Positions 1 through 64,000 of a stretch of 64,000 nucleotides of DNA are shown piece by piece. Source of the stretch: Cytophagales bacterium (GTDB lineage Bacteria; Bacteroidota; Bacteroidia; Cytophagales; Thermoflexibacteraceae); assembly GCA_013299115.1 (NCBI GenBank), contig JAAFKA010000002.1, forward strand, positions 124,001-188,000, written 5' to 3'. The notes under the pieces are model-generated. The model searched no databases. It was given only the letters and a program-made list of their open reading frames with translations, and was not told where the DNA came from. Each line of letters starts with the position of its first letter. The first letter of the stretch is position 1. Both the position numbers and the translations under genes were made by a program.

Positions 1-1010
1 GCTGCTGCTTTGTTGGCGGGCATGGGATACAAGCCATACGCCTCTGCATAAAAACTGTTGCAAAAATGCTCAAAATTTTTGTAACTCATCCAAAACATAC
101 CATCACGTCCCCAATCATCTCCCCAACTGTTCATAATTTGGAAAGCACCACCTTCAAAATTATCGTCATAGCCAATGACGCACATGGCATGACCTCCAAA
201 AGCTGCTGCTTCGCCATCATCTACAATGTGTCCACCCATACCTTTGGCAAGGGCTGCAAAGTCTTTTTGCGAAGGTCGCCATACGCCTTCACTGCCAATT
301 TGGTAAAAAGTGCCACCAACAGCCATGCCTACCACTACGGGAGCCCCTTGTGCTATGTTTTGCTTAATTGCCTCTAAATCAATACGATAATCGTCATGTT
401 TGAGGGTCAAACGGTTGTAACCCTTCATCTTAAACTGCTCTGCCTGTTGAAACAGCGTATTGTTGGGTTGGCGGCTGCAATCCTCGTCAGAGTAGGGAAA
501 TGTTTGGAGAGAAACTGCCCCTTGGTCGGTCAATTTGTCTAAGGTTTTGCCTATGTGTGTGCCTGTGCAGTTGCCTCTGGTTAGTTGGTTATAGACAAAT
601 GCAGGGCTAAAAGCTATGCTGTTGGGGTCTGTTTGGGTAGCCCTTGCTCGGTTTATGGTCATGGCTGCGTAGGCACAAGCCCATGCTGTGCATGAGCCTT
701 GACTGCCTTGACTCAGCCTTTTGGGTGCAAACTGTTCTAAGCTAACCTTGCTCGGCGATTGGTTTTCGGGCATTCCTTTGGCAAGAGGCTCAAATACTTC
801 GGCTTGGTCGAAAAATTCTTTTTTCAGGTCGCAGCCCTGTGCTAAGGCTTGGTTGCTCGGCGTGGAGTTGTCTTTCTGCTCTGTTTGATTGGTTTCTGCG
901 GTTGTCTGGGCTTCGTTGGTAGCATTTTTCTTGCCTCCACAGCCTGTTGCCACTGCCAACAAAAGGCAAAGACACAAGAATAGTTTTTGGATTTGGATTT
1001 GGGTGGTCAT
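1..1010 (-). CDS. C1-family (papain-like) cysteine peptidase lipoprotein, 3' end outside window
   Basis: The reading frame opens with ATG at 1010 and stays open to the window edge (336 codons), so the C-terminus is missing. The N-terminus is a lipoprotein signal with a lipobox ending at Cys24 (AVATGC), followed by a polar linker. The peptidase fold shows its triad: Cys107 in GSQGSCTAWA, His274 in FGGHAMCVIGYDD and Asn294 in IMNSWGDDWG, as in papain-type enzymes. The protein is therefore probably an envelope-anchored cysteine protease. There is no obvious propeptide between linker and catalytic domain. The downstream neighbour on this strand lies outside the window; upstream is an insertion-sequence remnant, so no operon partner is visible. 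The family call is firm; the substrate is unknown. Confidence 0.88.
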   Translation of the reverse strand, partial: MTTQIQIQKLFLCLCLLLAVATGCGGKKNATNEAQTTAETNQTEQKDNSTPSNQALAQGCDLKKEFFDQAEVFEPLAKGMPENQSPSKVSLEQFAPKRLSQGSQGSCTAWACAYAAMTINRARATQTDPNSIAFSPAFVYNQLTRGNCTGTHIGKTLDKLTDQGAVSLQTFPYSDEDCSRQPNNTLFQQAEQFKMKGYNRLTLKHDDYRIDLEAIKQNIAQGAPVVVGMAVGGTFYQIGSEGVWRPSQKDFAALAKGMGGHIVDDGEAAAFGGHAMCVIGYDDNFEGGAFQIMNSWGDDWGRDGMFWMSYKNFEHFCNSFYAEAYGLYPMPANKAA

Positions 1011-1075
1011 AATAGAAAAAATTTTAGTTCTTGATTTTTTAATGTTTAATTTTGGATTTTAAGATGAATATGGAT

Positions 1076-1130
1076 ATATACACATCGGAAAGTAGTTTTG
1101 GGATTTTAATTTCAAAAATACAGCATAGAA
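1076..1130. repeat. Half copy of the 114-bp palindromic repeat found complete at 16133-16246
   Basis: This stretch matches the reverse complement of the right half of the palindromic element at 16133-16246 (cggaaagta.tttttgggattttaatttcaaaaatacagcatag core, few mismatches). The match stops at about AAG at 1129-1131, exactly where the left inverted repeat of the IS1182-like remnant begins. The second half of the palindrome is missing, so the insertion, or a deletion coupled to it, broke this copy. Confidence 0.75.
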
Positions 1131-1197
1131 GAGGCTGTCCGAAAAGTCTTTTTGCCTTCTTTTATATTTTAGGGTTTCCTTTCGTAAATTTATTTGG

Positions 1198-1312
1198 GTT
1201 TTAAGTAGTTAGACTTAAATAAACGACAATATTTTAAACCCTATATAGCTGATTATCAGATTTATCCGACACCTTTGAGGTGGCGGATAATTAAGTTCAA
1301 TTACTTAGTTGT
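1198..1312. repeat. Dispersed hairpin repeat inside the IS 5' region (also at 20642 and 30269)
   Basis: The segment between the left IS terminus and the transposase start holds a hairpin of ttatccgacacctttgagg and its partner ggcggataa, preceded by agctgattatcaga. Related sequence occurs away from any transposase at 20642-20740 (inverted orientation) and 30269-30333. Either these are relics of the same IS family, or the IS picked up a chromosomal repeat. Confidence 0.65.
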
Positions 1313-1323
1313 AGTTTATTGTT

Positions 1324-1790
1324 ATGGCAAAAGTAATCTTTAAACAAGAATCGGGCAAACATTTCGCCTTATTTCCTGTCAATCTTTTAGATAAAATCCC
1401 AGCAGACCATCCTATTCGGCTGGTAAACAAAGTGGTTGCTTCTTTAGACCTCAGTGCTATTATCAAGTTGTATAAAAGTGGTGGGATTTCTGCTTATCAT
1501 CCTCATAACTGGCTGTGTTGAACAAAAAATTGAAAACTCCCCCCAAGCAAATTGCCAAAGAACTGGCAAAATTGCAAGACGAACACCTGCCCAAGTTAGC
1601 CGAGTATGAGAAAAAATTGGAGACTTTGGATGACCGCAATTCCTATAGCAAAATGATGGCAATGGGTCATAATTTGAGAAAAATGGTGGCGAAAGGAGCA
1701 AAAAACCTTGTTTTTTATTTTTTGTATTTCAAAAACGACTTAGAGAAGGCTATAAACTGGAAATTGTTGCTAAACAACAACTACAAAAGG
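1324..1790 (+). pseudogene. IS1182-family transposase remnant
   Basis: The 5' piece starts with ATG at 1324 and encodes a typical IS1182 transposase N-terminus (IPADHPIRLVNKVV, then YKSGGISAYHP). After about 64 codons the frame stops at 1521. A second frame from about 1515 encodes a lysine-rich mid-protein piece containing RNSYSK and a C-terminal MGHNLRKM piece with the catalytic middle deleted. Normal family members are about 450-550 residues; less than a third of that survives. It is a non-functional relic with at least two deletions and a frame change. Confidence 0.75.
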
Positions 1791-1865
1791 ATAAACCTGA
1801 AAAATTTAATGACTAAAGAGGCTGTCTTTTCGGACAGCCTCTTGACAATCGTAATTAATTTAGTT

Positions 1866-1912
1866 TTATACGATTGTCAAGGTGCTAAAAAGCACCATTG
1901 ACAATCGTATAA
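1866..1912 (-). terminator. Palindromic repeat, probable terminator of the Crp-family gene
   Basis: The arms ttatacgattgtcaaggtgct (1866-1886) and agcaccattgacaatcgtataa (1891-1912) pair with one bulge around an AAAA loop. It sits just past the stop codon of the leftward gene at 1931. The same sequence family recurs at 32616-32654 and 60224-60320, so this is a dispersed element that may double as a terminator. Confidence 0.6.
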
Positions 1913-1930
1913 AAGGCAATTACTAAATAA

Positions 1931-2503
1931 TTATATTTTTTTTTTCATTCTGCTAAAAAATTCTGGGGTTACGCCCAAATAAAGGGCAATTTGCTTTTGG
2001 GGTAGCAAATGTTTTATTTTCGCATACTTTTTTTCAAAGGCATCATACCTTTCTTTTGCAGTAAAACCCAAGTTTTGCATCACACGGTTTTGGTATTCTA
2101 CATAAGCATTTTCTGCTAAAATGCGAAACATTCTTTCAAATTTTGGCACTTTGATATACAAACTATCCAAATCTGTTTTAGAAATTTGTAAAACTTCTGT
2201 AAGCTCCATTGTCTGAATAAAAAACCTTCCTGCTTTTTGGGTAACAATGCTATACAAATCTCCTATCCAATAATCTTGCGTGGCAAAACTCAAAATATGT
2301 TCAAAACCATTTTTGTCAATATTGAAAATTCGGCAACAACCTTTGTTAATAAAATTGACATACTTGCCTATTTCGCCTTCTTGGGCAAGATATTGTTTGT
2401 TTTTATAGGTTTTTTCTTTCAACAAAGACACAAAATAAGTTTCTTCCTCTTGTGTGAGGGAGATATATTTTGATATGTTTTGTAAGATGATGGCGGTGTT
2501 CAT
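1931..2503 (-). CDS. Crp/Fnr-family transcriptional regulator
   Basis: A 190-residue protein, taking ATG at 2503. A GTG ten codons upstream is possible but would overlap the sulP-like gene. The N-terminal half is a cyclic-nucleotide-binding-type beta roll (EGEIGKYVNFINKGCCRIFNI, WIGDLYSIVTQ); the C-terminal half ends in a helix-turn-helix of the short Bacteroidota type (LPQKQIALYLGVTPEFFSRM). It has no cysteine cluster of the FNR kind. It lies 11 bp after the SulP transporter gene on the same strand, so the two are probably co-transcribed and the regulator may respond to something linked to that transporter. The ligand is unknown. Confidence 0.85.
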   Translation of the reverse strand: MNTAIILQNISKYISLTQEEETYFVSLLKEKTYKNKQYLAQEGEIGKYVNFINKGCCRIFNIDKNGFEHILSFATQDYWIGDLYSIVTQKAGRFFIQTMELTEVLQISKTDLDSLYIKVPKFERMFRILAENAYVEYQNRVMQNLGFTAKERYDAFEKKYAKIKHLLPQKQIALYLGVTPEFFSRMKKKI

Positions 2504-2514
2504 TATTTGTGCTG

Positions 2515-4743
2515 TTATTTCACAGATAGGCACTGCATCACAGCTTCGCCCAACTCTATAAGTTTTTTCACCTCGTTATCGTCTAACAAGACCATTTCGC
2601 CATGAAAAATAAACAAGGAATCTCCATCGGCTTCTACGTGAAAATCGGGGTTTTGCATAAACAAATCCATCAATTCTTTGGTAAAAAATGCTCGAATCTC
2701 CTCCTCATTGGTGCCTTGCAAAAAGAAGTTTCTCGAAAATTCGGGGTGTTCCTCAAAATTTATATCTCTAAAACCACTACTGTCTAACATTCGGTGGATT
2801 AAAGACTCTTTTTCCATATAAAAAGCAGTCAATTTTTGCGGAATATCTGTCAAAAGCAAACCTGTAAAGTTATAATATTTCAGGCTAAGTTGCGACCCTT
2901 CTCTTGCCCGAATATCCGAAATTTGGAGGTGTGCCTTGCCTATGTGTTTGTGCAAGACGTTTTCCTCATAACGCAACTGTTTGTAGAGAAAGAAAGGCAA
3001 GTTTTTTAACTTCGAGTCGAACAATATTTTTTGCGGACTGAATGTATAGTCGTTTTGTTGGGCTATTTGCAACAGCATTTCTTGGCGTTTTGCCAATTTT
3101 GCTATCTTGTGCTTTTCATTGGCAATGCGTGCCGACAAAGGGTGGTCGGACAAGGCTGCTAAGTTTTCCATTCCTGTCAATTCTAAATGCCCCCCTGCTT
3201 TCTGATAATCTTCTTGCAAATGGTGCAAATGTTCCATACAAGTATGGTCTATGAATACGGCTTCTGAGAAGTCGAGTACCAAATGTTTGTCTTTTGGTAG
3301 TCTTTCCATATATTTTTTGAAGGGCAAATAGTTGAAAAAAATCAGGGCTTTGCTCACAAAAATATGCAAGGTATCTTTGTTTTCGTGTTTGGTACTTATC
3401 CAAGCCTTAAACAAAGAATTGACAGGCACGCCATAATACAAGTGGGTCAAGATTTTAACCAAAATACCAACGCCAATACCAATCAACAAGTCGGTAGCTA
3501 AGGTAGCTATGATTGTCGAAACGTAAATCAATAATTGGGCTTTGCCAATGTGGTAAGTGTGCAAAAATTCTTTGGGCGAAGCCAACCGAAAACCTGTAAA
3601 GACTAACATAGCTGCCAAACAAGCCGTAGGTATTTTTTGTATCAAATGTGGCAACAGGGCAACAAAACCCAACATAAAAAACCCGTGAAAGAAGTTAGAC
3701 CAACGTGTTCTTGCCCCATTGTTAATATTGGCAGAACTCCGCACAATTTCGGCAATCATAGGCAAACCTCCAATCAAGCCCGAAACCATACTACCAAAAC
3801 CAATAGCAGACATATCTTTGTTGAGGTTTGCTTGGCGTTTGTAAGGGTCTAATTGATTGACAGCCTTCGCACTCAATAGAGTTTCTAAGCCCTGCACTAA
3901 GGTAATGGTGAAAACAGCTTTCAAAAATTCGGGGGTATTCCACTTGCTAAAATCGGGGAAGACAATAGCCCCCAGCATATCAGACGGCAAGGGAACTAAG
4001 TGTTGTGGTCCGACTTGGAAAAATTTAGACTCAAAAAACAAATATTTGTGTGGGTTTTGCAAATCTAAGACTTGCCCAATCACAATACCAACCAAAACAA
4101 CAACCAATGGCGGCGGTATCATTTTCACATATTTGTTTTTGACCATTGGCATAAAAATCATAATAGCCAAACTGACTAAGCCAATGAAACCAATGTAGGG
4201 GTTGATATTGAGCAAACTATTGGGAATTTCGCCCAACAAAGCAAAGGTAGAACCTCCTTTTGCTTTTACGCCCAACATATTGTGAATTTGCTTGGAAATA
4301 ATGATGATACCAATGGCAGACAACATTCCATGCACCGCAGCCGTAGGAAAAAAATCTCCCAACTTGCCCGCCTTCAAAAAGCCTGCAATGATGAGCAAAA
4401 AGCCCGAAACCACCACCGCAGCCGTCATGTATCGGTAGCCCGCCACCATATCGCCCTGCCCCAAAGAGAAGACCACGCCCAAAATGACGACTATCAACCC
4501 TGCTGCAGGTCCGTTGATGGTAACATAAGAGCCACCCATCATAGAAACCACCATACCTCCGACTATGGCTGCAAAAATGCCCGACATAGGCGGCGCCCCA
4601 GAGGCAATGGAAATGCCCAAACAGAGAGGCAAAGCCACTAAAAATACAAAAAAGCCCGACAACACATCACTTTTCCAATTCTGGGCAAGCCCCGCCAAAC
4701 CATCTTTGGGAGGAGTTATTTCTCTGTTTGTAGTATTAGTCAT
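2515..4743 (-). CDS. SulP-family anion transporter with STAS domain and long C-terminal extension
   Basis: A 742-residue inner-membrane protein. Residues about 15-430 form the SulP transport core (GLAGLAQNWKSDVLSGF, NGPAAGLIVVILGVV, ARTRWSNFFHGFF), predicted to carry sulfate, bicarbonate or another anion. Residues about 440-550 are a STAS domain (LVLDFSEAVFIDHTCMEHL). About 200 residues follow that are not part of ordinary SulP proteins and end in a compact acidic module (FEEHPEFSRNFFLQG ... EADGDSLFIFHGE); I recall similar modules in uncharacterised Bacteroidota proteins but cannot name a family. It precedes the Crp-type regulator. The substrate cannot be fixed from sequence; no carbonic anhydrase or sulfate-assimilation gene is adjacent. 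Confidence 0.88.
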   Translation of the reverse strand: MTNTTNREITPPKDGLAGLAQNWKSDVLSGFFVFLVALPLCLGISIASGAPPMSGIFAAIVGGMVVSMMGGSYVTINGPAAGLIVVILGVVFSLGQGDMVAGYRYMTAAVVVSGFLLIIAGFLKAGKLGDFFPTAAVHGMLSAIGIIIISKQIHNMLGVKAKGGSTFALLGEIPNSLLNINPYIGFIGLVSLAIMIFMPMVKNKYVKMIPPPLVVVLVGIVIGQVLDLQNPHKYLFFESKFFQVGPQHLVPLPSDMLGAIVFPDFSKWNTPEFLKAVFTITLVQGLETLLSAKAVNQLDPYKRQANLNKDMSAIGFGSMVSGLIGGLPMIAEIVRSSANINNGARTRWSNFFHGFFMLGFVALLPHLIQKIPTACLAAMLVFTGFRLASPKEFLHTYHIGKAQLLIYVSTIIATLATDLLIGIGVGILVKILTHLYYGVPVNSLFKAWISTKHENKDTLHIFVSKALIFFNYLPFKKYMERLPKDKHLVLDFSEAVFIDHTCMEHLHHLQEDYQKAGGHLELTGMENLAALSDHPLSARIANEKHKIAKLAKRQEMLLQIAQQNDYTFSPQKILFDSKLKNLPFFLYKQLRYEENVLHKHIGKAHLQISDIRAREGSQLSLKYYNFTGLLLTDIPQKLTAFYMEKESLIHRMLDSSGFRDINFEEHPEFSRNFFLQGTNEEEIRAFFTKELMDLFMQNPDFHVEADGDSLFIFHGEMVLLDDNEVKKLIELGEAVMQCLSVK

Positions 4744-4767
4744 ATAAAAATGTTGTCTGTACTATGA

Positions 4768-5098
4768 TTTGTTTGATTTTTGTGATTATTTGATTGCATT
4801 AATTTAGGTAATTAGGAAATAAGGCAAAATAAATTTCTGTTTTTTCTTTGTGGACTTGGTGCCTTAGTGGGGCATAATCAAGTAATTACAGCAATCGAAA
4901 TTTATACCTTTGTTTGATTTTTGTGATTATTTGATTGCATTAATTTAGGTAATTAGGCAATAAGGCAAAATAAACTTTCTGTTTTTTCTTTGTGGACTTG
5001 GTGCCTTAGTGGGGCATAATCAAGTAATTACAGCAATCGAAATTTATACCTTTGTTTGATTTTTGTGATTATTTGATTGCACGGATTTAGGTAATTAC
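4768..5098. repeat. Tandem repeat, 141/142-bp unit, about 2.3 copies
   Basis: Units start at 4768, 4909 and 5051 (tttgtttgatttttgtgatt). The first two are full length and nearly identical, differing by a one-base indel and a few substitutions; the third is truncated after 48 bp and runs into the 3' end of the GxxExxY gene, whose TAA stop at 5095-5097 lies in repeat sequence. This fills the whole gap between the two genes; no other feature was seen in it. Confidence 0.88.
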
Positions 5099-5490
5099 TT
5101 GGGTTTGAATTTCTTGTTGTTTAGTCTTTTAAAAATCAAACTACCTTCGCCAAAGTTTATAAGTAATCCTATTTCGAGATTGTAAACTTCTAAATAATTG
5201 ATAGCTTGGGCAAGATGTGCATCTTCTAAGGCTTTAACAGCTTTTAGTTCCACAGAAATTAGTCCCTCAACAAAAAAATCAACCCTTCTTGTCCCTATAT
5301 GTTGTTCTTTATAGTATATCTGCATCTCAAATTCTCTCTCAAACGCCAAACCCGCATCTTTCATTTCTATTGCTAAGGCTCGTTGATAAATAACTTCCTG
5401 AAAACCACTACCCAATTCACTATGCACCGTCATAGCACATCTAATAATTCTCGATGTAAGTTCCGAATATTTATATTGTTCTTTTATCAT
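5095..5490 (-). CDS. GxxExxY family protein (PD-(D/E)XK-like fold)
   Basis: A 131-residue protein with the family signature G29-x-x-E32-x-x-Y35 in GSGFQEVIY and a nuclease-like core RVDFFVEGLISVELKA, matching the D-x(n)-E-x-K pattern of PD-(D/E)XK enzymes. The family is widespread in Bacteroidota and cyanobacteria, often beside repeats, and has no firmly established function. Here the stop codon sits in the tandem repeat to its left, and a decayed relative lies at 44061-44195. The length is normal, so this copy looks intact. Confidence 0.85.
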   Translation of the reverse strand: MIKEQYKYSELTSRIIRCAMTVHSELGSGFQEVIYQRALAIEMKDAGLAFEREFEMQIYYKEQHIGTRRVDFFVEGLISVELKAVKALEDAHLAQAINYLEVYNLEIGLLINFGEGSLIFKRLNNKKFKPK

Positions 5491-5782
5491 ATCAAATCAT
5501 TTTAAGCAAAAAACCACAACACCACTTCAATAATAGGACTTGTTTAGTTGCCTTCAACCAGACGACTTAGCACACAGATAACACTGATTAAGCTGATTTT
5601 TACGGATAAAAGCTAAAAAATCAGTGTTTTATCCGTAAAATCAGTGTTATCTGTGTGCAAAAGACGTTATAGCTTTTCCAACTAAACAACACCATTTCAA
5701 TCACAAAAAACCACAACACCATTTCAATCACAAAAAATCACTACACCACTTCAATCACAAATAATCACAAAAATCCCAAAAA
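5491..5782. repeat. Intergenic repeats: 89-bp inverted repeat and ACCACAACACC short repeats
   Basis: A long hairpin has arms at 5570-5589 (gcacacagataacactgatt) and 5639-5658, with a second nested pair ttttacggataaaa / ttttatccgtaaaa. Around it the string (t)ccacaacaccatttcaatcacaaa recurs three to four times (about 5508, 5710, 5735). The hairpin could terminate the leftward gene starting at 6538. No coding potential was seen. Confidence 0.7.
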
Positions 5783-6538
5783 TCATAGTCCAGACCTCCT
5801 CATCATCTCCAACACCCCATTGATAAACGTCAGTGGATGCACAGGATTACCAGGAACATACAAATCTATTCGGATAGTATCTAAAAAGCTGCGATTCAGT
5901 GCTGGACTTCCTGCAAAAATACCGCCACTAATAGCCTCCGTACCTGCCAAAATCACAATTTTGGGGTGTGCCACCGCCTCATAGCAAATTTTCAACGGCT
6001 CTGCCATGTTTTCTGAAATAGCCCCAGTAATCACAATACCGTCTGCATGACGAGGAGAAGCTACCCAATCAATCCCAAAACGGCTCATGTCGAAGTTTAC
6101 ATTGCTGCACGCATTGAGTTCCATTTCATTGCTATTTTCTCCTCCTGCCGACACTTGGCGTAATTTTAACGAATTTCCAAAATATTTCTTAATTTCTGCT
6201 CTTACCAATTCTGGATTAAGCGTAACGGCTGTATGGTTTTCTTCGGCTATGACGAGTCGTTGTCTGTCGTTGGTAGCCGTTTTGTAGTCATTCACAAACT
6301 TAAATTTTTCGGGGAAAGCCCACGCACATTCGCCACAAAATATACACTTGCCCATGTCTATACGCATAGGGCGGGGCAAAATAGCACCAGTTGGGCAGAG
6401 GTCTGCGGCTGCGTCCTCGTCTATGGTGGCATTGCTTATCAGAGGTCTGCCCCTAAAAACTTCGGGCAGATTAACTTGGCTCACGTCAAAAATAAATTGA
6501 CGACCATGATGTTGCCATATTTTTAGACTTTCTATCAT
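5783..6538 (-). CDS. Ferredoxin fused to NuoB/hydrogenase small-subunit-like domain with lost cluster ligands
   Basis: A 251-residue protein from ATG at 6538 (an upstream TTG is less likely). The N-terminal part carries one ferredoxin-type [4Fe-4S] site: Cys48 in DLCPTGAI plus Cys65, Cys68 and Cys71 in CIFCGEC; the position that would give a second cluster is Phe. Residues about 140-245 resemble the NuoB / group-4 hydrogenase small subunit (SRFGIDWVASPRHADGIVITG). Of that family's four cluster cysteines only one (NAC, Cys144) is seen; the others read Leu, Thr-Glu (AGTEAISGG) and Asn (VPGNP). It is therefore unlikely to hold the usual proximal cluster. It stands alone, divergent from dcd, with no other Nuo or hydrogenase genes nearby. 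Confidence 0.75.
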   Translation of the reverse strand: MIESLKIWQHHGRQFIFDVSQVNLPEVFRGRPLISNATIDEDAAADLCPTGAILPRPMRIDMGKCIFCGECAWAFPEKFKFVNDYKTATNDRQRLVIAEENHTAVTLNPELVRAEIKKYFGNSLKLRQVSAGGENSNEMELNACSNVNFDMSRFGIDWVASPRHADGIVITGAISENMAEPLKICYEAVAHPKIVILAGTEAISGGIFAGSPALNRSFLDTIRIDLYVPGNPVHPLTFINGVLEMMRRSGL

Positions 6539-6615
6539 AACTCCCAAAAGTCTAAAAACTATTTGAAACTTGCACTAAAAAAAGGCTTAAAAATTTATTA
6601 ATTCTATTTTTTTTT

Positions 6616-6623
6616 TAGCTTTG
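6616..6623 (+). promoter_or_regulatory. Bacteroidota-type -7 element upstream of dcd
   Basis: TAGCTTTG fits the TAnnTTTG consensus of the Bacteroidota primary sigma factor and lies 13 bp before the ATG at 6637, implying a very short leader. A clear -33 TTTG is not obvious in the A/T-rich sequence upstream. Confidence 0.5.
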
Positions 6624-6636
6624 TACCAAACTACCA

Positions 6637-7179
6637 ATGTCCATGATACTCGGCGACAAAGAAATACAAAAAGAAATAGAAAAAAAAACTATTGTCATAG
6701 AACCTTTTGACCTAAAACATTTGGGTACAAACTCGTACGATGTGCATTTAGGAAAATATTTAGCTACCTATAAAGATGCTATTTTAGATGCTCGCAAACA
6801 CAATGAAATCAATACTTTCCAAATTCCTCTCGATGGTTATGTTTTGCAACCTAATCAACTTTATTTGGGCGTAACGGAGGAATATACGGAAATTCATGCT
6901 CATGTGCCTTTTTTGGAGGGCAAATCCAGCGTAGGCAGATTAGGAATAGATATTCACGCCACAGCAGGCAAAGGAGATGTGGGCTTTTGCAATACGTGGA
7001 CACTCGAAATTTCAGTTTCGCAACCTGTTCGGGTGTATGCGGGTATGCCTATTGGGCAGTTGATTTTTTTTACTGTGGCAGGTGAAATTCAAAATTATTA
7101 TAACAAAAAGGAAAATGCCAAATATACCCAACGGACAGATAAACCCGTAGAGTCTATGATGTGGCGAAATCATTTTTAA
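6637..7179 (+). CDS. dcd: dCTP deaminase
   Basis: A 180-residue cytosolic enzyme converting dCTP to dUTP for thymidylate synthesis. The trimer-forming dUTPase-like fold is shown by the active-site motifs EGKSSVGRLGIDIHATAGKGD and GFCNTWTLEI, and by the C-terminal TQRTDKPVESMMW segment that closes over the nucleotide. Length and start are normal for the family. A hydrolase gene begins 12 bp downstream and is probably co-transcribed. I cannot exclude the bifunctional dCTP deaminase/dUTPase variant, but the sequence reads as the ordinary bacterial form. Confidence 0.93.
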   Translation: MSMILGDKEIQKEIEKKTIVIEPFDLKHLGTNSYDVHLGKYLATYKDAILDARKHNEINTFQIPLDGYVLQPNQLYLGVTEEYTEIHAHVPFLEGKSSVGRLGIDIHATAGKGDVGFCNTWTLEISVSQPVRVYAGMPIGQLIFFTVAGEIQNYYNKKENAKYTQRTDKPVESMMWRNHF

Positions 7180-7191
7180 AAAAATACGAAG

Positions 7192-8010
7192 ATGAACAAA
7201 ACAATTTTAGCACATTCTATCCACCAAAAGACGGCAAACTGTCCTACTTTGGTGCTGTTGCATGGTTTCTGCGAAAGCAAAAATATTTGGAAATCTTTTG
7301 CAAAAGAACTTGGTAATGAATTTCAGGTCATTTGTATAGACTTACCAGGGTTTGGTGAAAGTCCTCGATGGATTACGCCTTACACCATAGAGGATATGGC
7401 TGTGGCTGTCCACCAGACTTTGCAACACCTGCACATTGAGCGGTGTGTCATGGTGGGACATTCGTTGGGTGGTTATGTTACGTTGGCTTACGCAGCCCAA
7501 TATCTTCAGCATTTGAAAGGTATTTGTCTATTTAATTCTTTGATTTATGGAGATACGGAGGAGAAAAAGCAAGACCGCAATAAATGGGTAGAAAGTTTGC
7601 AAACCTACGGCACAGCACCTTTTTTGAAAACTTTTTTTCATAACCTCATGGCAGATTATGGCAAAAAAAACCTGAGTGCAGCAGCAGATAAATTGGCAGC
7701 AGAAGCCCAAAGTATTCACATAGATACACTGATATTTTCTATGCAAGCCATGCGAGATAGAAAAGACCAAACCGAATTGATACGCAACTTAACTATTCCT
7801 TTGTGTTATGTCATAGGTTTAGACGACCCAGTAATTAATGGTGAGCAAAATGTGGGGCAAACGCAAGTGAAGACTAAAAATAGAATTATTACCAATAAAT
7901 TCTACTTTATTGGGCATTTGGCTATGATAGAGTCCGAAGGGCTGTCGATGCAAGCCGTTGGAGATTTTACAGCCTATTGTTTTATGGAAAAAGTTAAGGA
8001 AGTTAGATAA
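7192..8010 (+). CDS. Alpha/beta-fold hydrolase
   Basis: A 272-residue cytosolic protein of the alpha/beta hydrolase fold. The oxyanion/N-terminal motif LVLLHGFCESKNIW, the nucleophile elbow MVGHSLGGYVTL (Ser), a late Asp (VIGLDDPV) and the catalytic His (FIGHLAMIES) are all present in order. It starts 12 bp after dcd and is likely in the same transcript. The substrate is unknown; relatives include esterases, haloperoxidase-like and cofactor-pathway hydrolases, and the neighbour does not narrow it down. Confidence 0.88.
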   Translation: MNKTILAHSIHQKTANCPTLVLLHGFCESKNIWKSFAKELGNEFQVICIDLPGFGESPRWITPYTIEDMAVAVHQTLQHLHIERCVMVGHSLGGYVTLAYAAQYLQHLKGICLFNSLIYGDTEEKKQDRNKWVESLQTYGTAPFLKTFFHNLMADYGKKNLSAAADKLAAEAQSIHIDTLIFSMQAMRDRKDQTELIRNLTIPLCYVIGLDDPVINGEQNVGQTQVKTKNRIITNKFYFIGHLAMIESEGLSMQAVGDFTAYCFMEKVKEVR

Positions 8011-8029
8011 TTATAACTAATCTTAGCAA

Positions 8030-8072
8030 GAAACATCTTTTAAAAATATGTCATCTTTAAAGACTTGTTGCA
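8030..8072. repeat. Degenerate copy of the GATGACATCTTTT palindrome
   Basis: The sequence acatcttttaaaaatatgtc followed by atctttaaagacttgttgcaa resembles the perfect palindrome at 14984-15046, with several mismatches. It lies between two convergent genes (stops at 8010 and 8083) and could act as a weak two-way terminator. Confidence 0.5.
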
Positions 8073-8082
8073 AGGGGGATTT

Positions 8083-8523
8083 TTAATTTTCTGCAAACCA
8101 TCTTCTATAAATGGGCTGCCTATACAAAAATTGAAAGTACAAAGTAGGATACAAAGAGAAACTTCCCCAACCACCAAAACTCTCAAAGTCTATTTCGTCT
8201 ATAATCAAACTGCCTTGTTTTTGCTTCAAAATGCGGTGTTTGTGTTTCCATTTACTTAGAAAAAAGGGCAATCTTTCGCCTTCGTCTATGAAATAAATCT
8301 CGTCTGCACTGGTTTGTTGCTCAGTTATTTTGCTGCACCAGCTTTGTTTCGATACACCAAAGTCTATTTCTAAGTGTACTTCATCACCTTTGTTGCAGCC
8401 ATCAAAACGCAATAGATTAATAGGAGTCAGCGGAGGAGCCAAAGCCAAAAAAAGTTCTCTTGTAAAACCTTGCCAAACTTGTTGGTAGTCTTGCTGCACT
8501 GCTGTTTGTATTTCTATTTTCAT
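8083..8523 (-). CDS. SRPBCC-family (START-like) ligand-binding protein
   Basis: A 146-residue protein with the helix-grip layout of small SRPBCC proteins: opening strand MKIEIQTAVQQDYQQVWQGF, a long helix region, paired strands HLEIDFGV and SLIIDEIDFESFG, and a C-terminal helix (LYPTLYFQFLYRQPIYRRWF). Relatives in Bacteroidota are uncharacterised single-domain proteins. Its start is 5 bp from the stop of the Wzc-like gene on the same strand, so it is probably read from the exopolysaccharide operon, though nothing else links it to that pathway. Confidence 0.7.
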   Translation of the reverse strand: MKIEIQTAVQQDYQQVWQGFTRELFLALAPPLTPINLLRFDGCNKGDEVHLEIDFGVSKQSWCSKITEQQTSADEIYFIDEGERLPFFLSKWKHKHRILKQKQGSLIIDEIDFESFGGWGSFSLYPTLYFQFLYRQPIYRRWFAEN

Positions 8524-8528
8524 TCGTT

Positions 8529-10937
8529 TTATTTTTTATTCCAAAGCCAAGCATTCAGTTTCTTAAACCAACTACGCCTTTCGTCATCATAATAGCCATA
8601 GCCACTGTAATAGCCATACCCATAGTAGCCGTAGCCTTCTGTAAACATTTTCACGTCATTGAGTACAAAACCAATATTGTTTAATTTGCCCTCTTCGTAC
8701 ATTTCTTGCACTTTTTTGATGTGCATAAAAGGTGTATAGTTTTGTTTGACCACGTACAAAATGGCATCACTATAAGGCATTAAACTAAAAGCATCGCTGA
8801 CCAAACCAATCGGGGCTGTATCAATAACAATAAAATCGTATTTTTGTTTGAGTTCAGCAATGAGGGTTTGCATTAGCTCCCGATTAAGGAGTTCGGCAGG
8901 GTTTGGGGGCAAAGCGCCGGGGGGTATAAAATCTAAATTGGCAATTTTTGTGCTGACAATGATTTCTTCCGAAGTTGCCCCGCCAATCAAATAAGAACTC
9001 AATCCTTGTGGATAGGTAGTAATGTCTATATCACCAATATAAAACTTAGGTTTTCGCAAGTCGGTAAGCATAAACAAGGTTTTTTTGTTCATAGATGCCA
9101 AGACCAAAGCAAAACTTGCAGAGCAGAAAGATTTGCCTTCGCCACTGATGGAAGAAGTAAACAAAAATGTGGAGTTTTTGGCATTGACCTGTGTAAAAAA
9201 TGCTAAGTTTGACCGCAAAGACCTAAAGGCTTCTGAAATTCTGGATTTAGGTTTTTCCAAAATAGTCAATGGATTTGCCTTTTTGTCTGAATGGTGTGGA
9301 ATAGTGCCAAAGAGAGGAATAGTGCTAAACTTGTCTATGTCTTCTTGATTTCTAATCACACTTTTCAAATATTCTTTGATAAAAACAATTATTAGGGGTA
9401 TTATCAAGCCCGCCAATAAACCTAAAATATAATTATTGCGTTTTTTGGGTGCAATAGGAAGTCCATCACAAGTGGCTGGTTCCAAAATTTTACTGTCTGC
9501 TGAGGCAGAGGCTTTGGCTATGTCTGCCTCTAATCTTTTTTCTAACAAGAGCAAATAAATATTTTCATTCAGTTGAAAAAGTCGTTTGATATTGACCATT
9601 TCCCTCTCCGATTTAGGTACTGTACGCATTTGCTTTTCCATCGAGGAGATAGTAACCTCTGCATCTTGAAGAGCCATTTTGTTGGTGTTTCTCAAATTAT
9701 TGAGATTTTCTAACAACACCTGCTTTAGCTGTTGAATTTGTGTGGTAACATCTTTAAGGAGTGGATTTTTAGTTGCTCCACTTTTGAGATAGGTATTTTT
9801 TTCTATTTGTAGCTCTATCAATTTGTTCAAAGTTTCACTTACTGCACTATTTGTTTCTAAACCTACTGCCGAAGGCACAACTATTTTATCTTTGTTAAAA
9901 TCGTCATTTTGTTTTACATAGTCTTCCAAATATTGGTAGTATTTGTCGGTCAAAAGTAAACTGCTTTTGGTTTCGGAGGTTTTAATCAACTTTTCGTAGA
10001 GTTGTGCAGCAGGATTGACTGCCTCTGATACATTGTTGCGAAGTTTAAATAATTCTAAATTACTTTCCACTCTTTGCAACGAGTCACTAATGGCAGCTAA
10101 TTGTTTGTTAATGAAGGCTATGGTTTTGCTTGCCTCTACAGTTTTATCTTCTAAACCATAACGGACATACTCCTCCATAAATTGGTTGAGAAAATCTATA
10201 TCTCTTTGAGGAATAATGGAACTGAAACTCAATGTAATGATGGAAGCCTCACGAGATTGTTGGCGGGCATCTAACATCCCTCTAAACAAATTCGCCATTG
10301 TCTCGGCTGTATGAATAGTAACGTAAAAGGTCTTATCTTTTACGGCACTGAAACCATAATTTGGAAATAGTTTTAAAATAAATCTGTTATTTCCAAATGA
10401 AATAGTATCTGCTACTTTAAAAGTTTCCTGTTTGGTAAGGTCTGTAAAGTAGTCGTAATAGGAAAATTGTACTTGTTTTTCATTTAGAAAATTAACCGTA
10501 TAATAAGCAAAGTTACGCATAGAGTCTATTAAGGTAACTTCAAAAGGGTTGTTTTTATAGAGAGGTATGGTATAAAAACGTCCTTTCTGGTCGTAAAGAA
10601 CTTTCAAATCCATACGACTCAATATATTTTTGATGAAAGGGGTAGATTGCATGAGGGCTATCTCATTGGCTAATTTTTTGCCTGACCCCAGCATTTCTGA
10701 CCCATACAAAAGCTGATTGACCGAAGCTGCACTTTGCCCTTTTTCATTACTTTTTACTAACAACGAGGCTTTTACTGTATAGACAGGTATGGTACTTGCC
10801 GTAAAATACCACGACATAGACAAAGAAATACATAGAGCCAACAAAAACCACCATTTGTATAGGAGTAGTCTTTGAATGGTGCTGCGAATATCAATGTTAA
10901 AATCTAATTCTTTTGCGGGTTTGATAGTTGCTTTCAC
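8529..10937 (-). CDS. Wzc-like polysaccharide co-polymerase / bacterial tyrosine kinase
   Basis: An 802-residue inner-membrane protein controlling chain length and export of capsule or exopolysaccharide. It has an N-terminal Wzz domain with a TM helix near residues 30-50, a long periplasmic coiled-coil region with a GNVR-like zone (VPKSEREMVNIKRLF), a second TM helix (YILGLLAGLIIPLIIVFI), and a C-terminal BY-kinase domain with Walker A SSISGEGKS, Walker A' MLTDLRKPK and Walker B FIVIDTAPIG. The C-terminus is an autophosphorylation tail rich in tyrosine (YGYYGYGYYSGYGYYDD). It is followed upstream by the Wza-like gene 18 bp away, forming an export pair. No matching tyrosine phosphatase is in the window. 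Confidence 0.92.
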   Translation of the reverse strand: MKATIKPAKELDFNIDIRSTIQRLLLYKWWFLLALCISLSMSWYFTASTIPVYTVKASLLVKSNEKGQSAASVNQLLYGSEMLGSGKKLANEIALMQSTPFIKNILSRMDLKVLYDQKGRFYTIPLYKNNPFEVTLIDSMRNFAYYTVNFLNEKQVQFSYYDYFTDLTKQETFKVADTISFGNNRFILKLFPNYGFSAVKDKTFYVTIHTAETMANLFRGMLDARQQSREASIITLSFSSIIPQRDIDFLNQFMEEYVRYGLEDKTVEASKTIAFINKQLAAISDSLQRVESNLELFKLRNNVSEAVNPAAQLYEKLIKTSETKSSLLLTDKYYQYLEDYVKQNDDFNKDKIVVPSAVGLETNSAVSETLNKLIELQIEKNTYLKSGATKNPLLKDVTTQIQQLKQVLLENLNNLRNTNKMALQDAEVTISSMEKQMRTVPKSEREMVNIKRLFQLNENIYLLLLEKRLEADIAKASASADSKILEPATCDGLPIAPKKRNNYILGLLAGLIIPLIIVFIKEYLKSVIRNQEDIDKFSTIPLFGTIPHHSDKKANPLTILEKPKSRISEAFRSLRSNLAFFTQVNAKNSTFLFTSSISGEGKSFCSASFALVLASMNKKTLFMLTDLRKPKFYIGDIDITTYPQGLSSYLIGGATSEEIIVSTKIANLDFIPPGALPPNPAELLNRELMQTLIAELKQKYDFIVIDTAPIGLVSDAFSLMPYSDAILYVVKQNYTPFMHIKKVQEMYEEGKLNNIGFVLNDVKMFTEGYGYYGYGYYSGYGYYDDERRSWFKKLNAWLWNKK

Positions 10938-10955
10938 TGTGTAATAATAATATAA

Positions 10956-11771
10956 TTATTTGATAACTTTGGTTGCTATCAAAATATTGAGAAGAAATAA
11001 AGCAGTCGTTACAACAGTAGTACCTATGGTAAGAACAGTCAAATTGTTTTGTGTAACTTTTACTTTGGTAGGCTCCACATACACCAAATCATTTGGTTGT
11101 AGATAAAAAGCCTCTGATTGAAATACGTCTTCACTGTTTAAATCAACATAATAAGTCATGGCTTTGCCTTTGTTAATACGAATTACCTTCACTTTTTGGT
11201 AATTAGAACTTACCTGTAAATCACCAGCTATTGATAGGGCTTCAAAAAGGTTAATAGTTTGTGTAGGCACACTGATACGTCCTGGTCTGCCCACTTCGCC
11301 CAATATAGTAACATAAAAACTCAAGAGTCTTACTTTTACTATGCAATTATTGATATATTCAGTTGCTTTGGCAGCAATTACTTCTTGGGCTTTGGGAATA
11401 CTCAAACCTGCTACTTGCACCGCACCAATCAATGGTAAATGCACATTGCCATTGCTATCTACCAAATAGCCATTGGCGAGAGGGTCAGCTCCTTGCTTGG
11501 TATTTAGCCCTTCTGTAATACTATTGATACCATTTTTATTAAATGTACTAATTTCCACACCCACCAAATCTCCTACTGAAATGGTGTAAGAATACAAAGG
11601 AGCAGTAATCGTAATTTCTTTATTGGCTGTTTTTATTGCTTTTTTATCTTGCAAATAGATAATACTTTTGGTAGGCACACAAGAAACAAAAGACCCTAAA
11701 AGCAAGCACCAACAGCAAATAAGCCGACTGTAACGAATAGATTGGGTATAGAATTTCATAGATAATGACAA
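10956..11771 (-). CDS. Wza-like polysaccharide export lipoprotein
   Basis: A 271-residue outer-membrane lipoprotein: signal sequence with a lipobox near residue 31 (LLGSFVSC), Poly_export domain (YSYTISVGDLVGVEI ... DSNGNVHLPLIGAVQVAGLSI), one SLBB domain (VTILGEVGRPGRISVPTQ) and a hydrophobic C-terminal helix (LTIGTTVVTTALFLLNILI). The single SLBB and C-terminal TM segment are typical of short Bacteroidota forms. It would form the outer-membrane export channel with the Wzc-like protein encoded next to it, and both lie in one leftward operon with a glycosyltransferase 11 bp upstream. Confidence 0.9.
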   Translation of the reverse strand: MSLSMKFYTQSIRYSRLICCWCLLLGSFVSCVPTKSIIYLQDKKAIKTANKEITITAPLYSYTISVGDLVGVEISTFNKNGINSITEGLNTKQGADPLANGYLVDSNGNVHLPLIGAVQVAGLSIPKAQEVIAAKATEYINNCIVKVRLLSFYVTILGEVGRPGRISVPTQTINLFEALSIAGDLQVSSNYQKVKVIRINKGKAMTYYVDLNSEDVFQSEAFYLQPNDLVYVEPTKVKVTQNNLTVLTIGTTVVTTALFLLNILIATKVIK

Positions 11772-11782
11772 TGATAAAAAGA

Positions 11783-12577
11783 TTAAATAGTTGCAAAATC
11801 CTCGTGTGTGTGCAAAGTACGCACAGGAGGTCTTTTAAAATATTGCAACAGTTTCGAAAATGGTTTGGCGTATAAAGTATAGAAATAGGGCTTCAAATTA
11901 TTTACTTCCCAAGCCATACGGTCTTCCATATTGGCTTTCCAACGGCTTAACAGTGAGGCATTACTTACGCCACCCGTCCGCATTTTTACTGTAATTTCGG
12001 GTAAATAGGCTGTACTTACATGGTGCTTGTGTAACAGACGCAACATGAGTTCGTAATCTGCCGAAATTCGCATATCCGTTTTGTAAGAACCATAGCGTTG
12101 ATAAATTTCACGTTTGACAAAAAAAGTGGGGTGAGGAGGCATCCAGCCTTTCAAAAAAGAATCTTCTGTATAAGCAGCAGCCTGCCAATAACGCACTATT
12201 TTGGCTGTATCCTCAGCCTCTACATAGAGCAAATCACTGTATGCCGTATCGCAGCCTTGCAACTGAAAAGTTTCTACAATTTGACTAACCGCAGTAGGCT
12301 TTGCATACATATCATCTGCGTGTAAAAAACCTATGACATCACCTGTAGCTAATTTTAAACCTTTGTTCAGGGCATCATACAAGCCTCTATCTGGCTCACT
12401 TACCAAAACCGAAATCTTATTTTCATATTGCCTGATGACTTCCAAAGTACCATCTGTAGAACCACCATCTATGACAATATATTCAAGTTGCTCATAGTCT
12501 TGGGCTAACACCGACTCTATGGCATCACTTATATAGGTTCTGTTATTGTAAACAGCCGTAATGATAGAAACTTTCAT
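11783..12577 (-). CDS. Family 2 glycosyltransferase
   Basis: A 264-residue GT-A enzyme. The nucleotide-sugar-binding start MKVSIITAVYNNRTYI, the DGGSTDGT loop, the metal-binding LHADDMY (DxD-like) and the acceptor-side ISADYELMLRL are those of GT2 transferases. It lacks membrane helices and probably adds a sugar on the cytosolic face during assembly of the polysaccharide exported by the neighbouring Wza/Wzc pair. It starts the three-gene export block; upstream of it lie an inverted REP pair and another glycosyltransferase. Confidence 0.9.
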   Translation of the reverse strand: MKVSIITAVYNNRTYISDAIESVLAQDYEQLEYIVIDGGSTDGTLEVIRQYENKISVLVSEPDRGLYDALNKGLKLATGDVIGFLHADDMYAKPTAVSQIVETFQLQGCDTAYSDLLYVEAEDTAKIVRYWQAAAYTEDSFLKGWMPPHPTFFVKREIYQRYGSYKTDMRISADYELMLRLLHKHHVSTAYLPEITVKMRTGGVSNASLLSRWKANMEDRMAWEVNNLKPYFYTLYAKPFSKLLQYFKRPPVRTLHTHEDFATI

Positions 12578-12675
12578 GCAGAATCAGGATTTTGTTAATA
12601 CTTACTACTTTTTCAAAACGCAAAGATAGTAACAAATGTGTAAAAACAACAAAAAGTAATTGATTTGTTTTTTTT

Positions 12676-12793
12676 AATGTAACATACGCTTTAGCGTGTG
12701 GTTTTTGGGTACTATGCTGTATTTTAGATACTTTTTGCTGTATTTGCTTTGCAAATTCAGCAAAAAATCACACGCTAAAGCGTATGTTACATG
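12676..12793. repeat. Inverted pair of REP-like 25-mers
   Basis: The first copy is at 12676-12700 (aatgtaacatacgctttagc, then gtgtg) and the second, inverted, at 12769-12793. The core ACGC-TTTA-GCGT can form a small hairpin in each copy, and the two copies can pair with each other. The second copy overlaps the 3' end of the glycosyltransferase gene and supplies its TAA stop. See the findings for all copies. Confidence 0.85.
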
Positions 12794-13719
12794 CTACGCC
12801 CCAATTTCCTTTGCTCTGCACGCCAATTCTGGTCGTCATAACGGCGGGGAAAAGGCAAAAAGTAATGTTTGTCGGCAAAGGCAAAAGTTTGGTACATGGT
12901 ATTGAAACCGCAGCCTGAAAAAATCTTTTCTGCCTTCTCAAATAGAAAATGAGGTTGCAAGCTATTCAAAAGGTGATATTTTATTTGGTAACTACCACCC
13001 AAAGTCTGCAAAGTTTCGTGCAGCAAAGTGGGATTGAGTTGAGAAACTATCAACCAAAGAGGTTTGTAGGTCAGGTTTTGGTAAGTTTGCCAAGCTAACT
13101 GAAACAAAGCAAGCAATTCGTGCAAAGGTTCGGAATGAATAAAAAGCCAATAAGGTTGTTCTTTTTCAAGTAGTTGCAATAATTGTTGAGGTGGCTCAAT
13201 TATTGGTGACAAACTCAAAAAAGTAGAAGGTGCTAAATAAGTAATTTGTTTGCTTTGTTGTTCCAAAAAATGTTGGTGGGCTGTTTCCAACGGTTCAAAA
13301 AGGTAGCTATTTTCAAAAAAAATTGCCTTGTTGTGCCACTGTTGGTAGCTTTTCCATTGCAACCTACGCCCTATGTAATAAAATTTGAGTGAATAATTGG
13401 CTGGCAATAAGGCAAATAAAGCTTCATTCCATTCGCCTATAATGCCACAAGGAAAAACGTCTATGTAAATCGTAGTAATTTGATTTTCAAGGATTTGCGT
13501 TGCCAACCAATGCTGATAAGCGTGGCGTTGGTGCTGAAAAGCCAAAGGAATGGGCAAAGTAGCCAAATTGTATTGCTGGGCTACCAAAGACAGATAAGGA
13601 GAGGCAGATGCCAACAAACAAGTTTCGGCAGACAAGCCTAAGCCAGCTAAACAAGCCACAGCCCGTTGGAGATGCCCCAAACCACCGCCTTGTGCATAGA
13701 AAAGGGTTTTGTTGGGCAT
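12787..13719 (-). CDS. GT-B fold glycosyltransferase, MurG/GT28-like
   Basis: A 310-residue protein taking ATG at 13719; an upstream in-frame ATG at 13812 would add 31 residues encoded almost entirely by REP repeats and is rejected. The N-terminus LFYAQGGGLGHLQRAVACL is the glycine-rich donor/acceptor loop of MurG-like enzymes, and FSGCGFNTMYQTFAF near the C-terminus matches the nucleotide-sugar site of GT-B transferases. It belongs in the broad group that reads UDP-sugars, but the product is not predictable. Its TAA stop lies in a REP copy, so the protein end has been shaped by the repeat. Confidence 0.7.
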   Translation of the reverse strand: MPNKTLFYAQGGGLGHLQRAVACLAGLGLSAETCLLASASPYLSLVAQQYNLATLPIPLAFQHQRHAYQHWLATQILENQITTIYIDVFPCGIIGEWNEALFALLPANYSLKFYYIGRRLQWKSYQQWHNKAIFFENSYLFEPLETAHQHFLEQQSKQITYLAPSTFLSLSPIIEPPQQLLQLLEKEQPYWLFIHSEPLHELLALFQLAWQTYQNLTYKPLWLIVSQLNPTLLHETLQTLGGSYQIKYHLLNSLQPHFLFEKAEKIFSGCGFNTMYQTFAFADKHYFLPFPRRYDDQNWRAEQRKLGRSM

Positions 13720-13720
13720 T

Positions 13721-13893
13721 AATGTAGCATACGCTTTAGCGTGTGAAGTTTGGAGGTTACTCAACGTAAGTTGCGTAGAATGTAACATAAGCTTTAGCGT
13801 GTGATTTTTCATTGAACAAACACCACACGCTAAAACGTATGTTAAACACTAAACAACTTCAAGCAAAATTCACACGCTAAAGCGTATGCTACA
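13721..13893. repeat. Cluster of four REP-like 25-mers
   Basis: Copies at 13721-13745 and 13779-13803 (forward) face copies at 13824-13845 and 13871-13893 (inverted). They fill the gap between the 3' end of mreB and the glycosyltransferase start. Pairing of opposite copies would give a long hairpin downstream of mreB that could stop or stabilise its transcript. Confidence 0.85.
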
Positions 13894-13909
13894 CACTAAT
13901 ATTTACGCA

Positions 13910-14935
13910 TTACGTCATCAAAATCCCTTTGTACTCGTTGATTTTGGTCAAAGCCATGCCTGTACCACGCACAACGGCACGCAAAGGGTCTTCGGCAATG
14001 TGAATAGGCAATTTGGTTTTTAAAGACAATCTTTTGTCTAAGCCACGCAACAAAGCACCGCCTCCTGTGAGGTGTATGCCATTGTCATAAATATCTGCTG
14101 ACAACTCTGGTGGCGAAACTTCTAAGGCTTTCAATACGGCTTCCTCTATTTTGGAAACAGATTTGTCTAAGGCGTAGGCAATTTCAGAGTAGGTAACACG
14201 CACAATTTTGGGGATACCTGTCATTAAATCTCTGCCTCTTACTTCGTAGTCGTTAGGCGGATTGTCGAGTTCGGGCAATGCTGAACCTACCTCTATTTTC
14301 ACTCTTTCTGCCGACCTTTCGCCAATCAACAAGTTGTGTTGGCGGCGCATATAGTCCAAAATATCACGATTGAACACATCACCTGCGGTGCGTACAGATT
14401 GGTCGCAGACAATACCTGCAAGGGCAATAACCGCAATTTCGGTAGTACCCCCGCCAATGTCGACAATCATAGACCCCATTGGTTTTTCTATGTCTATGCC
14501 AATACCGATGGCTGCTGCCAAAGGTTCGTGAATCATATAGACCTCCTTAGCCCCTGCGTGTTCGGCAGAGTCACGTACTGCACGTTTTTCCACCTCTGTA
14601 ATGCCCGAAGGAATACAGATAATCATGCGGTGCGAAGGGGCAAGTATGCGTTTGCCCATGTCTATCATTTTTATCATGCCCCTTATCATCTGTTCGGCAG
14701 CGTGGAAGTCGGCAATTACGCCATCTCGCAAGGGACGAATAGTTTTGATATTTTCGTGGGTTTTTTCGTGCATGAGCATTGCCTCTTTGCCTATGGCTAT
14801 GACTTTACCTGTTGTTTTGTCTATGGCAATGATAGAAGGTTCATCTACTACAATTTTACCTTTATGTATAATTAGCGTATTGGCTGTGCCTAAGTCTATT
14901 GCTATGTCGCTGGAAAAGAAATCTGTGAATGCCAT
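13910..14935 (-). CDS. mreB: Rod shape-determining protein MreB
   Basis: A 341-residue actin-like ATPase that polymerises under the inner membrane and guides lateral wall synthesis. Seen: phosphate-1 IDLGTANTLI, phosphate-2 VDIGGGTTEIAVIA, adenosine motif LTGGGALLRGLDKRL, and the usual length. The start ATG follows a 31-bp perfect palindrome at 14984-15046. Unlike many bacteria, mreC, mreD, pbp2 or rodA do not follow; REP repeats and the glycosyltransferase do. A rod-shaped or filamentous cell is implied. Confidence 0.96.
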   Translation of the reverse strand: MAFTDFFSSDIAIDLGTANTLIIHKGKIVVDEPSIIAIDKTTGKVIAIGKEAMLMHEKTHENIKTIRPLRDGVIADFHAAEQMIRGMIKMIDMGKRILAPSHRMIICIPSGITEVEKRAVRDSAEHAGAKEVYMIHEPLAAAIGIGIDIEKPMGSMIVDIGGGTTEIAVIALAGIVCDQSVRTAGDVFNRDILDYMRRQHNLLIGERSAERVKIEVGSALPELDNPPNDYEVRGRDLMTGIPKIVRVTYSEIAYALDKSVSKIEEAVLKALEVSPPELSADIYDNGIHLTGGGALLRGLDKRLSLKTKLPIHIAEDPLRAVVRGTGMALTKINEYKGILMT

Positions 14936-14983
14936 TATAAATTTGAATATGGGTTTATTTACTACAAAATTTGAGTAACTTGT

Positions 14984-15046
14984 GATTAAAATTGTTGCAA
15001 AGATGACATCTTTTAAAAAGATGTCATCTTTGCAACAATTTTAATC
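14984..15046. repeat. Perfect palindrome, 31-bp arms, 1-nt centre
   Basis: The arms 14984-15014 and 15016-15046 are exact reverse complements around one A. The core agatgacatctttt is shared with the palindrome at 51573-51643 although the outer arms differ. It lies between the end of the leftward glycosyltransferase gene (15165) and mreB, so it could be that gene's terminator or affect the mreB leader. Confidence 0.9.
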
Positions 15047-15164
15047 TGTCAAAAATCTTGCGAATTTACACAAAAGGATAGGTTAAGAAAATTTTTAGCA
15101 ATTATTTTGGAAATATTTTTTGAAACCTTGTAATGATAAGTTTGTAGAGAGGTTAATAATACTT

Positions 15165-16031
15165 TTAGGGCTGATGTATAAGCCTCTCATAAAGTTGCCT
15201 AAATAGCTTTCGTAATTTTCTCACTAAGATAGTATTGAGTGTGTCGCGAATAGCCAAATAAAATAACCATTTAGTTGTGTTGATAATACCTTCTTTGTCT
15301 GCATACAAAATACGAAATTGCAACTGTGTTTCATAGGATTGTTTTTTAAGGTGCTGCTCAAACAAAACATATTTTTTCTCCATAAAACTGTCATTGGCTA
15401 CACTACTTAATCCATTAGCAAAAAAATTTGCTATAATGATTGGTATATAATTTTTTTTTATACCATCATCTGTAAAACATTGCATATTCAGGTAGTAGTC
15501 TGCACAAATTATGTATTCTATTTTAAAAGCTCCTGTTCGCCTAAACACATCTTTCTTTACAAAGATAGCTTGGTGAGAAATATTACTCGAATAAAGTTTT
15601 AATACATCAGTTTGCCCATTATAAACATAACCATCACCCCATATTATATTGGCATATAAATAATCGGAGTTAGCAACCACGTTTTTGTGATTTATAAAAA
15701 TTCTCCTCAGCACTTCTTTATCAAAAAAAACATCATCGCTGCCTAAGAAATACAGCCATTCTCCTTTTGCCCTCTCTATTCCCTTGTTCATGGCATCATA
15801 AACTCCCTTGTCTTTCTCTGAAATCCAATGCACAAAGTCATATTGGGTAGCATAGTTTTTGATAATCTCTATGGTATTATCTATCGAAATCCCATCTATC
15901 AGCCAAACTTCTATGTCTTTGTAGCTTTGCTGCACCACACTTTCCAAGCATTCGACAAGGGTTTTTGCTGAATTAAAGGTTGGAATGATAACTGATAATT
16001 TAGGATACTCTTTATTTGTTATTGTAGTCAT
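15165..16031 (-). CDS. Family 2 glycosyltransferase
   Basis: A 288-residue GT-A enzyme from ATG at 16031 (a TTG five codons upstream is possible). Motifs: LSVIIPTFNSAKTLVECL, WLIDGISIDNT (DG-S/I-DnT loop), FLGSDDVFFDK (metal-binding DxD region) and CADYYLNMQCF. The C-terminal 70 residues are basic and amphipathic, as in transferases that touch the membrane. It resembles colanic-acid-type WcaA/WcaE transferases in layout. It sits upstream of mreB and near, but outside, the export operon; a role in the same surface polysaccharide is an inference. Confidence 0.87.
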   Translation of the reverse strand: MTTITNKEYPKLSVIIPTFNSAKTLVECLESVVQQSYKDIEVWLIDGISIDNTIEIIKNYATQYDFVHWISEKDKGVYDAMNKGIERAKGEWLYFLGSDDVFFDKEVLRRIFINHKNVVANSDYLYANIIWGDGYVYNGQTDVLKLYSSNISHQAIFVKKDVFRRTGAFKIEYIICADYYLNMQCFTDDGIKKNYIPIIIANFFANGLSSVANDSFMEKKYVLFEQHLKKQSYETQLQFRILYADKEGIINTTKWLFYLAIRDTLNTILVRKLRKLFRQLYERLIHQP

Positions 16032-16132
16032 TTTTACATTTGCCAAAATACTAACTTAGTCATTGAGTGGCTCAAAGCCACCAAATAGATTTCTACGGTT
16101 TTACCTAATGTTTTGTTATGTTTTTTATGTTC

Positions 16133-16246
16133 TATACACATCGGAAAGTGGTTTTGGGATTTGAGAAGTAACAGTTTTTTAAGAACTGTTACTTCTATGC
16201 TGTATTTTTGAAATTAAAATCCCAAAAATACTTTCCGATATGTATA
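16133..16246. repeat. 114-bp nested palindrome at the 3' end of hisS
   Basis: The outer arms 16133-16162 and 16217-16246 (tatacacatcggaaagtggt and partner, few mismatches) enclose an inner hairpin with arms 16165-16176 (gaagtaacagtt) and 16184-16195. It lies 11 bp beyond the hisS stop codon, where it may terminate transcription. A half copy lies at 1076-1130. Confidence 0.85.
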
Positions 16247-16257
16247 TCTGTATATTT

Positions 16258-17595
16258 TTATTTTGCCAACAGCCCAATAATTTCCTCTGTACTTAGTTTG
16301 CTTTGCTCTCCTTTTTGCATATCCTTCAAAGTCATTTTGTTTTGGGCTATTTCCTCCGAGCCAATGAGGGCAACAAAGGGAATTTGGCGTTTGTTTGCAT
16401 AATCTAACTGCTTTTTTACCTTTGCCAAATCAGCATAGACTTCGGTTTTGATACCCGCAGCACGTAGTTTTTTTGTCTCTTGCATGGCATATTGTTGGGC
16501 TGCTGCATCAAAACAAAGCAAAATTAGTTGCGTACCTTGTGTGGCGTTGGTAGGAAACAGATTGAGTTCTTGCAAAACATCATAAATTCTATCTGCCCCA
16601 AACGAAATGCCTACACCCGAAATGCCTTTTAGCCCAAAAGTGCCTGTGAGGTCGTCATACCTACCGCCGCCGCCTATGCTGCCCATTTTTACATTCAGTT
16701 CAGTGGCTACTTTCACCTCAAAAATGCAACCTGTGTAGTAGTTTAGCCCACGTGCAAGAGTCAAATCTATTTGTAAACTATTTTGCAAAGGTGTGGCTTG
16801 CAAAAAGTCTAAAACAGCCTGAATTTCTGCTATGCCTTGTTTGCCTGTGGCAGAGTCGGCAAAAAAAGTGTGCAGATTTTCAAATTTAGTCTGAAAAAAC
16901 TGCTTGATTAACTCAAATTGCGTTTCGCCAATTCCTTTGGTAGCCAATTCTTCTTTTACGCCTTGCTCACCAATTTTATCTAATTTGTCTATTGCAATGG
17001 TAATGTCCAACATTTTGTCGGGCAAACCCACCACTTCTGCCAAACCTTGCAAGATTTTGCGGTTGTTAATTTTGATAAGCACTTGAAAGCCTAATTGCCT
17101 AAAAACCTCGTCATAAATTTGCACCAATTCGGCTTCGTTTAACAAAGAATCAGACCCTACAATGTCTGCATCACATTGGTAAAACTCCCGATAACGACCA
17201 TGTTGGGGATTGTCGCCACGCCAAACAGGTTGAATCTGATAGCGGCGAAACGGAAAAGTAATATCGTTTTGGTGCATCACCACATACCTCGCAAAAGGAA
17301 TGGTGAGGTCATAACGCAAACCTTTTTCGGCTATTTGGGTCGTGAGTTTTTTGTAGTTGGTCAGGTCTTTTTCGCCTCGCAAAAAATCACCCGAATTGAG
17401 GACTTTAAAGAGCAGTTGGTCGCCTTCCTCGCCATATTTGCCTGTGAGGGTGCTTAGGTTTTCCATTGTAGGGGTTTCTATGGGCTGAAAACCGTACAAA
17501 GTGAATACTTTTTTTATGGTATCGAACAAATAATTTCTTTTGGCTACTTGTTCAGGAGAAAAATCTCTTGTGCCTTTTGGAATAGAAGGTTTCAT
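16258..17595 (-). CDS. hisS: Histidyl-tRNA synthetase
   Basis: A 445-residue class II synthetase that charges tRNA-His. Visible motifs: KGTRDFSPEQ at the N-terminus, motif 2 FRRYQIQPVWRGDNPQHGRYREFYQCD, the histidine-specific LARGLNYYTGCIFEV and GGGGRYDDL, motif 3 GVGISFGADRI, and a C-terminal anticodon-binding domain (LRAAGIKTEVYADLAKVKKQ). Length and ATG start are normal. REP copies lie immediately upstream, starting 6 bp from the start codon, so the leader is short or read through repeat sequence. Confidence 0.96.
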   Translation of the reverse strand: MKPSIPKGTRDFSPEQVAKRNYLFDTIKKVFTLYGFQPIETPTMENLSTLTGKYGEEGDQLLFKVLNSGDFLRGEKDLTNYKKLTTQIAEKGLRYDLTIPFARYVVMHQNDITFPFRRYQIQPVWRGDNPQHGRYREFYQCDADIVGSDSLLNEAELVQIYDEVFRQLGFQVLIKINNRKILQGLAEVVGLPDKMLDITIAIDKLDKIGEQGVKEELATKGIGETQFELIKQFFQTKFENLHTFFADSATGKQGIAEIQAVLDFLQATPLQNSLQIDLTLARGLNYYTGCIFEVKVATELNVKMGSIGGGGRYDDLTGTFGLKGISGVGISFGADRIYDVLQELNLFPTNATQGTQLILLCFDAAAQQYAMQETKKLRAAGIKTEVYADLAKVKKQLDYANKRQIPFVALIGSEEIAQNKMTLKDMQKGEQSKLSTEEIIGLLAK

Positions 17596-17600
17596 ATATC

Positions 17601-17725
17601 AATGTAGCATACGCTTTAGCGTGTGCAAGAGTTAAGTGTGGAAACACAAAAAATCACACGCTAAAGCGTATGTTACAAGACATTCGCATGAAGGCGAATA
17701 ATCACACGCTAAAGCGTATGTTACA
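17601..17725. repeat. Three REP-like 25-mers upstream of hisS
   Basis: One forward copy at 17601-17625 and two inverted copies at 17655-17677 and 17703-17725, separated by gcatgaaggcgaataat-type spacers that are themselves repeated. The first sits 6 bp before the hisS ATG, so the repeat may form a hairpin in the hisS leader. Confidence 0.85.
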
Positions 17726-17754
17726 AAAGCATTTGCCTGAAGGCGAATATACAG

Positions 17755-17795
17755 ACAAAACCTTACAAAACTATTAGAGTCTTGTAAGGTTTTGT
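17755..17795 (-). terminator. Terminator-like hairpin after the acidic-protein gene
   Basis: The arms acaaaaccttacaa (17755-17768) and ttgtaaggttttgt (17782-17795) are perfect inverses with a 13-nt loop and a run of T on the leftward transcript. It lies 20 bp past the stop codon of the leftward gene at 17815. Confidence 0.75.
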
Positions 17796-17814
17796 TTGCA
17801 AGGCACTCATTGGA

Positions 17815-18267
17815 CTAAAATCTGTCCCATGAGGAGTCGTCTGCGAAGTCGTCGAAGTCGTTGTAGTCTTCCTCAAATTCGTCTTCCTCTTCATCATCAT
17901 AGAGGTCATCTAAGTCTTCGAGTTCATCTTCGTCTATGTCTTCAATGTCAAAGTCCTCCTCCAAGTCGAAACCGTCTTCGTCATTGAAGTTGTCGTCCAT
18001 GTCGTCATCGAAGTCATCATCTCCTCCGTCAGCGGCTTTGTCAAATTCTTTTTCTTTGCCATCTCTGCGTGAGATAGCCTCGTCAGAAAAACTATAATTT
18101 GGGTTAATAGCTTGAAGTTCGTCTATGACTTCTTCTGTAACCAAAAAATTATCGTCTTCTTTCAGGGCACTGTCTATGTATTCAGGGTCTTTTTCATACA
18201 CCTCTTCTAAGGTTTGCCCTTTGTACTTGCCCGAAGTAAATTTGGTGTCAAGGTAATAAAATTTCAT
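17815..18267 (-). CDS. Small protein with ExoX-like C-terminal motif and extremely acidic tail
   Basis: A 150-residue cytosolic protein. The first 35 residues (FTSGKYKGQTLEEVYEKDP) match the short module that ends ExoX-like exonucleases and is also found alone. From about residue 78 to the end the chain is almost wholly Asp/Glu with a few Phe and Leu, and is probably disordered; it could mimic nucleic acid or bind basic proteins. There is no exonuclease catalytic domain. It has its own terminator and lies upstream of hisS. Function unknown. Confidence 0.75.
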   Translation of the reverse strand: MKFYYLDTKFTSGKYKGQTLEEVYEKDPEYIDSALKEDDNFLVTEEVIDELQAINPNYSFSDEAISRRDGKEKEFDKAADGGDDDFDDDMDDNFNDEDGFDLEEDFDIEDIDEDELEDLDDLYDDEEEDEFEEDYNDFDDFADDSSWDRF

Positions 18268-18565
18268 TTTCTTTGTGAATTTAATTGATTTTCAATGACT
18301 TAACAGCTTGTTTTTATTCGGTTAGTTTAGAAACTTACCGATTGACCTCCAAAAATAATAAACTTTTGTCAAACCAAATAAAGGCACAAAAAAAAATGTT
18401 AAAATAATTTAATTTTTTTTTCTTGGTTTTGCTCTTTGGTATAAAATTTAATTAAAAGCAAATATAAGAAAATACAACACAAACTAAAATAAAGTTACAA
18501 AAACAACGCTAATCATAAAAGAACGATGTCTGAACTACCTTTGGAATATATCCTAATTGTTTTTT
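18268..18565. other. A/T-rich intergenic stretch, nothing recognised
   Basis: About 300 bp between the start of the acidic-protein gene and the stop of the next leftward gene. It is very A/T-rich with homopolymer runs and presumably carries the promoter of the acidic-protein gene. I see no ORF, hairpin or member of the repeat families. Confidence 0.4.
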
Positions 18566-19318
18566 CTACAACCTCAACATTGTTTCCAAAATAATTGCCC
18601 CTTCACTCCACCTTTCTTGGTTATATTTTTTGTAACCTGCAATGAATACATTATGTCCAAAGTTAAATTGAGTAGCTATAATCATGGCTGCAATGCCATG
18701 ATTGCCTGAATACCAATCTGCAATTAAACTGAAATGCTTGCCAAAAGGCTGTTCTACACCTGCTAAGGCACAAACTACTGCATTTTCGTTGCGAATTAAT
18801 TTGCCATTTTCATTGGCAAAAGCCACATCAAAAAACGTGGGAGAGCCGTAAGTAGCCCCACCTGTAAAACGAGTATGTAGTTTTGGCAATCTAAAACTCA
18901 AATGACCGTATGCCCAACCTGTAACTTCGGGACGTTGCAAAGAGAAAAATATATTTTGACCTATGGTAAATTTGGTTTCCCACTTTGACAATACACTGTC
19001 TTTTTTGAAAAATTGATGTGCTTTCTTGAAACCTGTGCCAACGGCAAGATTGTTCATGTCTTTGTTTGCCAAATTTATCAAAGAAGCCGTAACTTCGGTT
19101 TCGTGTCCTATGCCGTAACAAACGAAGTTAAAACTTGCCCATTTGAATTGATTAGGAACAGACCAAAAGTTGATTTGACTTTCGTGAGTAAACTCCACAT
19201 GTCCTTTATGCACCACGTCAGCACTTGGAATACCTGCTATCAACGACTGTGCTTGTATTGTCTTCTGGCAACAAAAGCAATAAAGCAAAACAACTACGAA
19301 ATTTTTGTAAAAGCTCAT
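18566..19318 (-). CDS. Secreted or outer-membrane beta-barrel protein, unknown
   Basis: A 250-residue protein with an N-terminal signal peptide (FVVVLLYCFCCQKTIQAQ, cleavage likely after AQA or AQ). The remainder alternates polar and hydrophobic residues in strands of about ten (HVEFTHESQINFW, HLSFRLPKLHTRFTGGATYG, SLIADWYSG, NVFIAGYKKYNQERW), ending in Leu-Arg-Leu, consistent with a small outer-membrane barrel. No family recognised with certainty. It is transcribed alone, divergent from tgt. Confidence 0.6.
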   Translation of the reverse strand: MSFYKNFVVVLLYCFCCQKTIQAQSLIAGIPSADVVHKGHVEFTHESQINFWSVPNQFKWASFNFVCYGIGHETEVTASLINLANKDMNNLAVGTGFKKAHQFFKKDSVLSKWETKFTIGQNIFFSLQRPEVTGWAYGHLSFRLPKLHTRFTGGATYGSPTFFDVAFANENGKLIRNENAVVCALAGVEQPFGKHFSLIADWYSGNHGIAAMIIATQFNFGHNVFIAGYKKYNQERWSEGAIILETMLRL

Positions 19319-19457
19319 TTTTGAATCTTAACGAAGTTTTTATGTGAAAACCTACAAATCAATAACTCAAAATGTAGAATAAGGTTTTAATTAAAGTAAG
19401 TTGCGTAGTAGTCCATAGCTCCAGCTCCAGACATCTTTTATTTGCTTTTTATAGCAA

Positions 19458-19465
19458 TAATTTTG
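19458..19465 (+). promoter_or_regulatory. Possible -7 element upstream of tgt
   Basis: TAATTTTG matches TAnnTTTG, 33 bp before the tgt ATG. A TTTG lies upstream at shorter than usual spacing, so the -33 assignment is unsure. Confidence 0.4.
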
Positions 19466-19498
19466 CATAAACATTGAATTTTTAGCATTTTTGCACCT

Positions 19499-20629
19499 AT
19501 GCAATTTACCCTACAATACACCGACCCCAGCAGCAAAGCAAGAGCAGGCGAAATTCAAACGGCACATGGCACTATCCAGACGCCAATTTTTATGCCCGTA
19601 GGTACGGCAGGCACCGTCAAGGCTGTTCACCAACGAGAACTGCACCAAGACGTGCAGGCACAAATCATTTTGGGCAATACCTATCACCTCTACCTTCGCC
19701 CTACATTGCCCATACTCGAAAAAGCTGGCGGTTTGCACCAATTCAATGGCTGGAACAAGCCTATTTTGACCGACAGCGGTGGCTATCAGGTCTATTCTTT
19801 GTCAGGAACTCGCAAGATAAAAGAGGAAGGGGTAACTTTTCAGTCGCACATAGACGGCTCACGCCACCTGTTTACGCCTGAAAGTGTGATGGACACCCAA
19901 CGAATCATAGGGGCAGACATTATGATGGCATTCGATGAGTGTACACCTTACCCTTGCGACTACGACTATGCAAAAAAATCGATGGAAAGAACCCATCGTT
20001 GGTTGCAACGCTGCATTGCTCGTTTTGATAGCACACCACCCAAATATGGGCATGACCAAACTTTATTTCCAATCGTGCAGGGAAGTACCTACAAGGATTT
20101 GCGGACACAATCTGCCGAATTTATAGCTGCTCAAAACAGAGAAGGCAATGCTGTTGGCGGACTTGCCGTAGGTGAACCCGCCGAACAAATGTATGAAATG
20201 ACCGAATTGGTTTGCGACATTTTGCCAAAAGACAAACCTCGCTACCTCATGGGCGTAGGTACACCCGCCAACATTCTCGAATCTATTGGATTAGGAATAG
20301 ATATGTTCGACTGCGTGATGCCAACTCGTAATGGCAGAAATGGTATGTTATTTACCTCCGAAGGCATTATCAATATTACCAATGCCAAGTGGAAAGATGA
20401 TTTTTCGCCAATAGACCCTGCTTTGGGTGGCTACGTGAATACGTTTTATAGCAAAGCTTATGTAAGGCATTTGTTTATAGCCGAAGAAATTTTGGGTATG
20501 CAGATTGCAAGTATTCAAAACCTAAGTTTTTATCTTTGGTTGGTAGGGCAGGCAAGGCAACAAATTATTGCAGGCAACTACAAAACGTGGAAAGACGAAA
20601 TGGTGAAAAAAGTGATGAGAAAGTTGTAA
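19499..20629 (+). CDS. tgt: tRNA-guanine transglycosylase
   Basis: A 376-residue enzyme that swaps guanine-34 for the queuosine precursor in Asp, Asn, His and Tyr tRNAs. TIM-barrel motifs are intact: LTDSGGYQVYSLSGTRKI, MAFDECTPYPCDY, GGLAVGEPAEQM and DCVMPTRNGRNG with the nucleophilic Asp region. The zinc-site loop that in E. coli-type enzymes carries three cysteines (CxCxxC) reads PALGGYVNTFYSKAYVRHLF here, with no cysteines. I believe this is common in Bacteroidota Tgt, but cannot verify it here. Start and length are normal; it stands alone. Confidence 0.95.
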   Translation: MQFTLQYTDPSSKARAGEIQTAHGTIQTPIFMPVGTAGTVKAVHQRELHQDVQAQIILGNTYHLYLRPTLPILEKAGGLHQFNGWNKPILTDSGGYQVYSLSGTRKIKEEGVTFQSHIDGSRHLFTPESVMDTQRIIGADIMMAFDECTPYPCDYDYAKKSMERTHRWLQRCIARFDSTPPKYGHDQTLFPIVQGSTYKDLRTQSAEFIAAQNREGNAVGGLAVGEPAEQMYEMTELVCDILPKDKPRYLMGVGTPANILESIGLGIDMFDCVMPTRNGRNGMLFTSEGIINITNAKWKDDFSPIDPALGGYVNTFYSKAYVRHLFIAEEILGMQIASIQNLSFYLWLVGQARQQIIAGNYKTWKDEMVKKVMRKL

Positions 20630-20641
20630 GTGGTTAAACCC

Positions 20642-20740
20642 AATTATCCGACACCTTTGAGGTGCCAGATAATTCTGATAATCAGATACATAGACACTAA
20701 AACACTGTCGATTATTTAAGTCTAACTACTTAGGTTTTAT
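20642..20740. repeat. Dispersed hairpin repeat, inverted relative of 1198-1312
   Basis: Contains the hairpin aattatccgacacctttgag paired with gtgccagataatt (20642-20674) followed by ctgataatcagata and a tail matching, in reverse complement, the upstream region of the IS1182-like remnant. It follows the tgt stop by 12 bp and may terminate tgt transcription. Confidence 0.65.
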
Positions 20741-20836
20741 AATTTTAAGGAGCTTTATATACTTTGTTTCAACATAATTTGCAACTAAAATTATATATCA
20801 GATTCTATTTTATTACTTCATTAGTCCCCAAAAATT

Positions 20837-21805
20837 TTGTTACATCGTTTATTTTATCAATACATAGCCGTACCAGCTTGTAAGGTCTTGCGAGAACTTA
20901 CTAAGCCTGACCAGTCTGTTTATCAAAATTTAGTAATAGGATTGGCAAAAGTAGAAAAAAACTACCAACAGTTGTCTGTGCCTACCAAAGTGAAACTGAT
21001 GGTCGGCTTAATAGGTGGTGTATATAGTGTAGGTTTAGGGCTCTTGAGTTTTTTGTGGTACAGACAACAGGGTCGCAGCCAATTTCACTTTTTCAACGAC
21101 AATCCTGAATGGCAGCAGATGGACAAGTTTGGGCATTTTTTCACTGCCTTTCACCTTAGCCGTTTGGTGTGTGCTGCCTTGCAAATTGCAGGGTTGAGGA
21201 AAAAAGAGGCTTTGCGTTACGGAGGTTGGGCAGGGGCTGTGATGATGACCCCGATAGAGATTTTAGATGGATTTTCGGAGGGTTATGGAGCAAGCTGGGG
21301 AGATGAAGTAGCCAATATAGCTGGGTCAGCTTTTTTTATTTGGCAGCAGCACCAATGGGACGAGATTCGTTGCCAACCCAAATTTACTTTCAGTCCTTCG
21401 CCTTATGCAGCCTTGCGACCTTCTTTGTTGGGTAAAAACCTTGCCGAGCAGTGGCTCAAAGACTACAACGGACAAACGTATTGGTTTACTATTCCCATAC
21501 CAGCCCCCCAGCCCCCCAAAGGGGGAGTTAAAACTCCCTCCCCTTTGGGGAGGGTTGGGGTGGGGTTTCCCCCTTTGGGGGGCTGGGGGGCTTTGCTCAT
21601 TGGCTATGGGGCAGGCAATATGATTTACGGCAGACCGGAGCAAAACAGGGCAGCAGGTTTTGAGCCTTTTCGCAAGTTTTATCTTGCCATAGAAATTAAG
21701 CAAAGTCTGTGGTTGCCACATCTTTTGCCCACAAAAACACTAAGGAACTTGGCAGATTTGTTGGCTTTTCCGATTGTATTGTATAGATTTGGAGAAAAAT
21801 ATTAG
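20837..21805 (+). CDS. DUF2279 family protein with in-frame repeat insertion
   Basis: A 322-residue protein with a TTG start. Motifs of the DUF2279/YfiM group: DKFGHFFTAFHLSR, RYGGWAGAVMMTPIEILDGF, GYGASWGDEVANIAGS and IGYGAGNMIYG; one TM helix lies near residues 53-72. Function unknown; related proteins are membrane-associated lipoproteins. Between residues about 222 and 252 a proline/glycine-rich stretch (PQPPKGGVKTPSPLGRVGVG) is encoded by a 91-bp GC-rich palindrome (21502-21592) that keeps the frame open. Flanking family motifs on both sides are intact. The stop codon is 2 bp from the DarT start. Confidence 0.8.
   Translation: MLHRLFYQYIAVPACKVLRELTKPDQSVYQNLVIGLAKVEKNYQQLSVPTKVKLMVGLIGGVYSVGLGLLSFLWYRQQGRSQFHFFNDNPEWQQMDKFGHFFTAFHLSRLVCAALQIAGLRKKEALRYGGWAGAVMMTPIEILDGFSEGYGASWGDEVANIAGSAFFIWQQHQWDEIRCQPKFTFSPSPYAALRPSLLGKNLAEQWLKDYNGQTYWFTIPIPAPQPPKGGVKTPSPLGRVGVGFPPLGGWGALLIGYGAGNMIYGRPEQNRAAGFEPFRKFYLAIEIKQSLWLPHLLPTKTLRNLADLLAFPIVLYRFGEKY
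21502..21592. repeat. 91-bp GC-rich palindromic repeat inside a coding region
   Basis: Perfect 24-bp inverted arms at 21502-21525 (agccccccagccccccaaag plus gggg) and 21569-21592 enclose a second hairpin ccctcccc (21536-21543) / ggggaggg (21547-21554). The base composition is strikingly unlike the A/T-rich surroundings. Sequences of this CCCCTTTGGGG kind are common between genes in Bacteroidota; here the copy is translated. Confidence 0.9.
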
Positions 21806-21807
21806 CT

Positions 21808-22467
21808 TTGGTTTATCCAGTACCAAAAACTATTTGGGTTTATAGAATGATACACCACCAAAACCTTGAATATATTTTAAGGCATGGTTTTCAGTGTGCA
21901 AATTCTCCTTTGGCAAATCCTGATTATCTACCAATAGGAGATTCAGGACTAATACAAGATAGAAATATTTATCCTGTTCCTATTATACCACCTAATGGAA
22001 ATTTAGGAAATTATATTCCGTTTTATTTTGGTTATAGGTCACCTATGTTACTGCGTATCAAAACAGGTAATAAAGGTATAAGGCAATATCCACAAGAAAA
22101 TATCATCTATTTGTGTGCAAACATAGAAAATATAATAAAAAGTGGTGCTGTATGGTGTTTTACAGACGGTCAGGCAAAAAACAAGACGACACAATTTTTT
22201 AATAAGACCGAAGACCTTAACAAAGTAGATTGGAATGCTGTTTATACACCTGATTGGCATAATACAGAGGAGGATTATGATAAGATGAGGCGAAAACAAG
22301 CTGAATTTTTAGTACAAGACTCCTTGCCTGTTAGTGTAATTGACTATATTGTGGTTTACAACCAACCAAGCTTACAAAAAATAGAAAAATTAGTAAATTT
22401 CTTAGTTCCTTCTATACAAATGAAAATTAACAGAGTAGAAACCAATAATAAAAATTTTTACTATTAG
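21808..22467 (+). CDS. darT: DarT-type DNA ADP-ribosyltransferase toxin
   Basis: A 219-residue toxin that in characterised homologues attaches ADP-ribose to thymidine in single-stranded DNA using NAD+. The N-terminal VYRMIHHQNLEYILRHG, the NAD-binding and catalytic region PIGDSGLIQDR (Arg52, equivalent to Thermus DarT Arg51), YIPFYFGYRSPML, and the catalytic Glu166 in RRKQAEFLV (equivalent to Glu160) are present, so the toxin looks active. The start is TTG at 21808; the first ATG (21847) would remove conserved N-terminal residues. It begins 2 bp after the upstream stop and ends 6 bp before darG, an operon with toxin first. Rare start codon use may keep toxin levels low. Confidence 0.92.
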   Translation: MVYPVPKTIWVYRMIHHQNLEYILRHGFQCANSPLANPDYLPIGDSGLIQDRNIYPVPIIPPNGNLGNYIPFYFGYRSPMLLRIKTGNKGIRQYPQENIIYLCANIENIIKSGAVWCFTDGQAKNKTTQFFNKTEDLNKVDWNAVYTPDWHNTEEDYDKMRRKQAEFLVQDSLPVSVIDYIVVYNQPSLQKIEKLVNFLVPSIQMKINRVETNNKNFYY

Positions 22468-22473
22468 CCAACC

Positions 22474-23520
22474 ATGCAATTTACAACAGGAAACTTATTA
22501 GCCTCACAAGCCGAAGCTCTTGTCAATACCGTTAATACAGTAGGTATTATGGGTAAGGGAATTGCTTTGCAATTTAAAGAGGCTTTTCCTAATAACTTCA
22601 AGGTGTATAAAGAAGCTTGTAAAAATAATGAATTAACAATAGGTAAACTGTTGGTGGTGAAAGATAAAAATTTAGATGGAGAAAAAATAATTATCAATTT
22701 TCCAACAAAAGTGGATTGGAAACAAAAATCAAAAATAGAATACATAGAAATAGGGTTACAAGAATTGGTAAGAGTAATTGCTGACTATTCAATCAAAAGC
22801 ATTGCCTTACCTCCTTTGGGTTGTGGAAATGGTGGTCTGGATTGGCAAATAGTTAAACCTTTGATTATTAGTTATTTAGGCAAATTACAAGGCGTAACTG
22901 TTAGTGTTTACGAGCCAGATGATACCATAAAAACTGTTTTGCAACAAGAAACACGGCTTAACAAAGCTAAATTAACACCTGCAAGGGCTATGTTATTGTA
23001 TGTGATGTTTCATTATGAAATCATAGGGGAAGATATTAGTCTGTTTGCAACCAATAAGTTAGCTTATTTTTTACAAAGATTAGGCGAAAATCTAAAACTT
23101 AATTTTGTTGCCAGCCATTATGGTCCCTATACTGTGCAGGTGCAGCACGTTTTATACAACTTAAATGGTAATTATCTATTTGGTTTAGAGCAAAATTCAG
23201 CAAAAGCATTTGAACATTTACAGTTGAATTATGACAAGTTTGGAGAAGTGCAACAATATGTAAATGAAAATCTTAATGATGCACAAATGACAAGACTAAA
23301 AAAATTACTTTCCTTTGTTAGTGGTTTCGAAAGTGCCTTATCATTAGAAGTTTTAGCAAGCATTGATTTTATTAGTCAAGATACAAATCTTTCTTTGATT
23401 GAAGTTACTCAAAAACTACATGAATGGTCGGATAGAAAGAAAAAACTCTTTTTGTCTTATCAAATAAAGGTAGCTTATGAACATTTGAAAGCATACAAAG
23501 AACAACTTTCTATTGTATAA
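22474..23520 (+). CDS. darG: DarG-type macrodomain antitoxin
   Basis: A 348-residue antitoxin. Residues 1 to about 155 are a macrodomain of the DarG/TARG1 type (AEALVNTVNTVGIMGKGIALQFK; SIALPPLGCGNGGLDW) that removes ADP-ribose from DNA. Residues about 160-348 are the helical C-terminal domain that in DarG binds DarT directly (LTPARAMLLYVMFHYEII; FVASHYGPYTVQVQHVLYNLNG). Both protective activities are therefore predicted. It is separated from darT by 6 bp. The system is a known toxin-antitoxin module with anti-phage activity in other hosts. Confidence 0.93.
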   Translation: MQFTTGNLLASQAEALVNTVNTVGIMGKGIALQFKEAFPNNFKVYKEACKNNELTIGKLLVVKDKNLDGEKIIINFPTKVDWKQKSKIEYIEIGLQELVRVIADYSIKSIALPPLGCGNGGLDWQIVKPLIISYLGKLQGVTVSVYEPDDTIKTVLQQETRLNKAKLTPARAMLLYVMFHYEIIGEDISLFATNKLAYFLQRLGENLKLNFVASHYGPYTVQVQHVLYNLNGNYLFGLEQNSAKAFEHLQLNYDKFGEVQQYVNENLNDAQMTRLKKLLSFVSGFESALSLEVLASIDFISQDTNLSLIEVTQKLHEWSDRKKKLFLSYQIKVAYEHLKAYKEQLSIV

Positions 23521-23552
23521 AATAAGGTAGCAACTATTTATTTTCTATTTTT

Positions 23553-25070
23553 ATGCACAAACAAGTCCTTTTGGTTATCCTCGACGGTTGGGGTATAGCC
23601 ACCGACAAAACTGTATCTGCCGTTGATGCAGCCCACACGCCGTTTATAGACTCTTTATACACCCAATATGCCCACAGCACCTTAGTAGCTTCGGGTACAG
23701 ACGTGGGACTTCCCGCAGGGCAGATGGGCAACTCCGAAGTGGGGCATCTCAACTTAGGGTCGGGCAGAGTAGTTATCCAGACCTTAGACAAAATAAACAG
23801 AGCCGTAGCCGAAGGTACTATTAGCCACAACGCCACCTTGCAAGCAGCCCTTGCCCATGCCAAAAAAACAGGCAAAAACTTGCATTTTATTGGTTTAGTT
23901 TCTGACGGAGGCGTACACTCACACACAACACACCTCCAAAGGTTGTGCAGCATAGCCAATGAAGCAGGCATACAGTTTTTTGTCCATGCTTTTACCGATG
24001 GTAGAGATACTTCGCCCACTTCGGGTGCTGGTTTCCTTGCAGATTTGGAAAAGCATTTGCAAAATACCAAAGGCAAAATAGCCTCTGTATCAGGTCGTTA
24101 TTATGCAATGGACAGGGACAAAAGATGGGAAAGAGTAGCCTTAGCTTACGATTGTTTGGTAAACGGCAAAGGACAAACTGCCACCTCCGCCTCGCAAGCC
24201 ATAGCCCAAGCCTACGCCAACAAGGTAACAGATGAATTTATTTTGCCTACCATTCTCACCGAAAACGGCAAACCCATTGCCACTATTCAGCCTGATGATG
24301 TAGTCATTTGTTTCAACTTCCGCACAGACCGTTGCAGAGAAATCACCCAAGCCCTCACGCAGCAGGATTTCCCTGACAATGGTATGAAAAAAATGCCCCT
24401 TTATTACGTTACCATGACTCGGTATGATGCCACGTTTAAAGACGTGAAAGTGATGTACGAAGACGAAGACGTGAAAAATACCTTGGGCGAAGTATTGGAA
24501 AGGGCAAAAAAGACCCAACTCCGCATGGCAGAAACCGAAAAATATCCTCACGTTACGTTTTTCTTTTCGGGAGGTAGGGAAGCTGCTTTCGAAGGCGAAA
24601 GTAGAATTATGGCAGCATCGCCAAAAGTAGCTACTTACGACCTCAAACCAGAGATGAGTGCCTACGAATTGCGTGATAAAATTGTGCCTGAACTCAACAG
24701 CAAAAAACACGACTTTATTTGTATCAACTTTGCCAACCCCGACATGGTGGGGCATACAGGCGTGTTTGATGCGGTGGTCAAAGCCTGCGAAGCCGTTGAT
24801 TCTTGTGCAAAAGACACCATAGAAACTGCCCTACGCAATGGCTATACCTGCCTCATCATAGCCGACCATGGCAATGCAGAGTATATGAAAAACCCCGATG
24901 GGTCGCCGCACACCGCCCACACCACCAATTTAGTTCCGTTGATTGTGGCCGATGCAACCACACCCAAAAGACCTATTCAGGCTGGTCGGTTGGCAGACAT
25001 AGCCCCTACGGTCTTGGCTCTGATGGAAATAGAAAAACCAAAGGAAATGACAGGGGTAAGTTTGGTGTAA
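23553..25070 (+). CDS. gpmI: 2,3-bisphosphoglycerate-independent phosphoglycerate mutase
   Basis: A 505-residue, manganese-dependent glycolytic enzyme interconverting 3- and 2-phosphoglycerate. Visible: metal site ILDGWG (Asp11), phosphoserine Ser61 in GQMGNSEVGHLNLGSGR, VHSHTTHL, FTDGRDTSP, GRYYAMDRDKRWER, INFANPDMVGHTG and IADHGNAEYM. Length is normal for the family. Transcription is probably separate from darTG, and two hairpins follow the stop codon. Confidence 0.97.
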   Translation: MHKQVLLVILDGWGIATDKTVSAVDAAHTPFIDSLYTQYAHSTLVASGTDVGLPAGQMGNSEVGHLNLGSGRVVIQTLDKINRAVAEGTISHNATLQAALAHAKKTGKNLHFIGLVSDGGVHSHTTHLQRLCSIANEAGIQFFVHAFTDGRDTSPTSGAGFLADLEKHLQNTKGKIASVSGRYYAMDRDKRWERVALAYDCLVNGKGQTATSASQAIAQAYANKVTDEFILPTILTENGKPIATIQPDDVVICFNFRTDRCREITQALTQQDFPDNGMKKMPLYYVTMTRYDATFKDVKVMYEDEDVKNTLGEVLERAKKTQLRMAETEKYPHVTFFFSGGREAAFEGESRIMAASPKVATYDLKPEMSAYELRDKIVPELNSKKHDFICINFANPDMVGHTGVFDAVVKACEAVDSCAKDTIETALRNGYTCLIIADHGNAEYMKNPDGSPHTAHTTNLVPLIVADATTPKRPIQAGRLADIAPTVLALMEIEKPKEMTGVSLV

Positions 25071-25092
25071 TAGTGATTTGTAGATGGACGTG

Positions 25093-25144
25093 CTTGTGGG
25101 TTCTCAAACCCACAAGTTTTACTTTCGGTTGTAGCAACCGAAAG
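25093..25144 (+). terminator. Two consecutive hairpins after gpmI
   Basis: The first hairpin, cttgtgggttctcaaaccca with caag (25093-25116), is followed by a T run, as in an intrinsic terminator. A second, ctttcggttgtagcaaccga with aag (25122-25144), follows at once and resembles the CTTTCGGTTTCTCAAAACCG units repeated at 29941-30263. Confidence 0.75.
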
Positions 25145-25316
25145 CACCTTATGCGTGCTTGTGGATTATTGGAAATACTTTTCATAAAAAAACAAGTCAA
25201 TTTCTTATTTTTGTTCTTTTTTCTTACTTTTGAACTACAATTCTAATCACTTCTTGTATGCCAATCTGTCTGTTTTATCCTTTTTAGTTATAAAATTTGT
25301 TCAAAGTATAATTACC

Positions 25317-26165
25317 ATGCGAGATACTGTATTTTATTCTAAGAAAACCCTGAAACTTAATGGGCAAATTATAGACCTTGCCACACCAAGCGTAATGGGA
25401 ATTTTGAATGTTACCCCTGATTCTTTTTATGACGGCGGCAAGCATCTTACGCCCCACAAAATACTCCAACAGGCAGAAAAAATGCTGTTAGAAGGAGCTA
25501 CTATTTTAGATATTGGCGGTTACTCCACCCGACCTCATGCTGAAGAAGTGCTTGAAAAAGAGGAAATCAAGAGAGTAAAAGAAGCCATTACTTTGGTTAT
25601 CAAGCATTTTCCTACTGCCAAAATCTCTGTTGACACTTTTCGGAGTTCAGTAGCAAAGGTCGCCGTAGCCGAAGGTGCTGCCTTAGTCAATGATATTTCA
25701 GGGGGAAGTTTAGACCCTACACTGTTTGAAACCGTAGCCAAATTGCAAGTGCCTTACGTCTTGATGCACAGCAGAGGCACACCCCAAACAATGACTACAC
25801 AGACCAACTACGACAACATTGTGCAGGATTTGTTGACTTATTTCCACCAAAAATTGGCAATCTTGCGGAGTTTGGGCATCGTAGATATTATTATAGATGT
25901 AGGTTTTGGATTTGCCAAAACCAAAGAGCAGAATTTTGAATTGCTAAAAAACTTAGACTTGTTTAGACTCTTGGGTGTGCCTGTCTTGGTAGGAGTTTCT
26001 CGAAAATCTATGATTTACAAGACCTTAGCTGTTAGTGCAGAGGAGGCTCTAAATGGAACAACAGCCCTGAATATGTTGGCACTTTCCAAAGGAGTATCTC
26101 TTTTGCGGGTGCATGACGTAAAAGAAGCCATACAAGCTATTCGGTTATTTGAGCAAATGAGGTAG
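25317..26165 (+). CDS. folP: Dihydropteroate synthase
   Basis: A 282-residue folate-pathway enzyme joining p-aminobenzoate to the pterin. The frame is open upstream to 25230, but ATG at 25317 gives the normal N-terminus. TIM-barrel motifs: VMGILNVTPDSFYDGGKH, DIGGYSTRP, VNDISGGS, VLMHSRGTP, DVGFGFAKT, VGVSRKSMIY and LLRVHDVKE. No changes suggestive of sulfonamide resistance can be judged by eye. It is followed 58 bp later by a DUF2071 gene, likely unrelated in function. Confidence 0.95.
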   Translation: MRDTVFYSKKTLKLNGQIIDLATPSVMGILNVTPDSFYDGGKHLTPHKILQQAEKMLLEGATILDIGGYSTRPHAEEVLEKEEIKRVKEAITLVIKHFPTAKISVDTFRSSVAKVAVAEGAALVNDISGGSLDPTLFETVAKLQVPYVLMHSRGTPQTMTTQTNYDNIVQDLLTYFHQKLAILRSLGIVDIIIDVGFGFAKTKEQNFELLKNLDLFRLLGVPVLVGVSRKSMIYKTLAVSAEEALNGTTALNMLALSKGVSLLRVHDVKEAIQAIRLFEQMR

Positions 26166-26223
26166 AAAAAGTTATAGCTTTATTTACTTTAGATTCCTTT
26201 TTTTATTTTAAAACAAAAACAAA

Positions 26224-26958
26224 ATGTTTGGTTTGCACACACTCAAAAACCACCCCTTTGCGGTGGAGGCATTTTTCAGCAGCTCGTTGGTCTTGACTTA
26301 TGCAGTGGCAAAGGAAGAATTGCAAAACTATCTGCCACCTTGCCTTACCTTAGATACTTACGCAGACCAGTGGGCTTTTGTGGCAGTGGCTATGGTGCAG
26401 ACCAAACATTTGCGACCCAAAGGATTACCTGCGTGGATGGGTAACGACTTTTTTTTGACAGGTTACAGGATTTTTGTTCGATATACTACAAAAGAAGGCA
26501 AAAGATTGAGAGGGTTGTATATTCTGAAATCGGAAACAGACAGCAAAAAGATGGAGTTTTTGGGCAACTTTTTTACGCATTACCAATATACCACAACAGA
26601 TATTCGACTACAAACGACTGTCAACCATGTAAAAATTCAATCTGCTCAGTCTGCTCTCGATATAGAAGTTATTTTGCACCAACCCAATACACCTTTGCCT
26701 GTTACTTCGCCTTTCTTAGATTGGAAAGAGGCACGCCGTTTTGCAGGACCTTTGCCCTTTACTTTTACATACAACGCAGAAAACCAACAAGTTTTAATCA
26801 TAGAGGGTGTAAGAGAAAATTGGACACCAACACCTGTGGAGGTTATCAAACACCAAGTTGGTTTTTTAGGAAAACAAAACTTCAAAACTATTCGGTTGGC
26901 AAATGCCTTTGTGATAGAGAATATTCCCTACTTTTGGAAAAAAGGACGAATAGATTAA
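26224..26958 (+). CDS. DUF2071 / YqjF-like protein (acetoacetate decarboxylase superfamily)
   Basis: A 244-residue protein. The pattern WAFVAVAMVQTKHLRPKG, FFLTGYRIFVRYT and RGLYILKSETDS is that of the DUF2071/YqjF group, which shares the acetoacetate decarboxylase fold but usually lacks its catalytic lysine and has no known reaction. It lacks a signal peptide and is predicted cytosolic. It lies between folP and the Sua5-type gene in one orientation; the gaps of 58 and 89 bp allow but do not prove co-transcription. Confidence 0.75.
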   Translation: MFGLHTLKNHPFAVEAFFSSSLVLTYAVAKEELQNYLPPCLTLDTYADQWAFVAVAMVQTKHLRPKGLPAWMGNDFFLTGYRIFVRYTTKEGKRLRGLYILKSETDSKKMEFLGNFFTHYQYTTTDIRLQTTVNHVKIQSAQSALDIEVILHQPNTPLPVTSPFLDWKEARRFAGPLPFTFTYNAENQQVLIIEGVRENWTPTPVEVIKHQVGFLGKQNFKTIRLANAFVIENIPYFWKKGRID

Positions 26959-27047
26959 TGGAAACTCCTGTAAGTTATCAAAAAAAATTATCAGAACCTT
27001 CACAAGTGACTAATAAAGAAAGTCAATAGAAGGTAAATATACAAAAA

Positions 27048-28004
27048 ATGATTGGCAAAGACCTCGAAAAAGCAAAAAAATTACTTATACAGGGTAATTT
27101 GGTGGCTATTCCTACTGAAACTGTTTATGGGTTGGCGGGCAATGCGTTGGACGAAAAGGCTGTACTAAAAATTTTTAAGGTAAAAAACAGACCAACTTTC
27201 GACCCTCTTATTGTGCATACACACCACATAGACCAACTTCCTCGTTGGGTTACGAATCTGCCTGAGAAAGCAAAAAAATTGGCTGCTGCCTTACTACCAG
27301 GGGCTTTGACTTTGTTGCTACCCAAAAACAGCCTGATTCCAGATTTGGTTACAAGTGGTCTGCCTTTGGTAGCTATACGGATTCCTGCCCATGAAGTAGC
27401 TTTGGATTTGCTCCGCCAATTAGATTTTCCGCTGGCTGCTCCAAGTGCCAATCCTTTTGGCTACATCAGCCCGACGACTGCCCAGCACGTAGCTGCCCAA
27501 TTAGGTGATAAAATTCCTTATATTTTGGATGGTGGCGAATGTAAAGTAGGTTTGGAGTCGACCATTATTGGTTTTGAGGGCAATGTGCCTGTGGTCTATC
27601 GCAAGGGTGGCGTGGCTATTGAGGTCATAGAAAATCTGATAGGCAAAGTGGAGTTGCAAGAACATTCGAGTTCTAATCCCAAAGCACCAGGGCAACTCAA
27701 AAGTCATTATGCACCACATACGCCATTTTTTTTTGGTCAAATAGACCAGTTATTACTACAAGATGCCAAAAAATATACTCGAATTGGTTTGCTAACTTTC
27801 ACCCCTCTTGCCGTTGCCTATCCTTTTGCAGTCCAAGAAGTGCTGTCAGCACAAGGAGATTTTGCAGAGGCTGCACGCAATCTGTTTGCCACGATGCGGA
27901 AATTAGACCAGCTTGGCTTAGATGCCATTTTTGCTGTGCCTCTACCTGAAAAAGATTTGGGCAGGGCTATCAATGACAGGTTGAGCAGGGCGGCGGCAAG
28001 GTAA
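27048..28004 (+). CDS. Threonylcarbamoyladenylate synthase, Sua5 type
   Basis: A 318-residue enzyme that makes threonylcarbamoyl-AMP from threonine, bicarbonate and ATP for the t6A modification of tRNA. The YrdC domain occupies residues about 1-190 (IPTETVYGLAGNALDEKAV, VKNRPTFDPLIVH with the Lys/Arg motif, PLAAPSANPFG, STIIGFEG). The C-terminal Sua5 domain follows (KAPGQLKSHYAPHTP linker, then LLTFTPLAV ... RAINDRLSRAA). This is the long two-domain form. Its stop is 3 bp from the stop of lipB on the other strand, so the two transcripts converge. Confidence 0.94.
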   Translation: MIGKDLEKAKKLLIQGNLVAIPTETVYGLAGNALDEKAVLKIFKVKNRPTFDPLIVHTHHIDQLPRWVTNLPEKAKKLAAALLPGALTLLLPKNSLIPDLVTSGLPLVAIRIPAHEVALDLLRQLDFPLAAPSANPFGYISPTTAQHVAAQLGDKIPYILDGGECKVGLESTIIGFEGNVPVVYRKGGVAIEVIENLIGKVELQEHSSSNPKAPGQLKSHYAPHTPFFFGQIDQLLLQDAKKYTRIGLLTFTPLAVAYPFAVQEVLSAQGDFAEAARNLFATMRKLDQLGLDAIFAVPLPEKDLGRAINDRLSRAAAR

Positions 28005-28007
28005 AAA

Positions 28008-28718
28008 CTACTGTTGCTCGAACCCAAACAATTTGCAAAGATGTTTTGTTAAGATTTGCTGCACCTCTGCCAAAGGTACTTTTCTGCCTAATTCGGCTTC
28101 CATAGAAGTTACAGCTTTGTCTTTAATGCCACAAGGGACAATATGCGAAAAATATTCGAGGGCAGGGTTTACATTAAGGGCGAAGCCGTGCATAGTAACC
28201 CAACGACTGCTACGTACTCCCATTGCACATATTTTGCGAGGGTTTTGCTGCTGTTCATGGTCTATCCAAACGCCAGTGAGTTTGTCTATCCGCCCTGCGG
28301 CTATGCCGTAGTCAGCTAAGGTAAGGATAATACCCTCCTCTAAATAGCGAAGATAACGGTGAATATCTGTAAAAAAATTGTCTAAATCCAAAATAGGGTA
28401 GCCTACCAACTGCCCCTGCCCATGGTAGGTAATGTCGCCACCCCGATTAATAGGAAAAAACTCTATTCCTTTTGTTGCCAATTCTGCTGCATTGAGCAAC
28501 AAATTGTCAGCATTGCCACTTTTGCCCAACGTATAGACGTGAGGGTGTTCGCAAAAAAGCAAATAGTTGGCAGTGGGTTGCTGCTCGTCTTCAGGAAAAT
28601 TTCGATTGGCTATTTTTTGATTGACAATTTGTGAAAAAAGCTGGTCTTGGTAGTCCCATGCCTGTTGATAGGGAACTAATCCCAAATCTTGAATAACAAT
28701 TTTTTTATTTTGTGGCAC
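28008..28718 (-). CDS. lipB: Octanoyltransferase (lipoate biosynthesis)
   Basis: A 236-residue enzyme moving octanoyl from acyl carrier protein to lipoyl domains. It begins with GTG at 28718. Motifs: EHPHVYTLGKSGNADNLL, NRGGDITYHGQGQLVGYPI, CAMGVRSSRWVTMHGFALNVN with the catalytic lysine replaced region in RSSRW as read here, and VPCGIKDKAVTSM carrying the acyl-accepting cysteine. In most LipB the segment reads G.K..rW; here the Lys position appears as Val-Arg, which deserves checking. Convergent with the Sua5 gene. lipA is not in the window. Confidence 0.92.
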   Translation of the reverse strand: MPQNKKIVIQDLGLVPYQQAWDYQDQLFSQIVNQKIANRNFPEDEQQPTANYLLFCEHPHVYTLGKSGNADNLLLNAAELATKGIEFFPINRGGDITYHGQGQLVGYPILDLDNFFTDIHRYLRYLEEGIILTLADYGIAAGRIDKLTGVWIDHEQQQNPRKICAMGVRSSRWVTMHGFALNVNPALEYFSHIVPCGIKDKAVTSMEAELGRKVPLAEVQQILTKHLCKLFGFEQQ

Positions 28719-28768
28719 GTTTGGAAGTTGTAAGTTTGGTCGTGTTATAAAGAATATATGCTACAATA

Positions 28769-28880
28769 AGGTTATTACGATAATTTTTGTATAGAAAAAT
28801 AACTTCTTGATTTTCAACTAATTGACCCTGCAGTTGGAGGCAACCCCCGCCAAAGGATACGGTACAAATCGTAATAACCT
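28769..28880. other. Intergenic region with a 13-bp long-range inverted repeat
   Basis: The arms aggttattacgat (28769-28781) and atcgtaataacct (28868-28880) are perfect inverses 86 bp apart, in the gap between the end of the DUF1573 gene and the lipB start. Its role is unknown; it is not one of the other repeat families. No convincing gene is present in the gap. Confidence 0.5.
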
Positions 28881-28900
28881 CTAATTTTTTCCAATTAATT

Positions 28901-29389
28901 TCACCTCGGCGACCCTGGCGGCACACCCAGCAACTCATCAGAAATGACCTCGCCTTTCATAAAAAGAAACAACAAACCACCTTCGATGTTTGCTACCACT
29001 CTTGCATTTTTTTCTATCATACCTTTTTGGTCTTTCGTTGCCAATTCTAAGGTAATTTCACCTGTGCCATTGGCAGCAATAGGCTCTTTGGGGAAGTGCG
29101 TAGTGGTGCAGCCACATTGCGGGGCTACCTCGCTGATAATCAACGGCTTGGTGCTTGTGTTGGTAAATTTAAAACTGCATTTGACCGAAGCACCAGCTTG
29201 CACTTTGCCAAAATTGTATTCTATTTTGTCAAATTGTATAGCTGCAAAGTCGGCAACATTTGCCTCTTTGCTTTGAGAAACAAAAGGCAACTCAAAAGGT
29301 TTTTCAGTCTTGGTTTGCCCTTTGCAACTGCCTAAAAGCAAAAGACAAGTGAAAAGTAATAAACAATAAATGGTGGTTAGGTTTTTCAT
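28901..29389 (-). CDS. DUF1573 lipoprotein
   Basis: A 162-residue predicted lipoprotein: signal with lipobox LLLLGSC (Cys22), short linker, then a DUF1573 Ig-like domain (EYNFGKVQAGASVKCSFKFTNT; APQCGCTTTHFPKEPI; GTGEITLELAT). The DUF1573 family is common in Bacteroidota envelopes and is unassigned. The domain is complete. A repeat-rich region lies upstream. Confidence 0.85.
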   Translation of the reverse strand: MKNLTTIYCLLLFTCLLLLGSCKGQTKTEKPFELPFVSQSKEANVADFAAIQFDKIEYNFGKVQAGASVKCSFKFTNTSTKPLIISEVAPQCGCTTTHFPKEPIAANGTGEITLELATKDQKGMIEKNARVVANIEGGLLFLFMKGEVISDELLGVPPGSPR

Positions 29390-29430
29390 TGGCTTTGTTT
29401 TTCATTCTAAAACGAATGTAAGTTTTTTGG

Positions 29431-29906
29431 AATGTAACATACGCTTTAGCGTGTGAATAAATACTACGCCACAACTGCAATACTTCGGGTTTTGAGAAAC
29501 CCGAAGCACCTTGACAAACGTAGCACAAAAGCAAAGGTAGCAACCAAAATAAAAATCGCAAATTTTTAACCTAACTATCTTTTTCCTTACCCTGCGCATC
29601 ATTTTCCAATTTTTCTATCCTACTTTGCAGTGCCAAAATAAGCTGCTTGTTGCTTTCTTCGGGGTGAACAGCACCATAATTTGTGCCATTGACTACACCT
29701 GTGATAATTTGCTGGGCGGTGGTGTGGTAAGCAGCTGATGGTTTTTGCTGCACTTCTAATAAATCTGTTAAGGAAACTTGCAACACATTGGCTATCTGCA
29801 CCAAACGAGTGATGGTAATATTGTTGCCACTTGCTTCTATTTTGAAAAAGCAACTTTTTGTAAACAATTTATTTTTTCGTCTTACCTTTGCAAAAAATTA
29901 ATGTAA
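29431..29906 (-). repeat. Segmental duplication, copy A (475 bp), partner of 31935-32605
   Basis: Nearly identical to 31935-32605 from the REP copy at its left end, through a cttcgggtttt-type hairpin, the 3' part of an XRE regulator gene, to the TACCTTTG promoter at 29883-29890. Copy A lacks about 195 bp covering the regulator's N-terminus, its promoter and the operator. REP sequence lies at both ends (29431-29455 and a partial copy at 29900-29919). Confidence 0.9.
29571..29867 (-). pseudogene. XRE-family regulator, N-terminally deleted copy
   Basis: The reading frame matches residues about 51-141 of the intact XRE regulator at 32074-32499 (IEASGNNITITRLVQIANV onward). The first part of the helix-turn-helix, the start codon, promoter and operator are deleted. 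A chance ATG in former promoter sequence gives a 98-codon frame, but it cannot form the DNA-binding domain. It could at most make the coiled-coil tail and is most simply a pseudogene. Confidence 0.82.
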
Positions 29907-29940
29907 CATACGCTTTAGACTGTACGTTGCTTGCCTGTGC

Positions 29941-30263
29941 TTTCGGTTTCTCAAAACCAAAATGTTGCCTGTGCTTTCGGTTTCTCAAAACCGAAATGTT
30001 GCCTGTGGTTTCGGTTTCTCAAAACCGAAATGTTGCCTGTGGTTTCGGTTTCTCAAAACCGAAACGAAACGTGCAATAGGGTTTTGAGAAACCCTGCTTT
30101 AAGTTTTGAGAAACTTAAAGCACAAGTAAAGTAATAGGTGCTTTCGGTTTCTCAAAACCGAAATGTTGCCTGTGCTTTCGGTTTCTCAAAACCGAAACGA
30201 AACGTGCAACAAGGTTTTGAGAAACCCTGCTTTAAGTTTTGAGAAACTTAAAGCACAAGTAAA
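29941..30263. repeat. 34-bp-period array of TTTCGGTTTCTCAAAACCGAAA hairpins
   Basis: Four units start at 29941, 29975, 30009 and 30043 with exact 34-bp spacing, each a palindrome tttcggtttctcaaaaccga followed by aatgttgcctgtg. Two more units start at 30142 and 30176. Two long blocks (about 30061-30135 and 30195-30263) repeat gaaacgaaacgtgcaa, a hairpin around ttttgagaaaccctgcttta and aagttttgagaaacttaaag. The spacers are themselves repeated, so it is not a CRISPR array. The stretch has no credible gene. Confidence 0.9.
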
Positions 30264-30268
30264 GTATG

Positions 30269-30333
30269 TAGCTGATTATCAGATACATCCGCCTCCTCAA
30301 AGGTGTCGGATAATTAGGTTCAATTACTTAGGC
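30269..30333. repeat. Dispersed hairpin repeat related to 1198-1312
   Basis: Reads tagctgattatcagatacat then ccgcctcctcaaaggtgtcg gataattag; it matches the sequence upstream of the IS1182-like transposase relic with the central stem in opposite orientation. It lies between the hairpin array and an outer-membrane protein gene. Confidence 0.6.
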
Positions 30334-30436
30334 TTATGATTTATCAAATGCTATGCCTAAAAAGGACTTTGATAAATCAAAGCTCTACGTTTCCACAAAA
30401 ATTGTTGGACGGCCAATTATTTTAATACACAGCACT

Positions 30437-31684
30437 CTACTTTTTCTTCAAAGCTACTAAGTTATAGCTTATATTGAAAGATAAAGTATTGAGTGATTCG
30501 CCAAAATAGCTATAATCCTTCGTAACACCATTAAAGTCATAAGTAATACTGATTGAACTTTTTTTCGCAGCTAATCCAAGTCCAAAAATAAAAGCCATAC
30601 TTAGTTTTTTATTCCTTTCCGTACTTAATTCTTTGGGGAGTAATTGATAACCCAGAGAAAATCCACCTTGAAAAAATGGGTTAATTTTTTTTAAAGGTAA
30701 GATTTTATATTTTAACAAAAGGTTGTTGCGAATATAACTTCCTTTTCTGTCTATTATTAAAGAATTAGGGTCTAATTTTTCCACTTTTGCATTAAAAGCA
30801 AAGAACATGAGTTGATTAGTAAAAGCTACTCTTTGTAAGTTTCTTCCTAAGGGCAGTTCAAAAAAAACACCCAAGTTAGGCATTAGACTTAGTGGATAAT
30901 CATAGTTTTGTGGTGAATTTCTAGCTTGAGGCGAACTTGTAAATTTAAAGGAATTTAATGCTAAACCACCTACAATCCCAAATATTGGTTTCTTTCGTTC
31001 TTTTTCTTCTTGAGTTTGCTGACGTTCTCGCACAACTCCTGTATAGTTTTTACATTGACTGTATGCAAAAAAAATTTTTCTCATTCCAGATTCTGTGTAG
31101 GCTAAGTCATTCAACTTTACAGCAATATTTTCACAATCTCCCATCAAGCTAAAAAGTTGTTGCTGATATAATTTAACGGGGTATAAACTGCTTGATTCTG
31201 ATAATACAAATTCATGAAAAATTAAAGGCTGAATTGCAATACTATCTTTTTTTGCAAAAAAGTGAACTCTACCTTTTGCATCATTTGTTATGAAGATTGA
31301 AAATTGATTAGTCCCTATCAACTCTCTAACAAATATAGAAACCAGACTTGTGCGGCTTGGTGATTTTAAAAATGTACCTAACCCAGCAAACTTCATATTT
31401 AGCCCTCGTGTGCTGTCTATTCTTCCTGTGAAACTGCGATAATTTTCATTTACTTCCTGAATATAAAATGCCATGAGGTCTGTTACTTTATAGTCAGTTT
31501 CTTTTTTATTGCTGTAAAAAGAAATCTTATCAAAAAAACTATTCCAGTTTCTATAATCTATAGCTCCCTGCAAGGTATCACCAGCAGTCAAGACAACATA
31601 GCCCTTTTTATAGTTTTTTTGGGCATAACTCTCCGCAACACAAAAGAAGCTGAGTAATAATAAAGAACAAAATAAGGTTTTCAT
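30437..31684 (-). CDS. Predicted outer-membrane protein with GYVVLTAGDTLQG N-terminal domain
   Basis: A 415-residue protein from ATG at 31684, chosen because a signal peptide (KTLFCSLLLLSFFCVAESYA) follows directly; an ATG 11 codons upstream would bury it. Residues about 25-225 form a soluble domain of a type I recall from other Bacteroidota (KGYVVLTAGDTLQGAIDYRNW). From about residue 235 to the end amphipathic strands alternate (FGIVGGLALNSFKF, PFFQGGFSLGYQL, AFIFGLGLAAKKSSISITY) and end in NISYNLVALKKK, consistent with a C-terminal beta-barrel. Function unknown. The gene is isolated by repeats. Confidence 0.65.
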   Translation of the reverse strand: MKTLFCSLLLLSFFCVAESYAQKNYKKGYVVLTAGDTLQGAIDYRNWNSFFDKISFYSNKKETDYKVTDLMAFYIQEVNENYRSFTGRIDSTRGLNMKFAGLGTFLKSPSRTSLVSIFVRELIGTNQFSIFITNDAKGRVHFFAKKDSIAIQPLIFHEFVLSESSSLYPVKLYQQQLFSLMGDCENIAVKLNDLAYTESGMRKIFFAYSQCKNYTGVVRERQQTQEEKERKKPIFGIVGGLALNSFKFTSSPQARNSPQNYDYPLSLMPNLGVFFELPLGRNLQRVAFTNQLMFFAFNAKVEKLDPNSLIIDRKGSYIRNNLLLKYKILPLKKINPFFQGGFSLGYQLLPKELSTERNKKLSMAFIFGLGLAAKKSSISITYDFNGVTKDYSYFGESLNTLSFNISYNLVALKKK

Positions 31685-31817
31685 AAAAGAATATAATTTG
31701 TAAATGATTGATAACAAATATACTTTCAGATTTTCAAACTCAAAAGTAAAATTAAACGCTAATACATTTGCAGTTTTAAAAAACTGTAAACACTATTAAC
31801 TAACATAGGTTACGTAA

Positions 31818-31959
31818 AATGTAGCATACGCTTTAGCGTGTGAATTTTAAAATTGAAATGTAGCATACGCTTTAGCGTGTGAATTTTAAAATTGAAATGT
31901 AGCATACGCTTTAGCGTGTGAATTTTAAAATTGAAATGTAACATACGCTTTAGCGTGTG
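31818..31959. repeat. Four tandem 39-bp units each holding a REP-like 25-mer
   Basis: REP copies start at 31818, 31857, 31896 and 31935, joined by aattttaaaattga. The period of 39 bp is a multiple of three, so on the minus strand the array reads as a repeated HTLKRMLHFNFKI peptide; this looks incidental. The last unit is the start of the duplicated segment 31935-32605. Confidence 0.9.
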
Positions 31960-32073
31960 AATAAATACTACGCCACAACTGCAATACTTCGGGTTTCTCA
32001 AAACCCGAAGCACCTTGACAAGCGTAGCACAAAGCAAAGGTAACAACCAAAATAAAAATCGCAAATTTTTAAC

Positions 32074-32499
32074 CTAACTATCTTTTTCCTTACCCTGCGC
32101 ATCATTTTCCAATTTTTCTATCCTACTTTGCAGTGCCAAAATAAGCTGCTTGTTGCTTTCTTCGGGGTGAACAGCACCATAATTTGTGCCATTGACTACA
32201 CCTGTGATAATTTGCTGGGCGGTGGTGTGGTAAGCAGCCGATGGTTTTTGCTCTTTATCTAATAACTCTGTCAAAGAAACTTGCAACACATTGGCTATCT
32301 GCACCAAACGAGTGATGGTAATATTATTGCCACTTGCCTCTATTTTGGCAAAACCCGAAGACGACATACCCATCAACTTGCTCATGTCCTCTTGTGAATA
32401 GTTGGCTTTTTCTCTCAACTTTTTGATTTTGGCTTTCAATAGTGCCAAAACTTCTTCGCCTTTTAGGTTGATTTCTTGCGTTTTTTCCTTTTCAGTCAT
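32074..32499 (-). CDS. XRE-family transcriptional regulator
   Basis: A 141-residue cytosolic protein. Residues about 17-80 form an XRE/Cro-type helix-turn-helix (KIKKLREKANYSQEDMSKLM; ITITRLVQIANVLQVSLTELL). Residues about 85-141 are a polar linker and a C-terminal coiled-coil helix (LILALQSRIEKLENDA) likely to mediate dimerisation. A perfect 17-bp palindrome and a -7 element directly upstream suggest autoregulation. Such regulators often pair with toxins or mobile DNA, but none is adjacent. A deleted duplicate lies 2.5 kb to the left. Confidence 0.88.
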   Translation of the reverse strand: MTEKEKTQEINLKGEEVLALLKAKIKKLREKANYSQEDMSKLMGMSSSGFAKIEASGNNITITRLVQIANVLQVSLTELLDKEQKPSAAYHTTAQQIITGVVNGTNYGAVHPEESNKQLILALQSRIEKLENDAQGKEKDS

Positions 32500-32503
32500 G
32501 TTA

Positions 32504-32529
32504 CTATCTTATTAAGATAGACAAACATA
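32504..32529 (-). promoter_or_regulatory. Promoter -7 element and palindromic operator of the XRE gene
   Basis: On the minus strand TATGTTTG (32522-32529) fits TAnnTTTG. Directly downstream lies ctatcttaataagatag (32504-32520), a perfect palindrome 4 bp before the ATG; a further half site ctatcttt lies at 32535-32542. A repressor bound here would cover the promoter and the start codon, so autorepression by the encoded regulator is likely. Confidence 0.6.
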
Positions 32530-32581
32530 CTGTAAAGATAGAGAAAAAGCAACTTTTTCTAAACAATTTATTTTTTCGTCT

Positions 32582-32654
32582 TACCTTTGCAAAAAATTAA
32601 TGTAAATTAATTTTTATACGTTGGCAATGGTCGCAGACCTTGACAATTGTATAA
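32582..32654 (+). promoter_or_regulatory. Candidate promoter and half-palindrome before the PKD-type lipoprotein gene
   Basis: TACCTTTG (32582-32589) fits the -7 consensus on the plus strand, followed by atacgttggcaatggtcgca (32616 onward to 32654), half of the palindromic element seen whole at 60224-60320. The lipoprotein gene starts at 32681. The promoter is inside the duplicated segment, so its copy at 29883-29890 now faces a repeat array instead of a gene. Confidence 0.45.
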
Positions 32655-32680
32655 AAAAATTACCAAAAAACTAAAAACCC

Positions 32681-33457
32681 ATGAAAATCAAATTATTCAC
32701 ACTTGCCCTGCTCGGCTGCTTAGGCTTGGCTGCCTGCGACAAAGACCCCGACCCCTGTGCTGCTCTCAAGCCTGTGTCGGCTGATTTTGACTTCTACGAT
32801 GGCAATACAAAAATAGATACCTTTATGCTACCTGCCAAAGTTACATTCAAGGCAAAAGACTCCACTGCTCTAAGCTATGCGTGGTCTTTTCCTAATGGAG
32901 AAAACACCAGCAACAAAAGAGAATTTAGCCTCACTTTTCACAACGAAGTAGGACATGTACCTGTGCAGCTTATCCTCAGAAACAAACCCCAAACAGCTTG
33001 CTTTCCTAAAGATGACGGCATAGATACGGTGCAAAAATCTATCTATTTGTTTCATTGGTCAGAGGCAAATCGACTGCCTAACATTGGTACTTTTATAGGA
33101 ACACATGAAGATACACCTAATAAAAAATTTGAAATTCATATCAAAACATTTTCAAGACCTGACCCAGAGCCTCGTGGCTGGTATGGCGTAGGTACACGTA
33201 TTTTTAATCTACCTGAAGGCTGTGGTAATGGAGACACTACTATTGTTTCTTGGGCACCAAGTATTGCATATGATACCTATAAAACATTTAAAGTTGATGG
33301 TTATGGTTCAGTTGGTAATGGATGTCCACAAACTTGGGGAAACGGAGTTATCAATGGAGATAAACTAATAATTGATTATTCTATTGGTATTTGGAATGTC
33401 AACACAAAGAAACTCGATATTACTAAACGCAAATTTATAGGCTATCGTAAAAAATAG
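32681..33457 (+). CDS. Lipoprotein with PKD-like domain
   Basis: A 258-residue predicted lipoprotein (lipobox LGLAAC, Cys19). Residues about 30-110 look like a PKD/Ig domain (KVTFKAKDSTALSYAWSFPN; LTFHNEVGHVPVQLILRN). The C-terminal 140 residues contain four Cys and are unassigned (IFNLPEGCGNGD; YGSVGNGCPQTW). It precedes a large T9SS-secreted protein by 91 bp in the same direction and may belong with it on the cell surface. Function unknown. Confidence 0.7.
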   Translation: MKIKLFTLALLGCLGLAACDKDPDPCAALKPVSADFDFYDGNTKIDTFMLPAKVTFKAKDSTALSYAWSFPNGENTSNKREFSLTFHNEVGHVPVQLILRNKPQTACFPKDDGIDTVQKSIYLFHWSEANRLPNIGTFIGTHEDTPNKKFEIHIKTFSRPDPEPRGWYGVGTRIFNLPEGCGNGDTTIVSWAPSIAYDTYKTFKVDGYGSVGNGCPQTWGNGVINGDKLIIDYSIGIWNVNTKKLDITKRKFIGYRKK

Positions 33458-33548
33458 CCTTCAAAAATATTCTTGCCCCAAAGAATTTTCTCGTCATCTC
33501 TTTGCCTCTGGGGATTAGGCAGGAGATAAATTAAATTTTACTCATTTT

Positions 33549-35933
33549 ATGAAAATTACAAACATTTTGCAAGCCTTATTGCTTGTACTGGTTTTGCTTT
33601 GCCCAAAATTGGCTGCACAAACGTATCCGCCAGGGTATATACCCACTACACCCTGCCCTGCCAGAGGCTATAACCCCAGTTTTGATTGGACGGTAGATTA
33701 CTACGATTTCTATTTAGAAACTTCTAATGCTCCTAATGGCTACAAGCAAATGCAGTCGCCTTGGGTCAATTATTATGACAATAATAATATGGGGGCTTTT
33801 CGCTATACAGGCGAAGCCAATTATGCTCCCAAGTATGGTTGGAGATTGGTCAAGTATGATTTTGGTGCGCCACCAAGCAATAATACACCTGCCCGTAAAA
33901 TTAACCACCCTTACCTTATTTTGTATAACCAATGGCGGGGCATTATGCGTATTTTTACGGCTATCTCTGTGCAACAAGGCTCAGCAGCGGACAAATGTAT
34001 GTTTTTGGTGCAATTTCCCAATGAACAAGCTAATACAACACCTTACAAATCGGGGATTTTTGAGTTTAACAGGGCAAGTAATGGTTTTAATGCGTTAGAT
34101 AAATTTGATAACCAAATTCCTGTGATGCAAACTGTCAATGAATATTCTTACAACTTGCCTTATTGGGTCTATACAGATATAGCCACTGCTTACGACCCTT
34201 GTACCTGCAATTACAACTCCTTTTTTAATTTTGATGTGAAGTTAGTTAGTACAGCCACTTTGCAATTTACAGCCAATGGCAATGTGGTGCAGCAGATTAA
34301 TGGTTCTGGTGGTGGCAGTGGAGGTCGTCAAAATTTATTAAATGTGGCAATAGGTGCTGGCAAGGCAGGCACGAGTTACTATAATGATGCCAATAGTGCC
34401 ATCAGCACCATTGCTGGTATTTTTGGTGCTACAGTAAAAAGCCCTTTTCTTAAAAATTGGTTGCCAGGTTTTAGTGCTGCTGCTGGAGTAGTAGATTTTT
34501 TATCAGGTGTTTTTGGGGTACAAACTCCGCCTCAACCTATGGCATTTAAAATGGATTTAAAAGCTACAGGAACTTTAGAAACAATTTTACCACATAAACA
34601 GCAAAATCCTGATGTACCAGGTAGTCGTCCCCAAGGCAGACCATTAATTCCTGTGCATTATGATAATCCGCTGGGAGTGTATAATTTGTTGGAAACACCC
34701 AAAGCCTACACAACTTACCAAAATGTAGATAACGGATACCTTATCTTAGGTGAAAGTGTAGCACTTAGAATCCCAGATAATATCAAGTACGTTATCAATC
34801 CTAATGCTGAAATTGATATGAGTAAATTTGATATTTATGGTGCCATAGAGGTAGAAGTAGGATTAAACAACCCTGCCTTTCCTAATAGTGGGGGTGCTTT
34901 TTACCCTAATTTATTCAAAGTCAAAGATTTGTCGCCAGGAGTTCAACTTTGGCGAACAACAACCTATCCTTTGGGTGCTTTAAAAAATGTGGTCGTAGAA
35001 TTATTCTCAGTGCCTGATTACACCTATCAAAATAATCTTCGCATCATAAAAAGTTTTGTAAGAATTACGCTAAAACATAAACGAACAGTTGGCAACGAGA
35101 ACATGGAAGAAATTCACATAGGTCGTTTTAATACCAATTTATTGAATTATCCTACCAATGTAACAGACCCAATTCAAAATGACCCTTTTTTTAATCCACC
35201 CAATAGAACGGAGTTACAATCTATGAAAGATACTGAAGTTATTGGTACGTTTTGGATACCAGGTATTTCATTCCCCCAAGTGATTGATGTTCCTGTGGGT
35301 GAAATCAAAACAATTTACGCCACACGTTCATTAAGAGTTGGTACTTTTATAGTTACTGGTGGTGGCAAAGTACGTTTTTTAACAGGCACACCAAGTGATA
35401 CCGACCCCAACCGACCCAATATAGATTTTATAGATGCTATGGCTGTTGTTTATTTTACAGGAGCATTAAATAATGGAGAACTTATTCTCGAAGTAGGTGT
35501 CCCAGATTTAATCAACATAAAACTACCTCCCGTTGCCGATGGCGAAAAAGAGAAACCTATTACTGCTTTCTGCAATAGCAATGTCTATATCAACCGAGCC
35601 AAAAACTTTGAGGCTACTCAAAATGACGACATGGCAGATAATGCCACCGCAGCCAGCAAAGCAGAGGTTTTTACTACTTCTTTGAGTATTTTTCCTAATC
35701 CAGCAGCCACCCAAGCCACTTTTCAGTATGCAGTAGCCAACAAAGGCGAAGTGAGAATAGTGCTGACCAATACGTTGGGCATCACAGTACAGGAAATAGT
35801 GAGTGAAACCAACCACGAAAAAGGCAAGTTTGAAGTTACTTTACCCACCGAGCAGTTGCCTTCGGGTGTGTATGTGTGTACCTTGCACACTACGGAGGGG
35901 GTGCAGACGCAAAAATTGGTGGTAAGTAAGTAA
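33549..35933 (+). CDS. Large secreted protein with type IX secretion C-terminal sorting domain
   Basis: A 794-residue protein with a signal peptide (LQALLLVLVLLCPKLAAQ) and a C-terminal type A sorting domain of about 80 residues (SLSIFPNPAATQATFQYAV, GEVRIVLTNTLGITVQEI, LPSGVYVCTLHTTEGVQT, QKLVVSK), which directs export by the T9SS and then removal or anchoring. The middle is unrecognised; a glycine-rich stretch GSGGGSGG lies near residue 255. The long mid-region is unlike any catalytic domain I know and may be adhesive or structural. No T9SS component gene is in the window. Confidence 0.82.
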   Translation: MKITNILQALLLVLVLLCPKLAAQTYPPGYIPTTPCPARGYNPSFDWTVDYYDFYLETSNAPNGYKQMQSPWVNYYDNNNMGAFRYTGEANYAPKYGWRLVKYDFGAPPSNNTPARKINHPYLILYNQWRGIMRIFTAISVQQGSAADKCMFLVQFPNEQANTTPYKSGIFEFNRASNGFNALDKFDNQIPVMQTVNEYSYNLPYWVYTDIATAYDPCTCNYNSFFNFDVKLVSTATLQFTANGNVVQQINGSGGGSGGRQNLLNVAIGAGKAGTSYYNDANSAISTIAGIFGATVKSPFLKNWLPGFSAAAGVVDFLSGVFGVQTPPQPMAFKMDLKATGTLETILPHKQQNPDVPGSRPQGRPLIPVHYDNPLGVYNLLETPKAYTTYQNVDNGYLILGESVALRIPDNIKYVINPNAEIDMSKFDIYGAIEVEVGLNNPAFPNSGGAFYPNLFKVKDLSPGVQLWRTTTYPLGALKNVVVELFSVPDYTYQNNLRIIKSFVRITLKHKRTVGNENMEEIHIGRFNTNLLNYPTNVTDPIQNDPFFNPPNRTELQSMKDTEVIGTFWIPGISFPQVIDVPVGEIKTIYATRSLRVGTFIVTGGGKVRFLTGTPSDTDPNRPNIDFIDAMAVVYFTGALNNGELILEVGVPDLINIKLPPVADGEKEKPITAFCNSNVYINRAKNFEATQNDDMADNATAASKAEVFTTSLSIFPNPAATQATFQYAVANKGEVRIVLTNTLGITVQEIVSETNHEKGKFEVTLPTEQLPSGVYVCTLHTTEGVQTQKLVVSK

Positions 35934-35935
35934 AG

Positions 35936-36175
35936 AATGTAGCATACGCTTTAGCGTGTGATTAGTGAAACCTCGGCAGTGGCTTAGGCAGCCCCGTCAT
36001 AGACCCTGCCGATGGTTGAACGGAAGTGGCGAAACTATGAAACCATCGGCAGGGCAAAAAAGCCACTGCCGAGGTTTCTAAACCCTGCCGATGGTTGAAC
36101 GTAGGGGTTTCAAACTATTGGCAGGGTATGAAAAAGACCACAGCCAAAGTTTCTCAACCCTGCCGAGGTTTCTAA
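35936..36175. repeat. REP copy and nested CCTCGGCAGTGGC / CCCTGCCGATGG inverted repeats
   Basis: A REP-like 25-mer (35936-35960) follows the T9SS protein's stop. Then the outer arms gaaacctcggcagtggct (35967-35984) and 36061-36078 enclose the inner arms accctgccgatggtt (36003-36017) and 36041-36055; further partial copies of ccctgccgatggttgaacg run to 36175. The phrase ggcttaggcagccccgtc is shared with 60238 and, in part, 41905. It fills the convergent gap and probably terminates both genes. Confidence 0.8.
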
Positions 36176-36184
36176 GTTTTCTGA

Positions 36185-38047
36185 CTAATCTAAGGTAAAT
36201 TCCTCTTTCCAATTCACTTTTTCCTGCCAGTCGGGTTGTTCTTTTTTCACAAAAAGGTAATTGCCAATGACCAGATACGCAATTTCTGTACGCATAAAGC
36301 ACCTGTACGCATCATCAGGCGTATTGACAATAGGCTCTCCTCTTACGTTAAAACTTGTATTGACTATTACGCCGTAGCCTGTCCGTTTCTTAAAAGTGCT
36401 TATCAACTGGTGGTAACGTGGATTGGTTTCTTTGTGTACAGTTTGAATACGTGCCGAAAAATCTATGTGCGTAACCGCAGGCATATCAGACCGCAAATAA
36501 TACAATTTTTCTTTCAATGGCAAACTATGGTAATTGGCTGGCACTGCTTTGCGTCTGCTTTTTACCACAGGCTGCACCAAGAGCATATAAGGCGAAGGAG
36601 TTTGTTGCTCAAAATACTCCGCCACGTCTTCTGCCAACACCGAAGGGGCAAAAGGACGAAAAGACTCTCTATATTTTACCTCTACATTCAGTTTGCGTTG
36701 CATTTCGGGGCTGCGGGTGTCGCCCAAAATACTTCTTGCACCCAAAGCTCGGGGTCCAAATTCCATTCTACCTTGAATCCAACCTACACAATGTCCTTCT
36801 TCTAAAAATTGGGCTGTTTTTTCTGCCAACTCCGCAAAGTTTTCGAAATGATGATAAGTTGCTTTGTATTTTTTAGCTGTCAATTCCACGTCTAAGTCTG
36901 TAAATTGAGGACCCAAATAAGACCCTCGCAAGTCGTCTAAACCTGTTGGGGTTTTGCGGTCTTTGCCAAAATAAATGTGATAGGCTGCTTGGGCAGCACC
37001 CAAAGCCCCACCAGCATCGCCTGCTGCGGGCTGAATAAAAATTTGTTTGAATAGGTTTTGTTGCAATAGCTTTCCATTGGCTACGCAGTTCAGGGCTACG
37101 CCACCTGCCATGCACAAATACTCCGCCCCTGTCAATCTTTTGGCTTCTGTTGCCATTTTTATCATCACTTCCTCCGTAATTTGTTGGATAGCCAAACCCA
37201 AATTGCAGTGTTTTTGTTCGAGTTCGTCTTCCGAATTTCGGCGTTTGAAACCAAACAAAGCCTCCCATTTGTCGTCTTTTACCATTCGCAACCCCGTAGC
37301 ATAACTAAAATAGTTTTGGTCGAGCCAAATAGAACCGTCTTCTTTAATATCTATCAATTTTTCTTTGATAATTTGCACATAGCGTTGCACATCAGCCGAT
37401 TGGGGGTCGCCATAAGGGGCAAGTCCCATTAGTTTATATTCACCAGAATTGACTTTAAAACCTAAGAAATAAGTAAAAGCAGAATACAACAGACCCAATG
37501 AATGTGGAAATTTGAGTTCTTTCAAAATGCTGATGTCTTTGCCTTCGCCCAAGCAAATGGAGGCTGTTGCCCATTCGCCCACGCCATCGAGGGTCAGAAT
37601 GGCTGCCTTTTCAAAAGGTGCGGGATAGTAGGCACTGGCTGCATGCGAAAGGTGATGCTCTGGAAAAAGCAATTTGATTTTCTTTTTGTCGTAGTCCCCA
37701 ACTTTCTTTAATTCATTGAAAATCAACCTTTTCAAAAACATTTTTTCGTTTAGCCAAACAGGAATAGCCGTAATAAAAGATTGCAAACCACTGGGGGCAA
37801 AAGCATAATAAGTTTCTAACAACCTTTCCAATTTTAGCAGAGGTTTGTCATAAAACGCAATGGCATCTAATTGGTTGAGGTTTACACCTGCATATTGTAA
37901 GCAAAATTGGACTGCATTCACAGGGAAGGCTGAGTCGTGTTTTTTGCGAGTAAATCTTTCTTCTTGGGCTGCTGCCACAATTACGCCATCTTGAATAATA
38001 GCTGCTGCTGAATCGTGGTAGAATGCCGAAATACCGAGTATGGTCAT
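36185..38047 (-). CDS. Carbamoyltransferase, NodU/CmcH family
   Basis: A 620-residue enzyme transferring carbamoyl from carbamoyl phosphate to a hydroxyl of a sugar or secondary metabolite. The N-terminal Kae1-like domain is shown by MTILGISAFYHDSAAAIIQD, the metal/ATP site PEHHLSHAASAYYPAPFEKA and the phosphate loop LTLDGVGEWATA. The C-terminal carbamoyltransferase domain follows with CVGWIQGRMEFGPRALGARSILGDTR and GVIVNTSFNVRGEPIV. It is full length. No nodulation or antibiotic cluster surrounds it; in Bacteroidota such genes often act in surface polysaccharide decoration, which is inference here. Confidence 0.93.
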   Translation of the reverse strand: MTILGISAFYHDSAAAIIQDGVIVAAAQEERFTRKKHDSAFPVNAVQFCLQYAGVNLNQLDAIAFYDKPLLKLERLLETYYAFAPSGLQSFITAIPVWLNEKMFLKRLIFNELKKVGDYDKKKIKLLFPEHHLSHAASAYYPAPFEKAAILTLDGVGEWATASICLGEGKDISILKELKFPHSLGLLYSAFTYFLGFKVNSGEYKLMGLAPYGDPQSADVQRYVQIIKEKLIDIKEDGSIWLDQNYFSYATGLRMVKDDKWEALFGFKRRNSEDELEQKHCNLGLAIQQITEEVMIKMATEAKRLTGAEYLCMAGGVALNCVANGKLLQQNLFKQIFIQPAAGDAGGALGAAQAAYHIYFGKDRKTPTGLDDLRGSYLGPQFTDLDVELTAKKYKATYHHFENFAELAEKTAQFLEEGHCVGWIQGRMEFGPRALGARSILGDTRSPEMQRKLNVEVKYRESFRPFAPSVLAEDVAEYFEQQTPSPYMLLVQPVVKSRRKAVPANYHSLPLKEKLYYLRSDMPAVTHIDFSARIQTVHKETNPRYHQLISTFKKRTGYGVIVNTSFNVRGEPIVNTPDDAYRCFMRTEIAYLVIGNYLFVKKEQPDWQEKVNWKEEFTLD

Positions 38048-38148
38048 CTGAACTGTTAATGAGTTTGTAAAATTTTATGTACAACGAACTTTAGTCCGTT
38101 TTGCCTTACTATAGCAAATTTTGCATACGAATTTTTAAAATTTCATTT

Positions 38149-39147
38149 TTAAAATTTTACTACCAACTTTCCAAACTGCACGCCACTTTTCATTTCGTCA
38201 AGGGCTGAAATAATTTGGTCGAAAGGACGAATGGAGTCGACAATAGGCACCAATTTTTTGCCTGCTACCAATCTCACCATTTCGTCAAACTCTACATCAT
38301 TGCCCATCGTCGTGCCTTGAATACGGAGTTGGTTAAAAAATGCTCGATATAAATCTATGGCTGTGGGCAAACCTTGCGTAGCCCCATAAAACACGATATG
38401 CCCCGCAGGACGCATCATTTTTATCAAATTATTGAAGTTGTCGCCACCGCCACTGTCTATAACCAAATCGAAACCTCCCGAAGTTGCCAATAACTCTTTG
38501 TGCCAATCGGGTTGTGTGTAGTTGGCAGTACCTTTTGCACCTATTTTGAGGGCTTTGTCCAATTTGTCATTGCTACTCGAGGTAACATACACATTTGCCC
38601 CTGTTGCCAATGCAAACTGGAAAGCAAACAAGGCTACGCCACCGCCAATACCTGAAATCAACACATTTTCTCCTTTCTGCACATGACCCTGCGTAAAAAC
38701 TGCTCGATAAGCTGTTAGTCCTGCTAAGGGAAGTGCTGCTGCCCTCTCGCAACTCAAATGAGAAGGTTTTTCGTGCAAACGGTCTACGTTTACCACCACA
38801 TATTCGGCAAAAGTGCCATCTGTAGGCATACCCAAAATATGGTAATGCTCGTGAGATTGCACCACAGGATTAGCACCCCAATCGTTGTTCGGATTGATAA
38901 CTACTTCTTTGCCTACCCAATATTCGTCTGCTTTGGCAGCTACTTGCTCTACCACGCCGCAACCGTCAGAGCCTAAGGTGCAGTCGAATTTAATTTTTGG
39001 ATATTTGCCTTCTCTTATCCACTGGTCGCGGTGATTGAGGGCTGCTGCTTTTACCTTTACTAAGGCTTGTCCTGCTTTGATGCTGGGCATGGGCAACTCC
39101 ACTATGGCAATGCGTTTGGCATTGTCCTGAATTTGCAAGGCTTTCAT
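38149..39147 (-). CDS. Zinc-type alcohol dehydrogenase-like / quinone oxidoreductase family protein
   Basis: A 332-residue NAD(P)H-dependent medium-chain reductase. GroES-like N-terminal domain: ALNHRDQWIREGKYP, TLGSDGCGVVEQV. Rossmann domain: ENVLISGIGGGVALFAFQFALATGA, YVTSSSNDKLDKALKIGAKG. The catalytic zinc ligand Cys normally before the N-H-x-D pattern is absent (ALNHRDQW), as in zinc-free quinone-oxidoreductase-like members, and the four-Cys structural zinc loop is missing. The substrate cannot be predicted. It follows the carbamoyltransferase at 101 bp, same direction. Confidence 0.88.
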   Translation of the reverse strand: MKALQIQDNAKRIAIVELPMPSIKAGQALVKVKAAALNHRDQWIREGKYPKIKFDCTLGSDGCGVVEQVAAKADEYWVGKEVVINPNNDWGANPVVQSHEHYHILGMPTDGTFAEYVVVNVDRLHEKPSHLSCERAAALPLAGLTAYRAVFTQGHVQKGENVLISGIGGGVALFAFQFALATGANVYVTSSSNDKLDKALKIGAKGTANYTQPDWHKELLATSGGFDLVIDSGGGDNFNNLIKMMRPAGHIVFYGATQGLPTAIDLYRAFFNQLRIQGTTMGNDVEFDEMVRLVAGKKLVPIVDSIRPFDQIISALDEMKSGVQFGKLVVKF

Positions 39148-39184
39148 TCGGCTAAGTAGCTGTAAGTTTTTAGTTGTAAATTAT

Positions 39185-41131
39185 TTATTTTTGTCGCACC
39201 AATTTTACATTTTCTACAGGGTCTAACACCATTGGTACTTTTTCTACTATTACCGAACTGCTATCCAAGCCAAACCATTGGGCTTCGGAGGCAGTGTAGC
39301 CTTTGATAGTAAAATAGGTATCCATAATAAATTGGTCGTTTGGTGGAAACTCGTTTTCGTAAGAAAGAAACTTCTCTATGACCACAAATTTAAAGTCGCC
39401 ATTGATATTTTGCTCACGCAACGAAGCATAACGGCTGGTAATATCCACTTCTTTGTTTTTCGACATTTCGTCTATTACTTTCTTAAACATCATATTTATC
39501 CGCAAATCTACCCGAAAACCTAAACGGAAAGTAATTTTATACACATCATTGGTGGCTAAGGTTTCTACCTTGTATTCCATCGTGTGCGGGGCATCAGTCG
39601 TGTCCACGTGAACAAACCAATAAATATCTGCTCGTTTGGGATTTTGCTCGAAAATAGAAAACATAATTTTCGATTCTATTTCGTCCACTCTTTCGGCACT
39701 GGTCATATAAACCAAGTGCGTAGCATAACGGGCTATGCTTTTGTCTTCACTCAATACTTTGAGAGGGTCGACAAAACGGTCAATTTTGACAAACTCGGTA
39801 ACTTGTCTTTTGATTTGGTTTGCCCGCAACCACACATACATCACAAAGGAAATAGACAAAACTAAAATTAAAGATACCCAACCGCCGTGCATAAATTTTA
39901 CCAACAAGTTAGCCGCCATAAATGCTCCCTCAATTGCAACATACACAACCAAAAAAGCAATCACAATCCAGAGAGCAGTGCTTTTGCGGTAGAAAAGGTA
40001 AAAAGCAAGCAAAATAGTTGTCATCATCATGGTTAGCGTAATAGCCAAGCCGTATGCACCCTCCATGTTTGACGATTCTTTGAAGTAAAACAATACGCCT
40101 ACACAACCCAACCAAAGCAGTCTGTTGATACTCGGCACATACAACTGCCCTTTCATATTGCTGGGAAACATCAATTTCACTTTTGGCCATAGCCCCAACC
40201 GAACAGCCTCACTTATCAGTGTAAATGAACCCGAAATTAGAGCTTGACTCGCAATAATGGCTGCCACTGTAGAGATGGTAATGCCTGTATATAAAAACCA
40301 TTCGGGCATGATAGCAAAAAAAGGATTGACTCCGTTCAGGGTAGTGCCTTGTTTGCTCAACAGCCACGCACCCTGCCCAAAATAATTGAGCAGCAAGGTA
40401 GATTTTACAAACACCCAACTGATGCGTATGTTTTCTTTGCCACAATGCCCTAAATCTGAGTACAAAGCCTCTGCCCCTGTGGTACATAAAAAGACTGAAC
40501 CTAAAAACCAGAAACCTCCCGAAGTATTGACCAGCAAATTATAAGCATAATAGGGGTTAATGGCACGCAATACATCGGGGGCTGTGCTTAGCGAAAAAGC
40601 ACCCAATACTGCGAGCATTGTAAACCAAATTAACATCAAGGGACCAAAGGCTTTGCCCACTACGGAAGTACCCAAACTTTGAAAGATAAAAATGACACAA
40701 AGAATAGCCAAAATAATAGGAATGGTGTTGATTTTGGGGTCAAAAATTCGCAAACCTTCTATGGCAGAAGCTACCGACAAGGGCGGCGTAATGACTCCGT
40801 CTGCTAACAAGGCACTACCACCCAAAATGGCGGGTACGACCAACCACTTGGCACGCCGTCTGACTAAGGTGTAGAGAGAAAAAATGCCACCCTCTCCGTT
40901 GTTATCTGCATTGAGGGTTAAAAGTACATATTTAATGGTTGTTTGGAGGGTTAGTGTCCAAAAAATGCAAGACAAGCCACCCAAAATAACGTCTTCTGTG
41001 ATAACGGCTTTGTCTATAATAGCTTTGAGTACATATAGAGGTGAAGTACCAATATCACCATAAATAATACCAAGTGTAACCAATAAACCACCCACTGTAA
41101 GTTTGTGGTGTCCATGTCCATTTGTTTCCAT
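39185..41131 (-). CDS. kup: Potassium uptake protein, KUP/HAK family
   Basis: A 648-residue inner-membrane transporter importing K+ with protons. The N-terminal signature VTLGIIYGDIGTSPLYVLKA is diagnostic, followed by NNGEGGIFSLYTLVRRRAKW and about twelve TM helices to residue about 430. The remaining 210 residues are the cytosolic domain. Length and ATG start are normal. It is transcribed leftwards toward the oxidoreductase, 37 bp apart. No regulator of potassium uptake such as ydaO-type riboswitch was seen upstream. Confidence 0.95.
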   Translation of the reverse strand: METNGHGHHKLTVGGLLVTLGIIYGDIGTSPLYVLKAIIDKAVITEDVILGGLSCIFWTLTLQTTIKYVLLTLNADNNGEGGIFSLYTLVRRRAKWLVVPAILGGSALLADGVITPPLSVASAIEGLRIFDPKINTIPIILAILCVIFIFQSLGTSVVGKAFGPLMLIWFTMLAVLGAFSLSTAPDVLRAINPYYAYNLLVNTSGGFWFLGSVFLCTTGAEALYSDLGHCGKENIRISWVFVKSTLLLNYFGQGAWLLSKQGTTLNGVNPFFAIMPEWFLYTGITISTVAAIIASQALISGSFTLISEAVRLGLWPKVKLMFPSNMKGQLYVPSINRLLWLGCVGVLFYFKESSNMEGAYGLAITLTMMMTTILLAFYLFYRKSTALWIVIAFLVVYVAIEGAFMAANLLVKFMHGGWVSLILVLSISFVMYVWLRANQIKRQVTEFVKIDRFVDPLKVLSEDKSIARYATHLVYMTSAERVDEIESKIMFSIFEQNPKRADIYWFVHVDTTDAPHTMEYKVETLATNDVYKITFRLGFRVDLRINMMFKKVIDEMSKNKEVDITSRYASLREQNINGDFKFVVIEKFLSYENEFPPNDQFIMDTYFTIKGYTASEAQWFGLDSSSVIVEKVPMVLDPVENVKLVRQK

Positions 41132-41264
41132 AGCTGCAAATGTAATAAAAAAACAAAAACTACCTACAAATTATTGATTTTTCTGTTTGGGCAACTCTTT
41201 TTTAATAGATTTAATTTGCTTTTTTCAATCCTATGTTCGTACTTGCAACACTATTTCATTTAGT

Positions 41265-41669
41265 TTGAAAAACAGCCTTACCATATTTTTAGCTTTGCTC
41301 ATTTTGTTGCAACCCTTCAACAAACTCAAAATCATTGCGACTTTTGAGCTAAACAAAGCCTATGTGGTGGCTAATTTGTGCGAAAATAGAGAAACACCAA
41401 AAGGTTTAGATTGTGCTGGACGTTGCTACCTCAAAAAACAACTACAAGCCGCTGCCGAAGAGGAAGCAACTAAAATACCGCAAAGTTTAAAAGAGAAAGC
41501 AGAGCCATGGACTACTTCTCCTCAAATAGTCTTTGAGTTTACACCAGCTACTTTGTTGCCTTGTGTAGCCCAAAATCTTTGCAATTCTTTGTATCTATTA
41601 TGCCCAACTTCTGATTATCCTTCCGATATTTTCCACCCGCCGAGTGTGTGCTATTTTTTTGTGGCATAG
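41265..41669 (+). CDS. Small membrane-anchored protein of the ENR..GLDCxGxCYLKK type
   Basis: The frame is open from 41187; I take TTG at 41265 (134 residues), because the hydrophobic segment LTIFLALLILLQPFNK then forms a normal N-terminal anchor. The conserved part NKAYVVANLCENRETP followed by CAGRCYLKKQL is familiar from small Bacteroidota proteins encoded beside metal-uptake and TonB-related genes; four cysteines are in this region and near the C-terminus. Function unknown. It opens the metal-related block to its right. Its TAG stop lies in the left arm of a 31-bp inverted repeat. Confidence 0.6.
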   Translation: MKNSLTIFLALLILLQPFNKLKIIATFELNKAYVVANLCENRETPKGLDCAGRCYLKKQLQAAAEEEATKIPQSLKEKAEPWTTSPQIVFEFTPATLLPCVAQNLCNSLYLLCPTSDYPSDIFHPPSVCYFFVA

Positions 41670-41963
41670 CCTTAAGCCCAATGCTGTTAAGCTAAAAAAG
41701 CAAAACAAGTAAAGTTTTAATTAATTGGTTATCAATCAATTAAATTTCTTTTTAAGTCCGTAGGACTGCAATATTTATAGCAAAAGTGCGAATCTACTCC
41801 CCTAAGTGCCGTAGCAGTTCCACTGTGGGCAAAATATATCGTGCCTACGGCACTTTGAAGTGTAGGAATATGACTTGCTATAAATATTTCGTGCCTAACG
41901 GCACTTAGGCAGCCCCACTTAAAAACACTTTCTTAGCTTAATAGCATTGGGCTTAAGCCTATG
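41665..41963. repeat. 299-bp element with 31-bp terminal inverted repeats
   Basis: The left arm 41665-41695 and right arm 41933-41963 (ttagcttaatagcattgggc plus ttaagcctatg) match with two mismatches. Inside are smaller palindromes such as ctaagtgccgtag / cctacggcacttt and a second cgtgcctaacggcacttagg. It resembles a miniature inverted-repeat element. It fills most of the gap 41670-42044 and its left end contains the previous gene's stop codon. The rest of the gap is A/T-rich. Confidence 0.8.
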
Positions 41964-42044
41964 AATTTGTCTAATTATTAGCACTGACTATGCGTATTTG
42001 CATAGAGTTTATGCTGTTTTTTTCACACTCAAAAAAATATTACA

Positions 42045-42857
42045 ATGAAATTATCATTCTTTCGCATAGCTGCGTCTGTAGCTACTGCCTTGATTTTAAA
42101 TAGCTGTTCAAACTCTGAAGTAGCACCTGAATTTAACCCAAACGACAAAGGAAGCATTGTGCTTGAATTTGACAATGTAATGGGTAACTCAAATTTTAAT
42201 CTAAATAGCACTTACCAAAATACTGTTGGGGAAGATTTTCAAGTTGATTTGCTACAATATTATGTTAGTAACATCAAATTGAAAGATGACAAAGGGAAAG
42301 AATATGTTGTGCCGCAAGATGAGAGTTATTTTCTTATCAAAGAAGCCGATGTAGCAAGTCAAAAAGCAAAAATCAATAATGTGCCTGCGGGAAATTATGT
42401 AGAAATGACTTTTACATTGGGCGTTGATAGTTTGCGAAACACAACGGATATTAGTCAAAGAACAGGTGTATTAGATATTGGCGTAGAAGGAATGGGGAAA
42501 GGCATGTATTGGAGTTGGAATAGTGGTTATATTTTCTTCAAAATGGAGGGAACTTCACCAACTATTAACTCAGCTGATAGAAAATTTCGCTACCACATTG
42601 GCGGTTTTGGTGGTTATAGCTCAAAAACTATCAACAACATAAAAACCATTACTTGCAAATTTGGCACGTCAAAAGCTACGGTTCGTAAAGATATTGCCCC
42701 AACTGTTCATACGACTGTCGATATTTCAAAAGTATTTAATGGCACAACAAATGTAAGTTTGGCTACTAATCCAACAGTCATGTTTTCGCCTTTTTCGGTA
42801 AATGTATCAGCAAATTATGCCAATATGTTTTCGGTTCATCACATTCATAACGACTAA
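42045..42857 (+). CDS. MbnP-like copper-associated lipoprotein
   Basis: A 270-residue predicted lipoprotein (lipobox LILNSC, Cys21). The family pattern is clear: FDNVMGNSNFNLN, VDLLQYYVSNIKLKDDKG, and the Trp-rich motif GKGMYWSWNSGYIFFKMEG (Trp156, Trp158), with a C-terminal HHIHND. In characterised MbnP a tryptophan is converted to kynurenine by the partner di-heme enzyme MbnH, creating a copper site. The partner gene follows 80 bp downstream, supporting the assignment. No methanobactin gene (mbnA) is visible, so a role in copper or other metal handling outside methanobactin use is likely. Confidence 0.85.
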   Translation: MKLSFFRIAASVATALILNSCSNSEVAPEFNPNDKGSIVLEFDNVMGNSNFNLNSTYQNTVGEDFQVDLLQYYVSNIKLKDDKGKEYVVPQDESYFLIKEADVASQKAKINNVPAGNYVEMTFTLGVDSLRNTTDISQRTGVLDIGVEGMGKGMYWSWNSGYIFFKMEGTSPTINSADRKFRYHIGGFGGYSSKTINNIKTITCKFGTSKATVRKDIAPTVHTTVDISKVFNGTTNVSLATNPTVMFSPFSVNVSANYANMFSVHHIHND

Positions 42858-42937
42858 GTAATTGTAGTAAAACAAGAAAATAAAGAAATAACATTTCTCA
42901 AAAAAATGTTATTTCTACAAAATTTCTACAAAACATT

Positions 42938-43960
42938 ATGAAAAAACTATTATGTATCTTTTTGATTTTCAGTGTAATAGCTTGTGCTGAAAATTCAGAA
43001 TTACAGCCTGAAATACGTTTTGTTGTACCCCAAAACTTTCCTGCACCACAATATAACTTAGCAAAAAATCCGATAACAACAGCAGGTTTTGAGTTAGGTC
43101 GTGCTTTGTTTTACGATGGTATTTTGTCGAGAGATGGTAGCATCAGTTGCGGTTCTTGTCATCAGCAGTCATCGGCTTTTACACAACATGGACATGATTT
43201 AAGTCATGGCATTGATGATAAATTGACAAAACGTAATGCTTTACCCATTCAAAATTTGGCTTGGGAAAAAGAGTTTTTTTGGGACGGTGGCGTGTTTGAT
43301 TTAGATTTGTTTGCTATTTCGCCCATTGAGGCACACAACGAAATGGACGAAACCTTACCAAATGTGTTAGAAAAATTGCGAAAAAGTAACAAATATCCGC
43401 AATTATTTGAAAAGGCATTTGGTTCAAAAGAAATTACGACTGCAAATTTTTTAAAAGCCTTATCACAATTCCAACTGATGTGTATTTCTGCTAATTCGAG
43501 ATATGATAAATACATTCGCAAAGAAGGTGAAATGCTAACTAACGAAGAATTGCAAGGTTTAGCTATTTTCAAACAAAAATGTGCCACTTGCCATTCGGGA
43601 GAATTATTTACGGATATGAGTTTTAGAAACAATGGTTTGCAAATTGGCAATCCTGAAGACAAAGGCAGGGCTTTGATTACGCTGAATGAAAATGACAACT
43701 TCAAATTTAAAGTACCAAGTTTGCGGAATGTGGTTATGTCTGCACCTTATATGCACGATGGACGTTTGCGGAATTTAGAAGGTGTAATAGAGCATTATCA
43801 AAATGGTGTGAAAGACAGCCCAACTTTAGATAACATTTTAAAACAAGATGGCAGGTTAGGCATTGCAATTTCGCCAGATGAAAAAGTAAAACTAATTGCT
43901 TTTTTAAAGACTTTGACAGATGAGCAATTTTTGAAAGACAGAAAACTATCAGAATTTTAA
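42938..43960 (+). CDS. MbnH-like di-heme cytochrome c peroxidase/MauG family enzyme
   Basis: A 340-residue exported protein (signal ILFSVIAC-like region ends with Cys16, probably a lipoprotein). Two heme-c sites: CGSCH (71-75) and CATCH (215-219); the distal-side motif SAPYMHDGRL and the family element FFWDGGVFDLDLFAISPIE are present. MbnH is a MauG relative that oxidises its partner MbnP; adjacency to the MbnP-like gene makes this more likely than a plain H2O2-scavenging peroxidase. It requires a c-type cytochrome maturation system, not seen here. Confidence 0.87.
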   Translation: MKKLLCIFLIFSVIACAENSELQPEIRFVVPQNFPAPQYNLAKNPITTAGFELGRALFYDGILSRDGSISCGSCHQQSSAFTQHGHDLSHGIDDKLTKRNALPIQNLAWEKEFFWDGGVFDLDLFAISPIEAHNEMDETLPNVLEKLRKSNKYPQLFEKAFGSKEITTANFLKALSQFQLMCISANSRYDKYIRKEGEMLTNEELQGLAIFKQKCATCHSGELFTDMSFRNNGLQIGNPEDKGRALITLNENDNFKFKVPSLRNVVMSAPYMHDGRLRNLEGVIEHYQNGVKDSPTLDNILKQDGRLGIAISPDEKVKLIAFLKTLTDEQFLKDRKLSEF

Positions 43961-44060
43961 CCCACTAATGACACGAATCACACGAATTAGCAAGCTACGC
44001 TTGCAGCAATTATAGAGCAAACGAAGTTTGCTAATTCGTGAAATTGGAGTAGTTCAGGGC

Positions 44061-44195
44061 TTAAAGTAATACTCTTTTGTATTCCAAAGATTCATTACCA
44101 AAATTGGCTATAATGCCTAATTTGAGTTTCGAAACGGCTAAATAGTTAAGAGTTTGCTTAACTTTTGATTCTTGTTTGTAGAGTAGTTTTTCCAT
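44061..44195 (-). pseudogene. GxxExxY-family C-terminal fragment
   Basis: A 44-codon frame (ATG at 44195, TAA at 44061-44063) reads QTLNYLAVSKLKLGIIANFG and ESLEYKRVLL, which lines up with the C-terminus of the intact GxxExxY protein at 5095-5490 (AINYLEVYNLEIGLLINFG, SLIFKR). The signature G-x-x-E-x-x-Y half and nuclease core are missing. The left part of this 295-bp gap holds an imperfect cacgaattagcaag / ctaattcgtg inverted repeat. A decayed relic. Confidence 0.7.
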
Positions 44196-44255
44196 AATCT
44201 GTTGTGTGTTTTATCACTTTTATAAAACTGTTAAAAATTTAAGCAATTTTCAAGT

Positions 44256-45170
44256 ATGAAAAAAATATTTTTTTTGTTAGTTTTCATCAGTCTCTATGAC
44301 TTTACTTTATTAGCTTGCGACATCTGTGGTTGTGGAGTTGGTAGTTATTACATGGGCATCATGCCGCAATTCAATCGCAATTTTGTGGGTATTCGTTATC
44401 GTCATTCGAGTTTTGATTCTCATATTGGACATGGTACACAAGACGGATTATTTAGCAGTACCGAAACGTTTCATACAGCTGAAGCCTGGGCAAGGTACTA
44501 TCCAGCTAAAAAGATTCAGTTATTGGCTTTTATTCCCTTGCAATATAACCAACAAAAAAGTGCAGAAGGCACAAAAACCTTACAAGGACTTGGTGATATA
44601 TTAGTGATGGGAAGTTACAATCTTTTTAAAACTCCTTTGGATACAATTAAAAGAATTTTTAAGCATAATTTATTTGTGGGAGGTGGGGTCAAACTACCAA
44701 CAGGCAACTATGTTTATCAAAATACAACCTCAATAGTTGCCAATCCCAACTTTCAATTAGGCACAGGAAGCACAGATTTTTTGCTCAACCTGACCTACAC
44801 CATTCGCCATAAACAAATGGGGCTTAATACAGACATAACCTATAAAATCAACACAACTAACGGCAATAATTATCAATTTGGTAACAGAATAAGCAGCAAT
44901 GTGGCTTGGTTTTACATTGTTCAAAAAAAGAAGTGGACTTTTATGCCCAATGTGGGCTGTTATACTGAATATGCTGCAAAAGATACAGAAAAACAACAAA
45001 GGATTAGCGAAACAGGTGGACACTGGATGGCTGCAACCACAGGATTAGAAACCTATTATGGGCGTTATGTGATGGGTATTAACGGGCAAATTCCTTTTGC
45101 TCAAAATTTGGCATCAGGCAATATCAATGGTAATGTAAGATTAGTAGCACATTTTAGTTTTTTGTTTTGA
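44256..45170 (+). CDS. Outer-membrane barrel-like protein with N-terminal CDICGCG motif
   Basis: A 304-residue exported protein. After a signal peptide the mature chain begins CDICGCGVGSYYMGIMP; the first Cys follows LLA and may be lipidated, while three Cys in seven residues suggest metal binding. The rest shows barrel-like strands (NFVGIRYRHSSF; IQLLAFIPLQYN; FVGGGVKLPTGNY) ending in VAHFSFLF with the terminal aromatic typical of outer-membrane proteins. I recall this kind of protein near MbnP/MbnH genes in other Bacteroidota. Probable role: metal sensing or passage at the outer membrane, inferred from context. Confidence 0.65.
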   Translation: MKKIFFLLVFISLYDFTLLACDICGCGVGSYYMGIMPQFNRNFVGIRYRHSSFDSHIGHGTQDGLFSSTETFHTAEAWARYYPAKKIQLLAFIPLQYNQQKSAEGTKTLQGLGDILVMGSYNLFKTPLDTIKRIFKHNLFVGGGVKLPTGNYVYQNTTSIVANPNFQLGTGSTDFLLNLTYTIRHKQMGLNTDITYKINTTNGNNYQFGNRISSNVAWFYIVQKKKWTFMPNVGCYTEYAAKDTEKQQRISETGGHWMAATTGLETYYGRYVMGINGQIPFAQNLASGNINGNVRLVAHFSFLF

Positions 45171-45245
45171 TTATATAAATTTTATTACTATTCAACTATT
45201 AATAATTTACGAACAGGTTTTGAGTAGAAAGGTGCGGAGTTTTTT

Positions 45246-45368
45246 ATGAATGTAATGAATTTGACAGACGAATTACATGCAAATTCGGCAAGTCGTGGCA
45301 ATAATGCAACAGACCGTAGCACTTTTACCGCAGCAGCACCTCGTACTTTTGTGTTGGGTATTCAATAG
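45246..45368 (+). pseudogene. TonB-dependent receptor C-terminal fragment
   Basis: A 40-codon frame reads MNLTDELHANSASRGNNATD then RSTFTAAAPRTFVLGIQ. The N-L-T-(D/N)-E-L plus A-P-R-T-F-x-L-G-I pattern is that of the last strands of TonB-dependent receptors; the usual final aromatic strand residues are missing at the stop. The plug and nearly all of the barrel are gone. Its place beside MbnP, MbnH and a barrel gene suggests that a metal-uptake receptor was once encoded here. Right of it, inverted sequence tattttctgtagctacgg / ctacagaaaa (45386-45466) follows. Confidence 0.55.
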
Positions 45369-45465
45369 AGTTTTATAGGCAGAAAATAATTTTTATTTTC
45401 TGTAGCTACGGACTGAAGTCCGTAGAAAATATAGTCTGCGGACAGAAGTCCTCAGCTACAGAAAA

Positions 45466-46074
45466 TTATTCAGTTGCATATAAATTGACAATATATTGCA
45501 AAACACCAAGTAGTTTAGGTAAGTCGGCAAGATAAAAAGTATTGGTATCGACATAAGCTATTTGGTTTTGAAGTAGGATAAATTGCCAAGTTTTGCCATC
45601 GGTAACAGCCCCATAAATAAATGGTAGCATTTTGCCTTTTTGTTCATTAAAAAGGCTTGCACCACACATTTGGGCTATGGCTTGTGGCAAGGCTTTGTCT
45701 AAACGACCTATTTTAGCTTCTGTAATGCAAAAAACGGGTGCTTGAATACTGTATGATTTGGGGCTTTTGCTAAAAATAAAATCAATTTCGCCATTCAAAC
45801 CTTTTTTGGTATCTACATTAAGTTGTTCGCCAGAATAAAGTTCTATGGTATCTGCATTGCGAAGTTTGATTTCGGACAGAATAGGCGAAACCCAGTGTTC
45901 ACAAACTGCTTTTTCGGTGGTTATCATCATTTGGCTTTTGGAAGCCAATGTATCTACTAATAAATTGGAGGGCTGAACAAGATTTATGGTAACATTTTTA
46001 AAAAGTTCATCAGTGGTTTGGTGAACTCCTAATTTGGTTTGTAAATCTTCTATATGAAATTTTCGGTAAGACAT
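45466..46074 (-). CDS. Uncharacterised protein with PD-(D/E)XK-like core
   Basis: A 202-residue protein without signal peptide. The segment GLNGEIDFIFSKSPKSYSI, VFCITEAKIGRLDKALPQAIAQ gives a D ... E-A-K ... Q pattern of restriction-endonuclease-like proteins such as those seen in cyanobacteria and Bacteroidota. The rest is unassigned. It is inserted in opposite orientation into the metal-related block and may be a mobile or defence remnant. Function unknown. Confidence 0.6.
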   Translation of the reverse strand: MSYRKFHIEDLQTKLGVHQTTDELFKNVTINLVQPSNLLVDTLASKSQMMITTEKAVCEHWVSPILSEIKLRNADTIELYSGEQLNVDTKKGLNGEIDFIFSKSPKSYSIQAPVFCITEAKIGRLDKALPQAIAQMCGASLFNEQKGKMLPFIYGAVTDGKTWQFILLQNQIAYVDTNTFYLADLPKLLGVLQYIVNLYATE

Positions 46075-46348
46075 CGCAATAAAGAGTTAACTAAGTTTCA
46101 CAAATATACAAATAAAAAAACTAAGCCTTAGAAAATTTTTAATCCACAATTTATGTAGATAAATTTGAAAAAGAAAACCGCAAGAGATATTGTTATGATG
46201 TAAGAGATATTGTTATGATGTGTTTTGCATTAGGAAATTTTTTGGTGGCAAGTTTGGGAATGGTGATGTTGTTGAAAAGACTGAATGTGAAATAAAAAAC
46301 ATAACAATAATTGTGTACTTAACACCACATTAAATATTTATAAAACCT
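46075..46348. other. Intergenic stretch with 20-bp tandem duplication and a 26-codon ORF
   Basis: The unit aagagatattgttatgatgt is duplicated exactly (46182-46201 and 46202-46221). A short frame from ATG 46215 to TAA 46295 reads as one hydrophobic helix (MMCFALGNFLVASLGMVMLL). It could be the last TM helix of a lost membrane protein or chance; I do not claim a gene. The DUF4198 promoter must lie near 46300. Confidence 0.4.
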
Positions 46349-47140
46349 ATGACAAAAAAACTTTTATTACTCATTGCCTTATTCTGTTTTACGCCATTAT
46401 TTGCTCACGAATGTTGGGTGGCAGCAAAGAAATTTGTGTTGCAAAAAGGTGAAATTGCAACACTTTCCCTGCACGTTGGCGAAAATTTTGAGCCTGAAAT
46501 TTGGAAAGGAAAAATTGAAACTTTGCACTACTTTAATGGCAAAGATAAAAAAGATATTTTACACTTGCTCAAAGATACAGCAACCAGAATTTTTGATTTA
46601 CCTTTGGAAAACGAAGGTACACAAATGGTAGCTTTACACAGCAAAGATAATTTTATTAGGTTAGAATCTGCAAAATTTAATAGCTATTTACAAGAAGATG
46701 GTTTGCTTGATGTGTTAGAATTTCGCAAGCAAAACAATCAAATAGATAGTTTTGGAACAGAGTTGTACCAGCGTTGCAATAAAATTTTATTGCAAGTTGG
46801 CAACAAAAAAACAGCCACCTACAAGCAGAAAGTAGGCACTCGGTTGGAGATTTTGCCTGAACAAAATCCCTACAACAAACCAAAAAAATTGCAAGTAAAA
46901 ATCTTATTTGACAACAAACCAGCAGCCAAGATTTTGGTCGTATTGTGGGAAAGAATTAATGGTAAAACCTTGAAAACCACACAAATAAGTGATAAAAATG
47001 GTTTGGTAAATTTTGTGCCAACTTATCAAGGTAATTGTATGATTAGCACTGTAAAAATGGTTGAAAACGACAAAGAAACACAGCTAAAATCAAAAGCACA
47101 ATGGCATAGTTACTGGGCAAATTTGACTTTTGGAATGTAA
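46349..47140 (+). CDS. DUF4198-family periplasmic protein
   Basis: A 263-residue exported protein: signal peptide LLLLIALFCFTPLFA, then a mature N-terminus HECWVAAKKFVLQKGE. The beginning is typical of DUF4198, a family tied to nickel, cobalt and other metal uptake systems, with an Ig-like C-terminal domain (KLQVKILFDNKPAAKILVVLWE; DKNGLVNFVPTYQG). The mature chain starts with His if cleaved after LFA, which would allow an N-terminal metal site. It lies in the metal-related block, convergent with the ZnuA-like gene. Confidence 0.75.
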   Translation: MTKKLLLLIALFCFTPLFAHECWVAAKKFVLQKGEIATLSLHVGENFEPEIWKGKIETLHYFNGKDKKDILHLLKDTATRIFDLPLENEGTQMVALHSKDNFIRLESAKFNSYLQEDGLLDVLEFRKQNNQIDSFGTELYQRCNKILLQVGNKKTATYKQKVGTRLEILPEQNPYNKPKKLQVKILFDNKPAAKILVVLWERINGKTLKTTQISDKNGLVNFVPTYQGNCMISTVKMVENDKETQLKSKAQWHSYWANLTFGM

Positions 47141-47154
47141 AAATAATATTACAT

Positions 47155-48078
47155 TTACTTCGCTGCCAATGCCTCTACAATCTGCCTACTATTGGCTGTT
47201 ATCATGCCTTTGTATGTGCCTTCTGCGGTGTTGGCTGCTCCCATTGCATCAGTAAAGAGATGTCCGCCAATTTTTACCTCGTGTCCCTTGGCTTTGCAGC
47301 CCTGTACAACTGCCTGAATAGATTTATCGGAAACAGAGGTTTCGGTAAAAATAGCCTGAATTTTTTTGTCGCAAATCAACTGCACAAGGTCTGCCACATC
47401 ACGCAAGCCAAACTCCGCAGCCGTAGAAATTCCTTGTAATCCCTTGACCTCTATGGCATAACGTCTGCCAAAATACCCAAAAGCATCATGCGAAGTGATT
47501 AAAAGTCGTTGCGAAGGAGGAATTTGGGTTAGTTGCAAACGAGTTACAGAGTCTAAGTTAGCCAAGACTTGCAAATAATTTGCTGCATTGGTTTCATAAA
47601 AAGTTTTGTTTTTCGGGTCGTGCAAAGGCAGGTGTTTGGCAGCACGTTGCAAGGCTTTTGCCCATAGCTGCACGTCAAACCAAATGTGAGGGTCGGGCGT
47701 ATGCGTGGCACTGTCTGCCCACAACAAATCGTGGTGTATCAACCCATCTCCCAACGCTATAGTTGGTTTCAACTTGCCCAATTTTTCCATAATTTGCCCC
47801 ATTTTGCCCTCCAGATGCAAGCCGTTGTAAAAAATAATGTCTGCTTCGTATAGTTTTTCCAAATCTCCTGTGGTGGCTTTGTAGAGGTGAGGGTCCACAC
47901 CTTCGCCCATGAGAGCAATTACCACTGCCGAGTCTTGCACTATGTTTTTAATGCCATCAGCTATCATGCCTGTTGTGCAAACAATGGTAAGTTGTTGCCT
48001 ATTTTTTTTGATTGCTGGCGAACAAGAGGCAAAAAGTGCCAAGAAAATAAGGAGTAAAGAAAATGAAATGCGGTACAT
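47155..48078 (-). CDS. Metal ABC transporter substrate-binding lipoprotein, ZnuA/MntC (A-1) family
   Basis: A 307-residue binding protein from ATG at 48078, which starts the signal (LLLIFLALFASC, lipobox Cys). Cluster A-1 motifs: IVCTTGMIADGIKNIV, EGVDPHLYKATTGDLEKL (first His), PDPHIWFDVQLW (second His), ITSHDAFGYFGRRY, and IFTETSVSDKSIQAV (Glu, later Asp). His, His, Glu/His and Asp usually bind Zn or Mn. The His-rich loop of zinc ZnuA is short here (HHDLLW, ATHTPDPH), which leans toward Mn or mixed use. Permease and ATPase genes are not adjacent. Confidence 0.88.
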   Translation of the reverse strand: MYRISFSLLLIFLALFASCSPAIKKNRQQLTIVCTTGMIADGIKNIVQDSAVVIALMGEGVDPHLYKATTGDLEKLYEADIIFYNGLHLEGKMGQIMEKLGKLKPTIALGDGLIHHDLLWADSATHTPDPHIWFDVQLWAKALQRAAKHLPLHDPKNKTFYETNAANYLQVLANLDSVTRLQLTQIPPSQRLLITSHDAFGYFGRRYAIEVKGLQGISTAAEFGLRDVADLVQLICDKKIQAIFTETSVSDKSIQAVVQGCKAKGHEVKIGGHLFTDAMGAANTAEGTYKGMITANSRQIVEALAAK

Positions 48079-48132
48079 GAGGTGAGAAAAAAGTTGTAAA
48101 CAACTAAACAATTCAATAGAATTTTGTTATTT

Positions 48133-48648
48133 TTACTCTTGTTCTGTTTTATGAAACTTGGGCAATTCTATGAAGTTAAAATCCAAATCTTTCAATTGGT
48201 CGGCACTCCGATTATGTTCTTGCGTTTCCACATCAAGAATCAAATGCCTTGATAAATAATTTTTGCCTTCTAAAAATTCAAAATTCAAAATCCCAATAAA
48301 AATAACGGGTTTTAATTGGTGGTAATTTTCTCCTGCATTGAGTTGGGCAGCATAAGATTTGGCACTATAATAAATTACTCTGTTGGCAAAACCAATTCTG
48401 TCCGTAACCTGCATCTCCACAATGTACTCATTACCTGCCTTATCTCTTGCTTTTACGTCTAAAATGGTAGATTTCCCCCCCAAGACAATAGGCACTTGAT
48501 AAGGATTCAAAATAGCAACCCAAATAATTTTTCTGTTGCCTTCAAATTTCAAAACAGCATTGAGAAACGAAATCAAAATTTCGGTTTTATTTTCATTACC
48601 AAATATTTTGCGAAAAGCAATATCATTTTTTATATCTGCAAATTGCAT
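48133..48648 (-). CDS. Rpn / PD-(D/E)XK nuclease family transposase, shortened
   Basis: 171 residues from ATG at 48648. The N-terminus MQFADIKNDIAFRKIFGNE and NAVLKFEG, the nuclease core ILDVKARDKAGNEYIVEMQV and LKPVIFIGILNFEF are those of Rpn-type proteins that promote recombination. Family members are commonly about 270-310 residues; this frame stops after LDFNFIELPKFHKTEQE, so about 100 C-terminal residues are lacking. The core catalytic part survives, so it may still be active, or it may be a decaying copy. Confidence 0.78.
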   Translation of the reverse strand: MQFADIKNDIAFRKIFGNENKTEILISFLNAVLKFEGNRKIIWVAILNPYQVPIVLGGKSTILDVKARDKAGNEYIVEMQVTDRIGFANRVIYYSAKSYAAQLNAGENYHQLKPVIFIGILNFEFLEGKNYLSRHLILDVETQEHNRSADQLKDLDFNFIELPKFHKTEQE

Positions 48649-48688
48649 AGTTTTCTTTTTTACAAAATTAAGCAAAAATAATCACTTG

Positions 48689-51451
48689 CTATCTATAATA
48701 CCAATTATTCCTACGGCTCAACTTCAAATCCCTCAGAATTGCAGATTTTACATTTATATCAAAGGTAAAGCCTGTGCGAGGACCAAAAGGAATCCACGTA
48801 ACAGCCATTTGCCAGCAGTGCAAATCTCGGTTGATATTGAATTGGGTAAAACTAAAAGTGCTGGCTACAAAATCCCAACCCGACTGAAAACCTACTTTCC
48901 ATTTTTTGGTTAGGCTCACGTCGCCATTAAAGTTCATGGTTTGGGTAACTCTTGCTGCTGCGAAACCTTGCTTGGCGTAAGATAAATTGTAACTCACTGT
49001 TAAGTTCCAAGGAATGGTAAAGTCCACATACAAATGGCGGTTGCGGTTGATAAAATCAACTTCTTGTTGGTCTTCGGGATTCTTTGCTTTGTATTCTTTG
49101 GTGGCAGCCTTGCGGTTGAGGTTGGTGGAAAGTGCTACGTTTACACTGGTTAAAGTACCTAAACCTTGCCCTTTGTCCCATGCGTAAAACTTCGACCTAT
49201 ACGGCGTTGGTGCGGTAACAGTGGCAGGTCGGGGTTGCAAAGAGCCTAAATCTGTGCCTGTGGTGGGTGTGGTATTTTCAACGAATACATAAGCATAAGG
49301 GTCTAAACTTCCTGAAATGTTTAACGAAAGTTGTTTGAGCAGATTGGTACGAGCAGCCAAATTAAAAGGTGCTAAATTCATTGAATCTGCCACAAAATTG
49401 TAACTCGATGACACACTAAAATCGTCAAAAATGGTGATTTTAGTAGGTGTTTTGATAGAATCACTTGCAGGTCTTACCTTAATTTCCAACTGGTTTGCTA
49501 AGGAAAAATTAACCGAACCATTTGTTCCTTGACGCGGCGAACCAGCCGAAGAAGGGAAAACCGACTGCCTGCGGTACTCTGTACCCGCCGCATTGGGTAT
49601 GTATTGGAAAAAACCATGTGCCTCGCCTGACATATCAGGTGAGTAGCTAAGTCCTACTGTTGGTATCATTTTGTGGCGAATTGCTTGGATTTTGCCCTTC
49701 AAAAAATACATCATATAAAGCTGGGTCGATACATTGGTATTGAAGCTATAATCGTACAATCGGGACAATTCTCTTACTGTATCCACTATTACGCCACCCC
49801 GATTGAAGGTATAAGCACCCAAATTGGCTTCGCCTGCACGAGGTTCGGGGTTGCCATTGCGTAGATAATATCTCTCAAAAACCCACGTTTCATTGTAATT
49901 TGCCCCTAACGAAAGGTTAAAATTATTGGCTATGGTGGTGGTGGTGCTGATAGGTATGGCATGACGCACCGAATGTTGGGCTTGCTTAAACATTCTTTCA
50001 AAATTGGCAGGGGCAAAACTCAAGGTGTCGGGTCGGCTGTTCGGCACATTGGGATTGGCTGCTACTAAATTCGTAAAACCTGTTTGGGCTGTGCCTGTGT
50101 AAGACAAATTGACCTGACGAAACAAAGATTTACTGTTGGGATTCAATTTACTTTTGAACGGAAAAATCCTGTTCATAGAGAAATTCATATTGGGGTTGAT
50201 GTTCACAATTTTGGTAATGATGTTTTGCGTATGCCCCAACGATGCCCCAAAAGAAAATGGCGTACCTTCAAACGACTTGTTGTAGCTGACGTTTGAGTTC
50301 ATGGTAGATTGCAAAAAAGCAGTGGCTGCATTGCCCGGTAACATCATTCTTCGGTTGGAAGTGTTTGTACCAAAGTTTGCACTTGCCGTAAACCTGCCTG
50401 TGCCTTTGGTCTGGGGCGTATGACTCCACGTTACGTTGAAGTCATTGGCAACAGACCTATCTGTTCTGCCCTCTATTTCCTCAAAGGTTTGCAAGAAACG
50501 AAAGCCAATATTGCCCGAATATTTGTATCTTTTTTTGTAATTGATAGTGCTGCGAAAACCCCAACGACCTCTGCTGTGAAATTCTGTAGCCAACAAAAAG
50601 TCGAAATATTGGCTCACGTTGAGGTATAAACCACCGCCTTCGAGAAAAAAGCCATTGGTTTGTGTTTCGCCATATTGCGGAAAAATTAGCCCTGAACGGC
50701 GGCGGTTGGGCTGGGGAAACATACCAAATAAAAAGCCCAAAGGCGTAGGCACACCTGCAATTTCGAGGTTAAAAAGTCCTGAAACTGTAACTTTGTCGGG
50801 TATGACCTTCATTTTTCGAGAACGAATACCAAAGTGAGGGTGAGGCAAGTCGCAAGTGGTGTAAAGCCCTTCTTTGACGTACATACTGTTTTCGGGTGTT
50901 TTTTTCACTGTGCTACCCACCACAAAACCCTCATCTTGTTTGGTGCGGATACCTGTGATGATGCCTTTGCGAGTTTTGAAGTTATAGGTCATGGCATCGA
51001 TGTCGTATTTTACGCCCTGCTCCGTAAATACAGGCTTGCCGACCACCTGCCGTTTTACGGTATCGAAACGGCTGCGTGCCTTCACTTCGTTGCGCTGCCA
51101 ATTCAAATCTATGTTTTCGGCATTGAGAGATATTTTTCCATAAACCACCTCCGAGCCACCAAACATATAAATCATTTTTTTGCTTACATTGAACCGAATA
51201 GAATCCTTTGCCTGATATTTTACTGTGGTTTCTATGTCTTTTTGCAACTTTTTAACCTCTTTTTGGGCTTTTTTCTGTTGCGTCGTATCTTTCAAAGCCT
51301 CTTTCAAGGTCTTTTGTACCGTATCTTTTACGGCTTGCAAAGTTTTTTCTATGGGCTGCACAGGGGGCAACACAGGATTTTGCCCCCATAATTGGAAGGA
51401 GGCAAGCAAAACCACAAAAAGTATGGAGAAAGTAGAAGTTGAAAATTGCAA
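48689..51451 (-). CDS. LptD-like outer-membrane LPS assembly protein
   Basis: A protein of about 920 residues. I choose TTG at 51451, directly before the signal peptide (STFSILFVVLLASFQLWG); the TTG at 51493 lies within the predicted -7 promoter element. The N-terminal half has the OstA-like beta-jellyroll (KMIYMFGGSEVVYGKISL, AENIDLNWQRNEVKARS, RKGIITGIRTKQDEG) and the rest is a large outer-membrane barrel (PQPNRRRSGLIFPQYGETQT; RNRHLYVDFTIPWNLTVSYN). It would insert LPS with an LptE partner. Bacteroidota copies usually lack conserved disulfide cysteines of E. coli LptD, as here. Confidence 0.88.
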   Translation of the reverse strand: MQFSTSTFSILFVVLLASFQLWGQNPVLPPVQPIEKTLQAVKDTVQKTLKEALKDTTQQKKAQKEVKKLQKDIETTVKYQAKDSIRFNVSKKMIYMFGGSEVVYGKISLNAENIDLNWQRNEVKARSRFDTVKRQVVGKPVFTEQGVKYDIDAMTYNFKTRKGIITGIRTKQDEGFVVGSTVKKTPENSMYVKEGLYTTCDLPHPHFGIRSRKMKVIPDKVTVSGLFNLEIAGVPTPLGFLFGMFPQPNRRRSGLIFPQYGETQTNGFFLEGGGLYLNVSQYFDFLLATEFHSRGRWGFRSTINYKKRYKYSGNIGFRFLQTFEEIEGRTDRSVANDFNVTWSHTPQTKGTGRFTASANFGTNTSNRRMMLPGNAATAFLQSTMNSNVSYNKSFEGTPFSFGASLGHTQNIITKIVNINPNMNFSMNRIFPFKSKLNPNSKSLFRQVNLSYTGTAQTGFTNLVAANPNVPNSRPDTLSFAPANFERMFKQAQHSVRHAIPISTTTTIANNFNLSLGANYNETWVFERYYLRNGNPEPRAGEANLGAYTFNRGGVIVDTVRELSRLYDYSFNTNVSTQLYMMYFLKGKIQAIRHKMIPTVGLSYSPDMSGEAHGFFQYIPNAAGTEYRRQSVFPSSAGSPRQGTNGSVNFSLANQLEIKVRPASDSIKTPTKITIFDDFSVSSSYNFVADSMNLAPFNLAARTNLLKQLSLNISGSLDPYAYVFVENTTPTTGTDLGSLQPRPATVTAPTPYRSKFYAWDKGQGLGTLTSVNVALSTNLNRKAATKEYKAKNPEDQQEVDFINRNRHLYVDFTIPWNLTVSYNLSYAKQGFAAARVTQTMNFNGDVSLTKKWKVGFQSGWDFVASTFSFTQFNINRDLHCWQMAVTWIPFGPRTGFTFDINVKSAILRDLKLSRRNNWYYR

Positions 51452-51490
51452 GTTAATAGTAGTTTTGTTGAAAAAGTTTCTAACCCACTG

Positions 51491-51522
51491 CAAAATTACC
51501 TTTTCCTTTGAAATTACAAAAC
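51491..51522 (-). promoter_or_regulatory. Promoter of the lptD-like gene
   Basis: On the minus strand, GTTTTG at 51522-51517 is followed 18 bp later by TAATTTTG at 51498-51491, close to the Bacteroidota -33/-7 consensus. The -33 element lies inside the 52-bp direct repeat (51504-51555). At the other repeat copy this sequence reads GTCTTG and no -7 element follows. Confidence 0.6.
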
Positions 51523-51555
51523 AAGAATCAGCGGCTTAACATTTTTTGTGAAAAA
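51504..51555. repeat. 52-bp direct repeat, left copy, flanking the ATPase/partner operon
   Basis: Begins tcctttgaaattacaaaaca and matches 54139-54190 at 50 of 52 positions in the same orientation. It forms the upstream region of lptD. The sequence between the copies (51556-54138) holds a 71-bp palindrome and two genes, giving the layout of an inserted cassette. Confidence 0.92.
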
Positions 51556-51572
51556 AATGAGGAGAAAACTGA

Positions 51573-51643
51573 ATTTTGTGAATACTTACCGAAAGATGTC
51601 ATCTTTTCAAAAGATGACATCTTTCGGTAAGTATTCACAAAAT
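51573..51643. repeat. Perfect palindrome, 35-bp arms, 1-nt centre
   Basis: The arms 51573-51607 and 51609-51643 are exact inverses. The core aaagatgtcatctttt is shared with the palindrome at 14984-15046 (there in opposite order), while the outer 15-20 bp differ. It lies between the divergent lptD and ATPase genes, inside the presumed cassette. Confidence 0.92.
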
Positions 51644-51684
51644 CTATTCCTTGCTTTTTTATTTTTAGAAACAGAAAAAATCCT

Positions 51685-51692
51685 TAATTTTG
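51685..51692 (+). promoter_or_regulatory. -7 element of the ATPase/partner operon
   Basis: TAATTTTG lies 22 bp upstream of the ATG at 51715 and fits TAnnTTTG. It gives the cassette a promoter of its own, separate from its neighbours. Confidence 0.5.
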
Positions 51693-51714
51693 CACAAAAT
51701 AATCATTTCACATC

Positions 51715-53118
51715 ATGGCACAATTAACAGGCTTAGGCATAGAAAATTTTAGGATTTTTAAGGACTATACCGAATTTGAGTTTGCTCCGCTTACGCTATT
51801 GACAGGGGCAAATAATTCGGGCAAAAGTAGTTTGATTAAGGCTTTGTTGTTGTTGGCGGTGAATGTGAGCAAAAAATTAGAAAGATTTACCTTAGATTTT
51901 GAGGCAGAAACCATACATACCAAATTGGGAGATTTTGCTTCGGTAGCAACTACTACCGAAAATAACATACAATTTAGCTTGCATTTTAAGAATTTATACA
52001 AGCAATTAGATAGACCTGTGCATCATGAAAAATTGGCAGATGAGGTTTTTGAGAAGTTAGCAAGCAAGTCTTTTGTGATTGAAATGCAGTTTGATGCCCA
52101 ACAAGAAAATAATATGACTAATTTTTCTTTGTCTTGTGTGGACAAAGAGGAAAAAATACAATTATTGTCCTTTGATTTTGCGGAAAAAGCCCAAAAAGTT
52201 AGCCAAAAAATCAATTATGTTTGGTTAGAAAAGTTTGTTTATGAAATAGAAGGCAAGCCTTTTAAAGACAAAGACCCAACTTTGCAAAATTTTTATCACC
52301 CGATAGAAAGATTTAAAGATTTGTTTAGCGTCATCGATTTAGCTTTTAATACCAATGGTGATAGTGCTGCGTTTCGCAAAAAATATCACTTCCATATTTT
52401 AGATGAAATTTTGAAAAAGTTGGTAGAAATAGCCTTTGAAACTCTTGAATTTGGCGATAAGATAGAATATTTGCCTGCTTTTCGGGGCAATCAAGAAAGA
52501 TTTTACTATGAAAATGGCTTGCCTCTAAACAAGTTGCTAAAACAATTTACCAATAAAGGTTTTAAGGCTAATAGCAAAGAACAAATGTACTTGGATAGTT
52601 GGATTGAAAGATTAGGTATAGGCAAAAGAATTGAATTGATTCCCGACATTGGGGGTACGAAAGTAAATATTATCAATGGCACTGACCGACCAATGGCTGA
52701 TTATGGTTTTGGGATAACGCAATATCTGCCTTTGTTGCTCAAGATTGTGCTTAATCCGAATAAAGTTTTGCTTGTAGAGGAGGGAGAAAATAGTTTGCAC
52801 CCCAATTTTCAATCTCTGTTGGCAGATTTGTTGATTGATGCTCACAAAAATTTTGGTATCAACTTTATTGTGGAAACTCACTCGGAGTATTTGGTAAGGA
52901 AAATGCAATATTTGGTTTCAAAAAAAGCAGTGGCATTAGACCACACAATGATTTATTACTTCAATAATCCTGATGTGGTAGATGAAGCCAATGGAATTTC
53001 GCAAATCGTAAGGACAAAAATAAAAGAGAATGGCGGTTTAGACAAAAATTTTGGTTCAGGTTTTTACGACGAAGCTGCGTATTGGGCTTTTCAACTTTCA
53101 AATCAAACCATTCGTTAA
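51715..53118 (+). CDS. ABC-type/AAA15-like ATPase, DUF3696-related, first gene of a candidate defence cassette
   Basis: A 467-residue cytosolic ATPase of the SMC/ABC-related type. Walker A GANNSGKS (31-38) in an N-terminal ENFRIFKDYTEFEFAPLTLL context; signature-like MADYGFGITQYLPLLLKI; Walker B VLLVEEGENSLHPNFQSLLADLL; switch histidine FIVETHSEYLVRKM; C-terminal GSGFYDEAAYWAFQL, as in DUF3696 proteins. There is no fused TOPRIM nuclease, so it is not an OLD enzyme. Its stop is 3 bp before the partner gene, implying coupled expression. By analogy with PARIS, Gabija and related two-gene systems, it may sense invaders and control the partner, which is inference. Confidence 0.8.
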   Translation: MAQLTGLGIENFRIFKDYTEFEFAPLTLLTGANNSGKSSLIKALLLLAVNVSKKLERFTLDFEAETIHTKLGDFASVATTTENNIQFSLHFKNLYKQLDRPVHHEKLADEVFEKLASKSFVIEMQFDAQQENNMTNFSLSCVDKEEKIQLLSFDFAEKAQKVSQKINYVWLEKFVYEIEGKPFKDKDPTLQNFYHPIERFKDLFSVIDLAFNTNGDSAAFRKKYHFHILDEILKKLVEIAFETLEFGDKIEYLPAFRGNQERFYYENGLPLNKLLKQFTNKGFKANSKEQMYLDSWIERLGIGKRIELIPDIGGTKVNIINGTDRPMADYGFGITQYLPLLLKIVLNPNKVLLVEEGENSLHPNFQSLLADLLIDAHKNFGINFIVETHSEYLVRKMQYLVSKKAVALDHTMIYYFNNPDVVDEANGISQIVRTKIKENGGLDKNFGSGFYDEAAYWAFQLSNQTIR

Positions 53119-53121
53119 GCC

Positions 53122-54105
53122 ATGATGACCTTGTATTTTGAACCAACAGTTTTGATAGAGGTTGTTGAAAAAGAGTTTGCCAACAAGAGTGACTTTTTTG
53201 CCCTACTAAGCCAAAGTAAAATATTTTGGTTAGCAGAACCTACACAAGAGGAAAGGAAAAAATTAGCGTATATTAATCAAATCAATCCATTTATAGATTT
53301 GATTAATGGGGTGTTATCCGACATTATTACCCATCAACTTCATGTGAATACGCACAAAAATAGTATTTTCTTTCTAAGCAAAACACAAACAGAATGTAAA
53401 GAATTGAGAGAAGAATATGGTTTATTGTTTGTATCTCGTGAAAAAATTTTTGAAACAATGACCTATTTTTTCAATCATGATTTGCAAAATATAACTAAAA
53501 ATGCAAATTGGGCAGATGTATTTAAAAACTACATACACCCTTGCAATGCAATGATTATTACGGATAATTATTTTTATGAGAAAAGCATTGATAGCATACA
53601 AAATGGTAAGGTTGTGTTAAAGCAAAATTCTTTGCTCACAAAAGTTTTACCAAACTTGGTACAAAATGGTAGAAAAGATAAATTTCACTTAACAATTATT
53701 ACAGAGGCAAATCCAAAATATAGAGCAAATAAACAGGCATTTTGTGATGCACTAAAAGAAATTTTTAAAGATAAATTTTCTTTTGAAATTATTTTTAATC
53801 ATACCCAAACAACTTTTCACGATAGGATTTTATTGACAAATTACGGCTTTTTAACTTCGGGACATGGTTTTGATATGACTTCTATACACGATACTTACCT
53901 CGTTTACTATCCTTTGACTTACATTCATAACTTCAAAAGTCTAAGCAAAATAGAAGCAGGAAGTGAAACTAATAGAACTCCAACAAACGGAAAACTATCT
54001 ATTTTTGTCCGCAAAACTCTTGATAAAATTAAAAAAGTTTGTGAAGAAATAGGAGAAGGAGAATATAGGGCAAGTAATGAGGTATTCCAAAACCGCCTAC
54101 TCTAA
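53122..54105 (+). CDS. Unknown partner of the ATPase, candidate effector
   Basis: A 327-residue protein without signal or TM segment. I recognise no family. Visible features: an Asp-rich strand NAMIITDNYFYE (143-153), a second strand HLTIITEANPKY (189-200), and FHDRILLTNYGFLTSGHGFD (232-251), where H-D-R followed by a hydrophobic strand and N/D-x-G recalls degenerate phospholipase-D-type or related nucleases. None of the DUF4435/TOPRIM motifs of the PARIS effector are visible. It begins 3 bp after the ATPase stop and both end before the right direct repeat. Role as toxic effector or nuclease is a hypothesis. Confidence 0.6.
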   Translation: MMTLYFEPTVLIEVVEKEFANKSDFFALLSQSKIFWLAEPTQEERKKLAYINQINPFIDLINGVLSDIITHQLHVNTHKNSIFFLSKTQTECKELREEYGLLFVSREKIFETMTYFFNHDLQNITKNANWADVFKNYIHPCNAMIITDNYFYEKSIDSIQNGKVVLKQNSLLTKVLPNLVQNGRKDKFHLTIITEANPKYRANKQAFCDALKEIFKDKFSFEIIFNHTQTTFHDRILLTNYGFLTSGHGFDMTSIHDTYLVYYPLTYIHNFKSLSKIEAGSETNRTPTNGKLSIFVRKTLDKIKKVCEEIGEGEYRASNEVFQNRLL

Positions 54106-54138
54106 AAATTCATTTCCTCTGTTATTTTCTGTGTATCT

Positions 54139-54190
54139 TCCTTTGAAATTACAAGACAAGAATCAGCAGCTTAACATTTTTTGTGAAAAA
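54139..54190. repeat. 52-bp direct repeat, right copy
   Basis: Same orientation as 51504-51555 with two substitutions. It follows the partner gene by 33 bp. The copy carries part of the lptD upstream sequence without the promoter's -7 element, so it is probably the duplicated or att-like end of the cassette. Confidence 0.92.
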
Positions 54191-54196
54191 TTTGCA

Positions 54197-54339
54197 GTTA
54201 TCTGGCAATTTTTTGTGGAAACATAGGTATTTGATAAGTCAAATATCCCTTGTGTAAAGCATTTGATAAGTAAAGCATTTGATAAGTAAAGCATTTGATA
54301 AATCAAATGCCTACGTTTCCACAAAAATTGTCAGATAAC
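54197..54339. repeat. Long inverted repeat enclosing a 16-bp triplet
   Basis: The arms gttatctggcaattttttgt (54197-54235 in full) and 54302-54339 pair over about 38 bp with a few mismatches. Between them gtaaagcatttgataa occurs three times in tandem (54254, 54270, 54286). The right-arm sequence tacgtttccacaaaaattg also occurs near 30388-30407. With the repeat at 54139-54190 it fills the gap 54106-54442 before der. Confidence 0.85.
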
Positions 54340-54382
54340 CGATATTTTTTACTAAATTGTCGGCAGTTGCAAAATAAATTGC

Positions 54383-54390
54383 TACCTTTG
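54383..54390 (+). promoter_or_regulatory. -7 element upstream of der
   Basis: TACCTTTG matches TAnnTTTG, 53 bp before the GTG start of der. TTG triplets lie upstream at 13- and 23-bp distances, neither ideal. Confidence 0.5.
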
Positions 54391-54442
54391 CGAAATCAAA
54401 AGAGAAATACACTTCGTATTTCTATCTATATACTCAAAAAAA

Positions 54443-55750
54443 GTGGCAAATATAGTAGCAATCGTAGGTCGTCCGAATGTGGGCAAATCTACATTTTTTA
54501 ACCGACTGATAGAAGACCGCAAGGCAATCATGGACAACGTGAGTGGTGTAACCCGCGACAGGCAATATGGCTATGCCGACTGGGGAAACAAACCTTTTAC
54601 TGTTGTGGATACAGGTGGTTATGTGCATGGGTCAGACGATATTTTTGAAGGGGCTATTCGTGAGCAAGTGGAGATTGCCATAGAGGAGGCAACGGTGGTG
54701 TTGTTTATGGTCGATGTGCAGGTAGGCTTGACAGATTTAGATAAAGACTTTGCCAATATAGTTCGCAGACACAAAAAACCTACCTATATCATAGCCAACA
54801 AAACAGATTCCTCCGAAAAATCACACCTCGTAGGCGAATTTTATGCGTTGGGTTTGGGTGAGGTCTATCCTGTTTCTTCTCAAAATGGAGCAGGCACAGG
54901 AGATTTGCTCGATGCAGTCGTTTCGCACTTCCCCAAAGAGGACAAAGAAGACCCCGATGCAGGGATACCTCGCATTACCATTGTGGGCAGACCCAATGTA
55001 GGCAAATCATCTTTCCTCAATGCCTTGTTGGGCAAAGAACGTAATATTGTAACCGACATTGCAGGTACAACCAGAGATGCCATAGATACGCATTACAAAA
55101 TTTATGGGCAAAACTTCATCATTACCGACACCGCAGGTATCAGACGCAAGGCAAAAGTTACTGAAGATATAGAATTTTATTCGGTCATGCGGGCTATCAA
55201 AGCCTTAGAGGAGTCTGATGTCTGTATTGTGATGCTCGATGCCACCAAAGGCTTGGAGTCGCAAGACGTAAACATTATCAACTTGGCACACCGCTACGGC
55301 AAGGGCATTGTGTTGATGGTAAACAAATGGGATTTGATAGAAAAAGACTCCAACACTTCGGCTAAACTCGAAAAAGAAATTAGAGAAAGGTTGTCGCCAA
55401 TAGATTATATGCCCATTCTTTTTGCTTCGGTTTTGACCAAACAGCGTATTTTTCAAACCATAGAAAAAGCTGTAAAAGTATATGAAAACAAGACCAAAAA
55501 AATACCAACTTCCAAACTCAATGAGTTTTTGCAAGCAGCCGTAGAGCATTATCCGCCGCCAGCTATCAAAGGGAAGTTTGTGAAAATAAAATATGCAACG
55601 CAGTTTCCTGCCAAAACACCTACGTTTGCTTTCTTTTGCAACTTACCCCAATACGTGAAAGAGCCTTATATGCGGTATTTGGAAAATCAACTGCGTGAAA
55701 AATTTGACTTCGAAGGCAATCCCATTCGATTGTTTTTCAGGCAAAAATAG
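54443..55750 (+). CDS. der: Ribosome-assembly GTPase Der (EngA)
   Basis: A 435-residue GTPase needed for maturation of the 50S subunit. It starts with GTG at 54443. Two tandem G domains: GRPNVGKSTFFNRL, DTGGYV, NKTD and again GRPNVGKSSFLNAL, DTAGIRRKAKV, NKWD; the C-terminal KH-like domain ends in NQLREKFDFEGNPIRLFFRQK. All motifs are intact. It is followed by a short stem-loop and has its own promoter. Confidence 0.96.
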   Translation: MANIVAIVGRPNVGKSTFFNRLIEDRKAIMDNVSGVTRDRQYGYADWGNKPFTVVDTGGYVHGSDDIFEGAIREQVEIAIEEATVVLFMVDVQVGLTDLDKDFANIVRRHKKPTYIIANKTDSSEKSHLVGEFYALGLGEVYPVSSQNGAGTGDLLDAVVSHFPKEDKEDPDAGIPRITIVGRPNVGKSSFLNALLGKERNIVTDIAGTTRDAIDTHYKIYGQNFIITDTAGIRRKAKVTEDIEFYSVMRAIKALEESDVCIVMLDATKGLESQDVNIINLAHRYGKGIVLMVNKWDLIEKDSNTSAKLEKEIRERLSPIDYMPILFASVLTKQRIFQTIEKAVKVYENKTKKIPTSKLNEFLQAAVEHYPPPAIKGKFVKIKYATQFPAKTPTFAFFCNLPQYVKEPYMRYLENQLREKFDFEGNPIRLFFRQK

Positions 55751-55762
55751 GTACTTGTTATC

Positions 55763-55782
55763 GTGTGGGCTTTAGCTCACAC
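55763..55782 (+). terminator. Stem-loop after der
   Basis: gtgtgggctttagctcacac has an 8-bp stem with one G-T pair and a TTTA loop, 13 bp after the der stop and followed by AAAA. It resembles the REP core in its TTTA loop but is not a member. The remaining gap to 55965 is A/T-rich. Confidence 0.55.
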
Positions 55783-55965
55783 AAAACCAATTGGGTAGAT
55801 TTGTTACCACCCTTAGAAATATTTTGTCCGAATCAAAAGCTGTTATTTTTGATGCACTTTATAAAAACCGAACAAACCTTTCATGTTTTTAACCTGTAAA
55901 ATTATAAGGTTTGATTATTTTTTTGTTTTTTTGCACTTTGTTTCAAGTTTAAGTTTCGACAACGT

Positions 55966-56688
55966 ATGTCAATAGGCAAAAAGATAGCACCCAATCCTTC
56001 GGGCAACACCTACGTAGTGGGCGATGTGCATGGTTGTTTGCGTACTTTTCGCAAGTTATTGGAGGACAAAATCAATCTAACCAAGAAAGATTACCTGTTC
56101 TTGCTCGGTGACTACATAGATAAAGGATTAGAAAGCAAAGGCGTACTGGATTATTTGATAGACCTGAAATGCAAAAGTTATCAAGTTTTTCCATTGCGTG
56201 GCAACCACGAAGAAGATTTATTGGTCTATGCTCAAAAGGACTCGCAAAAGAACTTTCATCGGTATATGCAACTGAACAAAACAGAAAATATGCTCGACGA
56301 ACAAGGTAAGTTGCAAGCAAAATATAGTCGTTTTTTTGAAAAAATGCCTTATTTTTATGAATTACCTACTCATTTGTTGGTACACGCAGGATTTAATTTT
56401 CAAGCTACCAAACCTTTTGAAGACAAAAAAGCTATGGTTATGGCTGTCCATACTTCTAATGATTTGCTGCAAACAGAGGGCAAAACTATTATACATGGGC
56501 ATCATGCTGTGCCTTTGGAAGTTATCCAAAAAAGAATTAACGACAAAGCCACTCTTATTCCCTTAGACAATGGTTGTGTGTATGCCCATCGCCGAATTAA
56601 GGATATTCCCGATGGTTATCTTGGCAATTTGTGTGCTTTGCGTTTAGAAGATTATGCTCTGTTTGTGCAACCAAATATCGAATTTTGA
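55966..56688 (+). CDS. Metallophosphoesterase, PP1/PP2A-like (PPP family)
   Basis: A 240-residue cytosolic phosphatase. The PPP signatures are present in order: GDVHGCLRTF, LGDYIDKGLESKGVLDYL, RGNHEEDLL, LLVHAGFNF and IHGHHAVP, giving a two-metal active site. It is most like bacterial serine/threonine phosphatases of the PrpA/lambda type, but diadenosine tetraphosphatase activity cannot be excluded. Transcribed in the direction of tatC with a repeat-filled gap of 142 bp. Confidence 0.88.
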   Translation: MSIGKKIAPNPSGNTYVVGDVHGCLRTFRKLLEDKINLTKKDYLFLLGDYIDKGLESKGVLDYLIDLKCKSYQVFPLRGNHEEDLLVYAQKDSQKNFHRYMQLNKTENMLDEQGKLQAKYSRFFEKMPYFYELPTHLLVHAGFNFQATKPFEDKKAMVMAVHTSNDLLQTEGKTIIHGHHAVPLEVIQKRINDKATLIPLDNGCVYAHRRIKDIPDGYLGNLCALRLEDYALFVQPNIEF

Positions 56689-56737
56689 ATGTTGAATGTT
56701 GAATGCTTAATTAATTCAAAACTAAAAATTCAAAATT

Positions 56738-56822
56738 AAACATTCAACATTCAAAACTAAACATTCAACATTCAAAACTAAACATTCAACATTCAAAACT
56801 AAACATTCAACATTCAACATTA
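56738..56822. repeat. 21-bp tandem repeat
   Basis: The unit aaacattcaacattcaaaact is repeated about four times, and a reverse-complement form (gaatgttgaatgttgaatgc) lies at 56686-56705. It is a low-complexity array just before tatC, of the kind common in Bacteroidota intergenic DNA. Confidence 0.85.
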
Positions 56823-56830
56823 AAATTTCC

Positions 56831-57613
56831 ATGTCAGACGAAAAAGAAATGAGTTTTATTGACCATTTGGAGGAACTCCGTTGGCACTTCATTCGGGCTA
56901 TTGCTGCCATTTTTGTATTTGGCTTGGTAGCCTTTTATTTCAAAGATTTTTTCTTCAATCAATTAGTATTGGGTCCATCAAAAATAGATTTTTTGACCTA
57001 TAAAATGCTTTGCAAACTCTCCGACCTTACCTGCATAGACAAACTCAATTTTTCTATTATCAACCGCAATATGACAGGGCAGTTCATGATGCACATGACC
57101 TACTCGGCTGTAACAGGGCTAATTTTGGCTTTCCCTTATGTTTTTTGGGAGATTTGGCGGTTTGTGAAGCCTGCCTTGTATAACGCCGAACAAAATGCCA
57201 TGCAAGGAGCTACTTTTTTTGTGAGTTTATTGTTTGGCATTGGCGTTTTGTTTGGCTATTATGTGGTAGCCCCGTTGGCTATTAATTTTTTGGCAAATTA
57301 TCAATTAGACAGTAGCATAGACAACCAAATAGACATTACTTCCTACGTTTCTACGCTGGTGATGTTGGTTTTGGCTTGTGGCTTAATGTTTCAGTTGCCT
57401 GTGGCTGTGTATGTGCTTTCTAAAATTGGTATCATTACGCCTGCCATTATGCGTACTTACCGCCGCCATGCTATTATGGTCATTTTGATTATTTCTGCCA
57501 TTATCACACCTTCACCAGATTTGGTAAGTCAGTTATTGGTGGCTATTCCTGTTTACTTTTTATACGAGATGAGTGTATTTATTTCGGCTTATGTGTGGAA
57601 AAAAAGTTTGTAA
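56831..57613 (+). CDS. tatC: Sec-independent protein translocase TatC
   Basis: A 260-residue inner-membrane protein with six predicted helices. The N-terminus MSFIDHLEELRWHFIRAI and the loop FPYVFWEIWRFVKPALYNAEQ, where the signal peptide's twin arginines are read, are typical; LLFGIGVLFGYYVVAP is TM3-4. It transports folded proteins with TatA, whose gene is not in the window. Start and length are normal. Confidence 0.95.
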   Translation: MSDEKEMSFIDHLEELRWHFIRAIAAIFVFGLVAFYFKDFFFNQLVLGPSKIDFLTYKMLCKLSDLTCIDKLNFSIINRNMTGQFMMHMTYSAVTGLILAFPYVFWEIWRFVKPALYNAEQNAMQGATFFVSLLFGIGVLFGYYVVAPLAINFLANYQLDSSIDNQIDITSYVSTLVMLVLACGLMFQLPVAVYVLSKIGIITPAIMRTYRRHAIMVILIISAIITPSPDLVSQLLVAIPVYFLYEMSVFISAYVWKKSL

Positions 57614-57685
57614 ACACTTCTTTGTTATAAATTGTCAAAAGTTTTTAAATTTGTAAAAATTTGCTATAATTCTCCGTTAAATAAA

Positions 57686-58051
57686 ATGACAATCAAAACC
57701 GAAATAACCGACGAAACTGAAATAACAGATGACATAATTTCAGAATCTACTGCTGACCATTTACCCACTGAAGCGGATATTGCGTTATTGGGTATTAAAA
57801 ACTCTGTGATTAATCTTCTGAAAAAACGAAAGAAGATTATCAAGCAAGTTTTCTTGTCGGAGATGTCACCTACCAAACTCAATTATATTATCATCTTAAA
57901 CAAGGATACACCCAACAGTCGGAATAAAGTATTGGATACACTGCGTATTTATGACACAGTGGCGTGGAAAAACCGTTGTAAGATTACTTTTGAGTTTGTG
58001 TCTGATTTCTACACAGGCAAGCTAAATTATGTAGAACAAATTGAGTTGTAG
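57686..58051 (+). CDS. Hypothetical small protein
   Basis: 121 residues from ATG at 57686 (a TTG 18 codons upstream is possible). Begins with an acidic repeat (TEITDETEITDD), then an alpha/beta domain (IKNSVINLLKKRKKIIKQVF; KLNYIIILNKDT; RCKITFEFVSDFYTG). No family recognised. It ends 13 bp before purN, same direction, so it may be co-transcribed with it. Confidence 0.55.
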   Translation: MTIKTEITDETEITDDIISESTADHLPTEADIALLGIKNSVINLLKKRKKIIKQVFLSEMSPTKLNYIIILNKDTPNSRNKVLDTLRIYDTVAWKNRCKITFEFVSDFYTGKLNYVEQIEL

Positions 58052-58064
58052 TGTTCTTTTGCGT

Positions 58065-58640
58065 ATGAAAATAGCAATTTTTGCATCAGGCACAGGCTCG
58101 AATGCCCTGAAAATCATTGCACATTTGGCTACCTTGCCCGATGTGCAATGCTTAATCTTGTCTAACAAAGCCAATGCTCCTATACTTGCCAAAGCCCAAA
58201 CCATAGGAATTGAAACTTTTGTTTTCACTAAAACGGAGTTTTACGAACAAACAACTGTCGTTGATTTTTTAAAAGCTCAATCTATACAGTTCATCGTTTT
58301 AGCTGGTTTTTTGTGGTTAGTGCCCCCATCATTCATAGCAGCTTTCCCGAAGGCTATAATCAACTTACACCCCGCCTTGTTGCCTAAGTTTGGGGGCAAA
58401 GGTATGTATGGTATGCGGGTACATGAGGCTGTAAAAGCAGCCAACGAAATGGAAACAGGCATTACTATTCATTATGTAAACGAAAAATATGATGAAGGCG
58501 AAATTATTTTGCAAGCCCGATGTCCCATTGCAACTATGGATACTCCAGAATCCATAGCCCAAAAAGTACAAGCCTTAGAACACCTGCACCTGCCCGAAGT
58601 GGTAAAAAATTTGGTAGCCCTTGCCTCAAAAGGACTTTGA
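58065..58640 (+). CDS. purN: Phosphoribosylglycinamide formyltransferase
   Basis: A 191-residue purine-synthesis enzyme using 10-formyl-THF to formylate GAR. ATG at 58065 gives the standard start MKIAIFASGTGSNALKII; a frame opening eight codons earlier is rejected. Motifs: LSNKANAPIL, VLAGFLWLVPPSFIAAFP, INLHPALLPKFGGKGMYG with the catalytic Asn/His, and GITIHYVNEKYDEGEII with the Asp. Complete. The rest of the purine pathway is elsewhere. Confidence 0.95.
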   Translation: MKIAIFASGTGSNALKIIAHLATLPDVQCLILSNKANAPILAKAQTIGIETFVFTKTEFYEQTTVVDFLKAQSIQFIVLAGFLWLVPPSFIAAFPKAIINLHPALLPKFGGKGMYGMRVHEAVKAANEMETGITIHYVNEKYDEGEIILQARCPIATMDTPESIAQKVQALEHLHLPEVVKNLVALASKGL

Positions 58641-58740
58641 TAAATCAAAGACCTATTTCTTTGTAATCCAAGTGAGTTTGTTTATATTGCAAACCGAATT
58701 AAAAAATTTTACTTACATTTTACTCACATTTTAATTTATA

Positions 58741-60213
58741 ATGGGCAACGAAAAATTACCAAAACGCAGCGAAAATTATTCTGAATGGTACAATGAATTG
58801 GTTAAACGAGCAGATTTAGCCGAAAATTCATCAGTGCGAGGTTGTATGGTTATCAAACCTTATGGCTACTCTATTTGGGAGAAAATGCAACAACAATTAG
58901 ACAAAATGTTTAAAGATACAGGGCATACCAATGCGTATTTTCCGTTGTTCATTCCCAAATCTTTTTTTAGCAAAGAGGCAAGCCATGTAGATGGTTTTGC
59001 CAAAGAATGTGCCGTTGTTACGCATTACAGGCTCAAAAATGCACCTGATGGCAGCATTATTGTCGACCCCGATGCCAAATTGGAGGAGGAACTGATTGTA
59101 AGACCTACTTCTGAAACCATTATTTGGAATACCTACAAAAATTGGATACAATCTTATAGAGATTTGCCTTTGCTCATCAACCAATGGGCAAATGTAGTGC
59201 GGTGGGAAATGCGGACAAGGCTTTTTTTGCGAACAGCCGAGTTTCTTTGGCAGGAAGGACACACCGCCCACGCCACAGCCGATGAAGCCGTAGCCGAAAC
59301 CTTGCAAATGCTCGAAGTCTATGCCGAATTTGCCGAAACTTATTTGGGTGTGCCTGTTATCAAAGGCGTAAAACCTGCTCACGAAAGGTTTGCTGGGGCT
59401 ATTGATACCTATTGCATCGAGGGGCTGATGCAAGACGGCAAAGCCTTGCAAGCTGGCACTTCGCACTTCTTAGGGCAAAATTTTGCTAAGGCTTTTGATG
59501 TGAAATTTACCAACAAAGACAACAAAATAGAGTATGCTTGGGCTACTTCGTGGGGCGTAAGCACCCGACTGATGGGGGCTTTGATTATGGCACACTCTGA
59601 TGATGATGGGTTGGTATTGCCACCCAATTTAGCACCTATTCAGGTTGTCATTGTGCCTATTTACAAGGCAGACAGCCGCGAAAAAGTGATAGAAAAATGC
59701 CAAGTGATTAAGAAAAACTTGCAAAAATTGGGAATTGCCGTTAAATTAGACGACAGAGATAACCAATCGGCAGGCTTTAAATTTGCAGAGTACGAACTCA
59801 AAGGTGTGCCTTTGCGGTTGGCTTTGGGGGCAAGAGATTTGGAAAACAACACCATAGAAATAGCCCGCAGAGATACCAAAGAAAAAATGTCTATTTCGCA
59901 AGAAGGGTTGGAGGCAAAAATTCAGACTTTGCTCGGAGAAATTCAACAAAATATTTTCAATAAAGCATTGGCTTTCAGAGATTCGCACATTACCAAAGTA
60001 GAAACTTATGCAGAGTTTAAAGACGTTTTGGAAAACAAAACAGGTTTTGTTTCTGCCCACTGGGACGGCACAACAGAAACTGCCGACAAGATAAAAGATG
60101 AAACCAAAGCCACTATTCGTTGTATCCCGATGAATAATCCGCAGGAATCAGGAAAATGTATCTTTACAGGCAACCCTTCTAAGGAAAGAGTCTTGTTTGC
60201 AAAGGCGTATTAG
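58741..60213 (+). CDS. proS: Prolyl-tRNA synthetase, short (archaeal/eukaryotic-type) form
   Basis: A 490-residue class II synthetase without the bacterial YbaK-like insertion, as common in Bacteroidota. Seen: [27 protein letters not shown], motif 2 region [34 protein letters not shown], motif 3 [12 protein letters not shown], anticodon-binding domain ([14 protein letters not shown]) and C-terminal zinc-type domain ending RVLFAKAY. Intact. A palindromic element follows the stop. Confidence 0.95.
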
Positions 60214-60223
60214 TAATATTTTC

Positions 60224-60320
60224 ATACGTTGGCAATGGCTTAGGCAGCCCCGTCCAGACCTTGATAGTCGTACCACTTTTGTTATACGATTGTCAAGGTC
60301 TGCGACCATTGCCAACGTAT
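60224..60320. repeat. Palindromic element after proS
   Basis: The outer arms atacgttggcaatgg (60224-60238) and 60306-60320 pair perfectly; inside, cagaccttgatagtcgta and tacgattgtcaaggtctg can pair. It carries the ggcttaggcagccccgtc phrase also seen at 35982. A half copy lies at 32616-32654 and a relative at 1866-1912. Probably terminates proS. Confidence 0.8.
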
Positions 60321-60366
60321 AACAAAATTGGTACTAAATAATTACGTCTATTTTATATCTATTACT

Positions 60367-60816
60367 ATGCAACCCACCAAAATCTTTTTCAGTTGTTTCT
60401 TTACTTTTTTGCTCTTGCTCAGTCGGTTGGTAGTGGCACAAACCCCTGCACCAACTACCGAACCCGATTGGTGGCTCACTTTGTTTAAGGTAAAATATGG
60501 AAATTGGCAGGTAAATTTTCAACCACAATATACACCACAAATCAAAGCCTTAGATGGCAAAAAAATAACAATCAAGGGCTTTCTCATTCCTTTGCAAGAG
60601 CAGAAAAAACATAGCTATTTTTTGCTCTCCGCCTATCCTTTCGACCAGTGTTTTTATTGTGGCAAGGCTGGACCCGAAACAGTGATTGAAGTTACGGTTA
60701 AAAAACCTATCAAAACTACGGATAAAATGATACGGATTGTAGGTACTTTGCAACTGAACTACCAAAATCCCGAACATTTGTTTTATATCATAGACGATGG
60801 GGAATTGGTGGAGTAA
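60367..60816 (+). CDS. Exported DUF3299-like small protein
   Basis: 149 residues from ATG at 60367, which begins a signal peptide (IFFSCFFTFLLLLSRLVVAQ). The mature protein has IKGFLIPLQEQKKHSYFLL, then QCFYCGKAGPETVIEV (two Cys) and a terminal strand pair, a layout resembling DUF3299/OB-like periplasmic proteins. No role is established. The nearest neighbour in the same direction begins 107 bp later. Confidence 0.6.
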   Translation: MQPTKIFFSCFFTFLLLLSRLVVAQTPAPTTEPDWWLTLFKVKYGNWQVNFQPQYTPQIKALDGKKITIKGFLIPLQEQKKHSYFLLSAYPFDQCFYCGKAGPETVIEVTVKKPIKTTDKMIRIVGTLQLNYQNPEHLFYIIDDGELVE

Positions 60817-60922
60817 AATTTATAGTAGTGCCAGATAATTGTCGGACAACCATAAAAATATGCTTTTATTTTAAGTATTTATTTCACATTAAAGTTTATT
60901 TCCCAAGCTACAATCATCATTT

Positions 60923-61909
60923 ATGCAGCATTTCTACCACCATATTGTTTTGTCTATTCTCTTATTTTTTTGTTCTGTTTCTTTTTTGGTGGCTCAATCA
61001 CAAAATAAACTTAAAACAAAAATTGCAAGAGAAAGAACAAAGGAAGACACCACTTTTACCTTGTATTTGAGAGAAACTTATGACGAACAAGGTAGATTAC
61101 TTTCTTTCGAAGAGCCTCAGTATTATTGTACGCAAACTTTCCAATATGACACACAAGGCAGAAAAAAACAAGAGGACATTATGTGTGGCGAATCTGATGG
61201 CAATGGTTTGTATTATTTTGATTATCAAGAAAATAAAACCATTATCACAGGAGATTTGGGTATTTTTGTAGTCTTTAAAATAGAGGAACAGCACGACCAA
61301 AAAGGAAACAAAATTCAGATACAGCGTTGGAAAAACAGGGCAGACGAAGACAGCACCTATACCATAGAAAAATTGACTTACAGTGAACAAAATAAATTGC
61401 TAACTAAAGAAGAATATTCGTTGCTTTTTGTCAAAGAAAGTAGTCGTTGGCAATCCAACAATGAAATTCGCAATTTGACTACTTATAGTTATACAACTTT
61501 TGATAGCTTGCAAGCCGTTGTATTTACAGATTTGGTTAATAAAAAAAGTTACCCTCTCGAAACTTATACCTATAACAAAAGCAAAAAGGTAAAAGAAATT
61601 GTTTATCATTATGAAAGTGGCGAATCTCGCAAGGTTTATGACTATGATAGCAAAGGGCAACTCCTCAAAATGAGAATGGAAAGCAAAAAACAAGGTATAA
61701 CTGCTGCACAATGGAAGCCAGATAGTGAAACCAAATTTAGCTATCAAAACAAACAATTAGTGCAAGAAACCACTGCTACTTTTCAAGGAAAGAGGATTCA
61801 AAATAGAATTGTGAATACTTATCAACAAAACCTGCTTCTCAGCACCAAAGAGTATGACAAGCAAGGCAAATTAGTTTCTGAAATTATATATGAATATACT
61901 TATTTTTAG
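60923..61909 (+). CDS. Exported protein with YD-type short repeats
   Basis: A 328-residue protein with a signal peptide (IVLSILLFFCSVSFLVAQ). The mature part repeats a Y-D-x-x-G-R/K/N-x pattern (YDEQGRLLSFEE, YDTQGRKKQEDI, YDSKGQLLKMRM, YDKQGKLVSEII), similar to Rhs/MORN-like or Bacteroidota surface proteins. Length is far below Rhs toxins and no toxin domain is present. Function unknown; located upstream of aroQ by 26 bp. Confidence 0.6.
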   Translation: MQHFYHHIVLSILLFFCSVSFLVAQSQNKLKTKIARERTKEDTTFTLYLRETYDEQGRLLSFEEPQYYCTQTFQYDTQGRKKQEDIMCGESDGNGLYYFDYQENKTIITGDLGIFVVFKIEEQHDQKGNKIQIQRWKNRADEDSTYTIEKLTYSEQNKLLTKEEYSLLFVKESSRWQSNNEIRNLTTYSYTTFDSLQAVVFTDLVNKKSYPLETYTYNKSKKVKEIVYHYESGESRKVYDYDSKGQLLKMRMESKKQGITAAQWKPDSETKFSYQNKQLVQETTATFQGKRIQNRIVNTYQQNLLLSTKEYDKQGKLVSEIIYEYTYF

Positions 61910-61935
61910 AAAACATCTTTTTCTATTCTAATTTT

Positions 61936-62361
61936 ATGAAAATAGCAATTATCAACGGAGCAAATCTCAACCTTTTGGGCAAAAGAGAGCCACATATTTA
62001 TGGTTCTCAAACCTTTGAGGCATATTTTCAGACCTTGCAAGCAGAGTTTCCTGCCATTCAGTTTTCTTATTTTCAATCGAATACAGAAGGCGAATTGATT
62101 GATGAACTGCACCGCAAAGGTTTTGACGACACGACAGGCATTATTCTCAATGCGGGGGCTTATACGCATACGTCTATTGCCATTGCCGATGCCATTGCAG
62201 GAATTACAACCCCTGTGATAGAGGTGCATATTTCCAATGTGTATGCACGCGAGGAGTTTCGCCACAAAAGTTATTTGAGTCGTCATTGCAAAGGAGTCAT
62301 CTGCGGTTTTGGTTTGGAAAGTTATAGATTGGCGGTGCTTTACCTGAGCAAACCTGCATAG
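61936..62361 (+). CDS. aroQ: 3-dehydroquinate dehydratase, type II
   Basis: A 141-residue shikimate-pathway enzyme. Complete motifs: INGANLNLLGKREPHIYG (catalytic Tyr region), FSYFQSNTEGELIDEL, ILNAGAYTHTSIAIADAI, EVHISNVYAREEFRHKSYLS and GVICGFGLESYRLAV. Dodecameric type II family, normal length and start. It is the third gene of a rightward group but unrelated in function. Confidence 0.95.
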   Translation: MKIAIINGANLNLLGKREPHIYGSQTFEAYFQTLQAEFPAIQFSYFQSNTEGELIDELHRKGFDDTTGIILNAGAYTHTSIAIADAIAGITTPVIEVHISNVYAREEFRHKSYLSRHCKGVICGFGLESYRLAVLYLSKPA

Positions 62362-62362
62362 T

Positions 62363-62550
62363 ATATGTAGAACGGACTTTAGTCCGTTTCTTGTGAATGA
62401 AAATCAAAATCTTGATTTAAAAACTATTCTTTTGACGTAGGAATGTCAAAAAACGGACTGATGACGTAGGAATATCAAAAAACAGACTGATGAGGTAGGA
62501 ATATCAAAAAACGGACTAAAGTCCGTTCTACAGCTAAAGTCCGTTCTACA
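62363..62550. repeat. AACGGACTTTAGTCCGTT hairpins and a 29-bp triple repeat
   Basis: A hairpin aacggactttagtccgtt (62371-62388) follows aroQ. Then tgacgtaggaatatcaaaaa-type units start at 62433, 62462 and 62491 with 29-bp spacing, ending in another acggactaaagtccgt hairpin (62511-62526) and a repeat of aaagtccgttctacag. A relative, caacgaactttagtccgttt, lies at 38082-38101. Presumably a terminator zone. Confidence 0.85.
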
Positions 62551-62621
62551 GTTTGTAAGTTTGGCAAATTTTTTGACTATCTTTGCTTATCTCATTTTAT
62601 CAACAACTCAATACCAACTTT

Positions 62622-64000
62622 ATGAAACGTCTTATCTGGGCTGGTTCTTTGGTGGCTGCAAGTTTTTTTGCCAGCACCGCCTTGTCTGTAAGCAGTCTTT
62701 CTACGGCTTTGTACGCCCAAAATCCTGCCGATTCTTACCAAAAAGGCAGAGATTTATACAATAAAAAACAATATGCAGAAGCTGTTAGCCAACTCGATGT
62801 GGCTATAAAAGCCGATGAAACCAATCTCATGGCTTTGTATTATCGTGGGGTGTCGCATTATTTCCTCAAAAATTACGAACAATCCATTGCAGATTTAGAC
62901 CGAGCAATAGAACTATATCCTGTGCGAGCAGATTTTTATTATTACCGTGCTTTGGCTCGCAAAGAAATGAAAGACATAGGCATGGCGTACAGCGACATGA
63001 GCAATGCCGTTGCCCTCGATGACAAAGTGGCAGATTATTATTACCAACGTGCTTTGTTAGGTTTGCAAATTGGCGAAAAAAATACAGAAGTAGCCCAAGC
63101 TGAAACTGTGCAAACTGATGCCACTAATGCCTTGTCTATCATGGACTTAGACAAAGCCCTTGCCCTCAATCCTAAATTGCAGAGTGAAGTGAGCCAACAA
63201 CGCAGGGCTACTTTTGGCAAATTGACTGCCACCGAAATAGAATTGTTGCCTTTAACGGCAAGCGGCGTAACCAAAGGAAACGAAAAAGGCAAAGGAAAAG
63301 GCAAGGGAAAGGCAACGCCAGCCCCTGCACCAGACGACCAAAAAACCATAGAGTTCAAAAAATATATTGCCGAGCATCGTTTTGCTTCTTTGGAGGAAGG
63401 TAGAAAATATTACGACCAAGTATTTTTGGAAACTTTGCCCGCAGGCAAAAAACCTGTGGTTTTGGGACTTTTGCGTGCAAAAATCTTAAAAGATGTGTAT
63501 GGGGCAGAGCCTTTTACCGAAGACCTCGACCAGATGAAAAACACCTTAGACAGAGAATATTGGCTCTTGCCCGAAGGCAGAGATTATTATTTTAAGAGTA
63601 TGCAAAACGGCAAAAATGTATTTGCGGGCGGCGTACAAAGAGGCAAAGTTTACTATTATTACAAGGTTGCAAAAGGCAAAAATGCAGACAAATATCGTTT
63701 GCAAGTTTATGGTGTGTATAACAGTGAGTCCAATTTAGTGTTCGACAGCCAAATTGCATACAGCGAAGACAGCGTAAAACGGACTGTACAAATTTTTGCC
63801 TCGCAAAGTGCAGGTTACAAATGGAATGTATTGCCCGACAGCTATATGAAAGGCGAGGTAAACATTGCTACTAACCAAGCCACTTTTGCACCCGTAGGCA
63901 GCATGGTAGAAATGGCAAATGATACCCGACATGGGGCAACCAAAGACCAATATGCAAAAGCTACAAAACCTGCCGATAAATCTTCTACATCTGCTATCAA
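62622..64000 (+). CDS. Exported TPR-repeat protein, 3' end outside window
   Basis: The frame opens with ATG at 62622 and is still open at the window edge (459 codons). A signal peptide (WAGSLVAASFFASTALS) precedes at least three TPR motifs (residues about 38-150: YQKGRDLYNKKQYAEAVSQL, ALYYRGVSHYFLKNYEQSI, YYRALARKEMKDIGMAYSDM). A lysine/glycine run (KGNEKGKGKGKGKATPAP, about 227-244) links to an unassigned beta-rich domain. It is probably periplasmic. Function unknown. Confidence 0.82.
   Translation, partial: MKRLIWAGSLVAASFFASTALSVSSLSTALYAQNPADSYQKGRDLYNKKQYAEAVSQLDVAIKADETNLMALYYRGVSHYFLKNYEQSIADLDRAIELYPVRADFYYYRALARKEMKDIGMAYSDMSNAVALDDKVADYYYQRALLGLQIGEKNTEVAQAETVQTDATNALSIMDLDKALALNPKLQSEVSQQRRATFGKLTATEIELLPLTASGVTKGNEKGKGKGKGKATPAPAPDDQKTIEFKKYIAEHRFASLEEGRKYYDQVFLETLPAGKKPVVLGLLRAKILKDVYGAEPFTEDLDQMKNTLDREYWLLPEGRDYYFKSMQNGKNVFAGGVQRGKVYYYYKVAKGKNADKYRLQVYGVYNSESNLVFDSQIAYSEDSVKRTVQIFASQSAGYKWNVLPDSYMKGEVNIATNQATFAPVGSMVEMANDTRHGATKDQYAKATKPADKSSTSAI

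Follow-up and report, generated by a model that had tools for sequence, protein, structure and literature searches.

Nascent-peptide control in response to copper has been worked out in Proteobacteria, for CruR and CutF. In Bordetella, the copper-responsive leader CruR (DUF2946) belongs to the operon cruR-bfrG/crtA-bp2921/crpH; the partners in CruR operons are a TonB receptor, PepSY_TM, SCO and MbnPH (PMC9426467). CutF turns on its operon with copper and employs a stem-loop over a Shine-Dalgarno site, and list D of the CutF-like proteins contains many from Bacteroidota (PMC9973294, 2023). Copper-related RAPP or RGPP leaders were not found in Bacteroidota according to a 2025 survey (PMC12992588), and we found no paper in the open-licence literature on a Bacteroidota copper leader with F[HRQ]PP. 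A second point of comparison is the gene pair MbnP/MbnH of methanobactin operons (PMC3621798) and, likewise, CorA/CorB (PMC3912023): as at the present locus, the gene for a surface protein is accompanied by that for a di-heme partner.

The locus lies in a window of 64 kb, meaning the whole stretch of DNA analysed, in which the initial annotation had named a small Cys protein, MbnP, MbnH, a barrel, a receptor fragment, DUF4198 and ZnuA as a metal-handling block. All of these genes were found. The conserved block around MbnP/MbnH most likely serves copper acquisition, and its most informative member is the small Cys protein, referred to below as smallC.

MbnP, MbnH and the outer-membrane barrel

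The MbnP lipoprotein (42045..42857, + strand), which contains YWSWNSGY, matches Pfam PF20243 far above its gathering cut-off (E 1.2e-54; 185.5 bits against 27). With the TIGR04052 equivalog it scores 60.7 bits, under the curated cut-off of 140, and only two Cys are present, one of them in the lipobox, so that the four-Cys motif of the 7l6g title is absent. The predicted structure matches 7l6g (MbnP), and the methanobactin protein has this fold, the WxW and the His in common with the protein in the window. The residues concerned, W156/W158 at 42510-42518 and H184 at 42594-42596 (both + strand), are aligned with 7l6g and invariant in all 17 aligned sequences; the WxW falls in a low-confidence part of the predicted structure. 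The MbnH-like di-heme protein (42938..43960, + strand) matches PF03150 (CCP_MauG; E 1.1e-52, 179.1 bits, cut-off 25.6), has two CxxCH heme sites that are both invariant in 17/17, and finds its top solved structure in 6e1c, 'Di-heme enzyme'. Its top NCBIfam model is TIGR04039 (E 2e-66), where 224.3 bits again fall under the cut-off (362.85). The naming of both proteins in the annotation is thus borne out, as is its statement that no methanobactin gene is visible, as far as PF05114 reaches, since the genome contains no MbnB-family protein matching that model while two control genomes match. A methanobactin operon was rejected on the absence of this one protein family. The locus differs from such operons in the same respect, in its scores under the TIGR04052 and TIGR04039 cut-offs, and in having the barrel and smallC as partners.

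The CDICGCG outer-membrane barrel (44256..45170, + strand) has no match in Pfam or NCBIfam, and no paper on it was found in the open-licence literature; its assignment comes from an AlphaFold model (mean pLDDT 74.4; residues 12-35 below 50) and a structure match. The protein had been described as starting with CDICGCG. The barrel itself was confirmed, but these are not the first residues of the ORF: the CxxCxC motif (44316-44336, + strand) comes after a signal-like N-terminus and is therefore the predicted mature start. Among 111 barrels, 104 have this CxxCxC N-terminus, which in the model lies within the low-confidence part. Fold comparisons with Foldseek and VIA-align, restricted to the PDB, matched the barrel with the COG4313 channel 4rl8 (Z 23.7, rmsd 2.9, 250 aligned residues), other barrel families being listed with lower scores. 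The likeness is one of fold, at 12% identity, and the CDICGCG protein is set apart from the COG4313 channels by its CxxCxC N-terminus and its constant partnership with MbnP/MbnH.

Extent of the conserved cassette

The neighbourhoods of barrel-seeded loci give the conserved unit as smallC - MbnP - MbnH - CDICGCG barrel. In the best 80 of 139 relatives from the barrel scan, fetched by the barrel alone, MbnH lies within 4 kb on the same strand in 76 loci and MbnP in 75, and smallC is found within 9 kb in 71. The lack of a conserved neighbourhood in relatives was among the findings that were to refute the annotation, and for the barrel there is such a neighbourhood. Co-occurrence with MbnP/MbnH across Bacteroidota, which it had proposed to check for barrel and DUF4198 alike, holds for the former and fails for the latter, DUF4198 being present in 4 of 106 barrel loci (99 distinct barrels, with related species at full weight). 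ZnuA occurs in none of these 106, and on these counts both are ruled out as cassette members. The DUF4198 protein (46349..47140, + strand; PF10670) and the ZnuA-like binding protein (47155..48111, - strand; PF01297) are neighbours outside the conserved unit. Their position within 5 kb of the other genes in the window is what would suggest a wider metal block acting as one functional unit; with these frequencies, and with ZnuA on the opposite strand, such a unit is extremely improbable. What stands of the suggestion that the pair serves another route of metal acquisition or sensing is a conserved block without methanobactin, not its extension to DUF4198 and ZnuA. A point against reading the block as a copper-leader operon is that MbnP occurs alone in 15 of 39 MbnP-seeded loci.

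The small cysteine protein as a candidate leader

The candidate copper-sensing leader smallC (41265..41669, + strand) is the Cys-rich protein annotated ahead of the pair, identified here as an ORF ending at 41669. The ORF has no ATG; from the ORF list and the alignment it is read as 134 aa from a TTG at 41265, which lines up with the start Met of relatives. The alignment also brings out a hydrophobic stretch at the N-terminus, the Cys motif C39 ... C50xxxC54 (41379..41426, + strand) and an FHPP motif (41631..41642, + strand) with the stop codon 8 residues further on. C39, C50, C54, L56, P125 and P126 are invariant in 20/20 members (alignment A1), and no Pfam or NCBIfam family matches smallC.

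Pro-Pro is found within the last 15 residues in all 161 smallC homologues, mostly as F[H/R/Q]PP at 1-11 residues ahead of the stop, against a background of 49 of 2503 other genes (2.0%) or 21 of 598 genes of 100-200 aa. The smallC loci L104-L163 came from a search whose model itself contained the PP; an N-terminal-only model, as a control that avoids this bias only in the barrel-seeded and MbnP-seeded loci, finds PP in 75/75 and 19/19 of these, respectively. The distance from the last Cys to PP is 62-72 residues (mean 67.4, sd 2.1) in 143 of 160 smallC, the other 17 having been left out as not fitting the Cys pattern; with a looser pattern 154 were measured, with one outlier at 143. The residues between CxxxC and PP are nearly random over the roughly 40 positions before the PP motif, in a column analysis that is informative only outside the Cys, Leu and PP columns, whose invariance follows from how the sequences were selected, identical proteins counting once and related species at full weight.

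The gap behind the smallC gene is long, with a median of 122 nt against 11 nt inside the cassette, and in the window MbnP starts 375 nt downstream. Across Bacteroidota, smallC lies upstream of TonB receptors, MbnP/MbnH, PepSY or SCO1 genes. In 60 smallC-seeded regions (65 smallC genes), picked by hand, strongest first, among the matches listed for 157 genomes with smallC, the first gene downstream is a Plug-domain TonB receptor in 26 cases and MbnP in 19; PepSY_TM accounts for 7 of 31 second genes, and SCO1 and YtkA are also among the partners. Against a leader role, another gene on the same strand lies less than 30 nt upstream in 36 of 160 cases, the distance being taken to the beginning of the open frame rather than to the start codon.

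CruR and smallC are both small proteins in first position; each combines a Cys motif with a C-terminal PP at fixed spacing, each is followed by a long gap, and their operons have partners in common. They differ in detail, CruR having CXXC and RAPP with 45 residues between and smallC CxxxC plus a third Cys and F[HRQ]PP with about 67, and CruR is known from another phylum. The CruR motifs CXXC and RAPP are not present in smallC, and membership of DUF2946 was ruled out: 20 smallC members gave no match even with E allowed up to 10, and the genome has none either. With CutF and CutF-like proteins (PMC9973294), smallC shares the CxxxC, the C-terminal Pro motif, the putative nature of a small exported protein and copper neighbours; it agrees with the rules for CutF-like proteins in its length, its PP 8 residues ahead of the stop and its downstream MbnP. 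Judged by sequence, smallC is built like the copper-sensing leaders CruR and CutF, though it does not match DUF2946.

Unlike CutF, smallC is followed by no comparable RNA structure. The first 120 nt after it have a mean folding z of -1.75 (n=79), and control gaps are at least as low in energy (-2.27, n=161 vs -1.73, n=139), so the claim of an RNA attenuator was dropped. Terminator-like sites barely exceed shuffles (13 vs 7 of 147), and an Rfam search of 36000-52000 gave no match. That neither RNA structure nor terminators are in excess behind smallC counts against the leader reading. The 3' half of smallC genes shows a C-over-G skew of 0.154, against -0.037 in other cassette genes; this would fit a Rho site, but codon use alone could produce the same skew, which is therefore given no weight here.

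The N-terminal hydrophobic segment, the three invariant Cys and the envelope metal proteins encoded nearby would also suit a membrane-anchored periplasmic copper chaperone for MbnP, the barrel or the receptor, its Pro-Pro end being a structural or docking tail. We consider this rather unlikely, since F[HRQ]PP is fixed close to the stop behind some 40 near-random residues, since the gap behind the gene is long, and since starts are weak: 48 of 135 smallC lack an ATG in the stretch 31-60 residues ahead of their first Cys (start-codon counts used different windows for smallC and for other genes).

Proposed regulation and the state of the operon

On present analysis, the block is probably the central part of an operon by which Bacteroidota acquire copper, controlled by smallC as a copper-sensing arrest peptide. 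In relatives the series smallC - MbnP - MbnH - barrel is frequently joined by a TonB receptor and a PepSY membrane protein. During synthesis the N-terminus of smallC would insert in the inner membrane, and the Cys/CxxxC would reach the periplasm at about the time that the ribosome arrives at F[HRQ]PP beside the stop codon. If copper is absent, the ribosome would stall there and the downstream genes would be expressed; copper on the cysteines would release the stall and attenuate expression. MbnH would oxidise one Trp of the MbnP WxW to give a kynurenine-type copper site, and barrel and TonB receptor would carry copper through the outer membrane. The analysis itself establishes how conserved the block is, the motifs of smallC with their spacing, its partners in the operon and the folds of MbnP and the barrel; we infer copper as the ligand, the stalling, the direction of regulation, the Trp oxidation and the transport. 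The single COX2 protein in the genome is a possible copper client; a nosZ search of the genome gave no match, its controls being silent too.

The receptors bear on the choice of metal. Of nine, three have the TonB copper receptor TIGR01778 as their closest NCBIfam model, with scores below cut-off, but the other six are closest to siderophore or PqqU models, which speaks against copper. Together with the DUF4198 and ZnuA-like genes close by and the MbnP and MbnH scores under equivalog cut-offs, this might indicate an operon for iron, zinc, a siderophore or another substrate, with no copper site in MbnP/MbnH. Such an operon is improbable given the three TIGR01778-like receptors, the SCO1 and PepSY partners, and the MbnP fold with its conserved WxW and His.

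The window's own copy of the operon seems to be in partial decay or to have been rewired. A mobile-element-like repeat with 36-nt inverted ends (41665..41963, borders approximate, no strand assigned) abuts or overlaps the smallC stop codon, and the receptor is only a stub; because of these two features the operon appears disturbed. The stub (45195..45383, + strand), the annotated TonB-receptor fragment, is the 63-residue C-terminal end of a receptor that smallC precedes in relatives; the closest intact receptor, L187, one of the six nearer to siderophore or PqqU models, is 62% identical over 63 residues. A remnant of a small gene (44061..44210, - strand) has 75% identity over 32 residues to a Thermoflexibacter ruber gene, the intact counterpart, which lies there between MbnH and the barrel. 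No PepSY_TM protein was found in the genome. The repeat inserted after the leader, the stub and this absence count against the copper-leader reading.

For the family as a whole, we lean slightly towards a separate, Bacteroidota-wide group of arrest peptides with F[HRQ]PP as arrest motif and, about 67 residues away from the ribosome active site, a CxxxC that senses copper in the periplasm; they would control copper-acquisition operons, among them a new MbnP/MbnH/CxxCxC-barrel outer-membrane module. If so, a mechanism of copper control known from Proteobacteria would extend to another phylum, and the gap in RAPP/RGPP leaders in Bacteroidota would be accounted for by a family that occupies the same place in such operons with another PP motif. 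MbnP/MbnH pairs without methanobactin would likewise gain a defined operon, a testable copper role and a new outer-membrane partner.

The conserved neighbourhood of MbnP and MbnH

Every gene that the initial annotation named in the block was found in the window, and its statement that no methanobactin gene is visible held as far as the MbnB family goes, since a protein of that family was looked for in the genome and none was found. It had also raised the co-occurrence of the outer-membrane barrel protein starting CDICGCG (44256-45170, plus strand) and DUF4198 with MbnP and MbnH. In an independent test seeded with the barrel, 84,980 species genomes were scanned and the best 80 of 139 relatives kept as loci: MbnH lies within 4 kb of the barrel on the same strand in 76 of these, MbnP likewise in 75, and smallC, the small Cys protein encoded at 41265-41669 (plus strand), within 9 kb in 71. 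The three loci having none of these partners have a contig start less than 700 bases from the barrel. The DUF4198 part did not stand and ZnuA is also to be dropped from the block, since single-sequence searches of 106 barrel loci with the window proteins as queries found DUF4198 in four and ZnuA in none. Further proteins recurring within 6 kb are of TonB-receptor type (29 loci, a broad cluster), DJ-1/PfpI-like (21), His-rich (13), SCO1 (10) and PepSY-like (8), SCO1 being named by Pfam and the others by reading of the sequence.

From relatives, 40 regions with an MbnP homologue were taken, yielding 39 loci (L033-L071). All four of smallC, MbnP, MbnH and barrel are present in 11, MbnH, MbnP and smallC in six, MbnH and MbnP in a further six, MbnP and smallC in one, and MbnP alone in 15, many of these last belonging to a second MbnP type. 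One such protein is also encoded in the window's genome (L003:9370-10119, contig C23) and is 30% identical to the MbnP of the window. It lies beside two genes, one ABC-transporter-like and one vWA-like, and the 19.5 kb around it hold no MbnH; this orphan kind, lacking MbnH, is seen in relatives too.

The copy in the window

MbnP (42045-42857), the MbnH-like di-heme protein (42938-43960) and the barrel are all intact in the window. MbnH generates the copper site in MbnP, and the same chemistry may operate here, by analogy with the families; judged against the curated NCBI cut-offs, the two proteins fall short of strict MbnP and MbnH equivalogs. The best structural matches of the MbnP AlphaFold model (mean pLDDT 82.6) are the six chains of 7l6g, Methylosinus MbnP (E 1.1e-10 to 2.0e-9, TM about 0.5). 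In a profile alignment (E 9e-06) the two proteins line up at the WxW and at the His after it, and W156, W158 and H184 are invariant in 17/17 relatives, as is each of the two heme sites of MbnH. The WxW loop is a low-confidence part of the model, so we make no statement on the geometry of the site. MopE and CorA are known to have kynurenine copper sites (PMC3912023). The barrel is predicted to fold like COG4313 outer-membrane channels (mean pLDDT 74.4); its CxxCxC motif, retained in 104 of 111 barrels, lies where the mature protein is predicted to begin, a region modelled with low confidence. Between barrel and DUF4198 lies a minus-strand ORF (45466-46074, 202 aa) with no match in Pfam or NCBIfam, a relative of which adjoins an orphan MbnP in locus L053.

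A mobile-element-like repeat (41665-41963), some 300 bases long and with inverted ends of 36 nt, sits between smallC and MbnP, abutting or overlapping the smallC stop codon, and has 62 matches in the genome, many partial and several nearly full length. Of the receptor found downstream of smallC in relatives, a 63-residue stub is left in the window; after it, the best genomic matches are receptors with only 25-33% identity over their N-terminal part, and no PepSY_TM protein was found in the genome by a search that did recover its controls. The window's copy of the operon may have been rewired, or may be in the course of losing the receptor arm. A remnant of a small gene at 44061-44210, which we take to be GxxExxY-like, is a decayed insertion shared with Thermoflexibacter ruber, where an intact copy lies between MbnH and barrel. 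The PD-(D/E)XK transposase-like gene (48133-48675, PF12784) adjoining the ZnuA-like gene likewise points to mobile DNA near the block. Upstream of smallC, at 41186-41218, TTTG and TTAATTTG stand 21 nt apart and resemble the Bacteroidota promoter consensus, with one mismatch.

The Pro-Pro end of smallC

A profile search with smallC finds matches in 157 of 395 Bacteroidota genomes, and 161 distinct sequences, 160 plus the window's own, were read in context. Only six columns are invariant in an alignment of 20 relatives: three Cys, one Leu and the final Pro-Pro (PP). PP falls within the last 15 residues in 161/161 smallC sequences, against 49/2503 other genes and 21/598 genes of similar size. Across the 161 it is preceded by His (82), Arg (34), Gln (18) or Lys (7), with Phe one residue further upstream in 120. 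Because the search model included PP, a second one was built that covered just the N-terminal half; the PP end was again present in 75/75 smallC of barrel-seeded loci and 19/19 of MbnP-seeded loci.

The last Cys and PP are separated by 62-72 residues (mean 67.4, sd 2.1; 143 of 160 measured), 70 in the window, and this spacing is kept even though the stretch between about 40 and 5 residues ahead of PP approaches random composition. Roughly half of some 67 residues would sit in the ribosome tunnel, and the remainder might cross the translocon. With the spacer filling both, the cysteines would lie close to the periplasm as the ribosome decodes PP.

SmallC is followed by a wide gap (median 122 nt, n=159) compared with those between other cassette genes (median 11 nt, n=225). 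Upstream of 160 smallC genes, the neighbour is on the opposite strand in 47, on the same strand at least 30 nt away in 75 and nearer than 30 nt in 36, distances counted from the open frame and therefore underestimated; two lie at an edge. ATG is missing from the expected start range in 48/135, which would fit weak translation. A downstream attenuator was looked for after smallC, and none stood above controls.

Genes after smallC and known copper leaders

Among 60 regions picked by smallC alone, holding 65 smallC genes, MbnP, MbnH or barrel occurs among the next same-strand genes in 28. The immediate next gene is MbnP in 19, barrel in three and another smallC in two; a TonB-receptor Plug domain is present in 26 of the remaining 40 next genes, which also include SCO1 and YtkA-like proteins, and a scan of 31 second genes gave PepSY_TM in seven. 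The TonB copper receptor model TIGR01778 is the best NCBI model for three of nine receptors, below its cut-off, and siderophore or PqqU models are best for the remaining six; it is mainly because of this mixture that copper is something we infer rather than observe. Five loci (L106, L110, L120, L145, L152) have smallC followed by a gene of ~310 aa, YtkA-like in one, and another of ~670 aa with no Pfam match; a second smallC with MbnP-MbnH often follows this further unnamed module. Tandem or repeated smallC genes occur within single loci (L204, L209, L231, L243, L201, L213), each preceding MbnP-MbnH or another smallC.

The architecture is that of CruR, a Bordetella leader with an export signal, CXXC and C-terminal RAPP at fixed spacing, which heads operons of TonB-receptor, PepSY, SCO and MbnPH-like genes and, in the presence of copper, turns its own operon off (PMC9426467). 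A later study demonstrated CruR stalling at RAPP in vitro (PMC12992588), and the Bordetella receptor and PepSY protein are described in PMC12914433 and PMC13038864. Unlike CruR, smallC has another Cys pattern, another PP context, a longer spacer and no match to DUF2946. According to PMC12992588, a search for copper-related RAPP/RGPP leaders found none in Bacteroidota; stalling at C-terminal prolines has precedent there, since a survey of Sec/YidC arrest peptides includes Bacteroidota leaders with a Pro end (PMC10987492). CutF carries CxxxC and a C-terminal Pro motif, and smallC agrees with the CutF-like rules in PMC9973294 on length, PP position and downstream gene; as the CutF-like list there already holds many Bacteroidota proteins, the smallC class is not wholly new. 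Our search of open-licence literature found no report of the smallC motif, of its link with MbnP/MbnH or of the barrel. The smallC operon could still follow the CutF direction of control, in which copper switches the operon on. By analogy with CruR, the ribosome would instead be held on smallC when copper is scarce and the operon would stay on; on present evidence, smallC probably works like CruR without being in its sequence family.
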